Part shown: positions 1 through 38,452 of the stretch, one piece after another
Numbering within the stretch: the first letter of the stretch is position 1
Layout of the letters: each line of letters begins with the position of its first letter
Assembly (NCBI GenBank): GCA_017937405.1
Contig: JAGBDS010000077.1
Coordinates: forward strand, 1 to 38,452
From: Oscillibacter sp.
GTDB lineage: Bacteria; Bacillota; Clostridia; Oscillospirales; Oscillospiraceae
Direction of reading: 5' to 3'
Length of the DNA: 38,452 nt
The notes under the pieces: model-generated
Told to the model about the DNA's origin: nothing
Database searches by the model: none
The model's input: the letters and a program-made list of their open reading frames with translations, nothing else
Position numbers and translations under genes: made by a program

Positions 1-231
1 ATATTCCAGACGATCTGCGAAAAATCACACCAGAGCAATGGGAGGCGATGCGGAAGGTCGATATCAGAACCGTAGATAAATCTCAACTTGTTGATATCCG
101 GTCGATCAAGATCGATGAGAAACTTCCACCCATTGAGAGATTGTTTAGCTATCTGCGTCAAGTCAAAAACCCATATTGTGTCAGAGTAGGGGGACATAGA
201 GATAAAGCTCAACTTTCCTGACGAGCATTGA
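1..231 (+). pseudogene. DUF6870 family protein, 3' end, frameshifted
   Basis: The open frame from base 3 to the stop at 219-221 carries the features of DUF6870, a small cytosolic protein family common on clostridial mobile elements: RTVD, LVDIR, a LPP.ER stretch and NPYC. The last residues after NPYC (VGGHRDKAQLS) do not fit the family. If one G is removed from the five-G run at 189-193, the frame continues as VGDIEIKLNFPDEH and stops at 229-231, which looks like a normal family ending. A one-base insertion, real or a sequencing error, is therefore likely. The start lies outside the window. No molecular function is established for the family. Confidence in the family is good; the frameshift is inference from the better-fitting alternate frame. 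Confidence 0.6.
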
Positions 232-268
232 TTTAACCGTGCACCCTATTCATAGGTAACATGTGTCA

Positions 269-342
269 ATCGGGAGTGAATATGATTGTTTAGTCCAAAC
301 AGTATCCCGATGCAAAGGCGGCCCACTGAAAAGTGGGCTGCC
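269..342 (+). promoter_or_regulatory. Two-hairpin structured leader upstream of small membrane protein
   Basis: Two stem-loops stand between the DUF6870 remnant and the ATG at 365. The first has an outer 7-bp stem (269-275 with 305-311) enclosing a 5-bp inner stem (287-291 with 297-301). The second is an 11-bp stem (317-327 with 332-342, one G-U pair) closed by a GAAA tetraloop. The tail after the second stem is not a clean T-run, so a simple terminator is less likely than a leader element, but that remains possible. I do not recognise a known riboswitch class here. Confidence 0.4.
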
Positions 343-364
343 GTAATTTCTCGGAGAAAAGTGT

Positions 365-505
365 ATGTCTAACTTGACACAACCAGAGGGCTTCGTCACC
401 GGCATGGCGGCCAAGATGTTCACCGTGGCCGGGCCGGTCATCGTATTCGGCACGCTGGCGTCGGTGATCTATGGCGTGATTTTGATGCTGTTCGGACTGG
501 CATGA
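365..505 (+). CDS. Small single-pass membrane protein (46 aa), unknown
   Basis: This is a 46-codon frame starting ATG at 365, with GGAG about ten bases upstream. The first 17 residues are polar to amphipathic. Residues about 19-45 form one strongly hydrophobic helix containing AGPVIVFGTLAS and GVILMLFG, so an inner-membrane location with a short N-terminal extension is expected. It is preceded by a two-hairpin leader and followed directly by a strong symmetrical terminator, so it appears to be transcribed as its own unit. I do not recognise the family. A small transporter accessory subunit or membrane regulator would fit the shape, but nothing in the sequence decides between them. It is too short to be a channel on its own without oligomerising. 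Confidence 0.55.
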   Translation: MSNLTQPEGFVTGMAAKMFTVAGPVIVFGTLASVIYGVILMLFGLA

Positions 506-506
506 A

Positions 507-538
507 AAGAGGAGAGACGCACCGCGTCTCTCCCTTTT
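507..538. terminator. Bidirectional intrinsic terminator
   Basis: A perfect 10-bp stem (511-520 with 524-533) with a 3-base loop is flanked by an A-run on the left and a T-run on the right. It serves both the small membrane protein (plus) and the convergent XRE regulator (minus). Confidence 0.8.
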
Positions 539-1236
539 CATGTATCCAGAGGTGTCCAGCTGGTGCTGCCCTGGGAAAAGTTCAGGTCCCTTGCCACCGC
601 CACATTGCGGCTGCCCGCACCGTCGCTGACAGAGACCGTGACGGTATAGCCCATCCATCCGCCGCTAAGCCTTGCGGTCCCGGCGCAGGCGCCGCCGCTG
701 CAGGGTGCGTCGAAAGTGGATGACTGGCCGTCTGGATCCGCGAAGGTGATTTGATAGGCGTAACCCTCGCCTGAGACGCTGGGGGTGAACTGGTAGGCCA
801 CCTCGTAGTCGGAGTTTCCGGAAAATCCCACGCCGGAGACAGTGAACGTATCCGGCAGCGTGCTCGCCGCCTGGGCTGCTTCCGCCGGGACTACATTCCG
901 CTGGCTCCAGACCCACAGGCCGCCCGCCAGCAAACACGCCGCCAGAAAGCCACACAGAGCGGGCAGCAGCCAGTGGCATCGCTTGGGCGGGGTACTGGCC
1001 TCCGGGGACGGCGGTGCTTCTGCTGCCGCTTCCGCCGGACTTTCCCGCCCGCACAGGGCGTCCAGGCTTAGCCCCAGGGTGTCCGCCAGGGCCAGGAGTT
1101 TTCCGAGGTCCGGCAGGGCGTCACCGGTCTCCCATTTGCTTACCGCCTGCCGGGACACCTGCACTTTCGATGCCAGCTCCTCCTGGCTCCAGCCCCGCTT
1201 CTTCCGTTCTTGAACCAGGATATCCTTCAGCTCCAT
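538..1236 (-). CDS. Membrane-anchored XRE-family transcriptional regulator
   Basis: The protein has 232 residues. Residues 1-60 form a Cro/C1-type helix-turn-helix (QEELASKVQVSRQAVSKWE is the recognition region). A Pro/Ala-rich linker follows, then one transmembrane helix at about 85-105 (LLPALCGFLAACLLAGGLWVW), and then an extracytoplasmic domain of about 125 residues. Two cysteines in that domain (CSGGAC) could form a disulfide. The start at 1236 was chosen over an upstream in-frame ATG because AGAGGAG lies about eight bases before it and the helix-turn-helix begins right there; the longer start would also lie upstream of the promoter transcription start. The architecture suggests a one-component sensor that reads an extracellular cue and binds DNA inside the cell. 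The outer domain is not recognised, and the target is probably its own promoter. Confidence 0.8.
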   Translation of the reverse strand: MELKDILVQERKKRGWSQEELASKVQVSRQAVSKWETGDALPDLGKLLALADTLGLSLDALCGRESPAEAAAEAPPSPEASTPPKRCHWLLPALCGFLAACLLAGGLWVWSQRNVVPAEAAQAASTLPDTFTVSGVGFSGNSDYEVAYQFTPSVSGEGYAYQITFADPDGQSSTFDAPCSGGACAGTARLSGGWMGYTVTVSVSDGAGSRNVAVARDLNFSQGSTSWTPLDT

Positions 1237-1260
1237 ATGACCGCTCCTCTCTTTGCTCTC

Positions 1261-1289
1261 ATCATACCAGACCGTGAAGCCCTCCGCAA
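1261..1289 (-). promoter_or_regulatory. Sigma-A promoter of XRE regulator
   Basis: On the minus strand, TTGCGG (1284-1289), a 17-bp spacer and TATGAT (1261-1266) lie about 25 bases before the start codon. A 14-bp perfect palindrome (1290-1303) abuts the -35 box, and a second one (CCGCAACC/GGTTGCGG, 1309-1327) lies just upstream. Both are plausible operators for autoregulation. Confidence 0.6.
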
Positions 1290-1327
1290 CCAGTCCGGAC
1301 TGGCAGTTCCGCAACCGTGGGTTGCGG

Positions 1328-1629
1328 CGGGGAGCACCGCAGTGGCGGGCGGCGAAAAGGGGGTATTTTTCGGAGAATTACAGAGTTGACATAACGGTGT
1401 GGAAAACTCTGTGGAGAATGTGAAAAACTCTGGATTATGAATGGTTTGTGAAGGTGACGGCAGGGTTATGGGAAACGTTACGCAACAACATTTCCTCGAA
1501 AAACCGGGTCGGGAGGAGAGAAATAGCGGGAAAAGGACCTTTCCCACCCCGGCACTTGAACCTGTGGGGCGGGTGTGATACAATACCAGATATTGATTTT
1601 CGGGCAAGGTTTGCCTTTTTGGAGGAACT
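1328..1629. other. Intergenic region with DnaA-box-like motifs and parE promoter
   Basis: No gene is supported here. Three spaced TGTGG/TGTGA motifs lie at 1398-1406 (TGTGGAAAA, the reverse complement of a TTTTCCACA DnaA-box variant), 1410-1418 and 1420-1428. The parE promoter follows: TTGAAC at 1556-1561, a 17-bp spacer and TACAAT at 1579-1584. The remaining bases show no feature I can name. Confidence 0.5.
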
Positions 1630-3624
1630 ATGGCAGCAAAGAAGCAGGATTACGGCAATGATAGTATTTCGTCCTTGAAGGGCGCGGACCGGGTCCGCAA
1701 GCGGCCCGGCGTCATTTTTGGCTCCGACGGACTGGACGGCTGCGAGCACGCGGTATTTGAAATTCTCTCCAACTCCATCGACGAGGCCCGGGAGGGCCAC
1801 GGCAAGATCATCACCGTCACCCGGTTTCTGGACCGCTCCATCCAGGTGGAGGACATGGGCCGGGGCTGCCCCGTGGACTGGAACGAGAAGGAGCAGCGGT
1901 ACAACTGGGAGCTGGTGTACTGCGAGCTGTACGCCGGCGGCAAGTACGACAACGTCTCCGGCGAAAACTACGAGTATTCCCTGGGCCTCAACGGCCTGGG
2001 CGCCTGCGCCACCCAGTACGCCTCCCGGTACATGGACGTCACCGTTTGGCGGGACGGCCAGGAGTACACGCTCCACTTCGAGCGGGGCGAGATCGTGGGG
2101 AAGCTGGAACAGCACCTTCTGCCTAAGAACCAGAGCAGGAAGACCGGCACCCGCACCCGCTGGCTGCCGGATTTGGACGTGTTCACGGACATCGCTATCC
2201 CGGCGGACTACTTCGCCGACGTGATGAAGCGGCAGGCGGTGGTAAACGCGGGCATTACCTTCAAATTCCGCAACGAGACGGAGCCGGGGAAGTTCGAGGA
2301 GACGGAATTCCTCTACGAAAACGGCATCACTGACTATGTCTCGGAGCTGGCCGGGGAGGGGAGTTTGACTTCTCCCGTGTTCTGGCAGGCGGAGAAGAAG
2401 GGCCGGGACCGGGCGGACAAGCCGGAGTATAAGGTGAAATTGTCTGTCGCCTGCTGCTTCTCCAACAAGGTCCAGGTCATCGAACACTACCACAACTCCT
2501 CCTGGCTGGAGCACGGCGGCAGCCCGGAAAAGGCCACCAAGTCCGCCTTTGTCTCCGCTGTGGACAAATACCTGCGGGACCAGAACAAGTACCAGAAGAA
2601 TGAGAGCAAGATCACCTGGGCGGACATCGAGGACTGCATCGTGCTGGTCAGCAACAACTTCTCCACCCAGACCAGCTACGAGAACCAGACGAAGAAGGCC
2701 ATCACCAACAAGTTTGTTCAGGAGGCCATGACGGAGTTCCTTCGCACGAACCTGGAGATTTACTTCATTGAGAATCACTTCGACGCGGAGAAGATCGCGG
2801 AGCAGGTGCTCATCAACAAGCGCAGCCGGGAGAGCGCCGAAAAGCAGCGGCTGAACATCAAGAAGAAGCTCTCGGGCAGCATCGACATCGCCAACCGGGT
2901 GCAGAAGTTCGTGGACTGCCGTACCAAGGACGTTTCCAAGCGGGAAATCTATATCGTGGAGGGCGACTCCGCTCTGGGCAGCGTGAAGTTAGCGAGGGAC
3001 TCGGAGTATCAGGGCATCATGCCCGTCCGGGGCAAAATTCTCAACTGCCTGAAGGCGGACTACGCCCGCATCTTCAAGAGCGAGATCATCACGGACCTCA
3101 TCAAGGTCCTGGGCTGCGGCGTGGAGGTCCAGAACAAGCACGTCAAGGACATGGCGGCCTTTGACCTTGGGAACCTGCGGTGGAATAAGGTGGTCATCTG
3201 CACCGATGGCGACGTGGACGGCTTCCAGATCCGGACGCTGATTTTGACCATGCTGTACCGCCTGACCCCGACGCTCATCAAAGAGGGCTACGTCTACATC
3301 GCGGAGACGCCGCTTTTTGAGATCAACTGCGGCGACAAGACGTGGTTCGCCTACTCCGACAAGGAGAAGAACGACATTGTGAAGGACCTGGAGGGGAAGA
3401 AGTATAAGATCGACCGCTCCAAGGGCCTGGGCGAGAACGACCCGGACATGATGTGGCTGACCACCATGAACCCGGAGACCCGCCGCCTCATCCGGGTGAT
3501 GCCGGAGGATGTGGAGCGGACGGCCCAGATGTTCGACCTGCTGCTGGGTGATAATCTCCAAGGGCGGAAGGACCATATTGCGGAAAACGGCTATAAATAC
3601 CTGGAAATGGCTGATATTTCGTAA
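1630..3624 (+). CDS. parE: Type II DNA topoisomerase subunit B (ParE/GyrB-like)
   Basis: This 664-residue ATPase subunit of a type II topoisomerase passes one DNA duplex through another in complex with the ParC-like protein at 6954-9197. Residues 1-200 form the GHKL ATPase domain (E44, N48, DMGRG near 75, LGLNGLGA for the ATP lid). A transducer domain follows. The TOPRIM domain has EGDSALG (E444) and TDGDVDG (D526, D528, D530), with PVRGKILN between them. The canonical sequences are DNGRG and TDADVDG, so this is a divergent branch; its acidic metal ligands are intact. GGAGG sits five bases before the ATG. A distinct gyrAB elsewhere in the genome is expected, which makes this the ParE-like or an accessory paralogue. 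It is separated from its partner by about 3.3 kb of opposite-strand lipoate genes. Confidence 0.9.
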   Translation: MAAKKQDYGNDSISSLKGADRVRKRPGVIFGSDGLDGCEHAVFEILSNSIDEAREGHGKIITVTRFLDRSIQVEDMGRGCPVDWNEKEQRYNWELVYCELYAGGKYDNVSGENYEYSLGLNGLGACATQYASRYMDVTVWRDGQEYTLHFERGEIVGKLEQHLLPKNQSRKTGTRTRWLPDLDVFTDIAIPADYFADVMKRQAVVNAGITFKFRNETEPGKFEETEFLYENGITDYVSELAGEGSLTSPVFWQAEKKGRDRADKPEYKVKLSVACCFSNKVQVIEHYHNSSWLEHGGSPEKATKSAFVSAVDKYLRDQNKYQKNESKITWADIEDCIVLVSNNFSTQTSYENQTKKAITNKFVQEAMTEFLRTNLEIYFIENHFDAEKIAEQVLINKRSRESAEKQRLNIKKKLSGSIDIANRVQKFVDCRTKDVSKREIYIVEGDSALGSVKLARDSEYQGIMPVRGKILNCLKADYARIFKSEIITDLIKVLGCGVEVQNKHVKDMAAFDLGNLRWNKVVICTDGDVDGFQIRTLILTMLYRLTPTLIKEGYVYIAETPLFEINCGDKTWFAYSDKEKNDIVKDLEGKKYKIDRSKGLGENDPDMMWLTTMNPETRRLIRVMPEDVERTAQMFDLLLGDNLQGRKDHIAENGYKYLEMADIS

Positions 3625-3632
3625 AGAGGATC

Positions 3633-3667
3633 AAAAAGAGCACCGGAAATTTTCCGGTGCTCTTTTT
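3633..3667. terminator. Bidirectional terminator between parE and lplA
   Basis: A near-perfect symmetrical hairpin has GAGCACCGGAAA on one arm and its complement on the other, flanked by five A on the left and five T on the right. It ends parE (plus) and the lipoate operon (minus). Confidence 0.85.
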
Positions 3668-3678
3668 ATATTGGTATG

Positions 3679-4659
3679 TCAGTCGGCGATAACTTCGCCC
3701 ATCTCCTGGGCGGAGATGCGGTAGACCGCGCCGTCGATGCCGTGGGCTTTCAGGGCCTCCAACACGGCAGAGCGCTCATAGCGGCAGCCCACCAGAGCGC
3801 CGCAGATGGTTTCGGCGTCCAGGGTGGAGAAGAAGTCGCCGTAGACGGCGGCGTGCTGAATGACGCCCCTCTGCACGTCGATCTTGAACTGCATCTTGCC
3901 GCCGGCCAGCCGGCCGGTACGCTCGATGTTGAACTTGGGGTCGGCGCCGTAGATGCACTCCCAGCGGCGGAACCGCTCGTCCGCCAGCTCCCGGATGCGC
4001 TTGTCGTCCTCCGGTGTCACCTGGTAGACCTGGCCGTTGCCGCCCATGATGTGCCGCACCATGCACTCCTTGAAGGTTTCCGCATCCATGGGGGCGGGGA
4101 GGTGCTCGGCGATGTTGGTGACCCGGTCCCGGACGGATTTGATGCTCTTGGAGAGAATCTTGTAGCTGTCCACGGTGGTGGACTCCACCATCTGGCGGAT
4201 GTCCGTGTCGAACAGCAGCGAGCCGTGGTGAACGACGCAGTCCCCCAGGCGGTACTGGGCGTTACCGGAAAACTTTTTCCCCTCAATGGTCAGGTCGTTG
4301 CGGCCGTTGAACTCCGCGTGGACCCCCAGCTCCCCCAGGGCGTCAATGACCGGAGCGATGTACTGCTGGAACTCGATCTCCCCGGCCTCCTTGTGCTGGA
4401 TGAAGGAGAACTGCCAGCCGCCAAGGTCGGTGTAGATGGTGCCGCCGCCGCTCATGCGCCGGACGATGTGGATGCCGTGCGCATCGGCGTAGGGCTTGTT
4501 GATCTCTTCCAGCACGTTCTGGTACTTGCCCACCATGAGGGTCGGAGTGGTCCGCCAGAAGAGAAACACGGTGTCGGGCATCCGCTTTTCCACGGTGAAG
4601 TAGTTTTCCAGGCCGAAGTTGTAGTAAACGTCGGAGGAGCCGGTCTCAATATAGATCAT
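3679..4659 (-). CDS. lplA: Lipoate-protein ligase (LplA family), operon copy 1
   Basis: The protein has 326 residues with the BPL/LplA catalytic domain (about 1-240) and a C-terminal accessory domain. Visible motifs are RRMSGGGTIY (67-76), NGRND (118-122), and the substrate-binding lysine K129 in GKKFSGNAQ, followed by HHGSLLFD. CIYGADPKFN in the second half matches the conserved W.YG..PKFN block of long LplA enzymes. It activates lipoate or octanoate with ATP and attaches it to a lysine of lipoyl domains. The start at 4659 lies inside the end of lipA, a 14-base overlap that indicates translational coupling. It is the last gene of the operon. Whether it acts as a ligase, octanoyltransferase or amidotransferase cannot be settled from motifs, because LplA, LipM and LipL share this fold. 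Confidence 0.85.
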   Translation of the reverse strand: MIYIETGSSDVYYNFGLENYFTVEKRMPDTVFLFWRTTPTLMVGKYQNVLEEINKPYADAHGIHIVRRMSGGGTIYTDLGGWQFSFIQHKEAGEIEFQQYIAPVIDALGELGVHAEFNGRNDLTIEGKKFSGNAQYRLGDCVVHHGSLLFDTDIRQMVESTTVDSYKILSKSIKSVRDRVTNIAEHLPAPMDAETFKECMVRHIMGGNGQVYQVTPEDDKRIRELADERFRRWECIYGADPKFNIERTGRLAGGKMQFKIDVQRGVIQHAAVYGDFFSTLDAETICGALVGCRYERSAVLEALKAHGIDGAVYRISAQEMGEVIAD

Positions 4660-5506
4660 GCACGTCCTCCAACACTTCCCACGCCTTGTAGGAGCTGCGG
4701 GCCAGGGGCGCGGAGGCCACATGGCGGAAGCCCTTGGCCAGGGCCATCTCCTTGTAGCGGGCGAAATCCTCCGGCGTGGCGTACCGGGCCAGGGGATAGT
4801 GCTGGGGAGAGGGCTGCAGGTACTGGCCGATGGTGAGGATGTCGCAGCCGGTGTCCAGAATGTCGTCCATCAAGGCGCTGATTTGCTCCTCTGCTTCGCC
4901 CAGGCCCACCATGAAGCCGGTCTTGGTGAGAAGGGTGGGGGCCTTCTGCTTGCAGTACCGCAGCACGTCCAGGGACCGCTGATACCGGGCCTGGGGCCGC
5001 ACGGCGGACTGGAGCTCCTTCACCGTCTCCACGTTGTGGTTCAGCACCTCCGGGTGGGCGGCGATGACAATGTCCAGGGCGTCGGTATTGCCCTTCATGT
5101 CGGAGATCAGCGTCTCCACGGTGGTGCCAGGGCAGACCTCCCGGATGGCCCGGACGCACTTGGCAAATTGCTCCGCGCCGCCGTCAGGCAGGTCGTCCCG
5201 GGTGGAGCAGGTGAGCACCACATGGCGCAGGCCCAGCTTCTTGGCGGCCTTCGCCACGTTCATGGGCTCGTCAGGGTCCGGGGGCAGGGGATGGCCGGTG
5301 GTGACGTTGCAGAACCGGCAGTTCCGGGTGCAGATGCTGCCTAAAATCATAAAGGTAGAGGTGTGCTTGCGGTAGCACTCCCCCAGGTTGGGGCAGTTGG
5401 CCTCCTTGCAGACGGTGTTCAGCTTCAGGTCCCGCATCAGCTCCGCCACTTCATTGACGGCGTCCTGATTGTAGCGGACCTTCAGCCATTCAGGCTTCTT
5501 TTCCAT
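4646..5506 (-). CDS. lipA: Lipoyl synthase LipA
   Basis: This 286-residue radical-SAM enzyme inserts two sulfurs into a protein-bound octanoyl chain to make lipoyl. Both iron-sulfur clusters are visible: the auxiliary cluster at C33, C38 and C44 (NTVCKEANCPNLGEC) and the radical-SAM cluster at C59, C63 and C66 (CTRNCRFC). The family's C-terminal RSSY (270-273), whose serine ligates the auxiliary cluster, is present. It starts nine bases after the lipoyl-domain gene and overlaps the following lplA by 14 bases, so the three are co-translated. Because LipA needs an octanoylated protein, its operon should contain an octanoyl-attaching activity and an acceptor; the flanking LplA proteins and the 79-residue lipoyl protein fit both roles. 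Confidence 0.95.
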   Translation of the reverse strand: MEKKPEWLKVRYNQDAVNEVAELMRDLKLNTVCKEANCPNLGECYRKHTSTFMILGSICTRNCRFCNVTTGHPLPPDPDEPMNVAKAAKKLGLRHVVLTCSTRDDLPDGGAEQFAKCVRAIREVCPGTTVETLISDMKGNTDALDIVIAAHPEVLNHNVETVKELQSAVRPQARYQRSLDVLRYCKQKAPTLLTKTGFMVGLGEAEEQISALMDDILDTGCDILTIGQYLQPSPQHYPLARYATPEDFARYKEMALAKGFRHVASAPLARSSYKAWEVLEDVHDLY

Positions 5507-5515
5507 GGGGCTGCC

Positions 5516-5755
5516 TCACTTGGTCTCCAGAATGGCCACCGGGGTCTCAACGTTCACCGTGTCGCCCTCCTCGAAGAGCTGCTTTTTCAGCACGCCGCTC
5601 TCCGTGGCCTCGATCTGGTTGACCACCTTGTCGGTCTCGATCTCAAACAGGGGCTCACCAGCGGCCACGGTGTCGCCCTCCTCCTTCAGCCAGGCGCACA
5701 GCACGCCGTTTTCCATCTCGGGGCGCAGCTTGGGCATCGTCAGTTCTTTTTCCAT
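5516..5755 (-). CDS. Free-standing E2-type lipoyl domain protein
   Basis: The 79 residues make up exactly one biotinyl/lipoyl domain with nothing attached. The sequence has the E2-type start (MPKLRPEMENGVL), the lipoyl hairpin ETDKVV with acceptor lysine K43, and the second half-repeat GDTVNVETPVAIL. It resembles the lipoyl domain of 2-oxoacid dehydrogenase E2 subunits more than GcvH, which is longer. No E1, E2 catalytic or E3 gene is nearby; its neighbours make or attach the cofactor (lipA, two lplA). It could be a carrier of bound lipoyl, a detached E2 arm for a complex encoded elsewhere, or a substrate for the next-door LipA. A short GC hairpin (5773-5787) lies between it and the upstream lplA. 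Confidence 0.8.
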   Translation of the reverse strand: MEKELTMPKLRPEMENGVLCAWLKEEGDTVAAGEPLFEIETDKVVNQIEATESGVLKKQLFEEGDTVNVETPVAILETK

Positions 5756-5816
5756 GGTGTATCATCCCTTCTCCGCGCGCAGCGCGGTCTTCTTGACACT
5801 GCTATATGAATGGGCT

Positions 5817-6764
5817 TTACAGCAGCCAGTCCATCAGTTCCTCCGCCCGGTTTCCCGCAAGGGCCCGGCAGATTGTGTCAAAGCCCTCCGGGTCCAGACG
5901 CTGACCGTTCAAAAGCCGGGCGGCTTCGTCTCCGTCCACGGCATCGCAGTCAATTTCGGCGTTGGACACGATGCCCTTCTTCGCCTGATAGGCCACCCGG
6001 ATGGGGATCCCGGCAAAGGTGCCGGACTTTTCGTAGGTAAAGGCGGGCGTCCTGCCCCAAGTCCACTCCCAGGAGAGGTATTTTTCATCCCGCAGGCGGC
6101 AGACCTCCGATTCCTGCTCCGCCGTCAGCGTCAGCCGGGGGCAGCCGGGTGGCACCATCCGGTCCAGCAGCCGCTCTTTGAATTCCTCCAGGGTCATGGG
6201 TGCGGCCAGATGATCGGCAATGTTGGTGACAGGGCAGATGGCCGAGACCGTTCCCTTGGACTGGAAGCAGTCGTTTTTATGGTGGGTGGTGATCTGGTCC
6301 AGCACCGTCAGGTCGGCCTCAAACAGCAGCGTCCCGTGGTGGAGGACCCGGCCCCCGGCGGAGCGCTGGGCGCTGCCGGAGATTTTTCCCTCTCCGATGG
6401 CGATGTCACAGGTCCGGTTCTTCCGGGCCGGGACGCCGATATCGTTTAAAGCCTCAATGACGGGCTGGAGACAGCGGTCGTAGTCCAGCGGTCCGTCCTG
6501 GCGGGTGATGTAGGTATAATTCACATTGCCCAGGTCATGATAGACTGTGCCGCCGCCGCTCATGCGGCGCACCACGGGGATGCCCAGCCGCCGCAATGTC
6601 TCCACATGGACCTCCCGGCAGATGTTCTGGAAGCTGCCGACGATGACGGTGGGGCTGTTCTGCCAGAGGAGGAACACGTCGTCGTCCTGAAAGGACTGGA
6701 AGACAAATTCCTCGAAGGCCTGGTTGTAAAAGGGGTCGTGGGAATGGGCCAGCACGGTCAGCAT
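5817..6764 (-). CDS. lplA: Lipoate-protein ligase (LplA family), operon copy 2
   Basis: The protein has 315 residues and is the first gene of the lipoate operon. Motifs: RRMSGGGTVYHDLGN (67-80), K127 in GKISGSAQ, HHGTLLFEAD, and a C-terminal accessory domain with WTWGRTPAFTY. The usual RND just before the lysine loop is replaced by RTCD (117-120), placing a cysteine near the active site. It may therefore differ in substrate or mechanism from copy 1; the cysteine is not at the spacing I know for LipM octanoyltransferase, so I keep the call as ligase family. A strong promoter (6806-6833) drives it divergently from the parC-like gene. Confidence 0.85.
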   Translation of the reverse strand: MLTVLAHSHDPFYNQAFEEFVFQSFQDDDVFLLWQNSPTVIVGSFQNICREVHVETLRRLGIPVVRRMSGGGTVYHDLGNVNYTYITRQDGPLDYDRCLQPVIEALNDIGVPARKNRTCDIAIGEGKISGSAQRSAGGRVLHHGTLLFEADLTVLDQITTHHKNDCFQSKGTVSAICPVTNIADHLAAPMTLEEFKERLLDRMVPPGCPRLTLTAEQESEVCRLRDEKYLSWEWTWGRTPAFTYEKSGTFAGIPIRVAYQAKKGIVSNAEIDCDAVDGDEAARLLNGQRLDPEGFDTICRALAGNRAEELMDWLL

Positions 6765-6805
6765 ATGGTCCCCATCTCCTTTCCACGACGGTCAAATTTT
6801 GATTT

Positions 6806-6833
6806 ATTATAGTTTTTGTGAAAAGAGTGTCAA
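6806..6833 (-). promoter_or_regulatory. Promoter of lipoate operon
   Basis: The minus strand carries a perfect TTGACA (6828-6833), a 16-bp spacer and a perfect TATAAT (6806-6811), about 42 bases upstream of the lplA start. It is among the strongest promoter matches in the window. Confidence 0.75.
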
Positions 6834-6851
6834 TAGAAAGGCAGGCTTTGG

Positions 6852-6880
6852 TTGCCTTTTTAAGGGAAAAATGATATGAT
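6852..6880 (+). promoter_or_regulatory. Promoter of parC-like gene
   Basis: TTGCCT (6852-6857), a 17-bp spacer and TATGAT (6875-6880). Transcription would begin near 6887, giving a leader of about 65 bases that contains a terminator-like hairpin. Confidence 0.6.
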
Positions 6881-6909
6881 ATCCTCATCAAACTATGTAA
6901 TGAAAAAGG

Positions 6910-6942
6910 GCGGCCGTGAAGGGTATCCCGGCCGCTGTTTTT
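6910..6942 (+). terminator. Terminator-like hairpin in the parC leader (possible attenuator)
   Basis: Seven GC pairs (6910-6916 with 6929-6935) are followed by TGTTTTT, between the promoter and the ATG at 6954. It could attenuate parC transcription or end stray upstream transcripts. Confidence 0.5.
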
Positions 6943-6953
6943 GAGGTACCGAC

Positions 6954-9197
6954 ATGAAGAAAAACGACAAGACCCCCTCCAAGAAACCGGGCGTGTCGCC
7001 CAACGTTCTGGGCCTCCATGCGGCGGTGGTGGAGCAGCCCATCACCGCCACCCTGGAGACCAACTACATGCCCTACGCCATGAGCGTCATCGTCTCCCGG
7101 GCCATCCCGGAGATCGACGGCTTCAAGCCCTCCCACCGCAAGCTCCTGTACACCATGTACAAGATGGGCCTGCTGACTGGCGCCCGGACGAAATCCGCCA
7201 ACATCGTGGGCCAGACCATGCGGTTGAATCCCCACGGCGACGCCGCCATCTACGACACCATGGTGCGCCTGTCCCGTGGCTACGGCGCCCTGCTGACGCC
7301 CTTCGTGGACTCCAAGGGCAACTTCGGCAAGAGCTACTCCCGGGATATGTCCTGCGCCGCCCCCCGGTACACCGAGGCCAAGCTGACCCCCATCTGCGCG
7401 GAGCTGTTCCGGGACATCGACAGCGACACCGTGGACTTCGTGGACAACTACGACAACACCATAAAGGAGCCGGCCCTGCTGCCCACCACCTTCCCCAACA
7501 TTCTGGTGTCCGCCAACAGCGGCATCGCCGTGGGCATGGCCTCCCAGTTCTGCGGCTTCAACCTGAAAGAGGTCTGTGATACCACCATCGCCTACCTGAA
7601 AAACCCGGACTGTGACCTGACGGAAACGCTGCTGGCCCCGGATTTCCCCACCGGCGGCGAGCTGATCTGCGACCCCGCCGTCCTGCGGGACATTTACGAC
7701 ACCGGGCGGGGCAGCGTCCGGGTGCGGGCCAAGTACCGCTATGTGAAGGCCGAAAATCTCATTGAGATTTACGAAATTCCCTACTCCACCACCGTGGAGG
7801 CCATCCTGGACAAGGTGGCGGAACTCATCAAGGCGGGCAAGGCCAAAGAAATCGCCGACATGCGGGACGAGACGGACCTCTCCGGCCTGAAGCTGACCAT
7901 CGACCTCAAGCGGGGCACGGACCCCGACAAGCTGATGGCGAAGCTCTACAAGCAGACGCCGCTGGAGGACTCTTTTGCCTGCAACTTCAATGTGCTTATC
8001 GCCGGCAGTCCCCAGGTGCTGGGCGTCCGGCAGATTTTGGAGGAGTGGACCGCCTGGCGGACAGAGTCCGTCCGGCGCCGCGTCTACTTTGTGCTGAAAA
8101 AGAAGCAGGATAAGCTGCACCTCCTGAAGGGCCTGAAGCGCATCCTGCTGGACATCGACAAGGCCATCAAGATCATCCGGGAGACGGAGGAGGAGGCCGA
8201 GGTCATCCCCAACCTGATGATCGGCTTCGGCATCGACCAGGTCCAGGCGGAGTTCGTGGCGGAGATCAAGCTGCGGAACATCAACAAGGAGTATATCCTC
8301 AAGCGCACCCGGGAGACCGACGCCCTGCGGGACGAGATCGACGACCTGGAGGATGTGCTGAACAGCCCCAAGCGGCTGAAAAAGATCATCGTGGAGGAGC
8401 TGGAGCAGGCGGCGAAGAAGTACGGCGAGCCCCGCCGCACCTCCATCGTCTACGGCCATGAGATCACGGCCTATGAGGAGGACGAGACCCCGGAGGAGTA
8501 TCCGGTCAACGTGTTCCTGTCCCGGGAGGGCTACTTCAAGAAGATCACGCCCCTCAGCCTCCGCATGAGCGGCGAGCAGAAGTACAAGGAGGGCGATGGC
8601 CCCCGCCAGAGCTTTGAGACCACCTCCGCCGCGGAGATCATGTTCTTCACCGACAAGTGCCAGGTCTACAAGACCCGGCTCACCGAGTTCGACGACACCA
8701 AGGCCAGCGTCCTGGGCGACTACCTGCCTGCCAAGCTGGGCATGGACGCCGGGGAGAATGTGGTGTACGCCGTCCTGCCGGGGGACTATTCCGGCGCGCT
8801 GCTGTTCTTCTTTGAAAACGGCAAGGCGGCCCGGGTGGACCTGGCGGCCTACAAGACCACCTCCAACCGCCGGAAGCTCACCGGGGCCTATTCCGACAAG
8901 TCGCCTCTGGCGGCCATCCTGCGCATCGATGAGGACCGGGAGCTGGCGGTGTACTCCACCGAGCCCCGCTGCCTGATCTTCCACACCGCCCTGCTTGCCC
9001 CCAAGACCACCCGTTCCACCCAGGGCGTGGCGGTGATGACCATGAAGCCCAAGTACCATCTGGACACCGTGAAGCCCCTGGAGGAGACCTCCATCGTGAG
9101 CCAGAGCCGCTACCGGGTGCGGGCAGTCCCCGCCGCCGGCGCGCTGCTGCGGCAGGAGGATTCCGAGGAGCGGCAGATGGACCTGCTGGAGCAATAA
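6954..9197 (+). CDS. parC: Type II DNA topoisomerase subunit A (ParC/GyrA-like)
   Basis: This 747-residue DNA-cleaving subunit is the partner of the ParE-like protein. The winged-helix/tower region holds PHGDAAIYDTMV and the catalytic tyrosine Y139 in APRYTEAKL, followed by the coiled-coil tower with a Leu/Glu-rich stretch near 440-490. The C-terminal part is a beta-pinwheel-like region without a visible GyrA box (QRRGGKG), which argues for ParC rather than GyrA. At the position of E. coli GyrA Ser83 it has Ala97, with Asp101 at the Asp87 position. GAGG lies seven bases before the ATG. It is followed after 15 bases by a LUD-domain gene, so it may lead a three-gene transcript. Its ORF-dense antisense strand is a by-product of GC bias. 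Confidence 0.9.
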   Translation: MKKNDKTPSKKPGVSPNVLGLHAAVVEQPITATLETNYMPYAMSVIVSRAIPEIDGFKPSHRKLLYTMYKMGLLTGARTKSANIVGQTMRLNPHGDAAIYDTMVRLSRGYGALLTPFVDSKGNFGKSYSRDMSCAAPRYTEAKLTPICAELFRDIDSDTVDFVDNYDNTIKEPALLPTTFPNILVSANSGIAVGMASQFCGFNLKEVCDTTIAYLKNPDCDLTETLLAPDFPTGGELICDPAVLRDIYDTGRGSVRVRAKYRYVKAENLIEIYEIPYSTTVEAILDKVAELIKAGKAKEIADMRDETDLSGLKLTIDLKRGTDPDKLMAKLYKQTPLEDSFACNFNVLIAGSPQVLGVRQILEEWTAWRTESVRRRVYFVLKKKQDKLHLLKGLKRILLDIDKAIKIIRETEEEAEVIPNLMIGFGIDQVQAEFVAEIKLRNINKEYILKRTRETDALRDEIDDLEDVLNSPKRLKKIIVEELEQAAKKYGEPRRTSIVYGHEITAYEEDETPEEYPVNVFLSREGYFKKITPLSLRMSGEQKYKEGDGPRQSFETTSAAEIMFFTDKCQVYKTRLTEFDDTKASVLGDYLPAKLGMDAGENVVYAVLPGDYSGALLFFFENGKAARVDLAAYKTTSNRRKLTGAYSDKSPLAAILRIDEDRELAVYSTEPRCLIFHTALLAPKTTRSTQGVAVMTMKPKYHLDTVKPLEETSIVSQSRYRVRAVPAAGALLRQEDSEERQMDLLEQ

Positions 9198-9212
9198 AAG
9201 GAGGAACGCATC

Positions 9213-9803
9213 ATGGCATTTGAGACTGTAAAAAAGAACCTGGAAGCCCGGGGCTTCTCCGTGAAGACCTTTGCTACCGCCGCCGAGGCCGCCGCATATC
9301 TGGACGGCGCCATCGACGGTGTGTCCGTCGGCATCGGCGGCTCCCTGACGGTGCAGGCGATGGGCCTCCATGAAAAGCTGGCGGCCCACAACACCGTCCA
9401 CTGGCACTGGACCGACGGCCAGGAGGCCCGGGCGAAGTCCGCCGGGGCGGATGTGTACATCACCTCCGCCAATGGCCTGGCGGAGACTGGCGAGGTCATC
9501 AACATCGACGGCTTTGGCAACCGGGTAGCCTCCACGCTGTATGGCCACAAAAAGCTCTATTTCATCATCGGCCGCAACAAGCTGGCACCCACCTATGACG
9601 AGGCCCTGTGGCGGGCCCGGAACATCGCTGCCCCGAAAAATGCCCAGCGGCTGGGGAAGAAGACCCCCTGCGCCGTGAACGGCGACCGCTGCTACGACTG
9701 CAAGAGCCCCGACCGCATCTGCCGGGGTCTGGTGGTGCTGTGGGAGCCCAGCATGGGCATGGAGACGGAAATCGTCCTGGTGGACGAGGACCTAGGCCTG
9801 TGA
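9213..9803 (+). CDS. LUD-domain protein (lactate-utilisation/DUF162 type)
   Basis: The 196-residue protein has a single LUD domain: an N-terminal alpha/beta segment with GIGGSLTVQAMGL (40-52), the SANGLAETGEVINIDGFGNR block (85-104), and a cysteine motif C153, C160, C163, C170 that could bind a metal or iron-sulfur centre. The family includes LutB/LutC-type proteins, but short stand-alone clostridial members such as this one lack ferredoxin domains and have no proven reaction. AAGGAGG precedes the ATG. It follows the parC-like gene by 15 bases and overlaps the next gene by four (GTGA), so all three are probably co-expressed; no functional link to topology is evident. Confidence 0.85.
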   Translation: MAFETVKKNLEARGFSVKTFATAAEAAAYLDGAIDGVSVGIGGSLTVQAMGLHEKLAAHNTVHWHWTDGQEARAKSAGADVYITSANGLAETGEVINIDGFGNRVASTLYGHKKLYFIIGRNKLAPTYDEALWRARNIAAPKNAQRLGKKTPCAVNGDRCYDCKSPDRICRGLVVLWEPSMGMETEIVLVDEDLGL

Positions 9804-10570
9804 GGGCCCGCAGAGCGGCGCTGCTGCTAGCCCTGCTACTTCTGACGGGCTGTACCCCGCTGCTGGAGCGGGAGTACAGCACCACGGAGCCCCACAGCAG
9901 CAAATTCTGGGAGAGCGAGGCCGCCGGCACCCTGCGGGCGGAGAACTACCAGGACATCGTCAATGACATCCTGCTGCTCATCGCCCAGCATACGGATGCT
10001 GCCACGGTCCGCCTGTATGACTTTGAGGACGATGTGTCCGTGGCGGATACGCTGGAGCGGGCGGCGGTGGAGATTCAGGAGCAGACGCCTCTGGGCGCCT
10101 ACGCTGTGTCCTATATCACCACCTCCAGCCAGGCCCAGCGGGGCTACTATGAGATCGCGGTCCAGATCGGCTACCGCCGGTCGGCGGAGCAGATCCAGTC
10201 AGTGGTGAACGCCACCCGGCCGGAGGCGGTCTCCAGCCTTCTGGAAGCCGCCCTGAACGACGGCAGGACGGAACTGGCGGTGCGCATCGGCTACTGGGGC
10301 CAGGACGGCCAGAGCGGCATTGAGAGCGCCGTGGTCCAGGTCCGGGAGGAGCGGGGACTGACGGAGGAGACGCCGTGGCTGGTGAATTACTATCCGGCGG
10401 AGGGCCCCGTGGGCCTGGTGGAGTTCCTGCTGGACCCGACGGAGGAGGAACTGGCGGCGTTCGCTGCGGCCCACCCGGAGAAGCCGGACGGGGAGGAAGC
10501 GGACCAGCTGGACGAGGCCTTGGAGGAAGGTGCTGCCGAGACCTCCGAAAAAGAAAGTGGAGAAAATTGA
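9800..10570 (+). CDS. Predicted lipoprotein, unknown function
   Basis: The protein has 256 residues from a GTG at 9800 that overlaps the LUD stop codon. The start is set by the signal peptide: RARR, then a leucine-rich core, then the lipobox LLTGC with the lipidated cysteine at residue 18. The mature part is acidic and helical to mixed, with repeated ALxDGRTELAVRIGY/YYEIAVQIGY-like strands, which suggests two related subdomains near 100-140 and 150-200. The tail is Glu-rich (PEKPDGEEADQLDEALEEGAAE). It is expected on the outer face of the membrane. I do not recognise the family. No terminator separates it from the tRNA-Gly promoter. Confidence 0.7.
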   Translation: MRARRAALLLALLLLTGCTPLLEREYSTTEPHSSKFWESEAAGTLRAENYQDIVNDILLLIAQHTDAATVRLYDFEDDVSVADTLERAAVEIQEQTPLGAYAVSYITTSSQAQRGYYEIAVQIGYRRSAEQIQSVVNATRPEAVSSLLEAALNDGRTELAVRIGYWGQDGQSGIESAVVQVREERGLTEETPWLVNYYPAEGPVGLVEFLLDPTEEELAAFAAAHPEKPDGEEADQLDEALEEGAAETSEKESGEN

Positions 10571-10579
10571 GGAAAATGC

Positions 10580-10608
10580 TTGACAAGGTGTGATTTGTTT
10601 GTTAAAAT
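10580..10608 (+). promoter_or_regulatory. Promoter of tRNA-Gly
   Basis: TTGACA (10580-10585), 17-bp spacer, TAAAAT (10603-10608), placed 13 bases before the mature tRNA 5' end. Confidence 0.8.
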
Positions 10609-10620
10609 ACACCTTGTTCC

Positions 10621-10696
10621 GCGGGCATAGCTCATCTGGTAGAGCGCCACCTTGCCAAGGTGGAGGTAGCGAGTTCGAGCCTCGTTGCCCGCTCCA
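10621..10696 (+). tRNA. tRNA-Gly (GCC)
   Basis: The complete 76-nt cloverleaf has a 7-bp acceptor stem (GCGGGCA with TGCCCGC), anticodon GCC in a CCACC/GGTGG stem, a TTCGAGC T-loop and an encoded CCA. Its last 29 bases are duplicated twice downstream as part of a tandem repeat. Confidence 0.95.
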
Positions 10697-10701
10697 GAGT
10701 G

Positions 10702-10735
10702 AAACAGGACATCCGATTTGGATGTCCTGTTTTTT
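10702..10735 (+). terminator. tRNA-Gly terminator (repeat copy 1)
   Basis: A 12-bp stem (ACAGGACATCC arm and its complement around GATTT) is followed by six or more T. The same structure recurs at 10879-10913 and 11057-11089 in the repeat copies. Confidence 0.85.
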
Positions 10736-10878
10736 GTTAGAAAGAGAGAACTCGCTACCTCCACCTACGCGCAAAGCGCGTTTTGAATCCGAGGTCGGGC
10801 AGGGTTCCCGCGAATCGACGGAGGCGGTTCGTGGGATGCCGGGAAGCGAGTTCGAGCCTCGTTGCCCGCTCCAGAGTG

Positions 10879-10913
10879 AAACAGGACATCCGATTTGGAT
10901 GTCCTGTTTTTTT
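10879..10913 (+). terminator. Repeated terminator (copy 2)
   Basis: Same stem as the tRNA-Gly terminator with a longer T-run, directly after the second tRNA 3'-end copy. Confidence 0.7.
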
Positions 10914-11056
10914 GTTAGAAAGAGAGAACTCGCTACCTCCACCTACGCGCGAAGCGCGTTTTGAATCCGAGGTCGGGCAGGGTTCCCGCGAATCGCCGGA
11001 GGCGGTTCGTGGGACGCCGGGAAGCGAGTTCGAGCCTCGTTGCCCGCTCCAGAGTG

Positions 11057-11089
11057 AAACAGGACATCCGATTTGGATGTCCTGTTTTT
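11057..11089 (+). terminator. Repeated terminator (copy 3)
   Basis: Third copy of the stem, T-run of five, after the third tRNA 3'-end copy. Confidence 0.7.
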
Positions 11090-11198
11090 CCGTTAGAAGG
11101 AAAGAACTCGCAGCCTCCACCCATGCGCGAAGCGCATTTAAATCAGAGGTGAGGTAGGGTTCCCACGAATGACGGAGACTGACGGAGAAACAATCATC

Positions 11199-11232
11199 AC
11201 GCCCTCCCGTGCCGTTCAGCACGGGAGGGCGT
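11199..11232 (-). terminator. Terminator of racemase gene
   Basis: A perfect 14-bp stem (11199-11212 with 11219-11232) with a six-base loop lies just after the stop codon of the minus-strand racemase. The T-run on that strand is weak (TTGTTT). Confidence 0.6.
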
Positions 11233-11236
11233 CCGG

Positions 11237-11887
11237 TTATTCCATGATCCTCCGCACCATTTCCTCCGCCGGGTCGATCAGCGGCAGGCTTGTCTGCTTT
11301 GCCAGGGCCTCCTTGAAGTAAGGGAAGTGTGTACAGCCCAGCACCAGGGCCTCCATGCCGCACAGGCGGAACCATTCTGCCAGCTCCGGCAGGTGATGCT
11401 GCTCCACCAGCTCCTCCGGTGGCTGCCCTGACTCGATGGACAGCACCGCCGGCAGCATACAGGCCCCCAGCAGGTCCAGTTCCGGGTTCGCGGCGAACAG
11501 CGTCCGCTCGATGCCTGCCAGCCCCTGGGCGTTGGCGGCGATGAGCCCCAGACGGCGGTACCGGGGTGCCAGCTCACGGTAAATGTCCAGCGGCGTCACG
11601 ATGGGGATGTCCATTTCCTCGGCCAGAGGCCTGAAATCCACGGCCCCGGACAGGGAGTTGCAGTAGACAAAGACCTTTTCGCAGCCCCGGCTCCGGGCCT
11701 TCTCCAGCACGGCCCGTACCGCCGCCGTTTTCTCCTCCTGGGAGGAGAGCTGAAAGGCGGTCTGCCGCCGGGGGTCAGAGGCCAGGGGAAAGGCCAGCCC
11801 GGTCAGGCCTGCCTTTGCCAGACAGTCTACACCCATTTTGGTATCCACTGGCGTACCGGCCAGCACTGCGACCTGTTCCGCTGTCAT
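11237..11887 (-). CDS. Aspartate/glutamate racemase family protein
   Basis: The 216-residue protein has the two-cysteine architecture of cofactor-independent Asp/Glu racemases: C76 in VYCNSLSG and C186 in LGCTHFPYF, the pair that abstracts and returns the alpha proton. MurI enzymes usually run about 260-270 residues and begin with an (I/F)DSGVGG loop. Here the start is AVLAGTPVDTKMG and the protein is about 50 residues shorter, so this is a shorter relative that may act on aspartate, glutamate or another amino acid. It starts six bases after the YitT stop codon and is probably translated from the same transcript. Substrate is uncertain. Confidence 0.8.
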   Translation of the reverse strand: MTAEQVAVLAGTPVDTKMGVDCLAKAGLTGLAFPLASDPRRQTAFQLSSQEEKTAAVRAVLEKARSRGCEKVFVYCNSLSGAVDFRPLAEEMDIPIVTPLDIYRELAPRYRRLGLIAANAQGLAGIERTLFAANPELDLLGACMLPAVLSIESGQPPEELVEQHHLPELAEWFRLCGMEALVLGCTHFPYFKEALAKQTSLPLIDPAEEMVRRIME

Positions 11888-11893
11888 AAGGGA

Positions 11894-12778
11894 TCACTCC
11901 AGTTTCTTTCGGAAATTGCCGTAGACACGCACGCCCTCCTGCACCGTCAAAAACGCCTGGGGATCGATGGAACGGACGGCGTGGAGCAGTTCTTCAATCT
12001 CATACTTGGAAAGGCTGACGCACAGCACATGGACGTCCTTCCCAGTGTAAGCGCCGGTGCCGTTCCAGTAGGTCACGCCCCGGCCCAGATTGTCGATGAT
12101 GAACTGGCCCAGGATGTGCTCGTCGGCATGGGTAAAGATCATGGCCATGACGTTGACGTTCTGCTGATGCATCCGGTCCAGCACCATGGAGGTGAAGAAG
12201 TTGTAGATGACGGAGTAGATGGCCACCTCCGGGCTGAATAAGATCAGGCAGGCGGTGTACAGGAACACGTTGAAAGTCAGGGAGAATTTTCCTACGGTGA
12301 AGCCGCTGCCCCGCTTGCTCAAGCACAGGCCGATGACGTCCAGGCCGCCGCTGCTGCACCCGCAGGTCAGCACGATACCGCTGCCTACGCCGGTGAGGAT
12401 GCCGCCCAGAAGACAGGCAGTGAGGTAATCGTCCACGATGGGGGCGGAGGGGATGGGGATGAGGCTGTAAAACAGGGAATAGGACACCGTGCAGATAATG
12501 GTCTTGACCACCAGCCCCCGGCCCAAATCCTTGTAGCCGATCAGCAGAATGGGGATGTTCACCAGGAAATACAGGATGCCGGCGATGTCGTAGGGGCCGA
12601 AGTCCAGTCCCATGTGGGTCTGCAAAAGGGTTCGGATGAGCTGGCAGACGCCCATGGCGCCGCCTGTGTATAGATGCAGCGGCACGATGAACAGGTTCAG
12701 CGCGGAGGCGGCGATCAGCTCGCCCGCTACGGCGGCGACGATCCGCAGCCAACGGTTGTGCAGGGTGTTGTAAAGCAT
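11894..12778 (-). CDS. YitT family membrane protein (DUF161/DUF2179)
   Basis: The 294-residue protein has five or six predicted membrane helices in residues 10-210, including LYTGGAMGVCQLIR and the glycine-rich GGILTGVGSGIVLTCGCSSGGLDV block typical of the family. A cytosolic DUF2179 domain follows at about 225-294 (DVHVLCVSLSKYEIEELLHAVRSIDP). Family members are abundant in Firmicutes; their transport substrate is unknown. GGAGG precedes the ATG. A promoter (TTGTGG at 12846-12851, 17-bp spacer, TATAAT at 12823-12828, minus strand) drives it and the racemase. Confidence 0.9.
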   Translation of the reverse strand: MLYNTLHNRWLRIVAAVAGELIAASALNLFIVPLHLYTGGAMGVCQLIRTLLQTHMGLDFGPYDIAGILYFLVNIPILLIGYKDLGRGLVVKTIICTVSYSLFYSLIPIPSAPIVDDYLTACLLGGILTGVGSGIVLTCGCSSGGLDVIGLCLSKRGSGFTVGKFSLTFNVFLYTACLILFSPEVAIYSVIYNFFTSMVLDRMHQQNVNVMAMIFTHADEHILGQFIIDNLGRGVTYWNGTGAYTGKDVHVLCVSLSKYEIEELLHAVRSIDPQAFLTVQEGVRVYGNFRKKLE

Positions 12779-12822
12779 GGAGGTACCTCCCGTCTGTGTT
12801 TTAGGATGCCCTTCTCACATTA

Positions 12823-12851
12823 ATTATACGGCTTTCCTCCCAAAACCACAA
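12823..12851 (-). promoter_or_regulatory. Promoter of yitT-racemase operon
   Basis: Minus strand TTGTGG, 17-bp spacer, perfect TATAAT, about 45 bases before the YitT start codon. Confidence 0.65.
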
Positions 12852-12858
12852 GAGGGAT

Positions 12859-13155
12859 TTACAATGCATACTGGAGACAGCGCCGCAGCCGGTTCTGGGC
12901 CCGGCGAAGGGTCCGGGAGACGGTTGAGCGGTTCAGTCCCAACTCCCGGGCGATCTCTGCACCGCTCATATTCTGCTCAAAGCGCATCTCCAGCATTTGC
13001 TGCTGCCGGGGCGTCAGCTCCTGGATGCGGGCCTTCCGGAGATTACGCAGGAGCCGCTCGATCTGTTCCTGATTGTCGTTGGCATTTTCCCGGAGCCAGA
13101 CGGTCATGTCGCCGGCCCATTCACTGCTTCTGGTATCAAAGGGTGTAGCGTTCAT
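12859..13155 (-). CDS. Sigma-70 region 4-like helix-turn-helix protein
   Basis: This 98-residue protein carries only a sigma region 4 type domain in its C-terminal half: LTPRQQQMLEMRFEQNMSGAEIARELGLNRSTVSRTLRRA. There is no region 2, so it cannot bind the -10 element by itself as an ordinary sigma factor. Such short proteins are common in clostridial prophages and mobile elements, where they act as late-gene activators or repressors. It overlaps the preceding 77-residue gene by 20 bases and is the last gene of a three-gene operon running leftward from the tRNA-Thr region. Its target is unknown. Confidence 0.75.
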   Translation of the reverse strand: MNATPFDTRSSEWAGDMTVWLRENANDNQEQIERLLRNLRKARIQELTPRQQQMLEMRFEQNMSGAEIARELGLNRSTVSRTLRRAQNRLRRCLQYAL

Positions 13156-13369
13156 GTTTGTGATAACTCCTGTCGTAATATCGTGCGGTCAGGACCGCCA
13201 GCTCCCGGCATTCCCGCAGCAGGGGCGTCAGCTCGTCAATACGGCGGCGCAGCCCCCGTGCGGCCTCCGGGTTTTCCTGCTGCCGTTCCTCTGCCCGCAG
13301 CTCCCGGATGCGGGCGCGGATCAGCGCCGCGCTGTCCGCGTATTGAACAGACATTTCCAAAAGTGTCAT
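13136..13369 (-). CDS. Small helical protein (77 aa), unknown
   Basis: The 77 residues are rich in Arg, Glu and Leu and probably form helical hairpins (residues about 15-62, RARIRELRAEERQQENPEAARGLRRRIDELTPLLREC). Its ATG overlaps the stop of the upstream zinc-ribbon gene (ATGA), and its 3' end overlaps the sigma-like gene by 20 bases. This tight coupling is the main support that it is real. The tail is Tyr/His-rich (YYDRSYHKHERY). No function is recognised; a partner or adaptor of the sigma-like protein is only an inference. Confidence 0.6.
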   Translation of the reverse strand: MTLLEMSVQYADSAALIRARIRELRAEERQQENPEAARGLRRRIDELTPLLRECRELAVLTARYYDRSYHKHERYTL

Positions 13370-13554
13370 AAGGATGCCTCCTTTCCCCGTATTTCGTGGC
13401 AGCAAGACAGCTCCTGCCGGGCGAAGTCCGGCAGGCAGGCCCGGCAGACGCGGCTGCCGTTGCAGGCCCAGTATTCCTCTCCCAAAGTGATCTCCCGGCC
13501 GCACAGGGTGCAGCGCAGGATGTTCCGCCTCCGGCGGCTTTCAGCGTACAGCAA
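13366..13554 (-). CDS. Small zinc-ribbon-like protein (62 aa)
   Basis: A 62-residue frame with two CxxC pairs (CTLCG near 15-19 and CRACL near 37-41), a spacing that suggests one structural zinc site, followed by a Cys-Cys near the C-terminus. The start is a TTG at 13554 placed seven bases after a full AGGAGG, which decides the start. It is the first gene of the three-gene operon with the sigma-like protein and overlaps the next gene by four bases. Clostridial mobile elements often carry similar short zinc-ribbon proteins; the role is unknown. Confidence 0.6.
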   Translation of the reverse strand: MLYAESRRRRNILRCTLCGREITLGEEYWACNGSRVCRACLPDFARQELSCCHEIRGKEASL

Positions 13555-13598
13555 AAAAGGACCTCCTCAAAAAAAGAAATGAAAAATAAAAAAAGTTA

Positions 13599-13627
13599 TT
13601 GACAAACTGCAAGCCTTCTGGTAATAT
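13599..13627 (+). promoter_or_regulatory. Promoter of tRNA-Thr/tRNA-Tyr
   Basis: TTGACA (13599-13604), 17-bp spacer, TAATAT (13622-13627). Confidence 0.75.
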
Positions 13628-13654
13628 AAATCCTGCTGTTGGAACTGCAACTTC

Positions 13655-13730
13655 GCTGGTGTAGCTCAGCTGGTAGAGCAGCTGATTTGTAATCAGCAGG
13701 TCGGGGGTTCGAATCCGTCCACCAGCTCCA
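13655..13730 (+). tRNA. tRNA-Thr (TGT)
   Basis: The 76-nt cloverleaf has acceptor GCTGGTG paired with CACCAGC, anticodon TGT in the CTGAT/ATCAG stem, a TTCGAAT T-loop and an encoded CCA. It is co-transcribed with tRNA-Tyr nine bases later. Confidence 0.95.
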
Positions 13731-13739
13731 ATTCAATAT

Positions 13740-13824
13740 GGGGGAATTCCAGAGCGGTCAAATGGGGCAGACTGTAAATCTGTTGTCACTGACTTCGGTG
13801 GTTCGAATCCACCTTCCCCCACCA
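13740..13824 (+). tRNA. tRNA-Tyr (GTA)
   Basis: 85 nt with acceptor GGGGGAA/TTCCCCC, anticodon GTA, a long class II variable arm, and an encoded CCA. Confidence 0.95.
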
Positions 13825-13825
13825 A

Positions 13826-13857
13826 ATCATCCAGTCGAAAGGCTGGATGATTTTTTT
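13826..13857 (+). terminator. Terminator after tRNA-Tyr
   Basis: A 9-bp stem (ATCATCCAG and its complement) followed by seven T. Confidence 0.85.
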
Positions 13858-13894
13858 GAAACGGGCAAACATTAAACTTGATTACCTTTCTAAA

Positions 13895-13976
13895 TTTAAC
13901 AAGAATCTTGTTTACAATGGAAATAATAGCACATATGTTCTATTATGTCAAGAACTTTAACAAGATTCTTGTTAAA
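13895..13976. promoter_or_regulatory. Palindromic operators of the S24 repressor
   Basis: Two near-identical 15-bp palindromes, AACAAGAATCTTGTT (13898-13912) and AACAAGATTCTTGTT (13959-13973), have centres 61 bp apart. The second extends to a perfect 21-bp palindrome (13956-13976) and ends six bases before the -35 box at 13982. Between them is a third inverted repeat, AATAG-C-ACATATGT-T-CTATT (13925-13944), with one half resembling a Firmicutes LexA box. They are most likely autoregulatory sites for the gene at 14039. Confidence 0.65.
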
Positions 13977-13981
13977 ATAAT

Positions 13982-14010
13982 TTGACACGACCAAATATAT
14001 AAGGTATGAT
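13982..14010 (+). promoter_or_regulatory. Promoter of S24 repressor
   Basis: TTGACA (13982-13987), 17-bp spacer, TATGAT (14005-14010). The -10 box overlaps the upstream ATG at 14006, ruling that codon out as the start. Confidence 0.8.
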
Positions 14011-14038
14011 GAAAAAAACAACTGAGAGGAGTCTGCGT

Positions 14039-14791
14039 ATGAGCCTGGGAAAGCGTATTCAGGAATGCCGGGAGAGTCTGGGACTTTCCCAGGCGGCGCT
14101 GGCGAAGCGGCTGGGGGTCTCCCAGTCCACCGTGGGCAACTATGAGGCCGGTATCAGCTTCCCCCGGGAGGAGGTCCTGCTCCGCCTGTTTGACAGTTTG
14201 GAGACCGACCCCAATACGTTGTTCCGCGACAGCTTTCGGGAGGGCGGAGCGGCCCTGAGCCGCAGCGAGCGGGAGTTGGTAGACCAGTATCGGGGCCTGT
14301 CCCACATGGGGAGGGAGACGGTGCGGTCAGTGGTGGACGCCCTGTGCGCCTATCGGGACGACCTGGAGGCCGGGAGGACGGACCGGGAGCCCCGGCTCAT
14401 CCCTCTGTACCGTAGCCCCGCGGCGGCGGGCTATGCCGCCCCGGTGTTCGGCGAGGACTTCGACTACATCCCCGTGGAGGACGACGTGCCCCAGGCGGCG
14501 GAGTTCGCCGTGCGCATCCAGGGCGACTCCATGGTCCCCTTCATCAGGGACGGCTCGGTGGTCTATGTGAACCGGGACCCGCTACAGGCGGGAGACGTGG
14601 GCATCTTCTGCGTGGACGGAGACATGTTCTGCAAGCAGTATTACAAGGACCCAGCGGGGGTGGTGTACCTGTTCTCCCTGAACCGGGCCCGGGCGGACGC
14701 CGACCAGGTGCTGCTGCCCGGCGGCGGACGGACGCTGGTCTGCTTCGGCCGGGTCATCCTGCACAACCTGCCCCTGCCCGGAAAGGAATGA
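14039..14791 (+). CDS. LexA/CI-type repressor with S24 self-cleavage domain
   Basis: The 250-residue protein has an N-terminal Cro/C1 helix-turn-helix (SQAALAKRLGVSQSTVGNYEAG), a linker, and a C-terminal S24 peptidase domain. The catalytic pair is S164 in GDSM and K199 in CKQYY, and the scissile Ala130-Gly131 bond lies in SPAAAGYAAP, so autocleavage looks intact. Start 14039 is preceded by GAGAGGAG and lies downstream of the promoter. In this family RecA-ssDNA or another trigger stimulates self-cleavage, relieving repression. It stands alone: no SOS gene or intact prophage is adjacent, the next gene is convergent, and the only visible operators are its own. It could be the leftover repressor of a lost phage or a stand-alone stress regulator. 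Confidence 0.9.
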   Translation: MSLGKRIQECRESLGLSQAALAKRLGVSQSTVGNYEAGISFPREEVLLRLFDSLETDPNTLFRDSFREGGAALSRSERELVDQYRGLSHMGRETVRSVVDALCAYRDDLEAGRTDREPRLIPLYRSPAAAGYAAPVFGEDFDYIPVEDDVPQAAEFAVRIQGDSMVPFIRDGSVVYVNRDPLQAGDVGIFCVDGDMFCKQYYKDPAGVVYLFSLNRARADADQVLLPGGGRTLVCFGRVILHNLPLPGKE

Positions 14792-14794
14792 AAA

Positions 14795-14823
14795 AAGCCC
14801 CGCTGCAAACCGCAGCGGGGCTT
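14795..14823. terminator. Bidirectional terminator, repressor/fabG
   Basis: A 12-bp perfect stem (AAGCCCCGCTGC and its complement) with a five-base loop, with an A-run on the left. Ends both convergent genes. Confidence 0.8.
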
Positions 14824-14830
14824 CTCTACC

Positions 14831-15565
14831 TTATACGATGAATCCGCCGTCGGCGGTCAGCACCTGCCCGGTGAGGAAGGAGGAGCCCTCCTCCGCGAAG
14901 AAGGCCACGGCGTGGGCGATGTCCTCCGGCGTTCCCAGACGGCCTAGGGGCGTCTCCTCCACCAGCATTTCCCGGGTCTCCGGGCCCAACACCTTCACCA
15001 TGTCGGTGTCGATGCAGCCGGGGGCCACGCAGTTCACCCGGATGCCGGAGGGGGCCAGCTCCAAGGCCAGGGAGCGGGTCAGGCCGATGATGGCGGCCTT
15101 GGAGCAGGCGTAGGCCACCTCGCAGCTTGCTCCCCGCAGTCCCCAGATGGAGGAGATGTTAACGATGCACCCCCGCTTTTCAGAGAGCATATGGGGCAAC
15201 ACCGCTTGGATGGCGTTCCGGGTGCCGGTGAGGTTCACCGCCAGGGTACGGTCCCAGACGTAGTCCCCGGTGTCCTGAAACAGGCCGTGGGGAGAGATGC
15301 CGGCGTTGTTCACCAGCAGGGAAATGGGCCCCAGTCCGGCCCGGGCGTTCCGGACCATGGCCTCCACAGCCTGACGGTCCGCCACATCCGCCTGGATTGC
15401 CAGGGCGTGGCGGCCTTCTTCCTCGATTTGCGCCGCCACTGCCAGAGCGGCGTCCCGCTGCTCCAGATAATTGACGCAGACGTTCCAGCCCCTCCGGGCC
15501 AGCTCCAGGGCCACGGCTCGGCCGATGCCCCGGGAGGCGCCGGTGACCAGTGCGGTACGTTCCAT
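14831..15565 (-). CDS. fabG: SDR-family 3-oxoacyl-ACP reductase (FabG-like)
   Basis: This 244-residue short-chain dehydrogenase reduces a 3-oxo group with NAD(P)H, classically 3-oxoacyl-ACP in fatty-acid synthesis. The cofactor site TGASRGIG (8-15), NNAG (86-89), and the catalytic set N111, S139, Y152 and K156 (YACSK) are all present, and the C-terminus DGGFIV is typical. The start at 15565 has GGAGGG about nine bases upstream; the longer frame begins in AT-rich leader sequence. No other fatty-acid gene is adjacent, so it may be an accessory SDR with another substrate. Confidence 0.85.
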   Translation of the reverse strand: MERTALVTGASRGIGRAVALELARRGWNVCVNYLEQRDAALAVAAQIEEEGRHALAIQADVADRQAVEAMVRNARAGLGPISLLVNNAGISPHGLFQDTGDYVWDRTLAVNLTGTRNAIQAVLPHMLSEKRGCIVNISSIWGLRGASCEVAYACSKAAIIGLTRSLALELAPSGIRVNCVAPGCIDTDMVKVLGPETREMLVEETPLGRLGTPEDIAHAVAFFAEEGSSFLTGQVLTADGGFIV

Positions 15566-15630
15566 CCAAGCATCCCTCCTGTCCTTTGACGGCAGTATAA
15601 CAAAAAAAATAAAAAAATGCAAGAAAGGTG

Positions 15631-15659
15631 TTGACAAAACCGACTCAATCGTGTATCCT
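15631..15659 (+). promoter_or_regulatory. Promoter of tRNA-Val
   Basis: TTGACA (15631-15636), 17-bp spacer, TATCCT (15654-15659). Confidence 0.7.
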
Positions 15660-15675
15660 ATGCTTGTTCCGCTTC

Positions 15676-15752
15676 GGACGATTAGCTCAGCTGGCTAGAG
15701 CACCTGCTTGACGTGCAGGGGGTCACAGGTTCGAGTCCTGTATCGTCCACCA
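15676..15752 (+). tRNA. tRNA-Val (GAC)
   Basis: 77 nt, acceptor GGACGAT/ATCGTCC, anticodon GAC in the CCTGC/GCAGG stem, TTCGAGT T-loop, encoded CCA. A broken tyrosine integrase lies immediately downstream, so this is a probable attachment site. Confidence 0.95.
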
Positions 15753-15755
15753 GAT

Positions 15756-15791
15756 AACCTCCTAGAGCCGCAAGGCTTTGGGAGGTTTTTT
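15756..15791 (+). terminator. Terminator after tRNA-Val
   Basis: AACCTCC pairs with GGGAGGTT around an inner AGAGCC/GGCTTT helix and is followed by a run of T. Confidence 0.7.
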
Positions 15792-15805
15792 GCTGCCTGT
15801 TTTGC

Positions 15806-15829
15806 TTTTCTCCCTTATTTTCTCCCTTA
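15806..15829. repeat. 24-bp direct repeat, left copy
   Basis: Two tandem copies of the 12-mer TTTTCTCCCTTA. An identical 24-bp unit is at 16728-16751, so the broken integrase lies between direct repeats 922 bp apart. Confidence 0.75.
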
Positions 15830-15831
15830 TT

Positions 15832-16818
15832 TCAATTATCCAGCCGAAACACTCTTGATGACTTGTTCCATACGGTCAGCACTGTCCCTTCGCATTGAGC
15901 AGTCACATGTCCATAGACATCGAGTGTGAAAGCAGCGGTAGCATGGCCCAAATTCTCTTGAACAGTCTTGATGTCATCTCCGCTTTTGATTGCCAGAACA
16001 GCGTAGGTATGGCGTAAATCGTGAAATCGGGTAGAGGGAGAGCCGATCTTGTCCACAATTCGCTTAAAGCAATCATAGACAGTGCGGTAGGAAAGAAAGC
16101 CTCCGGTCTGGTTAGAGAAAATCAGGTTGTTTTCCTCCCAGCTGTTCCCGGCTTCTAGGCGCATCCCATTCTGCTTTAGCTTCTGCAAGCGAAACAACTG
16201 AGCAACAGATGGGGCCAGGGAGAGAACCCGGCTTTTATTGTTTTTGGGCGGTGAGAAATAGTACTTGCCGCCCTTTTGCTGTTCCCGGCGAAGTTGCTGC
16301 TTGATAAGGAGCGTTCCATGCTCTAGGTCTACACAGTCCTATGTGAGGCCAAGTACTTCCCCTTCACGCATCCCCGAAAACAACGTGATTTTATACAGAT
16401 ATTCGTGGGGATGGCCTTGAATGGCTTTTAGAAATTCGGAAACCTGAGTTTCATCAAGTGGCTGAATTTCCTTTTTTACTACACGGGGTGGCTTGCAGGC
16501 GTCTGTTGGGTTCACTCGAATATATCCATTCAGTACTGCCTGCTGTAGCGCTTTGTGAAGCACTCCGTGGAGGCTTCGGATAGTCTTGGCTGATAGCGGC
16601 TTGACATCCTTTTTGTCAGGTTTGTGCAGACGGTTATAGAGAGCCTGAACCATGGGGGAGGTCAGAGCGTCCAGCTTGACAGACCCTAAGTTAGGGATGA
16701 TGTACATTTCCACATTGATCCTTTTCGTTTTCTCCCTTATTTTCTCCCTTAAGTACCTAATACTACCCGGTACTACATGGTACAAGATAAAACATGGAAA
16801 ATCCGCAGACCGTTGCAA
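15832..16818 (-). pseudogene. Tyrosine recombinase/integrase, 5'-degraded with a nonsense codon
   Basis: The C-terminal catalytic domain of a phage-type integrase is clear: SGMREGEVLGL (first Arg box), HDLRHTYAVLAI and LGHATAAFTLDVYGHV. The reading frame is continuous from 16818 to 15832 except for one TAG at 16339-16341. It follows LGLT, where a TGG tryptophan (LGLTW) is expected; the frame resumes as DCVDLEHGTLLI. The N-terminal arm-binding domain is missing or scrambled: recognisable similarity begins only around MYIIPNLG. The 24-bp repeat at 16728-16751 lies inside this 5' part. It sits beside tRNA-Val, pointing inward, as an integrase of an element inserted there would. It should be inactive unless the stop is suppressed. 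Confidence 0.85.
16728..16751. repeat. 24-bp direct repeat, right copy
   Basis: Identical to 15806-15829 (two tandem TTTTCTCCCTTA units). On the minus strand it encodes the LREKIREK stretch of the integrase remnant. Confidence 0.75.
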
Positions 16819-16892
16819 ATAAAGGACTTTGGTACTAGAAGGGACTACTTAACACGGCGTTTTTGCATTCCGAATCAGAAGATATTTTTACA

Positions 16893-17303
16893 CTAAAGAT
16901 CTCCCGTCTCCGACTGTGGGGCAGAAACCTCCGCCCTCAGTGCGGCATCGTAAGTGATGCCGCCTTTGCTGTTTTCCACCGTGGCCTTTTTGAAATAATG
17001 CCCCAGTACATATCCACTGGCCGCCTGCAGGGCGCCGATCAGCGTGGTCAGATACGGCAGAGCGCCGGAGTAGTCCCGCAGGATGGCCAGATAGCACAGG
17101 TACAGCACGGTAAATGTGGCGGAGCCGTCCACCGCCAGCACGCACAGGGCAATGAGCTTGGAGGCGGACATCCGTGCCTTCGAGCCACTCTGTCGCCCCC
17201 GGCGCCGGGGCTTCCGGTATGCGGCCTTTGTTTCCAGAAAGATGCCGCACATACAGCCTGTCAGCAGCGCGGCAAAAAAAACCGTGAGAGAAGGTCCGGT
17301 CAT
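16893..17303 (-). CDS. Phage holin-like membrane protein (module A)
   Basis: This 136-residue protein has two or three membrane helices: residues 4-25 (LTVFFAALLTGCMCGIF), 48-72 (LIALCVLAVDGSATFTVLYLCYLAIL) and 80-100. Its block GALPYLTTLIGALQA..GYVLGHYFKK..VENSKGGITYDAAL is closely matched by the protein at 36754-37104 in the other lysis cassette. The membrane-plus-short-tail layout and the position at the end of tail genes support a holin or holin-associated role. It overlaps the upstream 72-residue gene by four bases. No endolysin is found next to it, so the cassette is incomplete. Confidence 0.65.
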   Translation of the reverse strand: MTGPSLTVFFAALLTGCMCGIFLETKAAYRKPRRRGRQSGSKARMSASKLIALCVLAVDGSATFTVLYLCYLAILRDYSGALPYLTTLIGALQAASGYVLGHYFKKATVENSKGGITYDAALRAEVSAPQSETGDL

Positions 17304-17518
17304 TTTTGCGCCTCCTCCAAATCGGAGATGCGGTGATTGATGACCTTGATCTGTTCCTCCACCACCGGCATTCTGCGGGCGAAATTGTTGTGCTCCCGGA
17401 CCTCCCGGGTCAGCTCCTCCAGCTTTGTCTCCGTAACGGCCTGGGTCCGTTGGTTGCTCAGCAGCACGCCTGCCAGCGTAATGCCGCCGGTAATGAGTGC
17501 TACGATGATCTGTTCCAT
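17300..17518 (-). CDS. Small phage membrane protein, XhlA-like
   Basis: The 72-residue protein has an N-terminal membrane helix (residues 3-22, IIVALITGGITLAGVLLSNQ) followed by a long amphipathic helix or coiled coil (KLEELTREVREHNNFARRMPVVEEQIKVINHRISDLEEAQK). This is the shape of hemolysin XhlA-type holin partners. The start at 17518 was chosen because the longer frame runs through the neighbouring tail gene. It is coupled by ATGA to the holin-like gene. A lysis function is inferred from shape and position only. Confidence 0.65.
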   Translation of the reverse strand: MEQIIVALITGGITLAGVLLSNQRTQAVTETKLEELTREVREHNNFARRMPVVEEQIKVINHRISDLEEAQK

Positions 17519-17570
17519 GATAAGTCCTCCTGCATACGCTGAATATTCGCGGGGCGCGCCTTCATCTTTT

Positions 17571-17975
17571 TCATCCCACCAGAAGGACTGCTCCGGCGTA
17601 TGCGGAAGAAGCGTGAAGCGTGATGTCCCGGCTGGTCCCGTCGATCGTGGCGTAGGTCGCCAGTGCTGCCCAGGTGCCTTCCACATAGCTCGTACCGGAC
17701 AGTACCGCTGCCTTGCACAGTACATCGGAACCGGAGATACCGTGGGTGGCCGCCGGGATGGTCAGGGTCATCTCCGAGGTGCCCGACCAGTCTGACGCGG
17801 CAAAGAGATGGCGGTAGGTTTTGGTACCTCCGCCATCCTGAGCCACGGCATTGCCGCTGGCGTCAAAGCCGACGACCTGGCCGCTGGCGCCGGTCAGCTT
17901 GTCCTGTTTTCCGGCAAACTGGACCTTCAGCTTTTCCCAAAGGTATGCCAGGCCGGTATGATCCAAATACGCCAT
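17571..17975 (-). CDS. Small phage tail/appendage protein
   Basis: The 134-residue protein has the N-terminal motif MAYLDHTGLAYLWEKLK, also seen in the next gene (MAKYLDETGLAYFWAKIK). The rest is Gly/Ser/Thr-rich beta structure with QVVGFDASGNAVAQDGGG, as in tail-fibre or receptor-binding proteins. AGGAGG lies eight bases before the ATG. The shared N-terminus suggests both proteins dock on the same tail structure. Partial decay cannot be excluded, but the frame is intact. Confidence 0.6.
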   Translation of the reverse strand: MAYLDHTGLAYLWEKLKVQFAGKQDKLTGASGQVVGFDASGNAVAQDGGGTKTYRHLFAASDWSGTSEMTLTIPAATHGISGSDVLCKAAVLSGTSYVEGTWAALATYATIDGTSRDITLHASSAYAGAVLLVG

Positions 17976-17990
17976 ATCCCGTGCCTCCTA

Positions 17991-18800
17991 TCAGGCGGAC
18001 AGGACGGTGTCGATCTCCGCGTTGGTGATGTTGTCGATGCTGAAGATCTGACCCAGGGGGTCCCAGGCGGTGCCGGTCCAGGCGTAATTCATGTTGCTGG
18101 ATTCCACATTCCACACGTCGCCGGCGGTGTTGCCGGAGGCGGGGAGGTCGGAAACGGCGGCGACGCTGCCCTTGTACTTATAGACGTTGGTCAGGTCGGA
18201 CTTCTTGACGTAGTTGGCCGCTTCGGTCAGCGACAGCGCACCGACTTCCGCGGCGGTATAGGTGGGCTTGACCGCCGCCTTGGCCCAGGCGGGCACGGTG
18301 GGGTCGGTTTCCGTGAAACTTTGAAGGGCGGTGTTGGCCTTGCCCAGGGAAGCCTGCACATCGGCGTCCAGGTCGCCCTTTGCCACGGTGGACTTGAAGG
18401 CCAGGGAGCCGAAGTCCGCCATGTACTTTGCGATCTTGCCCATCAGGATGGACAGCGTCTCGCCACTGGCAATGGCCGCACGGGTGGTCGCGGCGGTGAA
18501 CGTGACGGTGGTATTCTTCGCGTCGCCGGTGGCCGACAGGCGGGAAGTGTCAGTGGGGTGGATATGATCGCCTCTGGCGAAGGCGGTCTCGGTGCCTGCG
18601 GCGGCGGTACCGTCCATTTTGGGGACGGTGCTGGATGCCGCGGCGCCCTCGGGTACATCACCGGCGGTGATGAAGCCGCTGTCGTTGGTCAGCTGGCTGG
18701 TCTTGGTAGGGAGGGCGGAGCTGTCCGCCTTTGCTGCCAGCTTCTCTTTGATCTTTGCCCAAAAATACGCAAGGCCGGTTTCGTCAAGATACTTTGCCAT
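17991..18800 (-). CDS. Phage tail fibre-like protein
   Basis: The 269-residue protein begins with the YLDETGLAYFWAKIKEKL docking-type motif and is followed by low-complexity Ala/Thr-rich tail-fibre sequence: TSQLTNDSGFIT, GDHIHPTDTSRLS and ETDPTVPAWAK. These short blocks are recurrent in fibre proteins of clostridial phages and of contractile-tail particles. The C-terminal part (YKYKGSVAAVSDLPASGNTAGDVWNV) resembles small beta-rich tip modules. GGAGG for this gene overlaps the end of the preceding gene. It is part of the decayed prophage near tRNA-Val. Confidence 0.75.
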   Translation of the reverse strand: MAKYLDETGLAYFWAKIKEKLAAKADSSALPTKTSQLTNDSGFITAGDVPEGAAASSTVPKMDGTAAAGTETAFARGDHIHPTDTSRLSATGDAKNTTVTFTAATTRAAIASGETLSILMGKIAKYMADFGSLAFKSTVAKGDLDADVQASLGKANTALQSFTETDPTVPAWAKAAVKPTYTAAEVGALSLTEAANYVKKSDLTNVYKYKGSVAAVSDLPASGNTAGDVWNVESSNMNYAWTGTAWDPLGQIFSIDNITNAEIDTVLSA

Positions 18801-18803
18801 GTC

Positions 18804-19481
18804 TTATTCCTCCATCATTTTGATAATGTCCAGCGCCGTAATGGTGCTGCTGACGGTGAGCCTGCTGTTCAGCTCGTTTGAAAGCTGGGTGATGGCGCCG
18901 ATGGGGTGCTGGTTATCCGCGTCCCGCCCTGTAAGGCGGCTGTGGTCACTGACCTCGCCCACCGACGGTTGGCCGCTGTCCCGGTAGGTTTCGGTGTCGG
19001 GGTCCCAGACCCACCAGGTCTCCGTTTCCCTGCTGGGGTATGGCTGGCGAACGGCGGAGCGTTCGGCCCGCTCCGCCGCCCGGACTGCCTGAGCGCCGGA
19101 TTCCAGCACCTGGTCCATCCAGCTTTGCTGAGCTTCCGGCGGCGTTTCCCCGGCAGGGCCCATAGCGGGCTCTGTCCAGGTCTTCCACACTCTGGATTTG
19201 GCCACGACCTCTCCTACGAGATACCGCAGCTCGCACTGGCCGCAGCCTCCGGTCATGGCCGTGTCTCCGGCGGTAACGTCCCACAGAACGAGGTACCCAT
19301 TCCGCTTGACAGCCACAGGATACGGTACGGCGTCCCCGGGGCGCTGGCAGATCAACTCAGCGGTGCCAGGGCCATACAGAGATTCCCAGTCCCGGATGTC
19401 GAACACGATCTGTCGGGCCAGGTTTTCCCCCTGATGGCCCAGAGGGAGTTCGGTCAGACCGTTTGCCTGAATCTTTTTCAT
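18804..19481 (-). CDS. Phage baseplate/tail-associated protein
   Basis: The 225-residue protein starts at 19481, with a GGAGGTGA ribosome site seven bases upstream. The N-terminal about 110 residues form a beta-rich domain of the type that attaches fibres to the baseplate (ARQIVFDIRDWESLYG, VKRNGYLVLWDVTAGDT, GQCELRYLVGEVVAKSRVWKTW). A helical and then a connecting region ends with HSRLTGRDADNQHPIGAITQL, a motif also found in fibre-type proteins. It is the first surviving gene of the module; sequence upstream (19482-19560) holds no recognisable gene and probably marks the deletion edge. Confidence 0.65.
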   Translation of the reverse strand: MKKIQANGLTELPLGHQGENLARQIVFDIRDWESLYGPGTAELICQRPGDAVPYPVAVKRNGYLVLWDVTAGDTAMTGGCGQCELRYLVGEVVAKSRVWKTWTEPAMGPAGETPPEAQQSWMDQVLESGAQAVRAAERAERSAVRQPYPSRETETWWVWDPDTETYRDSGQPSVGEVSDHSRLTGRDADNQHPIGAITQLSNELNSRLTVSSTITALDIIKMMEE

Positions 19482-19562
19482 CTTTTCACCTCCACACGGT
19501 GTGCCCCGCCCCTGAATGTTGCATGGGAGCGTGCCTAGGCCCCGGCCAGGACAGATACCGGA

Positions 19563-19605
19563 TAAAAGAGCACCGGGCGGCCGCTTCAACAGCGGTCACC
19601 CGGCG
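19563..19605 (-). terminator. Terminator of rubrerythrin gene
   Basis: On the minus strand, a 15-bp imperfect stem (19591-19605 with 19571-19585) is followed by GCTCTTTTATC. It separates rubrerythrin from the prophage module. Confidence 0.65.
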
Positions 19606-19625
19606 TCTTCGTATTTCGTGGAACT

Positions 19626-20234
19626 TTAACGTTGCAGCATTCCGCTGTAAGGAGCCATCTCCAGGCGGATGAACCAGCCCTGGTCATGGCTGCAGACGGG
19701 GCACTGCTTGGGAGCCTCCAGGCTTTCCAGAACGTGGCCGCAGTTCAGGCACATCCAGCCGCACTTCACGTCGGACACGAACAGCTTTCCGCCCTCCAGC
19801 AGGTCCGCCAGACGGCCGAAGCGGTCACCGTGGGTCTGCTCGATCTTGGCGATCTGCTCAAAGGACGCGGCGACCTCCGGGAAGCCCTCCGACCGGGCGG
19901 CCTCGCCGAAGGAGGGATACACCGGATCAAATTCCTCGTACTCGTTGTGCTGGGCATCCCGCAGCAGCCGGAGAACGTCGTTGGTTACGCCCACCGGATA
20001 GCCGCCGTCGATGTGGACGGTGGAGCCGGATACCGCCTTCATGTGGTTGTAGAAAATTTCGGCGTGCTCTTTTTCCTGGCCTGCGGTAAACAGAAACGCG
20101 GCCTCCAGAACATGGAGCTTCTGCTGCTTGCACAGCCCGGCGGCAAAGGTGTAGCGGTTCCGGGCCTGGCTCTCCCCGGCAAAGGCCCGCATCAGGTTTT
20201 TCAGAGTCTCACTGTTTTTCAGTTCGGCAGACAT
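19626..20234 (-). CDS. rbr: Rubrerythrin
   Basis: The 202-residue peroxide-reducing di-iron protein has an N-terminal four-helix domain with the ligands visible in GESQARNRY, GQEKEHAEIF, EYEEF and EQTHGDRF. A C-terminal rubredoxin-like domain (CLNC and CPVC) relays electrons to the di-iron site. The start was set at 20234 because GGAGG is eight bases upstream; an ATG six bases earlier is too close to it. In anaerobes it removes hydrogen peroxide in the cytosol. It is divergent from a thioredoxin-reductase-like gene, sharing an 83-bp intergenic region, which is a plausible shared oxidative-stress control point. Confidence 0.92.
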   Translation of the reverse strand: MSAELKNSETLKNLMRAFAGESQARNRYTFAAGLCKQQKLHVLEAAFLFTAGQEKEHAEIFYNHMKAVSGSTVHIDGGYPVGVTNDVLRLLRDAQHNEYEEFDPVYPSFGEAARSEGFPEVAASFEQIAKIEQTHGDRFGRLADLLEGGKLFVSDVKCGWMCLNCGHVLESLEAPKQCPVCSHDQGWFIRLEMAPYSGMLQR

Positions 20235-20317
20235 GGTCATTTCCTCCGTTTCGGTAGTCAACAGGGGTATTTTCTGCGGCTGCTGCCCATACTATACCCC
20301 GTAAGGAGGAACTGCGG

Positions 20318-21217
20318 ATGTATGATGTGGTGATCGTAGGCGGAGGGCCCGCGGGCTGCGCCGCCGGGCTATACGCCGCCCGGGCGGGACTGCGGACGCT
20401 GGTGCTCACCGGGGGAGAGCCGGGCGGGCAGCTGGGCATTGCCGAAACAGTGGAAAATTATCCCGGCACAGGGGCCCTCAGCGGCCCGGAGCTGGCGGCG
20501 GATATGCGCCAGGACGCGGAAAAGGCCGGGGCGGAGTTCCGGGATGAGCGGGCGGCGGAGGTCTGCCTGCGGGAGCGGAGGGCCGAAACCGGGAGAGGGG
20601 CCTGCCGGGGCAGGACGCTCATTTTCGCTGCCGGGGCCGCGCCCCGCAGACTGGGTATCCCGGGGGAGGAATCCCTGCGGGGTCGTGGCGTAAGCTGGTG
20701 CGCTGCCTGTGATGGCGCGTTTTTCAAGGGGAAGGACGTGGTGGTGGTGGGCGGCGGCAGCTCTGCCGCGGCGGAGGCCCTGACGCTGTCCCGCTTGTGC
20801 CGCCGGGTGTATTTGGTCCACCGGAGGGATTCCCTCCGGGCGGAGCGGCGGCTGACGGAGGAGCTGGAAAGGACCGAAAACGTGACCTTTCTCTGGAACG
20901 CCCAGGCGGAAGCCATCCTGGGCACCGAAATGGTGACGGGGCTTGCTTACCGGGAACTGTCCTCTGACCAGCGGCGGGAGCTGCCCTGTGCCGGCGTGTT
21001 CATCGCCGCCGGACGGGAACCCAGCACGGAGCTGGTACGGGGGCAGCTGGAGCTGGATGCCGGAGGCTATATTCCGGCGGACGAGACTACCCGGACAGCT
21101 ATCCCGGGGGTGTTTGCCGCCGGGGATGTCCGGGCAAAGGCGGTGCGGCAGGTGGTGACCGCCGTGGCTGACGGCGCCGTGGCCGCCCTGATGGCGGCAA
21201 AATATCTGGAGGCATAA
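20318..21217 (+). CDS. trxB: Thioredoxin reductase-like NAD(P)H flavoprotein
   Basis: The 299-residue protein has the FAD motif GGGPAG (8-13), the redox CxxC at C128 and C131 (WCAACDG), the NAD(P)H motif GGGSSAAAEA and the C-terminal GVFAAGD that contacts FAD. It reduces thioredoxin or a similar disulfide carrier. Between the FAD region and the CxxC the protein is slightly compact and Arg-rich, so its partner may not be standard thioredoxin. AAGGAGG precedes the ATG. The divergent rubrerythrin neighbour makes a role in peroxide defence likely. It ends inside a palindrome shared with the convergent symporter gene. Confidence 0.88.
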   Translation: MYDVVIVGGGPAGCAAGLYAARAGLRTLVLTGGEPGGQLGIAETVENYPGTGALSGPELAADMRQDAEKAGAEFRDERAAEVCLRERRAETGRGACRGRTLIFAAGAAPRRLGIPGEESLRGRGVSWCAACDGAFFKGKDVVVVGGGSSAAAEALTLSRLCRRVYLVHRRDSLRAERRLTEELERTENVTFLWNAQAEAILGTEMVTGLAYRELSSDQRRELPCAGVFIAAGREPSTELVRGQLELDAGGYIPADETTRTAIPGVFAAGDVRAKAVRQVVTAVADGAVAALMAAKYLEA

Positions 21218-21251
21218 GAAAACGTCCCGCATAGCGGGATGTTTTCTTATG
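21213..21251. terminator. Palindromic bidirectional terminator overlapping both stop codons
   Basis: An 18-bp stem with one mismatch (21213-21230 with 21234-21251), loop ATA. It includes the trxB TAA (21215-21217) and the complement of the symporter stop (21247-21249). Confidence 0.8.
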
Positions 21252-22995
21252 CCTGGGGCAGGCGGTATTTTGCCATATCCCGGTCCAACCCGGCGGCAAA
21301 GCTCTGGTCCGTCTTGAGACCGCTGATATAAGCGTGGGGGTCCAGGTCGTCCTCCTGGCTCTCGATGACGCAGACGGCGATGTTGGAGCAGTGGTCGGAG
21401 ACACGCTCGAAGTTGGTCAGCAGGTCGCTGAGAACGAAGCCCAGCTGGATGGTGCACTCTCCGGTCTGAAGCCGGTGGATGTGGCGCATCCGAATTTCTT
21501 CGATGAGCTGGTCGATGGTCTCCTCCAGAGGTTCGACGTCCCTGGCGGCCACGGGGTCGTTGGCGGCGAAGCTGTCAAAGGCCAGGGCCATGATGTCGTT
21601 CAGGGCGGTGAGCAGTACTTCCAGCTCCTCTCTGGCGGCATCGGAGAAGTGGAGATCCTTCTCGTGCAGCTCCCGGGCGGATTCCTGGAGGTTCAGGGCG
21701 TGGTCGCCGATGCGCTCGAAGTCGCCGATGGCGTGGAGCAGCCGGGAGACAGTGCGGATGTCGCTCATGGACACGCCGTGCTGGGAAATTTTCACCAGAT
21801 AGTCCCCCAGGCGGTCCTCGTAAATGTCCAGCTTGTCCTCATTTTCGGTAATGAGGGTCTCACGGGATTCCTGATAGTCCGACAGCTGGCGGACGGCGTC
21901 CAGCAGGTTCTCATGGGCCACAGCGCCCATGCGGTTGGTCATGGAGACACACTCGCTGATGGCAACGCCGGGAGTCCGCAGCAGCAGGGGATCCAGGAAG
22001 GCGAACTGCTCGGACTTGTCCTCTGCCTTGATCGCCCTCCGCGCCAGCTTTTCCAGCTGGCGGGAGAAGGGCAGGAGCAGCGCCGTGGTGAATACGTTGA
22101 AAATGGTATGGCAGAAGGCGATGCCCACGGCGCCCACGGCAGCGTTCATAAAGGGGAAGTGGAACAGCATATTGCCGCCATAGAACAGGATGAGGCCCAC
22201 CACGGTGCCGATAACGTTGAAGGAGATGTGGATGACGGAGACCCGCTTGGCGTTTCGGTTGACGCCGATGGAGGAGATGAGGGCGGTGACGCAGGTGCCG
22301 ATGTTCTGGCCCATGATGATGGGGACGGCCATGCCGTAGGTGATGGAGCCAGTCATGGCCAGGGCCTGCAGAATGCCCACTGACGCGGCGGAGGACTGGA
22401 TGACGCCGGTGAACACGGCACCCACCAGCACGCCCAGCAGGGGGTTGTTGAAGGCGGTCAGCAGGCTGGAGAACTCCGGCATATCCGCCAGGGGGCTGAC
22501 GGAATTTTTCATCAGCTCCATGCCATACATCAGGATGGAGAAGCCCACCATAATGCGGCCGATATCCCGCCGTTTCTGCTTCTTGGAGCCCATGATGAGG
22601 ATGATGCCCACCAGGGCGATAACGGGGGAGAAGTTCTCCGGCTTGAGGAGGTTGACGAACACGCTCTCGCTCTCAATGCCCGCCAGGGACAGGATCCACG
22701 CCGTCAGGGTCGTGCCGATGTTGGAGCCCATAATGACACCGATGGTCTGGCCCAGCTCCATGACGCCGGAGTTTACCAGGCCCACCAGCATCACCGTCAT
22801 GGCGGAGGAGGACTGAATGGCGATGGTGATGCCCGCGCCCAGCAGCAGGCTCTTGAAGGGGTTGGAGGTCATGCGCTTGAGCAGCCGCTCCAGCTTGCCG
22901 CCGGCCATTTTCTCCAGGCTCTTGGACATGGTGGTCATGCCGTAGAGGAAAAAGGCCAGGCCGCCGCAAAGAGTAAATAAGGAAAAGATATCCAT
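21247..22995 (-). CDS. Na+/phosphate cotransporter with PhoU-like domain
   Basis: The 582-residue protein has an N-terminal transport domain of about eight helices in two inverted repeats, each with the family QSS motif (IAIQSSSAMT near 60 and GVIQSSAASVG near 200) and GSNIGTT/GQNIGTC. The C-terminal about 210 residues are a cytosolic PhoU-like helical bundle (DFERIGDHALNLQESAREL and FERVSDHCSNIAVC). It imports phosphate with sodium at the cytoplasmic membrane. AAGGAG precedes the ATG. Monocistronic; no Pho box could be identified by eye. Confidence 0.92.
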   Translation of the reverse strand: MDIFSLFTLCGGLAFFLYGMTTMSKSLEKMAGGKLERLLKRMTSNPFKSLLLGAGITIAIQSSSAMTVMLVGLVNSGVMELGQTIGVIMGSNIGTTLTAWILSLAGIESESVFVNLLKPENFSPVIALVGIILIMGSKKQKRRDIGRIMVGFSILMYGMELMKNSVSPLADMPEFSSLLTAFNNPLLGVLVGAVFTGVIQSSAASVGILQALAMTGSITYGMAVPIIMGQNIGTCVTALISSIGVNRNAKRVSVIHISFNVIGTVVGLILFYGGNMLFHFPFMNAAVGAVGIAFCHTIFNVFTTALLLPFSRQLEKLARRAIKAEDKSEQFAFLDPLLLRTPGVAISECVSMTNRMGAVAHENLLDAVRQLSDYQESRETLITENEDKLDIYEDRLGDYLVKISQHGVSMSDIRTVSRLLHAIGDFERIGDHALNLQESARELHEKDLHFSDAAREELEVLLTALNDIMALAFDSFAANDPVAARDVEPLEETIDQLIEEIRMRHIHRLQTGECTIQLGFVLSDLLTNFERVSDHCSNIAVCVIESQEDDLDPHAYISGLKTDQSFAAGLDRDMAKYRLPQA

Positions 22996-23196
22996 GACGA
23001 TACTCCTTTATCGGTGTTTGCGCCGAGAAAATGGCGCGGTTCAATCTATGTGACACACTTATTATATATGTAAGAGTTGACGGTAGAAATGGGCGGAATC
23101 AACAAATGCAAAATTTACGAAATATTTTGTGCGATAAGTCAAAATTACATTAATTCTTTGTGTAATCATTATAAACTGAAAGCGTTTGCCTGCAAG

Positions 23197-23221
23197 AAAA
23201 ACGGCGCCTGTTTCGGCGCCG
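23197..23221 (-). terminator. Terminator of patatin gene
   Basis: On the minus strand, a 7-bp GC stem (23202-23208 with 23215-23221) is followed by five T. The 23000-23196 stretch beside it holds only the symporter upstream region. Confidence 0.75.
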
Positions 23222-23239
23222 CTTTTGGGAAATGTGAGT

Positions 23240-24097
23240 TTATTCGTTTGTCCAGAATGACTGAATCTCCCCGGCACGGCGGGTCCCGGCGAAGTAGCCG
23301 GACTGCCACAGGGCCCGCAGAATTTCCAGGTCCTTTTCCGTGCGGCTGCAGCCCAGGGTGTCTTCCGGGGCGATGACTAGCACCTTCCCCTGAGCCTCCA
23401 GGTCGAACAATTCCTCCCGATCGGCGTTGTACCGCTCATACCGGGTGCGCATGGTCTCCACGAAGTTGGGGTATTTGCGGAAGAGCCGCTGGATCATGCG
23501 GAGGGAACCGTCACTCTCCTTGCGGTAATCCCGCTCCCAGGTCAGAATGACCACTACCCGGTCACAGCCCACCTCAAAGCAGCGGCGCCAGGGAATGGCG
23601 TCGGCACAGCCGCCGTCCAGATAGGGCTGGCCGTCCAGCTCGATGATGGGAAACATCAGGGGGATGGCGCAGGTAGCCTGGAGCAGCAGGTTGTGGGCGT
23701 CCCGCCGGGGGACGGGCAGGTATTCGGCCTTTCCCGTGTTCAGGTTGGTGACCACCGCTTCCACCGTGCCGGGATAGGCTTCAAAGGTGTCATAGTCGAA
23801 GGGCAGAAGCTGGTTGGGAATGGTCTCATAGGCGAATTTCAATCCGAAATAGGAGCGGTTCTTGCGGTCGGCCATGTTCCGCCAGCCCATGTAGCGGCGG
23901 TCGTTGGCGTAGGTCGTCACCAGCTTCAGGTTCCGGCGGCTCTGCCGGGAGAGGTAGCTGACGCCGTAGGCGATGCCGGCGGAGACGCCCACCGTATAGT
24001 CCGGTAAGGGCAGCTCCTTGTCCAGCAAGGCGTCGCACACGCCGGAGGAGAAAATGGTCCGCAGGGCGCCGCCCTCCAGGACCAGACCGGTTTTCAT
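23240..24097 (-). CDS. Patatin-like phospholipase
   Basis: The 285-residue protein has the patatin fold signatures: oxyanion loop GGALRTIFSSGV, nucleophile S39 in GVSAG, and catalytic D161 in DGG. It should hydrolyse acyl esters of phospholipids. Compared with RssA-like proteins it has the extended C-terminal half (IQRLFRKYPNFVETMRTRYERYN) typical of the YjjU-type clostridial group. No signal peptide is present, so a cytosolic or membrane-associated site is expected. It has its own promoter (24129-24156, minus). Confidence 0.88.
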   Translation of the reverse strand: MKTGLVLEGGALRTIFSSGVCDALLDKELPLPDYTVGVSAGIAYGVSYLSRQSRRNLKLVTTYANDRRYMGWRNMADRKNRSYFGLKFAYETIPNQLLPFDYDTFEAYPGTVEAVVTNLNTGKAEYLPVPRRDAHNLLLQATCAIPLMFPIIELDGQPYLDGGCADAIPWRRCFEVGCDRVVVILTWERDYRKESDGSLRMIQRLFRKYPNFVETMRTRYERYNADREELFDLEAQGKVLVIAPEDTLGCSRTEKDLEILRALWQSGYFAGTRRAGEIQSFWTNE

Positions 24098-24128
24098 GGG
24101 AGGTCACTTCCTTCATGCTGTTTTCCTT

Positions 24129-24156
24129 ATTTTAGCACGGAGGCCGGGAAAATCAA
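24129..24156 (-). promoter_or_regulatory. Promoter of patatin gene
   Basis: Minus strand TTGATT (24151-24156), 16-bp spacer, TAAAAT (24129-24134), about 32 bases before the start codon. Confidence 0.55.
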
Positions 24157-24235
24157 CGGGAGGACGCGGAAATATTCCGCCTCTTTTTTAACGGCGGGGA
24201 GGGTTTCAGATTGGCAGAGACTGCGAAGGCGAGGT

Positions 24236-24263
24236 TTGACTTCCCTGGTGGGGATGATATAAT
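24236..24263 (+). promoter_or_regulatory. Promoter of third lplA
   Basis: TTGACT (24236-24241), 16-bp spacer, perfect TATAAT (24258-24263). Confidence 0.7.
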
Positions 24264-24316
24264 GAAGCAATCATTGAAGGAATTATTGCGGCGTATTCTT
24301 ACCGCTGGAGGGAACT

Positions 24317-25318
24317 ATGGGCAAACACGTGACTTATTTGGAGACCGGGTCTCAGGACCCCTGCTATAATCTGGCCTTTGAGGAGTATGTCCTGACCAAC
24401 CGGCTGGATGGAGACTATCTGCTGCTTTGGCAGAACGATAACACCATCGTGATCGGCCAGAATCAGAATGCGGAGGCGGAGATCAACCGGGCGTTTGTGG
24501 AGGAGCACGGCATTCATGTGGTGCGCCGTACCACAGGCGGAGGAGCGGTTTATCACGACCTGGGAAATCTGAACTATTCGTTTATCACCGACGCCGGCGA
24601 TGCGGAGCGGCTGACCATGGAGCGCTTCACCGTGCCGGTGGTCAATGCACTGCGGGGGCTTGGATTGCAGGCGGAGGCTTCTGGACGGAACGACATCCTT
24701 GTGGAGGGGAAAAAGGTCTCCGGCACGGCGCAGCGGCTCTTCAGAAACCGCATCCTGCATCACGGGACCTTACTTTTTGACGCAAATCCCAGCATGGTGG
24801 CGGGGGCGCTGCAGGTGGACCCTGAAAAATTCCGATCCAAAAGTGCAAAGTCCGTGCGGAGCCGAATCGGGAACATCCGGGAGTTTCTTGGTACGGACAT
24901 GGAACTTCCGGCCTTCTGGGAGTATCTGAAAACCGCTCTGGCCGGAGACGGCCTGACGGCGGGGACGCTGTCCGCCGGGGAGCTGGAGCATGTCAGCGAC
25001 CTCAAGCGGAGCAAGTACGACACCTGGGCGTGGAACTTCGGCCGCTCTCCCAAATACGATATGGTCAATAAGCGGTATTGGGACGGCGGATGTCTGGAGG
25101 TCCATGCCGCTGTGGAGAAAGGACTTCTGACGGATATTGCCTTTTACGGGGACTTCCTCTCCCGCTGCCCGCTGGACGGGCTGACAGCAGCCCTCCGCGG
25201 CTGCGCGTTCCGCAGAGAGGATGTGGCTACTGTGCTGGAACGGTATCCGCTGCAGGACTATTTTGGCGGAATTACGGAGAATGAGGTTCTGGAGACCATG
25301 TTCCATGTCCATGAATAA
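24317..25318 (+). CDS. lplA: Lipoate-protein ligase (LplA), third paralogue
   Basis: The 333-residue protein has the classical motifs RRTTGGGAVYHDLGNLNYSF (70-89), GRND, K133 in GKKVSGTAQ, HHGTLLFD and WNFGRSPKYD. The C-terminal accessory domain is complete. Of the three copies in this window it is closest to textbook LplA and is the best candidate for scavenging free lipoate. It has its own strong promoter and GGAGGGAAC before the ATG, and stands alone. Nothing nearby identifies its acceptor protein. Confidence 0.9.
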   Translation: MGKHVTYLETGSQDPCYNLAFEEYVLTNRLDGDYLLLWQNDNTIVIGQNQNAEAEINRAFVEEHGIHVVRRTTGGGAVYHDLGNLNYSFITDAGDAERLTMERFTVPVVNALRGLGLQAEASGRNDILVEGKKVSGTAQRLFRNRILHHGTLLFDANPSMVAGALQVDPEKFRSKSAKSVRSRIGNIREFLGTDMELPAFWEYLKTALAGDGLTAGTLSAGELEHVSDLKRSKYDTWAWNFGRSPKYDMVNKRYWDGGCLEVHAAVEKGLLTDIAFYGDFLSRCPLDGLTAALRGCAFRREDVATVLERYPLQDYFGGITENEVLETMFHVHE

Positions 25319-25556
25319 ACGGCCCTGTTTCCCGGATAAGCATTGATAATTACCCCAATGCGTTGTAAAGCCGCTACCTTTAGACATGGGGACTTGTTGA
25401 TGTATGGCGGAAGGTGCGCCACCGGCCCGCAGACCCGATGGAGCAGTTCATCCAGAAAGTATCCGGGTGAACTGCTCCTCAAAAATCGTTAAAAACCCGT
25501 AAGGGTCAAGAAATATGAAAAAATCCCGGAACCGTTGCGGTTCCGGGATTTTTCTT

Positions 25557-25580
25557 TGGCGGAGAAGGAGGGATTCGAAC
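25557..25580 (-). repeat. tRNA-Ser 3'-end fragment (att-like)
   Basis: 24 bases identical to 38267-38290, the CCA-ending T-arm and acceptor strand of the intact tRNA-Ser, in the same orientation. Sequence beyond it does not continue as tRNA. It is followed on the minus strand by its own terminator-like hairpin (25519-25554). Confidence 0.8.
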
Positions 25581-25920
25581 TGGTATATACTGGATTTTAC
25601 CATCTGCCGGGGCATCTCTCCATGTGCCGCTAAGTACTGCAATTCCAAGCTTTTTTGAGAAATATATTTTATGTGATGTCAGTGCGTGCCGACCGGTTTT
25701 ACCGTGGTAAGGGTCAAATCTATAGTAAGCAGAGGCATAAAGTCAGCGGGAGTAATTGTTATGTGACCTCCTGCGTGTGAAGATACGTCGCGTCGTCAAA
25801 GCCCTGCTATTGGGTGCTTTTCGGCACTTTTGGCCCCGGTTTCTGCGGGTACAAAGCGCTGCTTTGTCCACTGTGTCCACCCGCTGATTTTCTGATATTG
25901 GTCAGCGTATTGGTCAAAGC

Positions 25921-25957
25921 CCCGGCTCCGCCGAATCAAGCGGAGCCGGGACTTTTT
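25921..25957 (+). terminator. Orphan intrinsic terminator
   Basis: 11-bp perfect GC-rich stem (25921-25931? paired with 25940-25950), loop of eight, then five T. No gene ends here, so it may belong to a lost gene. Confidence 0.5.
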
Positions 25958-26188
25958 CTCGAGAGTAAACCTTGTTTCCGTGATAGTAGCTTGAAACAAA
26001 ACGATTGTCAAGAGACTCTTTCCGACTCAGGCAACTTGCCCTGTACTACCCCGCCCCATCAGATGGTGGGGAAGTAAATTAACAAGACGAATGATAACAA
26101 TGAAAGAGTCTGCGGTCACATAAAAGAAAATCCCAATTTCTATAAACTATCTGCGTGATATAGCAAACAGACCCAACACAAGAAAACA

Positions 26189-26217
26189 TTGACAAAAATT
26201 TAGCACCCTTGTACAAT
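26189..26217 (+). promoter_or_regulatory. Promoter of nrf operon
   Basis: TTGACA (26189-26194), 17-bp spacer, TACAAT (26212-26217). The leader runs about 57 bases to the TTG start. No clear FNR, NsrR or HcpR palindrome is visible by eye. Confidence 0.8.
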
Positions 26218-26280
26218 GTAACATGGATAAATCTAAAAAATGCGAGTGCTTTGACGCGTTATTTAAAGAGGTGATTCCCC

Positions 26281-28449
26281 TTGAAAATCAGAGTGCCATC
26301 CTGGGCAAGACTGGCGATTCTGTGTGTAATCGTCGGCGGTATGCTGGGCTTTGTGAACCATGTCACGGAAGGCCCTATCGCGCAACGGGCGGCAGAAGCC
26401 GCAGATGCCGCGCGGCGGTCTGTTTTCGCAGCGGCGGATTCTTTTGAGATGCTGGAGTTGTCCGCCGACAGCGGCGTGGACAATTGCTATGCAGCCATGA
26501 AGGACGGCCAGATGATCGGCTATGTGGTGCAGACCACGGTCTCCGGCTTCGGCGGCCCCATCGAGGTGCAGACGGGCCTCGATCTGGACTGTGTTGTTAC
26601 CGGCATCAGCGTGGGCGGCTCCAAATTCTCGGAGACCCCCGGCGTGGGCGCCCGGACCAAGAATCCGGAGTTTCAGGCGCAGTTTGCCGGTGTCAGCATC
26701 CCGGTGCAGCCCGGCAATAATGTGGACGCCATCACCGGCGCTACGGTCAGCTCCGGCGCGGTGTGCAGCGCTGTGAACAAGGGCGGCTATTTCGTCCGGG
26801 ACCTTATCAACCCGCCTGTGGATGACGGACGGCCTGAGGACCTGCAGTTCGGCGGCGTCCTGCCCGGCGCCACTACGAAGCAGCAGGAGACCGCGCCCGA
26901 AGGCATCGACGAGCTGTATACCTCCGATGCCGGTGTGGTGGTTTACGTCACCGGCCAGGGACGCAACGGTCCCATGCAGGTGCAGGTGGGCGTGGGACAC
27001 AGCGGCCAGGTGGCCGGCGTGTACATCGACCCTGCCAAGCACAAGGAGACAGAAGGCCTTGGCGACATGGTGGAGGAGCAGTATTTCTGGGGCCAGTTCA
27101 TCGGCTATCCCGGCACCTTTACCATCGGTGAGAATGTGGATGCCGTGACCGGCGCCACCATCACCTCCAAAACGGTGGCGGATTGCGTGAACCGGGCGGT
27201 GGAAGCGGCGCAGCCCTTCCTGGACCCCTCCAAGGCGACGGACATCCCGCCTCTGGGCCAGAGTGCTGCACCCTCCGGCGGCTCCGGCAGCTCCGGCGTC
27301 AAGCGCCGTGCCCAGGTGGTCAAGACAGGCTCCGGCGTCACCGTGATGACCGCCCAGGACTGGGCTTCCAAGTATCCTGAGATTTACGCCTCCTATCTGG
27401 CAAACGGCGAAAACAGGGAGGTCCACGACTATACCAAGGACTATCCCATGATCGGCACCATTTACGAGGGCATGGCCTTCTCCAAGTTCTACGGCAGCGC
27501 CCGGGGCCATGTCTATACCGTGGAGGATGTGACCGCCACCGGACGGCCTCACGCCCTTGCCAACTGCTTCAGCTGCAAGACCCCGGACTTCACCGCCATG
27601 GTGAATGAGTTGGGCGACGCGGCCTACCGGCTACCCTTTGAGGATGTGCTGGCGGAGATCAACGAGCCCATCAGCTGCTATAACTGCCACGCCAACACCG
27701 GCGACGAGCTGGTTGTGACTCATACATACCTGTCGGATGCCATGGGGGAGGAACTGAAGGGCGTGGAGGCGGCGACGCTGTCCTGCGGCCAGTGCCATGT
27801 GGAGTATTACTTCCATCCCACCACCAAGGCCACCACATTGCCCTACACAAGCCTTGCCACCATGACGCCGGACAACATTCTGGCCTATTACAATCACACC
27901 AAGGTGGACGGCCAGGTATTCGCCGACTACGTGAATCCCCGGACTGGTGTGCGGCAGATCAAGGTGCAGCATCCCGAATTTGAGACCTTCATGGGTGAGG
28001 GTAGCGTCCACGCGGGCACCTTCACCTGTGCCGACTGCCACATGGGCGAAGCCACAGCGGCGGACGGTACCACCTACATCAGCCACACCTGGATCAGCCC
28101 CCTGGAGAACAAGAGTTTGTTGGAAGGCACCTGCGCCGAATGTCACACGGACCTCGTCAAGGAAGTGGCGGACATCCAGGCCGAGACAGAGCGGCGAACC
28201 TACGCCGTGGGCTATGAGCTGGAGGGCCTGACGGAGAAGCTGGTCAAGGCCGTGGAGAGCGGCCGGTACACCGAGGAGGAGCTGGACGCCATCCGTTCTC
28301 TGGCCCGTGACGCGCAGTTCTATTGGGATTTCGTATTCGTGGAAAACAGCGAGGGTGCCCACAACTCCGCTCTGGCGAAGGAGTGCCTGAACAAGTCTGA
28401 GGCGCTGCTGAATCAGGCCATGGGCCTATTCAAACCACAGGAGGGATAA
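26281..28449 (+). CDS. nrfA: FMN-binding domains fused to pentaheme NrfA nitrite reductase
   Basis: The 722-residue protein starts at a TTG, supported by AGAGGTGA about seven bases upstream. Residues 7-26 form a membrane anchor. Two FMN_bind (RnfG/NqrC-type) domains follow, with the flavinylation motifs DAITGAT (T155) and DAVTGAT (T293). A Gly/Ser linker (about 325-340) leads to a full NrfA domain (about 345-722). Five heme motifs are visible: CFSCK (429-433, the catalytic CxxCK), CYNCH (466), CGQCH (502), CADCH (583) and CAECH (618). Active-site residues by family correspondence are R408, Y509 and H564, with E508, K561 and Q563 for the calcium site. NrfA reduces nitrite to ammonium outside the membrane. 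The fusion implies electrons pass from covalent FMN to heme in one polypeptide. FMN attachment would need an ApbE, which is not in this window. Confidence 0.92.
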   Translation: MKIRVPSWARLAILCVIVGGMLGFVNHVTEGPIAQRAAEAADAARRSVFAAADSFEMLELSADSGVDNCYAAMKDGQMIGYVVQTTVSGFGGPIEVQTGLDLDCVVTGISVGGSKFSETPGVGARTKNPEFQAQFAGVSIPVQPGNNVDAITGATVSSGAVCSAVNKGGYFVRDLINPPVDDGRPEDLQFGGVLPGATTKQQETAPEGIDELYTSDAGVVVYVTGQGRNGPMQVQVGVGHSGQVAGVYIDPAKHKETEGLGDMVEEQYFWGQFIGYPGTFTIGENVDAVTGATITSKTVADCVNRAVEAAQPFLDPSKATDIPPLGQSAAPSGGSGSSGVKRRAQVVKTGSGVTVMTAQDWASKYPEIYASYLANGENREVHDYTKDYPMIGTIYEGMAFSKFYGSARGHVYTVEDVTATGRPHALANCFSCKTPDFTAMVNELGDAAYRLPFEDVLAEINEPISCYNCHANTGDELVVTHTYLSDAMGEELKGVEAATLSCGQCHVEYYFHPTTKATTLPYTSLATMTPDNILAYYNHTKVDGQVFADYVNPRTGVRQIKVQHPEFETFMGEGSVHAGTFTCADCHMGEATAADGTTYISHTWISPLENKSLLEGTCAECHTDLVKEVADIQAETERRTYAVGYELEGLTEKLVKAVESGRYTEEELDAIRSLARDAQFYWDFVFVENSEGAHNSALAKECLNKSEALLNQAMGLFKPQEG

Positions 28450-28450
28450 G

Positions 28451-29725
28451 ATGAAAAAGTTTTGGATGCTGCTTCTGACCGCGCTGATGGTGCTGAGCCT
28501 CTGCGCCTGTCAGAAGAAGGCCGAAGAACCGGCCCCGGAGACCCCTGCCCCTTCGGAAACAGCGGAACAGAGTGAGGAGACGGGCTTCCGCACAGCCCAG
28601 GTGGTGCAGACCGGCTCCGGCGTGACCGTCAAGACCGCCCAGGACTGGGCGGCGGAGTACCCGGAGATCTACGCCTCCTACATGGCGAATGAGGAGAACA
28701 CCGAGGTCCATGATTATACCAAGGACTATCCTATGATCCCCATCATCTATGAGGGCATGGCGTTCTCCAAGTTCTACGGCAGCGCCCGTGGCCATGTCTA
28801 CACCGTGGAGGATGTGACCTCCACCGGACGGCCTCACGCCCTTGCCAACTGCTTCAGCTGCAAGACCCCGGACTTTACCGCCATGGTGAACGAACTGGGC
28901 GACGCGGCCTATCAGATCCCCTTTGAGGATGCCTTGAAGGAGATCAACGAGCCCATCAGCTGCTACAACTGCCACGCCAACACCGGCGATGAGCTGGTGG
29001 TGACCCACACCTACCTGTCCGACGCCATGGGCGCGGACCTGGATAAGGTGGATGCCCGGACGCTGTCCTGCGGCCAGTGCCATGTGGAGTATTACTTTGC
29101 CCCCGGCACCAAGGCCACCACGCTGCCTTATCAGAATCTGGACACCATGACGCCCGACGCCATTCTGGACTACTACAACCGCACCATCGTGGACGGCCAG
29201 CCCTTCGCGGATTACACGAATCCCCGGACGGGCGTGCGGCAGATCAAGGTCCAGCACCCGGAGTTTGAGACGTACATGGGCGCCGGTAGCGTCCATGCCG
29301 ATACCTTCACCTGCGCCGACTGCCACATGGGCGAGGCCACGGCGGCGGACGGCACCACCTACATCAGCCACACCTGGATCAGCCCCCTGGAGAACGACGC
29401 CCTGATGGAGAACACCTGCGCCCAGTGCCACACCGATCTGAAGGGTCAGGTGCGGGCCATCCAGGAGGAGACCGAGCGGCGGACCTACGCCGTGGGCTAT
29501 GAGCTGGAGGCTTTGACGGAGAAGCTGGTGGACGCCATCGAGAGCGGCAATTACACCGAGGAGGAGCTGGACGCCATCCGTGCCGTGGCCCGTGACGCGC
29601 AGTTCTACTGGGACTTCGTCTTCGTAGAGAACAGCGAGGGCGCCCACAACTCCGCGCTGGACAAGGACTGCCTGAACAAGGCGGAAGCGCTGGCCAACCA
29701 GGCCATGGGTATGTTCAAGCGGTGA
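28451..29725 (+). CDS. nrfA: Lipoprotein pentaheme nitrite reductase NrfA
   Basis: The 424-residue protein has a lipoprotein signal peptide (LLLTALMVLSLCAC, lipidated C20), an acidic Pro/Glu linker, then the NrfA domain. Hemes: CFSCK (134-138), CYNCH (171), CGQCH (207), CADCH (288) and CAQCH (323). The catalytic HVEYYF, KVQHPEFE and SARGHVYTVEDV blocks are identical to the fused copy, and the two catalytic domains are nearly the same over their full length. AGGAGG for this gene lies in the end of the upstream gene and only one base separates stop and start. In Gram-positives it would be tethered to the outer face of the membrane. It lacks flavin domains and so may pair with the fused NrfA, as NrfA normally forms dimers. 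Confidence 0.93.
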   Translation: MKKFWMLLLTALMVLSLCACQKKAEEPAPETPAPSETAEQSEETGFRTAQVVQTGSGVTVKTAQDWAAEYPEIYASYMANEENTEVHDYTKDYPMIPIIYEGMAFSKFYGSARGHVYTVEDVTSTGRPHALANCFSCKTPDFTAMVNELGDAAYQIPFEDALKEINEPISCYNCHANTGDELVVTHTYLSDAMGADLDKVDARTLSCGQCHVEYYFAPGTKATTLPYQNLDTMTPDAILDYYNRTIVDGQPFADYTNPRTGVRQIKVQHPEFETYMGAGSVHADTFTCADCHMGEATAADGTTYISHTWISPLENDALMENTCAQCHTDLKGQVRAIQEETERRTYAVGYELEALTEKLVDAIESGNYTEEELDAIRAVARDAQFYWDFVFVENSEGAHNSALDKDCLNKAEALANQAMGMFKR

Positions 29726-29735
29726 TTCTGTGCAA

Positions 29736-29772
29736 AAAGCGCCGTCCGCTCCTTGGCGGACGGCACTTTTTT
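29736..29772 (+). terminator. Terminator between nrfA and resB
   Basis: A perfect 9-bp stem (29741-29749 with 29756-29764), six-base loop, and six T after an AC. It ends 17 bases before the resB start codon, so it would lower resBC expression relative to nrfA or act as an attenuator. Confidence 0.8.
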
Positions 29773-29789
29773 GAAGCGAGGCGAGAAAT

Positions 29790-31046
29790 TTGCTGAAAAA
29801 AGTTCTGAAATTCCTGCGCTCCATGGCCTTCGGCATGGTGCTGCTGGTGCTGATCCTGATCTGCAGTCTGGCAGGCTCCCTGATCGCGCAGGGAAATGAC
29901 CCGTCGTGGTACGTGCAGACCTATCCCGGCTGGCACGGCCCGCTGTTGGCGCTGGGACTGGACGATGTGTTCAATAGCTGGTATTTCATCACGCTGCTGG
30001 TGCTGCTGTGCCTGAATCTGGTGTTGTGCTCTCTGGTGCGCATCCGGCGGGTGGTGAAGGCGGCGAAAAACGCTCCGGCCAACGCCGCCAAGCTGGAGAC
30101 GCAGGTACATCTGACGCCTGCGGGCGCGGAGCAGTTGCGGATCCACCTGGAGGGTCGGCATTACAAAAAAACAGAGTGCGGTGAAGCCACCATCTATACG
30201 AAAAACTCCCTTGGGTGGTACGGTTCCTTCCTGACCCATCTGGCCATCCTGCTGACGGTGCTGTTCGGAGCGGCGGCCATCTATTTGCCCACGGTGACGG
30301 ACCAGACCTGTATGCCCGGTCAGGCGCTGACCATGGCGGACGGCACCGCCATCGGCGTGGAGTCCTTCCATATTGAAAATGAGACCGGGGAGCTGGACTA
30401 TGCCAGCGTCATCACCGTTACCCTGCCGGACGGCCGCACGGGAGGTCCGGAGCGCATCAGCGTCAACCACCCCTATGCCTTCGGCGGCTATAAGATCTAC
30501 CAGCAGACCTACGGCACCGCCGGAGCAGTGACCGTCCGCAATACCGCCACCGGCGGCGAGGACAGCTTTACCTTGGATTCCATGTGCTTTTTGTCCCTGG
30601 ATGGCACCAACGGCGTCTGGTTTGAGGCGCTGTACCCCGGCTACATCCGGGATGAGAACGGGAACTTCACCCTCATCACCCAGACCTCCGGCGCCTATGA
30701 GGACCCGGTGTACCAGATCCTGCTGGCCTCTGACGGCGTGTACACCCCAGTGATGGTATTCCCCGGGGAGACGGTGTCCGTAGCGGGGGTGGACTTCACC
30801 TTTGATGACCCCGTGGAGTATCCGGGCCTGCGCATCAAGCGGACGCCCACGCTGGTCAACGCCCTGCTGTGCGCCGCCTTTGTGCTGATGATCGCGGGAC
30901 TGTGGTTCTGTTTCTTCCAGACGCCGGTCATCGTGACGGTGCGGGAGGACGGCTATGCTGTGGGCGGCCCCAAGCCCCAGGGACTGGAGCTGGAGTTGTC
31001 AGCCCTGCTGGAAACTGAGATCAGAAAAGAGGATGAACAATGCTGA
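29790..31046 (+). CDS. resB: Cytochrome c biogenesis protein ResB (Ccs1)
   Basis: The 418-residue protein has four membrane helices: about 12-32 (FGMVLLVLILICSLAGSLIA), 65-90, 147-168 and 355-378. A large extracytoplasmic domain lies between the third and fourth. This is the ResB/Ccs1 layout, though shorter than the B. subtilis protein. With ResC it delivers heme and attaches it to CxxCH motifs outside the membrane (System II). The start is a TTG at 29790, with GAGG upstream. Placement directly after two pentaheme cytochromes fits. The stop codon overlaps the resC start by seven bases. Confidence 0.9.
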   Translation: MLKKVLKFLRSMAFGMVLLVLILICSLAGSLIAQGNDPSWYVQTYPGWHGPLLALGLDDVFNSWYFITLLVLLCLNLVLCSLVRIRRVVKAAKNAPANAAKLETQVHLTPAGAEQLRIHLEGRHYKKTECGEATIYTKNSLGWYGSFLTHLAILLTVLFGAAAIYLPTVTDQTCMPGQALTMADGTAIGVESFHIENETGELDYASVITVTLPDGRTGGPERISVNHPYAFGGYKIYQQTYGTAGAVTVRNTATGGEDSFTLDSMCFLSLDGTNGVWFEALYPGYIRDENGNFTLITQTSGAYEDPVYQILLASDGVYTPVMVFPGETVSVAGVDFTFDDPVEYPGLRIKRTPTLVNALLCAAFVLMIAGLWFCFFQTPVIVTVREDGYAVGGPKPQGLELELSALLETEIRKEDEQC

Positions 31047-31828
31047 ACATTTTGTTTTTTGCGGGGCTTGCCCTGTATCTCGCTGCCGTTGTGTTGGAGT
31101 TCGGCGGCATGGTGTTCAAAAAAGAGGCGGTGACCAAGGCCGCTTGGTGGCTTTTCGTGGCAGGCGCGGTTTGCAACACCGCCTATCTGGTGGCCCGGGG
31201 CATCGCCGCCGGACGGCTGCCGCTGTCCAACCAGTTTGAGTTTGCCACGGCCTTCGCCTGGGGCATCGCGGTGATGCTCATTGTCCTGCGGATGAAGTTC
31301 CGGGCGGAGTGGGTCTCCGCCGTGGCCATGCCCATGGTGTTCCTGGTGCTGTCCTATGCGGCCCTCCAGCCCAAGGAAATCACGGAGCTGATGCCCGCCC
31401 TGCGTAGTGCCTGGTTCGGCCTGCATATCGGCTCCGCCGTGTTCTCCTATGCCGCCTTCGTGCTGGCGGGCTGCGGCGGAGTGCGGTATCTGCTGCTGGA
31501 AAAGCGGGAGTGTGAAAGTGCGCGGCTCTCCCAGATGGACTATCTGTGCTACCGGTTGGTGGCGCTGGGCTTCCTGCTGCTGACAGTGGTCATCCTCTCC
31601 GGCGCCATCTGGGCGGAGCAGGCGTGGTCCGCCTTCTGGACATGGGATCCCAAGGAGACCTGGGCGCTTATCACGTGGATTCTGTATGCTATCTATCTGC
31701 ATCTGCGGATGCGGAAGAAGCGGAGCGGCAAGGTCATGGCCTGGTTCACTGTCATCGCCGTCCCGGTGGTGCTGTTCACTTTCATCGGCGTCAATACCCT
31801 GCTGCCGGGCCTCCATTCCTACGGCTGA
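31040..31828 (+). CDS. resC: Cytochrome c biogenesis protein ResC (CcsA)
   Basis: The 262-residue protein has about eight membrane helices and the heme-handling tryptophan-rich motif WAEQAWSAFWTWDPKETW (near 192-209). Conserved histidines near helix ends (GLHIGSAVFSYAAF and the terminal LLPGLHSYG) act as heme ligands in the family. Together with ResB it forms the System II heme lyase. No thiol-reducing CcdA or ResA is in the window. The CxxCK catalytic heme of NrfA is handled by a dedicated lyase in some proteobacteria; here none is visible, so this ResBC pair presumably handles both motifs, as proposed for other non-proteobacterial NrfA loci. Confidence 0.9.
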   Translation: MLNILFFAGLALYLAAVVLEFGGMVFKKEAVTKAAWWLFVAGAVCNTAYLVARGIAAGRLPLSNQFEFATAFAWGIAVMLIVLRMKFRAEWVSAVAMPMVFLVLSYAALQPKEITELMPALRSAWFGLHIGSAVFSYAAFVLAGCGGVRYLLLEKRECESARLSQMDYLCYRLVALGFLLLTVVILSGAIWAEQAWSAFWTWDPKETWALITWILYAIYLHLRMRKKRSGKVMAWFTVIAVPVVLFTFIGVNTLLPGLHSYG

Positions 31829-31840
31829 GGAGAGATGCAG

Positions 31841-32125
31841 ATGAATTTCAACGGTATTTTGGTGGGAGTGGTCACATTCCTGCTGATCGGCCTGTTCCAT
31901 CCCATCGTCATCAAGGCGGAGTATTATTTTACCAAGCGCTGCTGGCCGGTGTTCCTGGTGGCAGGGTTGGCGCTGCTGCTGGGGTCGTTGTGGATCTCTG
32001 ACGCCATCGTCAGCATCCTGGTGGCCATTTTGGGCATCAGTTGCCTGTGGAGCATCAAGGAACTGTTTGAGCAGGAGGAACGGGTGAAAAAAGGCTGGTT
32101 TCCAGCCAATCCAAAGCGCAAATGA
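31841..32125 (+). CDS. DUF4491 family membrane protein
   Basis: The 94-residue protein has three membrane helices: MNFNGILVGVVTFLLIGLFHPIVIKAEYY, WPVFLVAGLALLLGSLWIS and IVSILVAILGISCLWSI. The conserved tail is KELFEQEERVKKGWFPANPKR. These match DUF4491, a short family often encoded next to NrfA and ResBC in gut bacteria. I chose the ATG at 31841 because GAGGAG is about eight bases before it; the ATG at 31835 is too close. Function unknown. Position implies a role in cytochrome assembly or in anchoring the reductase. Confidence 0.8.
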   Translation: MNFNGILVGVVTFLLIGLFHPIVIKAEYYFTKRCWPVFLVAGLALLLGSLWISDAIVSILVAILGISCLWSIKELFEQEERVKKGWFPANPKRK

Positions 32126-32135
32126 GGTGCTGTGA

Positions 32136-32957
32136 TTGAAAAAGCAGGTTTTACTGATCAATGATCTGGCCGGGTATGGAAATGTGGCCTTGTCCGCCAT
32201 GATTCCGGTGCTGACGTACATGGGCTGCCATGTCTGCAATCTTCCTACGGCATTGGTTTCCAATACGCTGGACTACGGGAAATTCCGCATCCTGGAAACG
32301 ACGGACTATATGCGGGACACGCTGGCGGTGTGGCAGGAGTTGGACTTTCAGTTCGACGCCATATCAACGGGGTTTGTGGTGTCGGAGCAGCAGGCAAAGC
32401 TGATCGCTGACTTCTGCAAGCAGCGCTCTGCCGACGGGACGATGATCTTTGTGGATCCCATCATGGGCGACGAGGGAAGCCTCTATAACGGTGTGACGGA
32501 GCAGACGGCGGCCCATTTGCGGGAGCTGACCACTGTTGCTGATTATGTGGTCCCCAATTATACGGAGGCCGCCTATCTTGCCAATGTGCCGTATCAGAAA
32601 GACGGAATGTCCAGGGAGGAGGCCAAGGCGCTGGTTATGAAGCTACGGGAGATCGGCGCCAAGTCCGTGGTCATCACCAGCGCGCTGGTAGACGGCGAAC
32701 ACGCGGTGGTGGGCTACGACCACCGGCGGGACGAGTATTTCCTCCTGCCCTTTGAGGAGATTCCAGTCCGCTTCCCCGGTACCGGCGACGTGTTCTCTGC
32801 GGTGCTGATGGGAAAGGTGCTGGCGGGGGAGCCGCTGGCCCAGAGCACCCAAAAGGCCATGGACGCCGTGAAAAACATGATCGAGCTGAACCGGAATGCC
32901 CCGGACAAGTACAGGGGGCTTCCTATCAGCAGTTGTCTGGGGGTCATTGACGGATGA
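32136..32957 (+). CDS. pdxY: Pyridoxamine/pyridoxal kinase (PdxY-like)
   Basis: The 273-residue ribokinase-fold protein shows INDLAGYGNVALSA at the substrate site, DPIMGDEGSLYNG, NYTEAAYL and the anion-hole motif PGTGDVFSA with the catalytic Asp. It phosphorylates vitamin B6 vitamers with ATP. The start is a TTG at 32136, seven bases after GAGGTG; no ATG is available nearby. It follows DUF4491 by ten bases and overlaps the next gene by four, so it is transcribed with the cytochrome genes; a metabolic link to nitrite reduction is not obvious. Confidence 0.88.
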   Translation: MKKQVLLINDLAGYGNVALSAMIPVLTYMGCHVCNLPTALVSNTLDYGKFRILETTDYMRDTLAVWQELDFQFDAISTGFVVSEQQAKLIADFCKQRSADGTMIFVDPIMGDEGSLYNGVTEQTAAHLRELTTVADYVVPNYTEAAYLANVPYQKDGMSREEAKALVMKLREIGAKSVVITSALVDGEHAVVGYDHRRDEYFLLPFEEIPVRFPGTGDVFSAVLMGKVLAGEPLAQSTQKAMDAVKNMIELNRNAPDKYRGLPISSCLGVIDG

Positions 32958-33226
32958 GCAGACCGAAAATCAGAATTACGCTGGTGGAGAGGAAAGGCCC
33001 TGTGGGCTGCCACCGGGGACACCGCGTGGGCGACAGCTATGATTTTGACACAGAGCGGGGCCAGCTCTGCCCCATGGCCATGCATGTGGCCTTTCCCTAT
33101 GTGGACATCCTTCGATATGGCGGCGAGATCCCCGGCCAGGAGAAAGGGACGGCTGTGTTTTGCTGCCCGGATGTGGATACGCTGAACATCTTTCGCATCG
33201 AGCGGCTGGACGGCGACGAGCCCTGA
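32954..33226 (+). CDS. TIGR04076 family protein
   Basis: The 90-residue protein has the conserved pattern of TIGR04076: ITLVERKGPVGCHRGHRVGDSYDF, LCPMAMHVAFPYVDILRYGGEIP and a C-terminal VFCCPD. C19, C39 and the paired cysteines at the end could bind a metal. Function is not known. It overlaps pdxY by four bases (ATGA) and is the last gene before a terminator, so it closes the nrf-to-pdxY transcript. Confidence 0.75.
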   Translation: MSRPKIRITLVERKGPVGCHRGHRVGDSYDFDTERGQLCPMAMHVAFPYVDILRYGGEIPGQEKGTAVFCCPDVDTLNIFRIERLDGDEP

Positions 33227-33257
33227 CCGGAGCAGGGCCGCTTGCATAAAACGCGTT

Positions 33258-33289
33258 AAAAAAGGAACGGCAGTCTGCCGTTCCTTTTT
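33258..33289. terminator. Bidirectional terminator, nrf operon/hcp
   Basis: A 14-bp stem (AAAAAGGAACGGCA and its complement) with A- and T-runs on the two sides. Ends the plus-strand operon and the convergent hcp. Confidence 0.85.
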
Positions 33290-33300
33290 GCTTACCAGGG

Positions 33301-34935
33301 TCAGGATTTCTTCTCTCCAAAGAACAGCGCCAGATCGTCTTCCACGGTGCCGATACCGGCGATGCCGAAGCGCTTCACCAGCACCTTGGACACATTGGGA
33401 CTGAGGAAGGCCGGCAGGGTGGGGCCCAGGTGAATGTTCTTCACTCCCAGATACAGCAGAGACAGCAGCACGATGACCGCCTTCTGCTCGTACCAGGCGA
33501 TGTTGTAGACGATGGGCAGGTCGTTGATGTCCTCCAGGCCGAAGACCTCCTTCAGCTTCAGGGCGATGACCGCCAGAGAGTAGGAGTCGTTGCACTGGCC
33601 CGCGTCCAGCACCCGGGGGATGCCGCCGATCTCGCCCAGGTCCAGCTTGTTGTACTTGTACTTGGCGCAGCCGGCAGTGAGAATGACGGCGTCCTTGGGC
33701 AGAGCCTTGGCGAACTCCGTGTAGTAGTCTCGGCTCTTGGCACGGCCGTCGCAGCCTGCCATGACCACGAATTTGCGGATAGCGCCGCTCTTGACGGCCT
33801 CCACAACCTTGTCCGCCAGAGCCATCACCTGGGCATGGGCAAAGCCGCCGATGATTTCGCCCCGCTCCAGCTCCGTGGGAGGCGCGCAGCGCTTGGCGAG
33901 CTCGATGAGGGCGGAGAAGTCCTTCTCCTCGCCGATGTGCGTGCAGCCGGGATAGCCTGCTGCCCCGGTGGTGTACAGCCGGTCCTTGTAGCTGTCCTTC
34001 GGCGGCACGATGCAGTTGGTGGTCATGAGGATGGGGCCGTTGAACTGCTGGAACTCCTCCTTTTGCTTCCACCAGGCGTTGCCGTAGTTGCCCACGAAGT
34101 TGGGATACTTTTTGAAGACCGGGTAGTAGTGGGCCGGGAGCATCTCGGAGTGGGTGTACACGTCCACACCGGTACCCTGGGTCTGCTCCAGCAGCAGCTC
34201 CAGGTCCCGCAGATCGTGGCCGGAGACCAGGATACCGGGATTTTTACCCACGCCGATATTCACTCTCGTGATTTCCGGATTTCCGTAGGCCTCGGTGTTG
34301 GCCTTGTCCAGTAGCGCCATGCCGCTGACACCATACTTGCCGGTCTCCAGCGCCAGGGCTACCAGATCATCCGCTGTCAGACTGTCATCCAGTGTGGCAG
34401 CCAGAGCCCGCTGCAGGAAGGCGTCCACTTCGCCGTCCTCCCGCAGCAGGGCGTTGGCGTGCTTGGAGTAAGCGGACAGGCCCTTCAAGCCGTAGGTGAT
34501 GAGCTCCCGCAGGGAGCGGATGTCCTCATCCTCCGTGGACAGCACGCTCGCCTGTGCGGCCTTAGCTTCAAACGCAGACTCCTCCGCCGTCCAGTGGGCA
34601 GCTTCGGGCAGGGCAGAGCTGTCCATGACCAGGGTCAACAGTTCCTGCTTTACATCCAGTGTCTCCCGGATACGAGACACGATGGCTTCCTTGTCGAAGT
34701 TCGCGTTGGTGATGGTGACGAACAGGTTCCAGGTGACCAGGTAGTTCACTTGGGCGTCCACCGCTGTCCCCTCGGCCCGCAGTTGGGTGGTCACGGCGGC
34801 AAGACCCCGGGTCACGTAGACCAGCAGGTCCTGCATGGCCGCCACGTCCGGCGTTTTTCCGCAGACACCAACCCGGGTGCAACCGGCGCAGCCGGCGGTC
34901 TCCTGGCACTGATAGCAAAACATGTTGTGTTCCAT
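33301..34935 (-). CDS. hcp: Hydroxylamine reductase (hybrid cluster protein)
   Basis: The 544-residue Hcp starts at 34935, with GGAGG eight bases upstream. The N-terminal four cysteines C7, C10, C19 and C25 have the CX2CX8CX5C spacing of the [4Fe-4S] class found in strict anaerobes. Hybrid-cluster ligand blocks are visible: [51 protein letters not shown] and GQCNDSYS. Hcp reduces hydroxylamine in vitro and nitric oxide in vivo, in the cytosol. Convergent to the nrf operon, it is a logical partner that removes NO and hydroxylamine escaping nitrite reduction. No Hcr reductase gene is adjacent. Confidence 0.95.
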
Positions 34936-35127
34936 GAATATACCTCCATATGTTCCGTGGGCGGGGCGTTGCGCCTCCGCCGATGGTTCCTTGATGTGAC
35001 GGACACAGTATACGATGTGCACCGAAGTAAATCTGTTGGAAAAACAACAAAACAGAGCGGAAATACATGGATATTATGGAGGTTTGGATATTTAAAGGTA
35101 TTCTTTCACTGGCTATTCCCAGAACAA

Positions 35128-35889
35128 AGCAAGGACCGTGATATCGCCATGGTGTTCCAGAGCTACGCTCTGTACCCCCACATGACGGTCTATGAGAACA
35201 TGGCCTTCTCCCTGAAGCTGCGGAAGTTCCCAAAGGACGAGATCGACAAGCGGGTGCGGGAGGCTGCCGAGGCTCTGGACATCACCCAGTATCTGGACCG
35301 GAAGCCCAAGGCCCTGTCCGGCGGTCAGCGGCAACGCGTGGCCATCGGCCGTGCCATCGTCCGGGAGCCCAAGGTGCTGCTGATGGACGAGCCCCTGTCT
35401 AACCTGGACGCCAAGCTGCGCAACCAGATGCGTGCGGAGATCATCAAGCTGCGGCAGAAGATCGACACGACGTTCATGTACGTGACTCATGACCAGACCG
35501 AGGCCATGACCCTGGGTGACCGCATCGTCATTATGAAGGACGGCGTTATCCAGCAGGTAGGAACCCCCCAGGAGGTCTTTGACCACCCTGCCAACCTGTT
35601 CGTGGCCGGCTTCATCGGCGTGCCCCAGATGAACTTCTTCGACGCCGAGCTGGTGAAGGCAGAGGGCAAGTACGCCGTGACCGTGGGCGGCATCCAGGTG
35701 GAACTGAGTGAGGAGAAGCAGGCCGCTCTGACGAAGAACGGTGTGGCGTCCCAGACCATCACCCTGGGCGTGCGGCCCGAGCACATCGCCCTTATGGGTG
35801 ACGGAGCCCAGATGCTCCACGGCACCGTGGATGTCAGCGAGATGATGGGCAGTGCGGTGCACCTGCATGTGAACGTGCTGGGCAAGGAC
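35128..35889 (+). pseudogene. Sugar ABC transporter ATPase (MsmX/UgpC type), both ends missing
   Basis: About 254 codons match the middle of an MsmX-type ATPase: Q-loop [17 protein letters not shown], signature [14 protein letters not shown], Walker [14 protein letters not shown]-loop [10 protein letters not shown], and the regulatory TOBE region ([12 protein letters not shown]). Homology begins abruptly at SKDRDIAM, so Walker A and about the first 70-80 residues are absent. It ends abruptly at LHVNVLGKD, before the normal C-terminus, where phage-like sequence starts. No permease or binding-protein gene is nearby. Without Walker A it cannot hydrolyse ATP. It is a recombination relic and its open frame extends by chance on both sides. 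Confidence 0.85.
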
Positions 35890-35891
35890 GC

Positions 35892-36167
35892 TAGTGCCGA
35901 GATGTCCGGGGGACATCATCACAGAAGGAAAAAGTCTCCACCACTGTGTGGGAGGATAACCTCGCTCTGGCCCAGGCCGAAGCGTGGCCCGGAAGCGTCA
36001 CTGTGGAGCGCGTCCCGGAGGACGAGCGGCCGCCGGCAGCGCCGCCCAGCAATGAGGAGCTGGCGGCGGAGAACAAGCTTCTGAAGGAGCAGGTATCCGC
36101 TCTCAGCGACCAGAACGAATTCCAGGAAGAGCTGATCGTAGAGCTGGCAAACATCGTCTATGCGTAA
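35892..36167 (+). pseudogene. Phage tail gene, 3' fragment
   Basis: A frame ending TAA at 36165-36167 encodes [22 protein letters not shown], a Pro/Glu linker, a Leu/Glu heptad coiled coil ([24 protein letters not shown]) and the ending ELIVELANIVYA. It is the kind of C-terminus found in tail-associated proteins just upstream of small XkdX-like and lysis genes. The 5' part is replaced by the ABC ATPase fragment at about 35890-35912, so the beginning is lost. No ribosome site leads it. Confidence 0.55.
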
Positions 36168-36222
36168 GTTCTGCGCCACGGTGGCGCTGTACTTATATTT
36201 CTGGTTGGAAGGAGGTACGGAG

Positions 36223-36384
36223 ATGATGGCAATGCTGTTTGCGCAGCGTGTGATCCTGGGCAAGACTGAGTTTGCGGCGGTTCCCGCAAAGCTCAAGCCC
36301 CAGGTGGCAGACATCCTTGTCAACGAGTGCGGCCTGCCGGAGTTGGTCCCCACCGAATTCGGCGGCACCGCTGACGCCGAGTAA
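36223..36384 (+). CDS. Small phage protein, CD1375/XkdX-like
   Basis: The 53-residue protein has the pattern LFAQRVILGKTEFAAVPAKLKPQVADIL, like the short proteins (CD1375 or XkdX types) encoded between tail fibre and holin genes in clostridial phages. The ATG at 36223 follows AAGGAGG by eight bases and is preferred to the overlapping ATG at 36160, whose translation gives an unrelated hydrophobic leader. It is followed by a terminator, so it belongs to the tail operon. Function unknown. Confidence 0.65.
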   Translation: MMAMLFAQRVILGKTEFAAVPAKLKPQVADILVNECGLPELVPTEFGGTADAE

Positions 36385-36390
36385 CTGACA

Positions 36391-36420
36391 GGCCCCTGTC
36401 CTCCGGGGCGGGGGCTTTTT
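36391..36420 (+). terminator. Terminator of phage tail segment
   Basis: GCCCC (36392-36396) pairs with GGGGC (36411-36415) around a GC-rich loop and is followed by five T. Confidence 0.6.
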
Positions 36421-36475
36421 CTGCACGACACCAAGTCGGAATTTGTAAAACTGATATACGCGGAGGAATCATCCT

Positions 36476-36757
36476 ATGTACATCGACATCGAGACCATCA
36501 ACTCCCTTGCAAAGCTCATTGGTTCCCTGGCAGTGATCGGCGGCGCTCTGGTTGCCCTCTACAAGTTCGTTGAGCGGGACAAAAGGCAGAGCAAGCTCAT
36601 CAAGGATATCCAGACGGAGCAGACGCTTTTGTGCTACGGAATCAAGGCCTGTTTGCAGGGGCTGGCGGAGCAGGGCTGTGACGGCCCGGTGCATGATGCG
36701 CTGGATAAGTTAGACAAGCACCTCAACCAGAAAGCTCACGGGGAGGTGCCGGGATGA
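36476..36757 (+). CDS. Phage membrane-anchored small protein (module B)
   Basis: The 93-residue protein has a membrane helix at about 12-30 (LIGSLAVIGGALVALYKFV) followed by a charged helical tail (ERDKRQSKLIKDIQTEQTLLCYG). It leads the lysis cassette: GGAGG before the ATG, and its stop overlaps the next gene (ATGA). It has the shape and position of an XhlA-like holin partner, though its sequence differs from the module A protein at 17300. Function inferred from context. Confidence 0.65.
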   Translation: MYIDIETINSLAKLIGSLAVIGGALVALYKFVERDKRQSKLIKDIQTEQTLLCYGIKACLQGLAEQGCDGPVHDALDKLDKHLNQKAHGEVPG

Positions 36758-37104
36758 GCGGCAAGCGTCTGGACAAGCCCCATGGCCCGGCCACCAGCAA
36801 GGTGATCGCCCTGGGCGTCCTGCTGATGGACGCGGTGGCAACTTTGGCCGTGCTGGCTCTCTGCGGCCTCGCTATCGTGCGTCAGTTCCAGGGGGCGCTC
36901 CCATACCTAACCACCCTTATCGGGGCCTTACAGGCCGTCACAGGCGTTGTGCTGGGGGCATATTTCAACAAGAGCAAGGCGGAAAACACAAAAGGCGGCA
37001 TCGTCTATGACGCCGCCCTGGGTGTGTCAGCCGCGGAACAGTGGAATGGTCCCGCGGTAGGCACAGCGGGAGATGCTGTGTCCGATTCGGACACGGATTT
37101 GTGA
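36754..37104 (+). CDS. Phage holin-like membrane protein (module B)
   Basis: The 116-residue protein has membrane helices at about 17-42 (VIALGVLLMDAVATLAVLALCGLAIV) and 48-70. The block GALPYLTTLIGALQAVTGVVLGAYFNKSKAENTKGGIVYDAAL is shared with the module A protein at 16893-17303, showing that two related phages left remnants in this window. The C-terminal tail is acidic (DAVSDSDTDL). It is coupled to the genes on both sides. Holin or antiholin function is inferred from shape and from the neighbouring endolysin. Confidence 0.7.
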   Translation: MSGKRLDKPHGPATSKVIALGVLLMDAVATLAVLALCGLAIVRQFQGALPYLTTLIGALQAVTGVVLGAYFNKSKAENTKGGIVYDAALGVSAAEQWNGPAVGTAGDAVSDSDTDL

Positions 37105-37115
37105 AAGGAGTACAT

Positions 37116-37439
37116 ATGAACATCGTAACAATTCTGATGGTGCTGCCGCTGCTGGTGGCATTGACCAACATGATCACCAACGTCATCAAGGGCCTGTGCG
37201 AGGCATTTGCTACCCACGCCAAGCTCATTGCTCCGGTGGTGGCGGTGTCTCTGACGCTGCTGGCCACTGCAGCCTATTTGCAGGTGTTTTCTGTGGCGGC
37301 AACCTGGTATTGGTACGCTGGCGGCGCGGTCGCTGGCCTTGTGGTAGCATATGTGGCAATGAACGGATACGACGGCCTGTATGAGGATTTGATCAAGCAT
37401 ATGAAAGGTCTGGCAGGTGGCGGAAATGGCAACAGCTAA
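37116..37439 (+). CDS. Phage holin
   Basis: The 107-residue protein has three membrane segments: 2-22 (IVTILMVLPLLVALTNMITNV), 38-62 (LIAPVVAVSLTLLATAAYLQVF) and 68-85. A short charged tail ends in Gly-rich residues. AAGGAG lies six bases before the ATG. It overlaps the endolysin gene, the usual order for holin and lysin. It would form membrane lesions that let the endolysin reach the wall. Confidence 0.75.
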   Translation: MNIVTILMVLPLLVALTNMITNVIKGLCEAFATHAKLIAPVVAVSLTLLATAAYLQVFSVAATWYWYAGGAVAGLVVAYVAMNGYDGLYEDLIKHMKGLAGGGNGNS

Positions 37440-38118
37440 GGATATTTTATCAGTTGCCCGCTCTGAGCTGGGGTGCAAGGAATCCCCGGCGGGCTCCAAC
37501 CGAACCAAATACGGCGCCTGGTACGGTCTGGATGGACAGCCCTGGTGCATGATGTTCATCCAGTGGGTGTTTGCCCAGGCCGGGGCGGCTCTGCCTGTCA
37601 AAACGGCGTCCTGCGGGACCTTCATGCGGGCAGCCCAGGCCGCCGGGCGGTGGGTGACATCCAATTACCAGCCGGGGGATGTTGTGATTTACGATTTCCC
37701 AGGCGGCGGGGCCACGGACCACTGCGGCATCGTGGAGCAGCTTGCAGGCGGCGGGATCATGGCTATTGAAGGAAACACCGGGGCTGGAAACGATGCAGAC
37801 GGCGGCCAAGTGCAGCGCCGTCCCCGCAGCAATAAGGTGATCGTCGGCGCGTTCAGGCCATCATATGACGTGGAAGAAACGGAGGACAATGTGATGAGAT
37901 ATACATACCTGAAAGACATCCCGGAGAAGTTCCGTCCCATCATCAACGACCTGATGACTGCCGGCATCATCCAGGGCGACGGCAGTGACCCTGCGGGCAA
38001 CGGCGACATCATCAACCTGACCCATGAGCAGGTGCGTACCCTGGTGTTTGTCTACCGGGGCGGCGGGTTTGACGCCAAGCTGATGGCTGTGGGGCTGGAG
38101 CCGGCAATCCAGCAATGA
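37426..38118 (+). CDS. CHAP-domain endolysin
   Basis: The 230-residue protein has an N-terminal CHAP amidase/endopeptidase domain with the catalytic C41 (PWCMMFIQW) and H99 (DHCGIVEQL) and the family NTG.. block (EGNTGAG). A C-terminal about 75-residue helical domain (YLKDIPEKFRPIINDLMTAGII) often follows CHAP or amidase domains in clostridial lysins and may bind the wall. It cuts peptidoglycan at lysis. I chose the ATG at 37426; a GTG at 37417 is also possible. The frame is intact, so the cassette could still be active if expressed. Confidence 0.85.
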   Translation: MATAKDILSVARSELGCKESPAGSNRTKYGAWYGLDGQPWCMMFIQWVFAQAGAALPVKTASCGTFMRAAQAAGRWVTSNYQPGDVVIYDFPGGGATDHCGIVEQLAGGGIMAIEGNTGAGNDADGGQVQRRPRSNKVIVGAFRPSYDVEETEDNVMRYTYLKDIPEKFRPIINDLMTAGIIQGDGSDPAGNGDIINLTHEQVRTLVFVYRGGGFDAKLMAVGLEPAIQQ

Positions 38119-38189
38119 CCTGACTACATATTGACTACTTTTTATCAACAATTCTCACCGATTTGGAACGTTTGTTTGTATCTCAAAAA

Positions 38190-38264
38190 CCCGAAAAATA
38201 GTAGCTATTTTCGGGAATAAAAACAAGAAAAAATCCTGCAATCTCAATGATTGCAGGATTTTCT
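38190..38264. terminator. Two hairpins between endolysin and tRNA-Ser
   Basis: The first is CCCGAAAATAG-type, 11 bp (38191-38215). The second is a strong AAAAAATCCTGCAAT stem (38229-38264) with A- and T-runs on both sides, serving as the tRNA-Ser terminator on the minus strand and probably the endolysin terminator on the plus strand. Confidence 0.7.
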
Positions 38265-38266
38265 TG

Positions 38267-38358
38267 TGGCGGAGAAGGAGGGATTCGAACCCTCGAGACC
38301 CTTTAGGGGCCTACATGATTTCCAATCATGCGCCCTCGACCAACTAGGCGACTTCTCC
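38267..38358 (-). tRNA. tRNA-Ser (GGA)
   Basis: A 92-nt class II tRNA with acceptor GGAGAAG/CTTCTCC, anticodon GGA, a long variable arm (GGCCCCTAAAGGGTC) and an encoded CCA. Its 3' 24 bases are duplicated at 25557-25580. Confidence 0.95.
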
Positions 38359-38418
38359 ATAGCTGTCAAGCATTCAAGGTGGATTCATTTGTAACTGCTG
38401 TTCAGAGACAGCGTTATC

Positions 38419-38446
38419 ATTATAGCAGACAAAGCGGTAAAGTCAA
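38419..38446 (-). promoter_or_regulatory. Promoter of tRNA-Ser
   Basis: Minus strand TTGACT (38441-38446), 16-bp spacer, perfect TATAAT (38419-38424), about 60 bases upstream of the mature tRNA. Confidence 0.65.
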
Positions 38447-38452
38447 GCCCTA

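Follow-up and report, generated by a model that had tools for sequence, protein, structure and literature searches.

NrfA usually receives its electrons from quinol, either via NrfH or via NrfB, the latter being the partner of the enterobacterial enzyme. Another multiheme cytochrome, MmcA, is tied to the Rnf complex. NrfA is characterized by five c-heme sites, of which the first is CxxCK, and by conserved Arg, Lys, Glu, Tyr, Lys, Gln and His residues at the active site and calcium site, and NrfH is described as its electron donor (PMC4683180). MmcA of Methanosarcina acetivorans is a multiheme cytochrome c with a role in intracellular and extracellular electron transport (PMC11024163). Multi-flavinylated RnfG proteins with a multi-heme domain have been described in Christensenellales, together with a proposed bifurcated Rnf electron path (Meheust et al. 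2021, PMC8238504, section 18, Fig. 6), and in the FMN_bind-containing fumarate reductase of Listeria (extracytosolic Frd type) an FMN-binding domain links a reductase outside the cytosol with the electron transport chain (PMC8238504), an arrangement also proposed for the protein presented here.

The gene under study lies in a 38,452-nucleotide contig of Oscillibacter sp. (JAGBDS010000077.1, assembly GCA_017937405.1), analyzed at full length and hereafter called the window. Its product shares with NrfHA (Desulfovibrio vulgaris, 2j7a and 2vr0) and NrfAB the five hemes, the CxxCK at heme 1, the ARGH, CHxEYYF and KxQH blocks and the fold; unlike these systems, it carries two FMN domains on the NrfA chain, with no NrfH/NapC match in the genome and no additional ORF with at least three CxxCH motifs nearby. 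With RnfG (7zc6_G, 9eri_G) it has in common the membrane helix, an alignment over full length and the invariant attachment threonine, whereas a second FMN domain and NrfA follow, and the gene lies apart from the rnf operon, which has an rnfG of its own. The Christensenellales proteins likewise combine RnfG, more than one FMN domain and a multi-heme domain in one protein, but are encoded within rnf clusters. The catalytic part in Listeria is a fumarate reductase flavoprotein instead of a pentaheme cytochrome (PMC8238504), and MmcA was placed with the tetrathionate reductase family in a tree in which NrfA served only as outgroup (PMC11024163), while the fusion is an NrfA. The novelty attributed to the fusion in an earlier reading of the DNA, made from the sequence only, is thus reduced by the 2021 multi-heme RnfGs, although the main text of that article (PMC8238504) does not mention NrfA. 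Neither an FMN_bind-NrfA fusion nor an rnf-nrfA operon was found in the accessible text of the literature searched, which included PMC8238504, PMC11334425, PMC4595116, PMC11024163, PMC12918512, PMC12780646, PMC9124969, PMC3403914 and PMC4683180, with subscription papers and supplements outside its scope.

Architecture and surroundings of the fusion gene

A single open frame of 722 codons with a TTG start encodes the fusion (Table 1). It is preceded by a Shine-Dalgarno-like AAAGAGGTGA and by a sigma-70-like promoter, a type of site that occurs nine times in the scanned 8.1 kb against a mean of 2.6 after shuffling. Pfam detected FMN_bind twice (E 2.9e-30) and Cytochrom_C552 once in the 722-residue product, and frame, Pfam and motifs together confirm the one-frame layout that the sequence-only reading had described, with a membrane helix, T155, T293, five hemes and the NrfA blocks.

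Table 1 Features of the fusion locus in the window.
Feature	Position	Strand	Support
Sigma-70-like promoter TTGACA-17-TACAAT, 5' of the fusion gene	26189..26217	+	11/12 consensus bases; consensus match only
Fusion gene, 722 aa: membrane helix, RnfG-like FMN domain, second FMN_bind domain, NrfA	26281..28449	+	Pfam, NCBIfam; same gene in G013
Membrane helix at the N-terminus (about residues 7-28), matching that of RnfG in alignment	26299..26364	+	hydrophobic stretch; RnfG alignment; helix 7-48 in predicted structure
FMN_bind domain 1, RnfG type; predicted attachment Thr155 at 26743-26745	26545..26781	+	E 2.2e-14
FMN_bind domain 2; predicted attachment Thr293 at 27157-27159	26959..27204	+	E 3.3e-15
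NrfA (Cytochrom_C552) domain, residues 359-713	27355..28419	+	Pfam E 1.9e-71, 241.8 bits, cut-off 24.1
Heme motif starts in fused NrfA	27565, 27676, 27784, 28027, 28132	+	motif scan
Tandem stand-alone NrfA, 424 aa, lipoprotein-like signal LCAC	28451..29725	+	Pfam; lipobox by eye
Terminator-like hairpin in the gap between second nrfA and resB	29741..29764	+	consensus match only
ResB-like cytochrome c maturation protein	29790..31046	+	E 6.4e-43
CcsB/CcsA heme lyase	31040..31828	+	TIGR03144, 236.2 bits, cut-off 187.6
Hybrid cluster protein (Hcp/prismane) gene, possible functional neighbour	33301..35022	-	Pfam Prismane 597.3 bits

The N-terminus has the membrane helix, the FMN_bind domain with an S/T-G-A-T motif and the full length of an RnfG: positions 4-184 of the 187 in the NCBIfam rnfG model align with residues 11-171 of the fusion, and the first 176 residues alone score 96.5 bits, slightly below the cut-off of 102, compared with 101.6 bits for the rnfG of the same genome's rnf operon. 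The gene itself does not lie in an rnf operon, its neighbours being a lipoate ligase gene on the 5' side and nrfA, resB and ccsB on the 3' side. FMN_bind matches in the genome are limited to the fusion gene and rnfG. Both attachment motifs, D149-AITGAT155 and D287-AVTGAT293, are intact, and T155 is invariant across 26 aligned RnfG-type rows. The sequence-only reading had suggested surveying genomes for apbE and for the same fusion; an ApbE gene is present on another contig (C86, E 3e-85), which together with the two motifs predicts flavinylation of both domains. Of eight genomes searched, only G027 (about 76% complete and without the fusion) had no ApbE match.

The fused NrfA domain contains the hemes C429-FSCK, C466-YNCH, C502-GQCH, C583-ADCH and C618-AECH, and the same arrangement of CFSCK followed by four CxxCH motifs is found in the tandem copy. 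Its active-site blocks are ARGH (407), CHVEYYF (505), KVQH (561) and ENSEGAHN (688). The residues listed in PMC4683180 were assigned to motifs in the present analysis, with the fused NrfA aligned to 2vr0 and 1oah, and the active-site and calcium-site residues were located in ARGH 407, CFSCK 429, CHVEYYF 505 and KVQH 561. Against two NCBIfam models for nitrite reductases the domain stayed below threshold, scoring 187.5 where the cut-off is 595 and 150.6 where it is 692.5. Judged by its motifs, it is a complete NrfA with an intact catalytic set, and nitrite reduction is predicted. Among PDB entries, the predicted model for residues 1-350 matched two RnfG structures best, 7zc6_G from C. tetanomorphum (E 7.3e-11) and 9eri_G from A. 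woodii (E 7.0e-10), and the predicted NrfA part matched E. coli NrfA 2rdz best (E 2.9e-22). Confidence in the full-length model is low over the FMN1 region, and no FMN-to-heme distance can therefore be claimed.

The tandem NrfA gene, which the sequence-only reading had omitted, starts 1 base 3' of the fusion gene, and its product is 83% identical to the fused NrfA domain. Because such a close stand-alone copy adjoins it, the fusion may be unable to function by itself. The Hcp/prismane gene is also found beside the second copy of the locus, in G013, and a relative is present in L142 at 3631-5352.

The fusion in one frame is real. The survey retrieved it from a second assembly of the same genus, G013, which contains the same 722-aa frame at 98% identity and the same layout including the tandem copy; a frame break in other assemblies had been named as a finding that would overturn the fusion, and in G013 the frame is intact. 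Between the two genomes dN/dS is 0.065 for the whole gene, 0.082 for FMN1, 0.048 for FMN2 and 0.093 for NrfA. Fused and tandem NrfA are separated by a dS of about 0.6 (about 82% identity at the DNA level), which suggests that both copies have been retained for long. That the join is an artefact of assembly or annotation, or a decaying fusion, has accordingly become highly improbable: both assemblies are drafts and the nrfA copies resemble each other in DNA sequence, but G013 shares the join, the linker and the tandem copy, the low dN/dS accompanies an intact frame, and 18 other distinct rows contain a single-FMN NrfA fusion.

Electron donors and the Rnf complex

A search for NrfH/NapC (PF03264) yielded no match in the window's genome (about 89% complete) or in any of the eight genomes in that search. 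In 38 genomes no protein exceeded the cut-off, with one weak sub-cut-off fragment in G249 and a match in the E. coli control. An NrfB-type partner, sought as an extra ORF with at least three CxxCH motifs, was absent from the window within 8 kb. One was present within 8 kb in 1 of the 59 rows of the NrfA clade, whereas 51 of the 54 loci outside it (L059-L112) had one within 1.5 kb; 5 of the 58 clade rows without it have under 700 bp upstream. The NrfH-, NapC- or NrfB-type partner of the NrfHA and NrfAB systems was thus not found for the window's NrfA, in agreement with the sequence-only reading, which had found neither NrfH nor NrfB. Four sister-group rows outside the clade (L215-L218) were also without a multiheme partner, indicating that the absence of NrfH extends beyond the link to flavin or Rnf.

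That reading had further considered quinones as a source of electrons. MenD was over the cut-off in none of seven genomes and an MqnA/D-type protein was found in one (a partial match, G226); in the window's genome MqnA/D was not matched, and its menD-like match (E 5.6e-10) fell below the cut-off. Sub-cut-off menD-like matches occurred in four of the seven genomes, including the window's, and menD-like matches in all 14 controls, 7 of them over the cut-off. A quinone supply of the fusion is consequently disfavoured.

A set of rnfCDGEAB genes is located on a different contig of the window's genome (C110). In seven other genomes the genes rnfC-[rnfD::rnfG fused]-rnfE-rnfA-rnfB-nrfA-resB-ccsB follow one another on one strand (L206-L209, L211-L213), and nrfA is also found behind rnfB in L210 and L033, where the loci are cut by the contig end. 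The Pfam check of these loci covered two fused RnfD-RnfG proteins, RnfC and RnfB of L208, and RnfB of L033. Between rnfB and the start of nrfA there are 12 bp in L033, and in L208 the two genes share 1 bp; in the NrfA tree L033 groups with the two copies of the window and those of G013 (99/95). Several parts of the sequence-only reading gain support, by comparison only: electron supply from FMN to heme replacing that by NrfH, a link to Rnf, the intact attachment threonines, an ApbE gene in the genome and the fusion itself, recovered from a second assembly. The description as a self-contained enzyme does not hold in the same way. Since the N-terminus corresponds to a whole RnfG-like subunit, the fusion more likely depends on the Rnf complex encoded elsewhere in the genome.

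Distribution among NrfA relatives

The 59 rows of the NrfA clade comprise 2 with the double-FMN form, 18 with a single-FMN fusion, 9 with nrfA directly behind rnfB and 30 with neither, that is, no FMN domain on the chain and no rnfB within 400 bp; these 30 rows indicate that this type of NrfA can work without either nearby. Duplicate copies of the same contig were dropped from the row counts. Within the genus, the double-FMN form is present in 2 of 86 genomes. From the outside loci, 19 were chosen for the domain survey, while all 54 entered the partner count. Two of 82 rows with incomplete sequences (L145, L214) were left out of the NrfA tree; the L145 fragment, from G012, shares 80% identity with the window's NrfA along its length. 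In G009, an FMN gene was suspected to be joined 5' of nrfA (match 123-718, two stops); this was rejected, as no FMN_bind match was listed for its contig C126.

All 18 single-FMN fusions have kept the GAT attachment motif. In the FMN-domain tree, calculated from 120 columns and leaving out same-domain copies and pieces under 60 aa, a 100/100 branch splits the domain of the single-FMN fusions from the RnfG-type domains, and the former groups with FMN domains found in large proteins other than RnfG. Only this split was relied on, and it is the reason why recruitment of FMN domains to NrfA looks repeated. The grouping of FMN1 with nrfA-linked RnfGs is weak (92/73), with long branches flagged. CRP/FNR-type regulators, one of them checked by Pfam, adjoin several single-FMN fusions.

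Proposed electron path, physiological role and alternatives

We propose, with a probability of roughly 0.6, that the fusion reduces nitrite to ammonia at the cell surface, with Rnf feeding an RnfG-type covalent FMN in place of NrfH. Cytosolic ferredoxin (or NADH) would reduce the Rnf complex, and electrons would cross to the FMN layer on the extracytosolic side of the membrane, with the fusion's RnfG-like N-terminus either taking the place of the ordinary RnfG or docking beside it. From there they would pass from the presumably flavinylated T155 to the FMN at T293 and on to the five NrfA hemes, at which nitrite, the likely substrate, would be reduced to ammonium. The lipoprotein-like tandem NrfA probably partners the fusion, possibly in a mixed NrfA dimer with electrons crossing the dimer interface. 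A broader version, to which we give slightly less than even odds, is that Oscillospiraceae-type Clostridia possess a third feed for NrfA, in which covalent FMN lets Rnf work as a ferredoxin (or NADH):nitrite oxidoreductase. In the organism of the window the RnfG subunit itself would then have turned into a nitrite reductase, an exchangeable RnfG-FMN-NrfA, paired with its lipoprotein-like NrfA twin, by which the housekeeping Rnf is diverted from NAD+ to nitrite outside the cytosol.

The FMN domains could instead be fed by another membrane flavin system or by free reduced flavins, the likeness to RnfG reflecting ancestry only. The location outside the rnf operon, the position of the single-FMN fusions' domain near large non-RnfG proteins and the flavin-based extracytosolic electron transfer known from Gram-positives (PMC8238504) are consistent with such a feed; it appears unlikely, however, as the N-terminus matches RnfG over its full length including the helix, the close NrfA relative L033 lies behind rnfB, and the genome's only other FMN_bind match is rnfG. 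Similarly doubtful is the view that the fused copy mainly delivers electrons, in the manner of NrfB or NrfH, to the tandem NrfA as main catalyst. The high identity of the tandem copy, the presence of both copies in the two genomes and their long retention at a dS of about 0.6 would fit this division of labour, but the catalytic motifs of the fused copy are intact as well.

A more substantial alternative, though still the lesser one, concerns role and not wiring: with the same Rnf/FMN supply, the enzyme might detoxify nitrite, NO or hydroxylamine without serving energy-conserving respiration. The downstream Hcp/prismane gene, here and in G013, and the regulators beside several single-FMN fusions point in this direction. 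On the other hand, two NrfA copies with a maturation system in the operon, and the pairing of NrfA with an ion-translocating complex in relatives, suit energy conservation, with which detoxification is still compatible.

Should the Rnf-fed nitrite reductase proposed here be correct, quinone-less fermenters could use nitrite as an electron sink via flavin and Rnf, and nitrite reduction might couple to ion pumping. This would matter for the toxicity of nitrite, the formation of ammonia and the disposal of hydrogen in gut and rumen, from which many of the named relatives were obtained. The fusion also represents a testable natural case of flavin-to-multiheme electron transfer on one chain.

A double-FMN NrfA fusion and its tandem copy

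The sequence-only reading had placed two FMN_bind domains and a complete pentaheme NrfA in one frame, and this was confirmed: Pfam identified two FMN_bind stretches and Cytochrom_C552 on the 722-aa product. The start codon is TTG, and ahead of it lie a Shine-Dalgarno-like sequence and a promoter-like site close to consensus. The N-terminal 176 aa, membrane helix included, aligned to positions 4-184 of 187 of the rnfG model (96.5 bits, compared with 101.6 for the genome's own rnfG and a cut-off of 102). T155 in this first domain (FMN1) was invariant among the fusion, its counterpart in G013, a genome of the same genus, and 24 RnfG-type proteins; the second domain (FMN2, T293) is FMN_bind as well. 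The five heme motifs and active-site blocks claimed for the NrfA part are present as one CxxCK, four CxxCH, ARGH, CHVEYYF, KVQH and ENSEGAHN. In PDB searches, a predicted model of residues 1-350 ranked RnfG first and the full-length model NrfA. Judged from sequence, the NrfA-FMN fusion is real.

The same join recurs, unbroken, in a second assembly: G013 carries the 722-aa frame at 98% identity, with the same tandem copy. Between the window's genome (G000) and G013, dN/dS was 0.065 overall (FMN1, 0.082; FMN2, 0.048; NrfA, 0.093), values indicating that the fusion gene is under constraint. Along the gene (26281-28449 versus L142:10206-12374), dS falls from 0.24-0.31 across the helix and FMN domains to 0.09 in the NrfA part, for which recombination or gene conversion is a possible cause. 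The double-FMN form occurs in these two of the 86 genomes of the genus; seven had a match at E <= 1e-30, including G012 with a fragment whose N-terminus is cut off by the contig end.

Directly downstream lies a second nrfA, absent from the sequence-only reading, whose product is 83% identical to the fused NrfA domain and lipoprotein-like at its N-terminus (by eye); genes for ResB and then CcsB follow (Pfam). The NrfA tree pairs the window's fused copy with that of G013, and likewise joins their two stand-alone copies (100/99 for each pair); dS between fused and tandem NrfA is about 0.6. Because the copies pair separately, the duplication predates the split of G000 and G013, and both copies have been retained since. 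A terminator-like hairpin separates the second nrfA from resB and may control how much reductase is made relative to the maturation proteins.

Features of the window
Feature	Position	Strand	Remark
Fusion gene	26281-28449	+	open frame, 722 aa, no stop
Second nrfA	28451-29725	+	1 base past fusion stop
Terminator-like hairpin	29741-29764
Lipoate-ligase / Radical_SAM gene	3679-4722	-	Pfam
Lipoate-ligase / Radical_SAM gene	5817-6764	-	Pfam
Lipoate-ligase / Radical_SAM gene	24317-25318	+	Pfam
Lipoate-ligase / Radical_SAM gene	4646-5506	-	Pfam
ORF beside tRNA-Gly	10590-10964
Mobile-element-like ORF	16339-16818	-	Pfam / by eye
Mobile-element-like ORF	36754-38118	+	Pfam / by eye
Mobile-element-like ORF	17991-18800	-	Pfam / by eye
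MalK-like ATPase ORF	34459-36084	+

Flavin and Rnf links across the NrfA clade

Among 400 genomes searched in the family, 31 had an NrfA match (E <= 1e-20), as did 5 among 391 in the class; both counts include the window's own genome. With duplicates removed, the classification covered 82 NrfA rows. The window's clade accounts for 59, namely 57 placed there by the NrfA tree and the truncated L145 and L214. The proposed survey for the same fusion sorted this clade into four groups: the double-FMN form (2 rows); a single-FMN fusion of 519-604 aa, made up of a membrane helix, FMN_bind and NrfA (18 rows, which include near-copies and are not 18 independent events); nrfA placed immediately after rnfB (9 rows); and the remaining 30 rows, whose NrfA carries no FMN domain and whose gene has no rnfB within 400 bp. 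ResB and CcsB genes come after nrfA in 55 of the 59 rows, the two double-FMN genes being scored as misses only through the intervening tandem copy. The single-FMN fusions fall in a 20-row clade with two unfused members (100/99), whose sister is the window's clade with L033 (92/91). On these comparisons the fusion belongs to a recurrent link of NrfA with flavin/Rnf modules. A CRP/FNR-type regulator, mostly divergent, adjoins many single-FMN fusions (L034, backed by Pfam, L040, L188, L192, L198, L203 and others); the same neighbour search turned up no such regulator next to the window's operon.

Seven genomes (L206-L209, L211-L213) share the order rnfC, fused rnfD::rnfG, rnfE, rnfA, rnfB, nrfA, resB, ccsB, and part of it is visible in L210 and L033, where contigs end. 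These rnf names were given by similarity to the rnf set of the window's genome, which Pfam backs; Pfam likewise supports RnfC of L208, RnfB in both L208 and L033, and the fused RnfD-RnfG in L208 and L213. The rnfB and nrfA genes are 12 bp apart in L033 and overlap by 1 bp in L208; the L033 NrfA shares 75% identity with that of the window. At L056/L230, counted within the 30 rows with neither feature, nrfA-resB-ccsB is followed 1.8 kb past ccsB by rnfD, a double-FMN RnfG, rnfE, rnfA and a short rnfB-like ORF. G917, the genome of L033, has a second rnfCDGEAB set, with no nrfA in the stretch examined. The rnf-nrfA operons are the main evidence that the clade's NrfA would work with Rnf. The window's genome has rnfCDGEAB, and the suggested apbE survey found an ApbE gene there and in 7 of 8 genomes searched overall.

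The same-genus genomes G009, G027, G029 and G068 contain a second Rnf-like set, recognised by similarity as RnfC, fused RnfD-RnfG, RnfE and RnfA (L131, L133, L135, L137, L138, L235-L239), with no RnfB-like match in L235, L236, L238 or L239. L236 and L239 each have a protein combining FAD_binding_2 and FMN_bind next to this set, L236 a TatC gene as well, possibly reflecting a general pattern of a second Rnf plus an extracytosolic reductase.

In the FMN domain tree a 100/100 branch parts the single-FMN-fusion domains, which group with FMN_bind domains of large non-RnfG, non-NrfA proteins (L132, L140), from RnfG-type domains, among which FMN1 and FMN2 fall. If this split is right, FMN domains joined the clade's NrfA at least twice. 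FMN1 is nearest to nrfA-linked RnfGs (92/73, long branches), a hint of affinity.

Electron donors and a candidate route

Of the 59 clade rows, one (L057, the deepest) has a further ORF with at least three CxxCH within 8 kb; in five rows the upstream sequence is under 700 bp. Outside the clade, such multi-CxxCH ORFs, counted by motif with no identity as NrfH implied, occur within 1.5 kb at 51 of the 54 loci L059-L112, and in 17 of 23 rows of the 8-kb survey. Of the six rows lacking one, two are L060 and L064, and the other four, L215-L218, form the clade's sister group, so the multiheme partner may have been lost before the flavin link arose. The reported lack of NrfH held: PF03264 was over cut-off in none of 38 genomes (one weak sub-threshold fragment, in G249), and the E. 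coli control matched. Of seven genomes searched for menaquinone genes, none had menD over cut-off and one matched MqnA/D. In the window's genome nothing matched MqnA/D and a menD-like match stayed below cut-off; as that genome is about 89% complete, its absences are not final.

The most likely electron path runs via Rnf, FMNs and hemes to nitrite, although beyond the domain assignments we infer every step. Rnf, fed by ferredoxin or NADH, would deliver electrons to an extracytosolic FMN layer, where the fusion's RnfG-like N-terminus would replace RnfG or dock to it; electrons would then pass from T155-FMN to T293-FMN, the NrfA hemes and nitrite. The tandem NrfA may build a mixed dimer with the fusion. 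A nearby Hcp/prismane gene and the regulators beside many relatives fit a nitrite or NO response.

The fusion has the sequence marks of an NrfA enzyme, but the cytochrome partner of NrfHA and NrfAB was not found for it; its N-terminus has those of an RnfG, yet the fusion gene lies outside an rnf operon. The nearest published statement found, one sentence and one figure panel, describes multi-flavinylated RnfGs with a multi-heme cytochrome domain in Christensenellales (Meheust et al. 2021, PMC8238504), so that the general kind is already on record; nitrite reductase clusters there are NapH-like with NirS, and NrfA does not occur in the main text. The literature searched yielded no NrfA identity, single-FMN fusion, tandem partner or rnf-nrfA operon.

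Other features of the window

Three lipoate-protein-ligase genes (LplA-B_cat) and a Radical_SAM gene, lipoyl-synthase-like by eye, share the window. The translated ORF beside tRNA-Gly has a repeated stretch, SETGHPIWMSCF, which suggests direct repeats. Mobile-element-like ORFs include a weak phage-integrase match just below cut-offs and a CHAP/NLPC_P60 lysin-like ORF; holin-like and tail-fibre-like ORFs were named by eye and neither matches Pfam. All are likely mobile element remnants. In the MalK-like ORF the ABC_tran match begins at model position 55, and its N-terminus looks missing or foreign.
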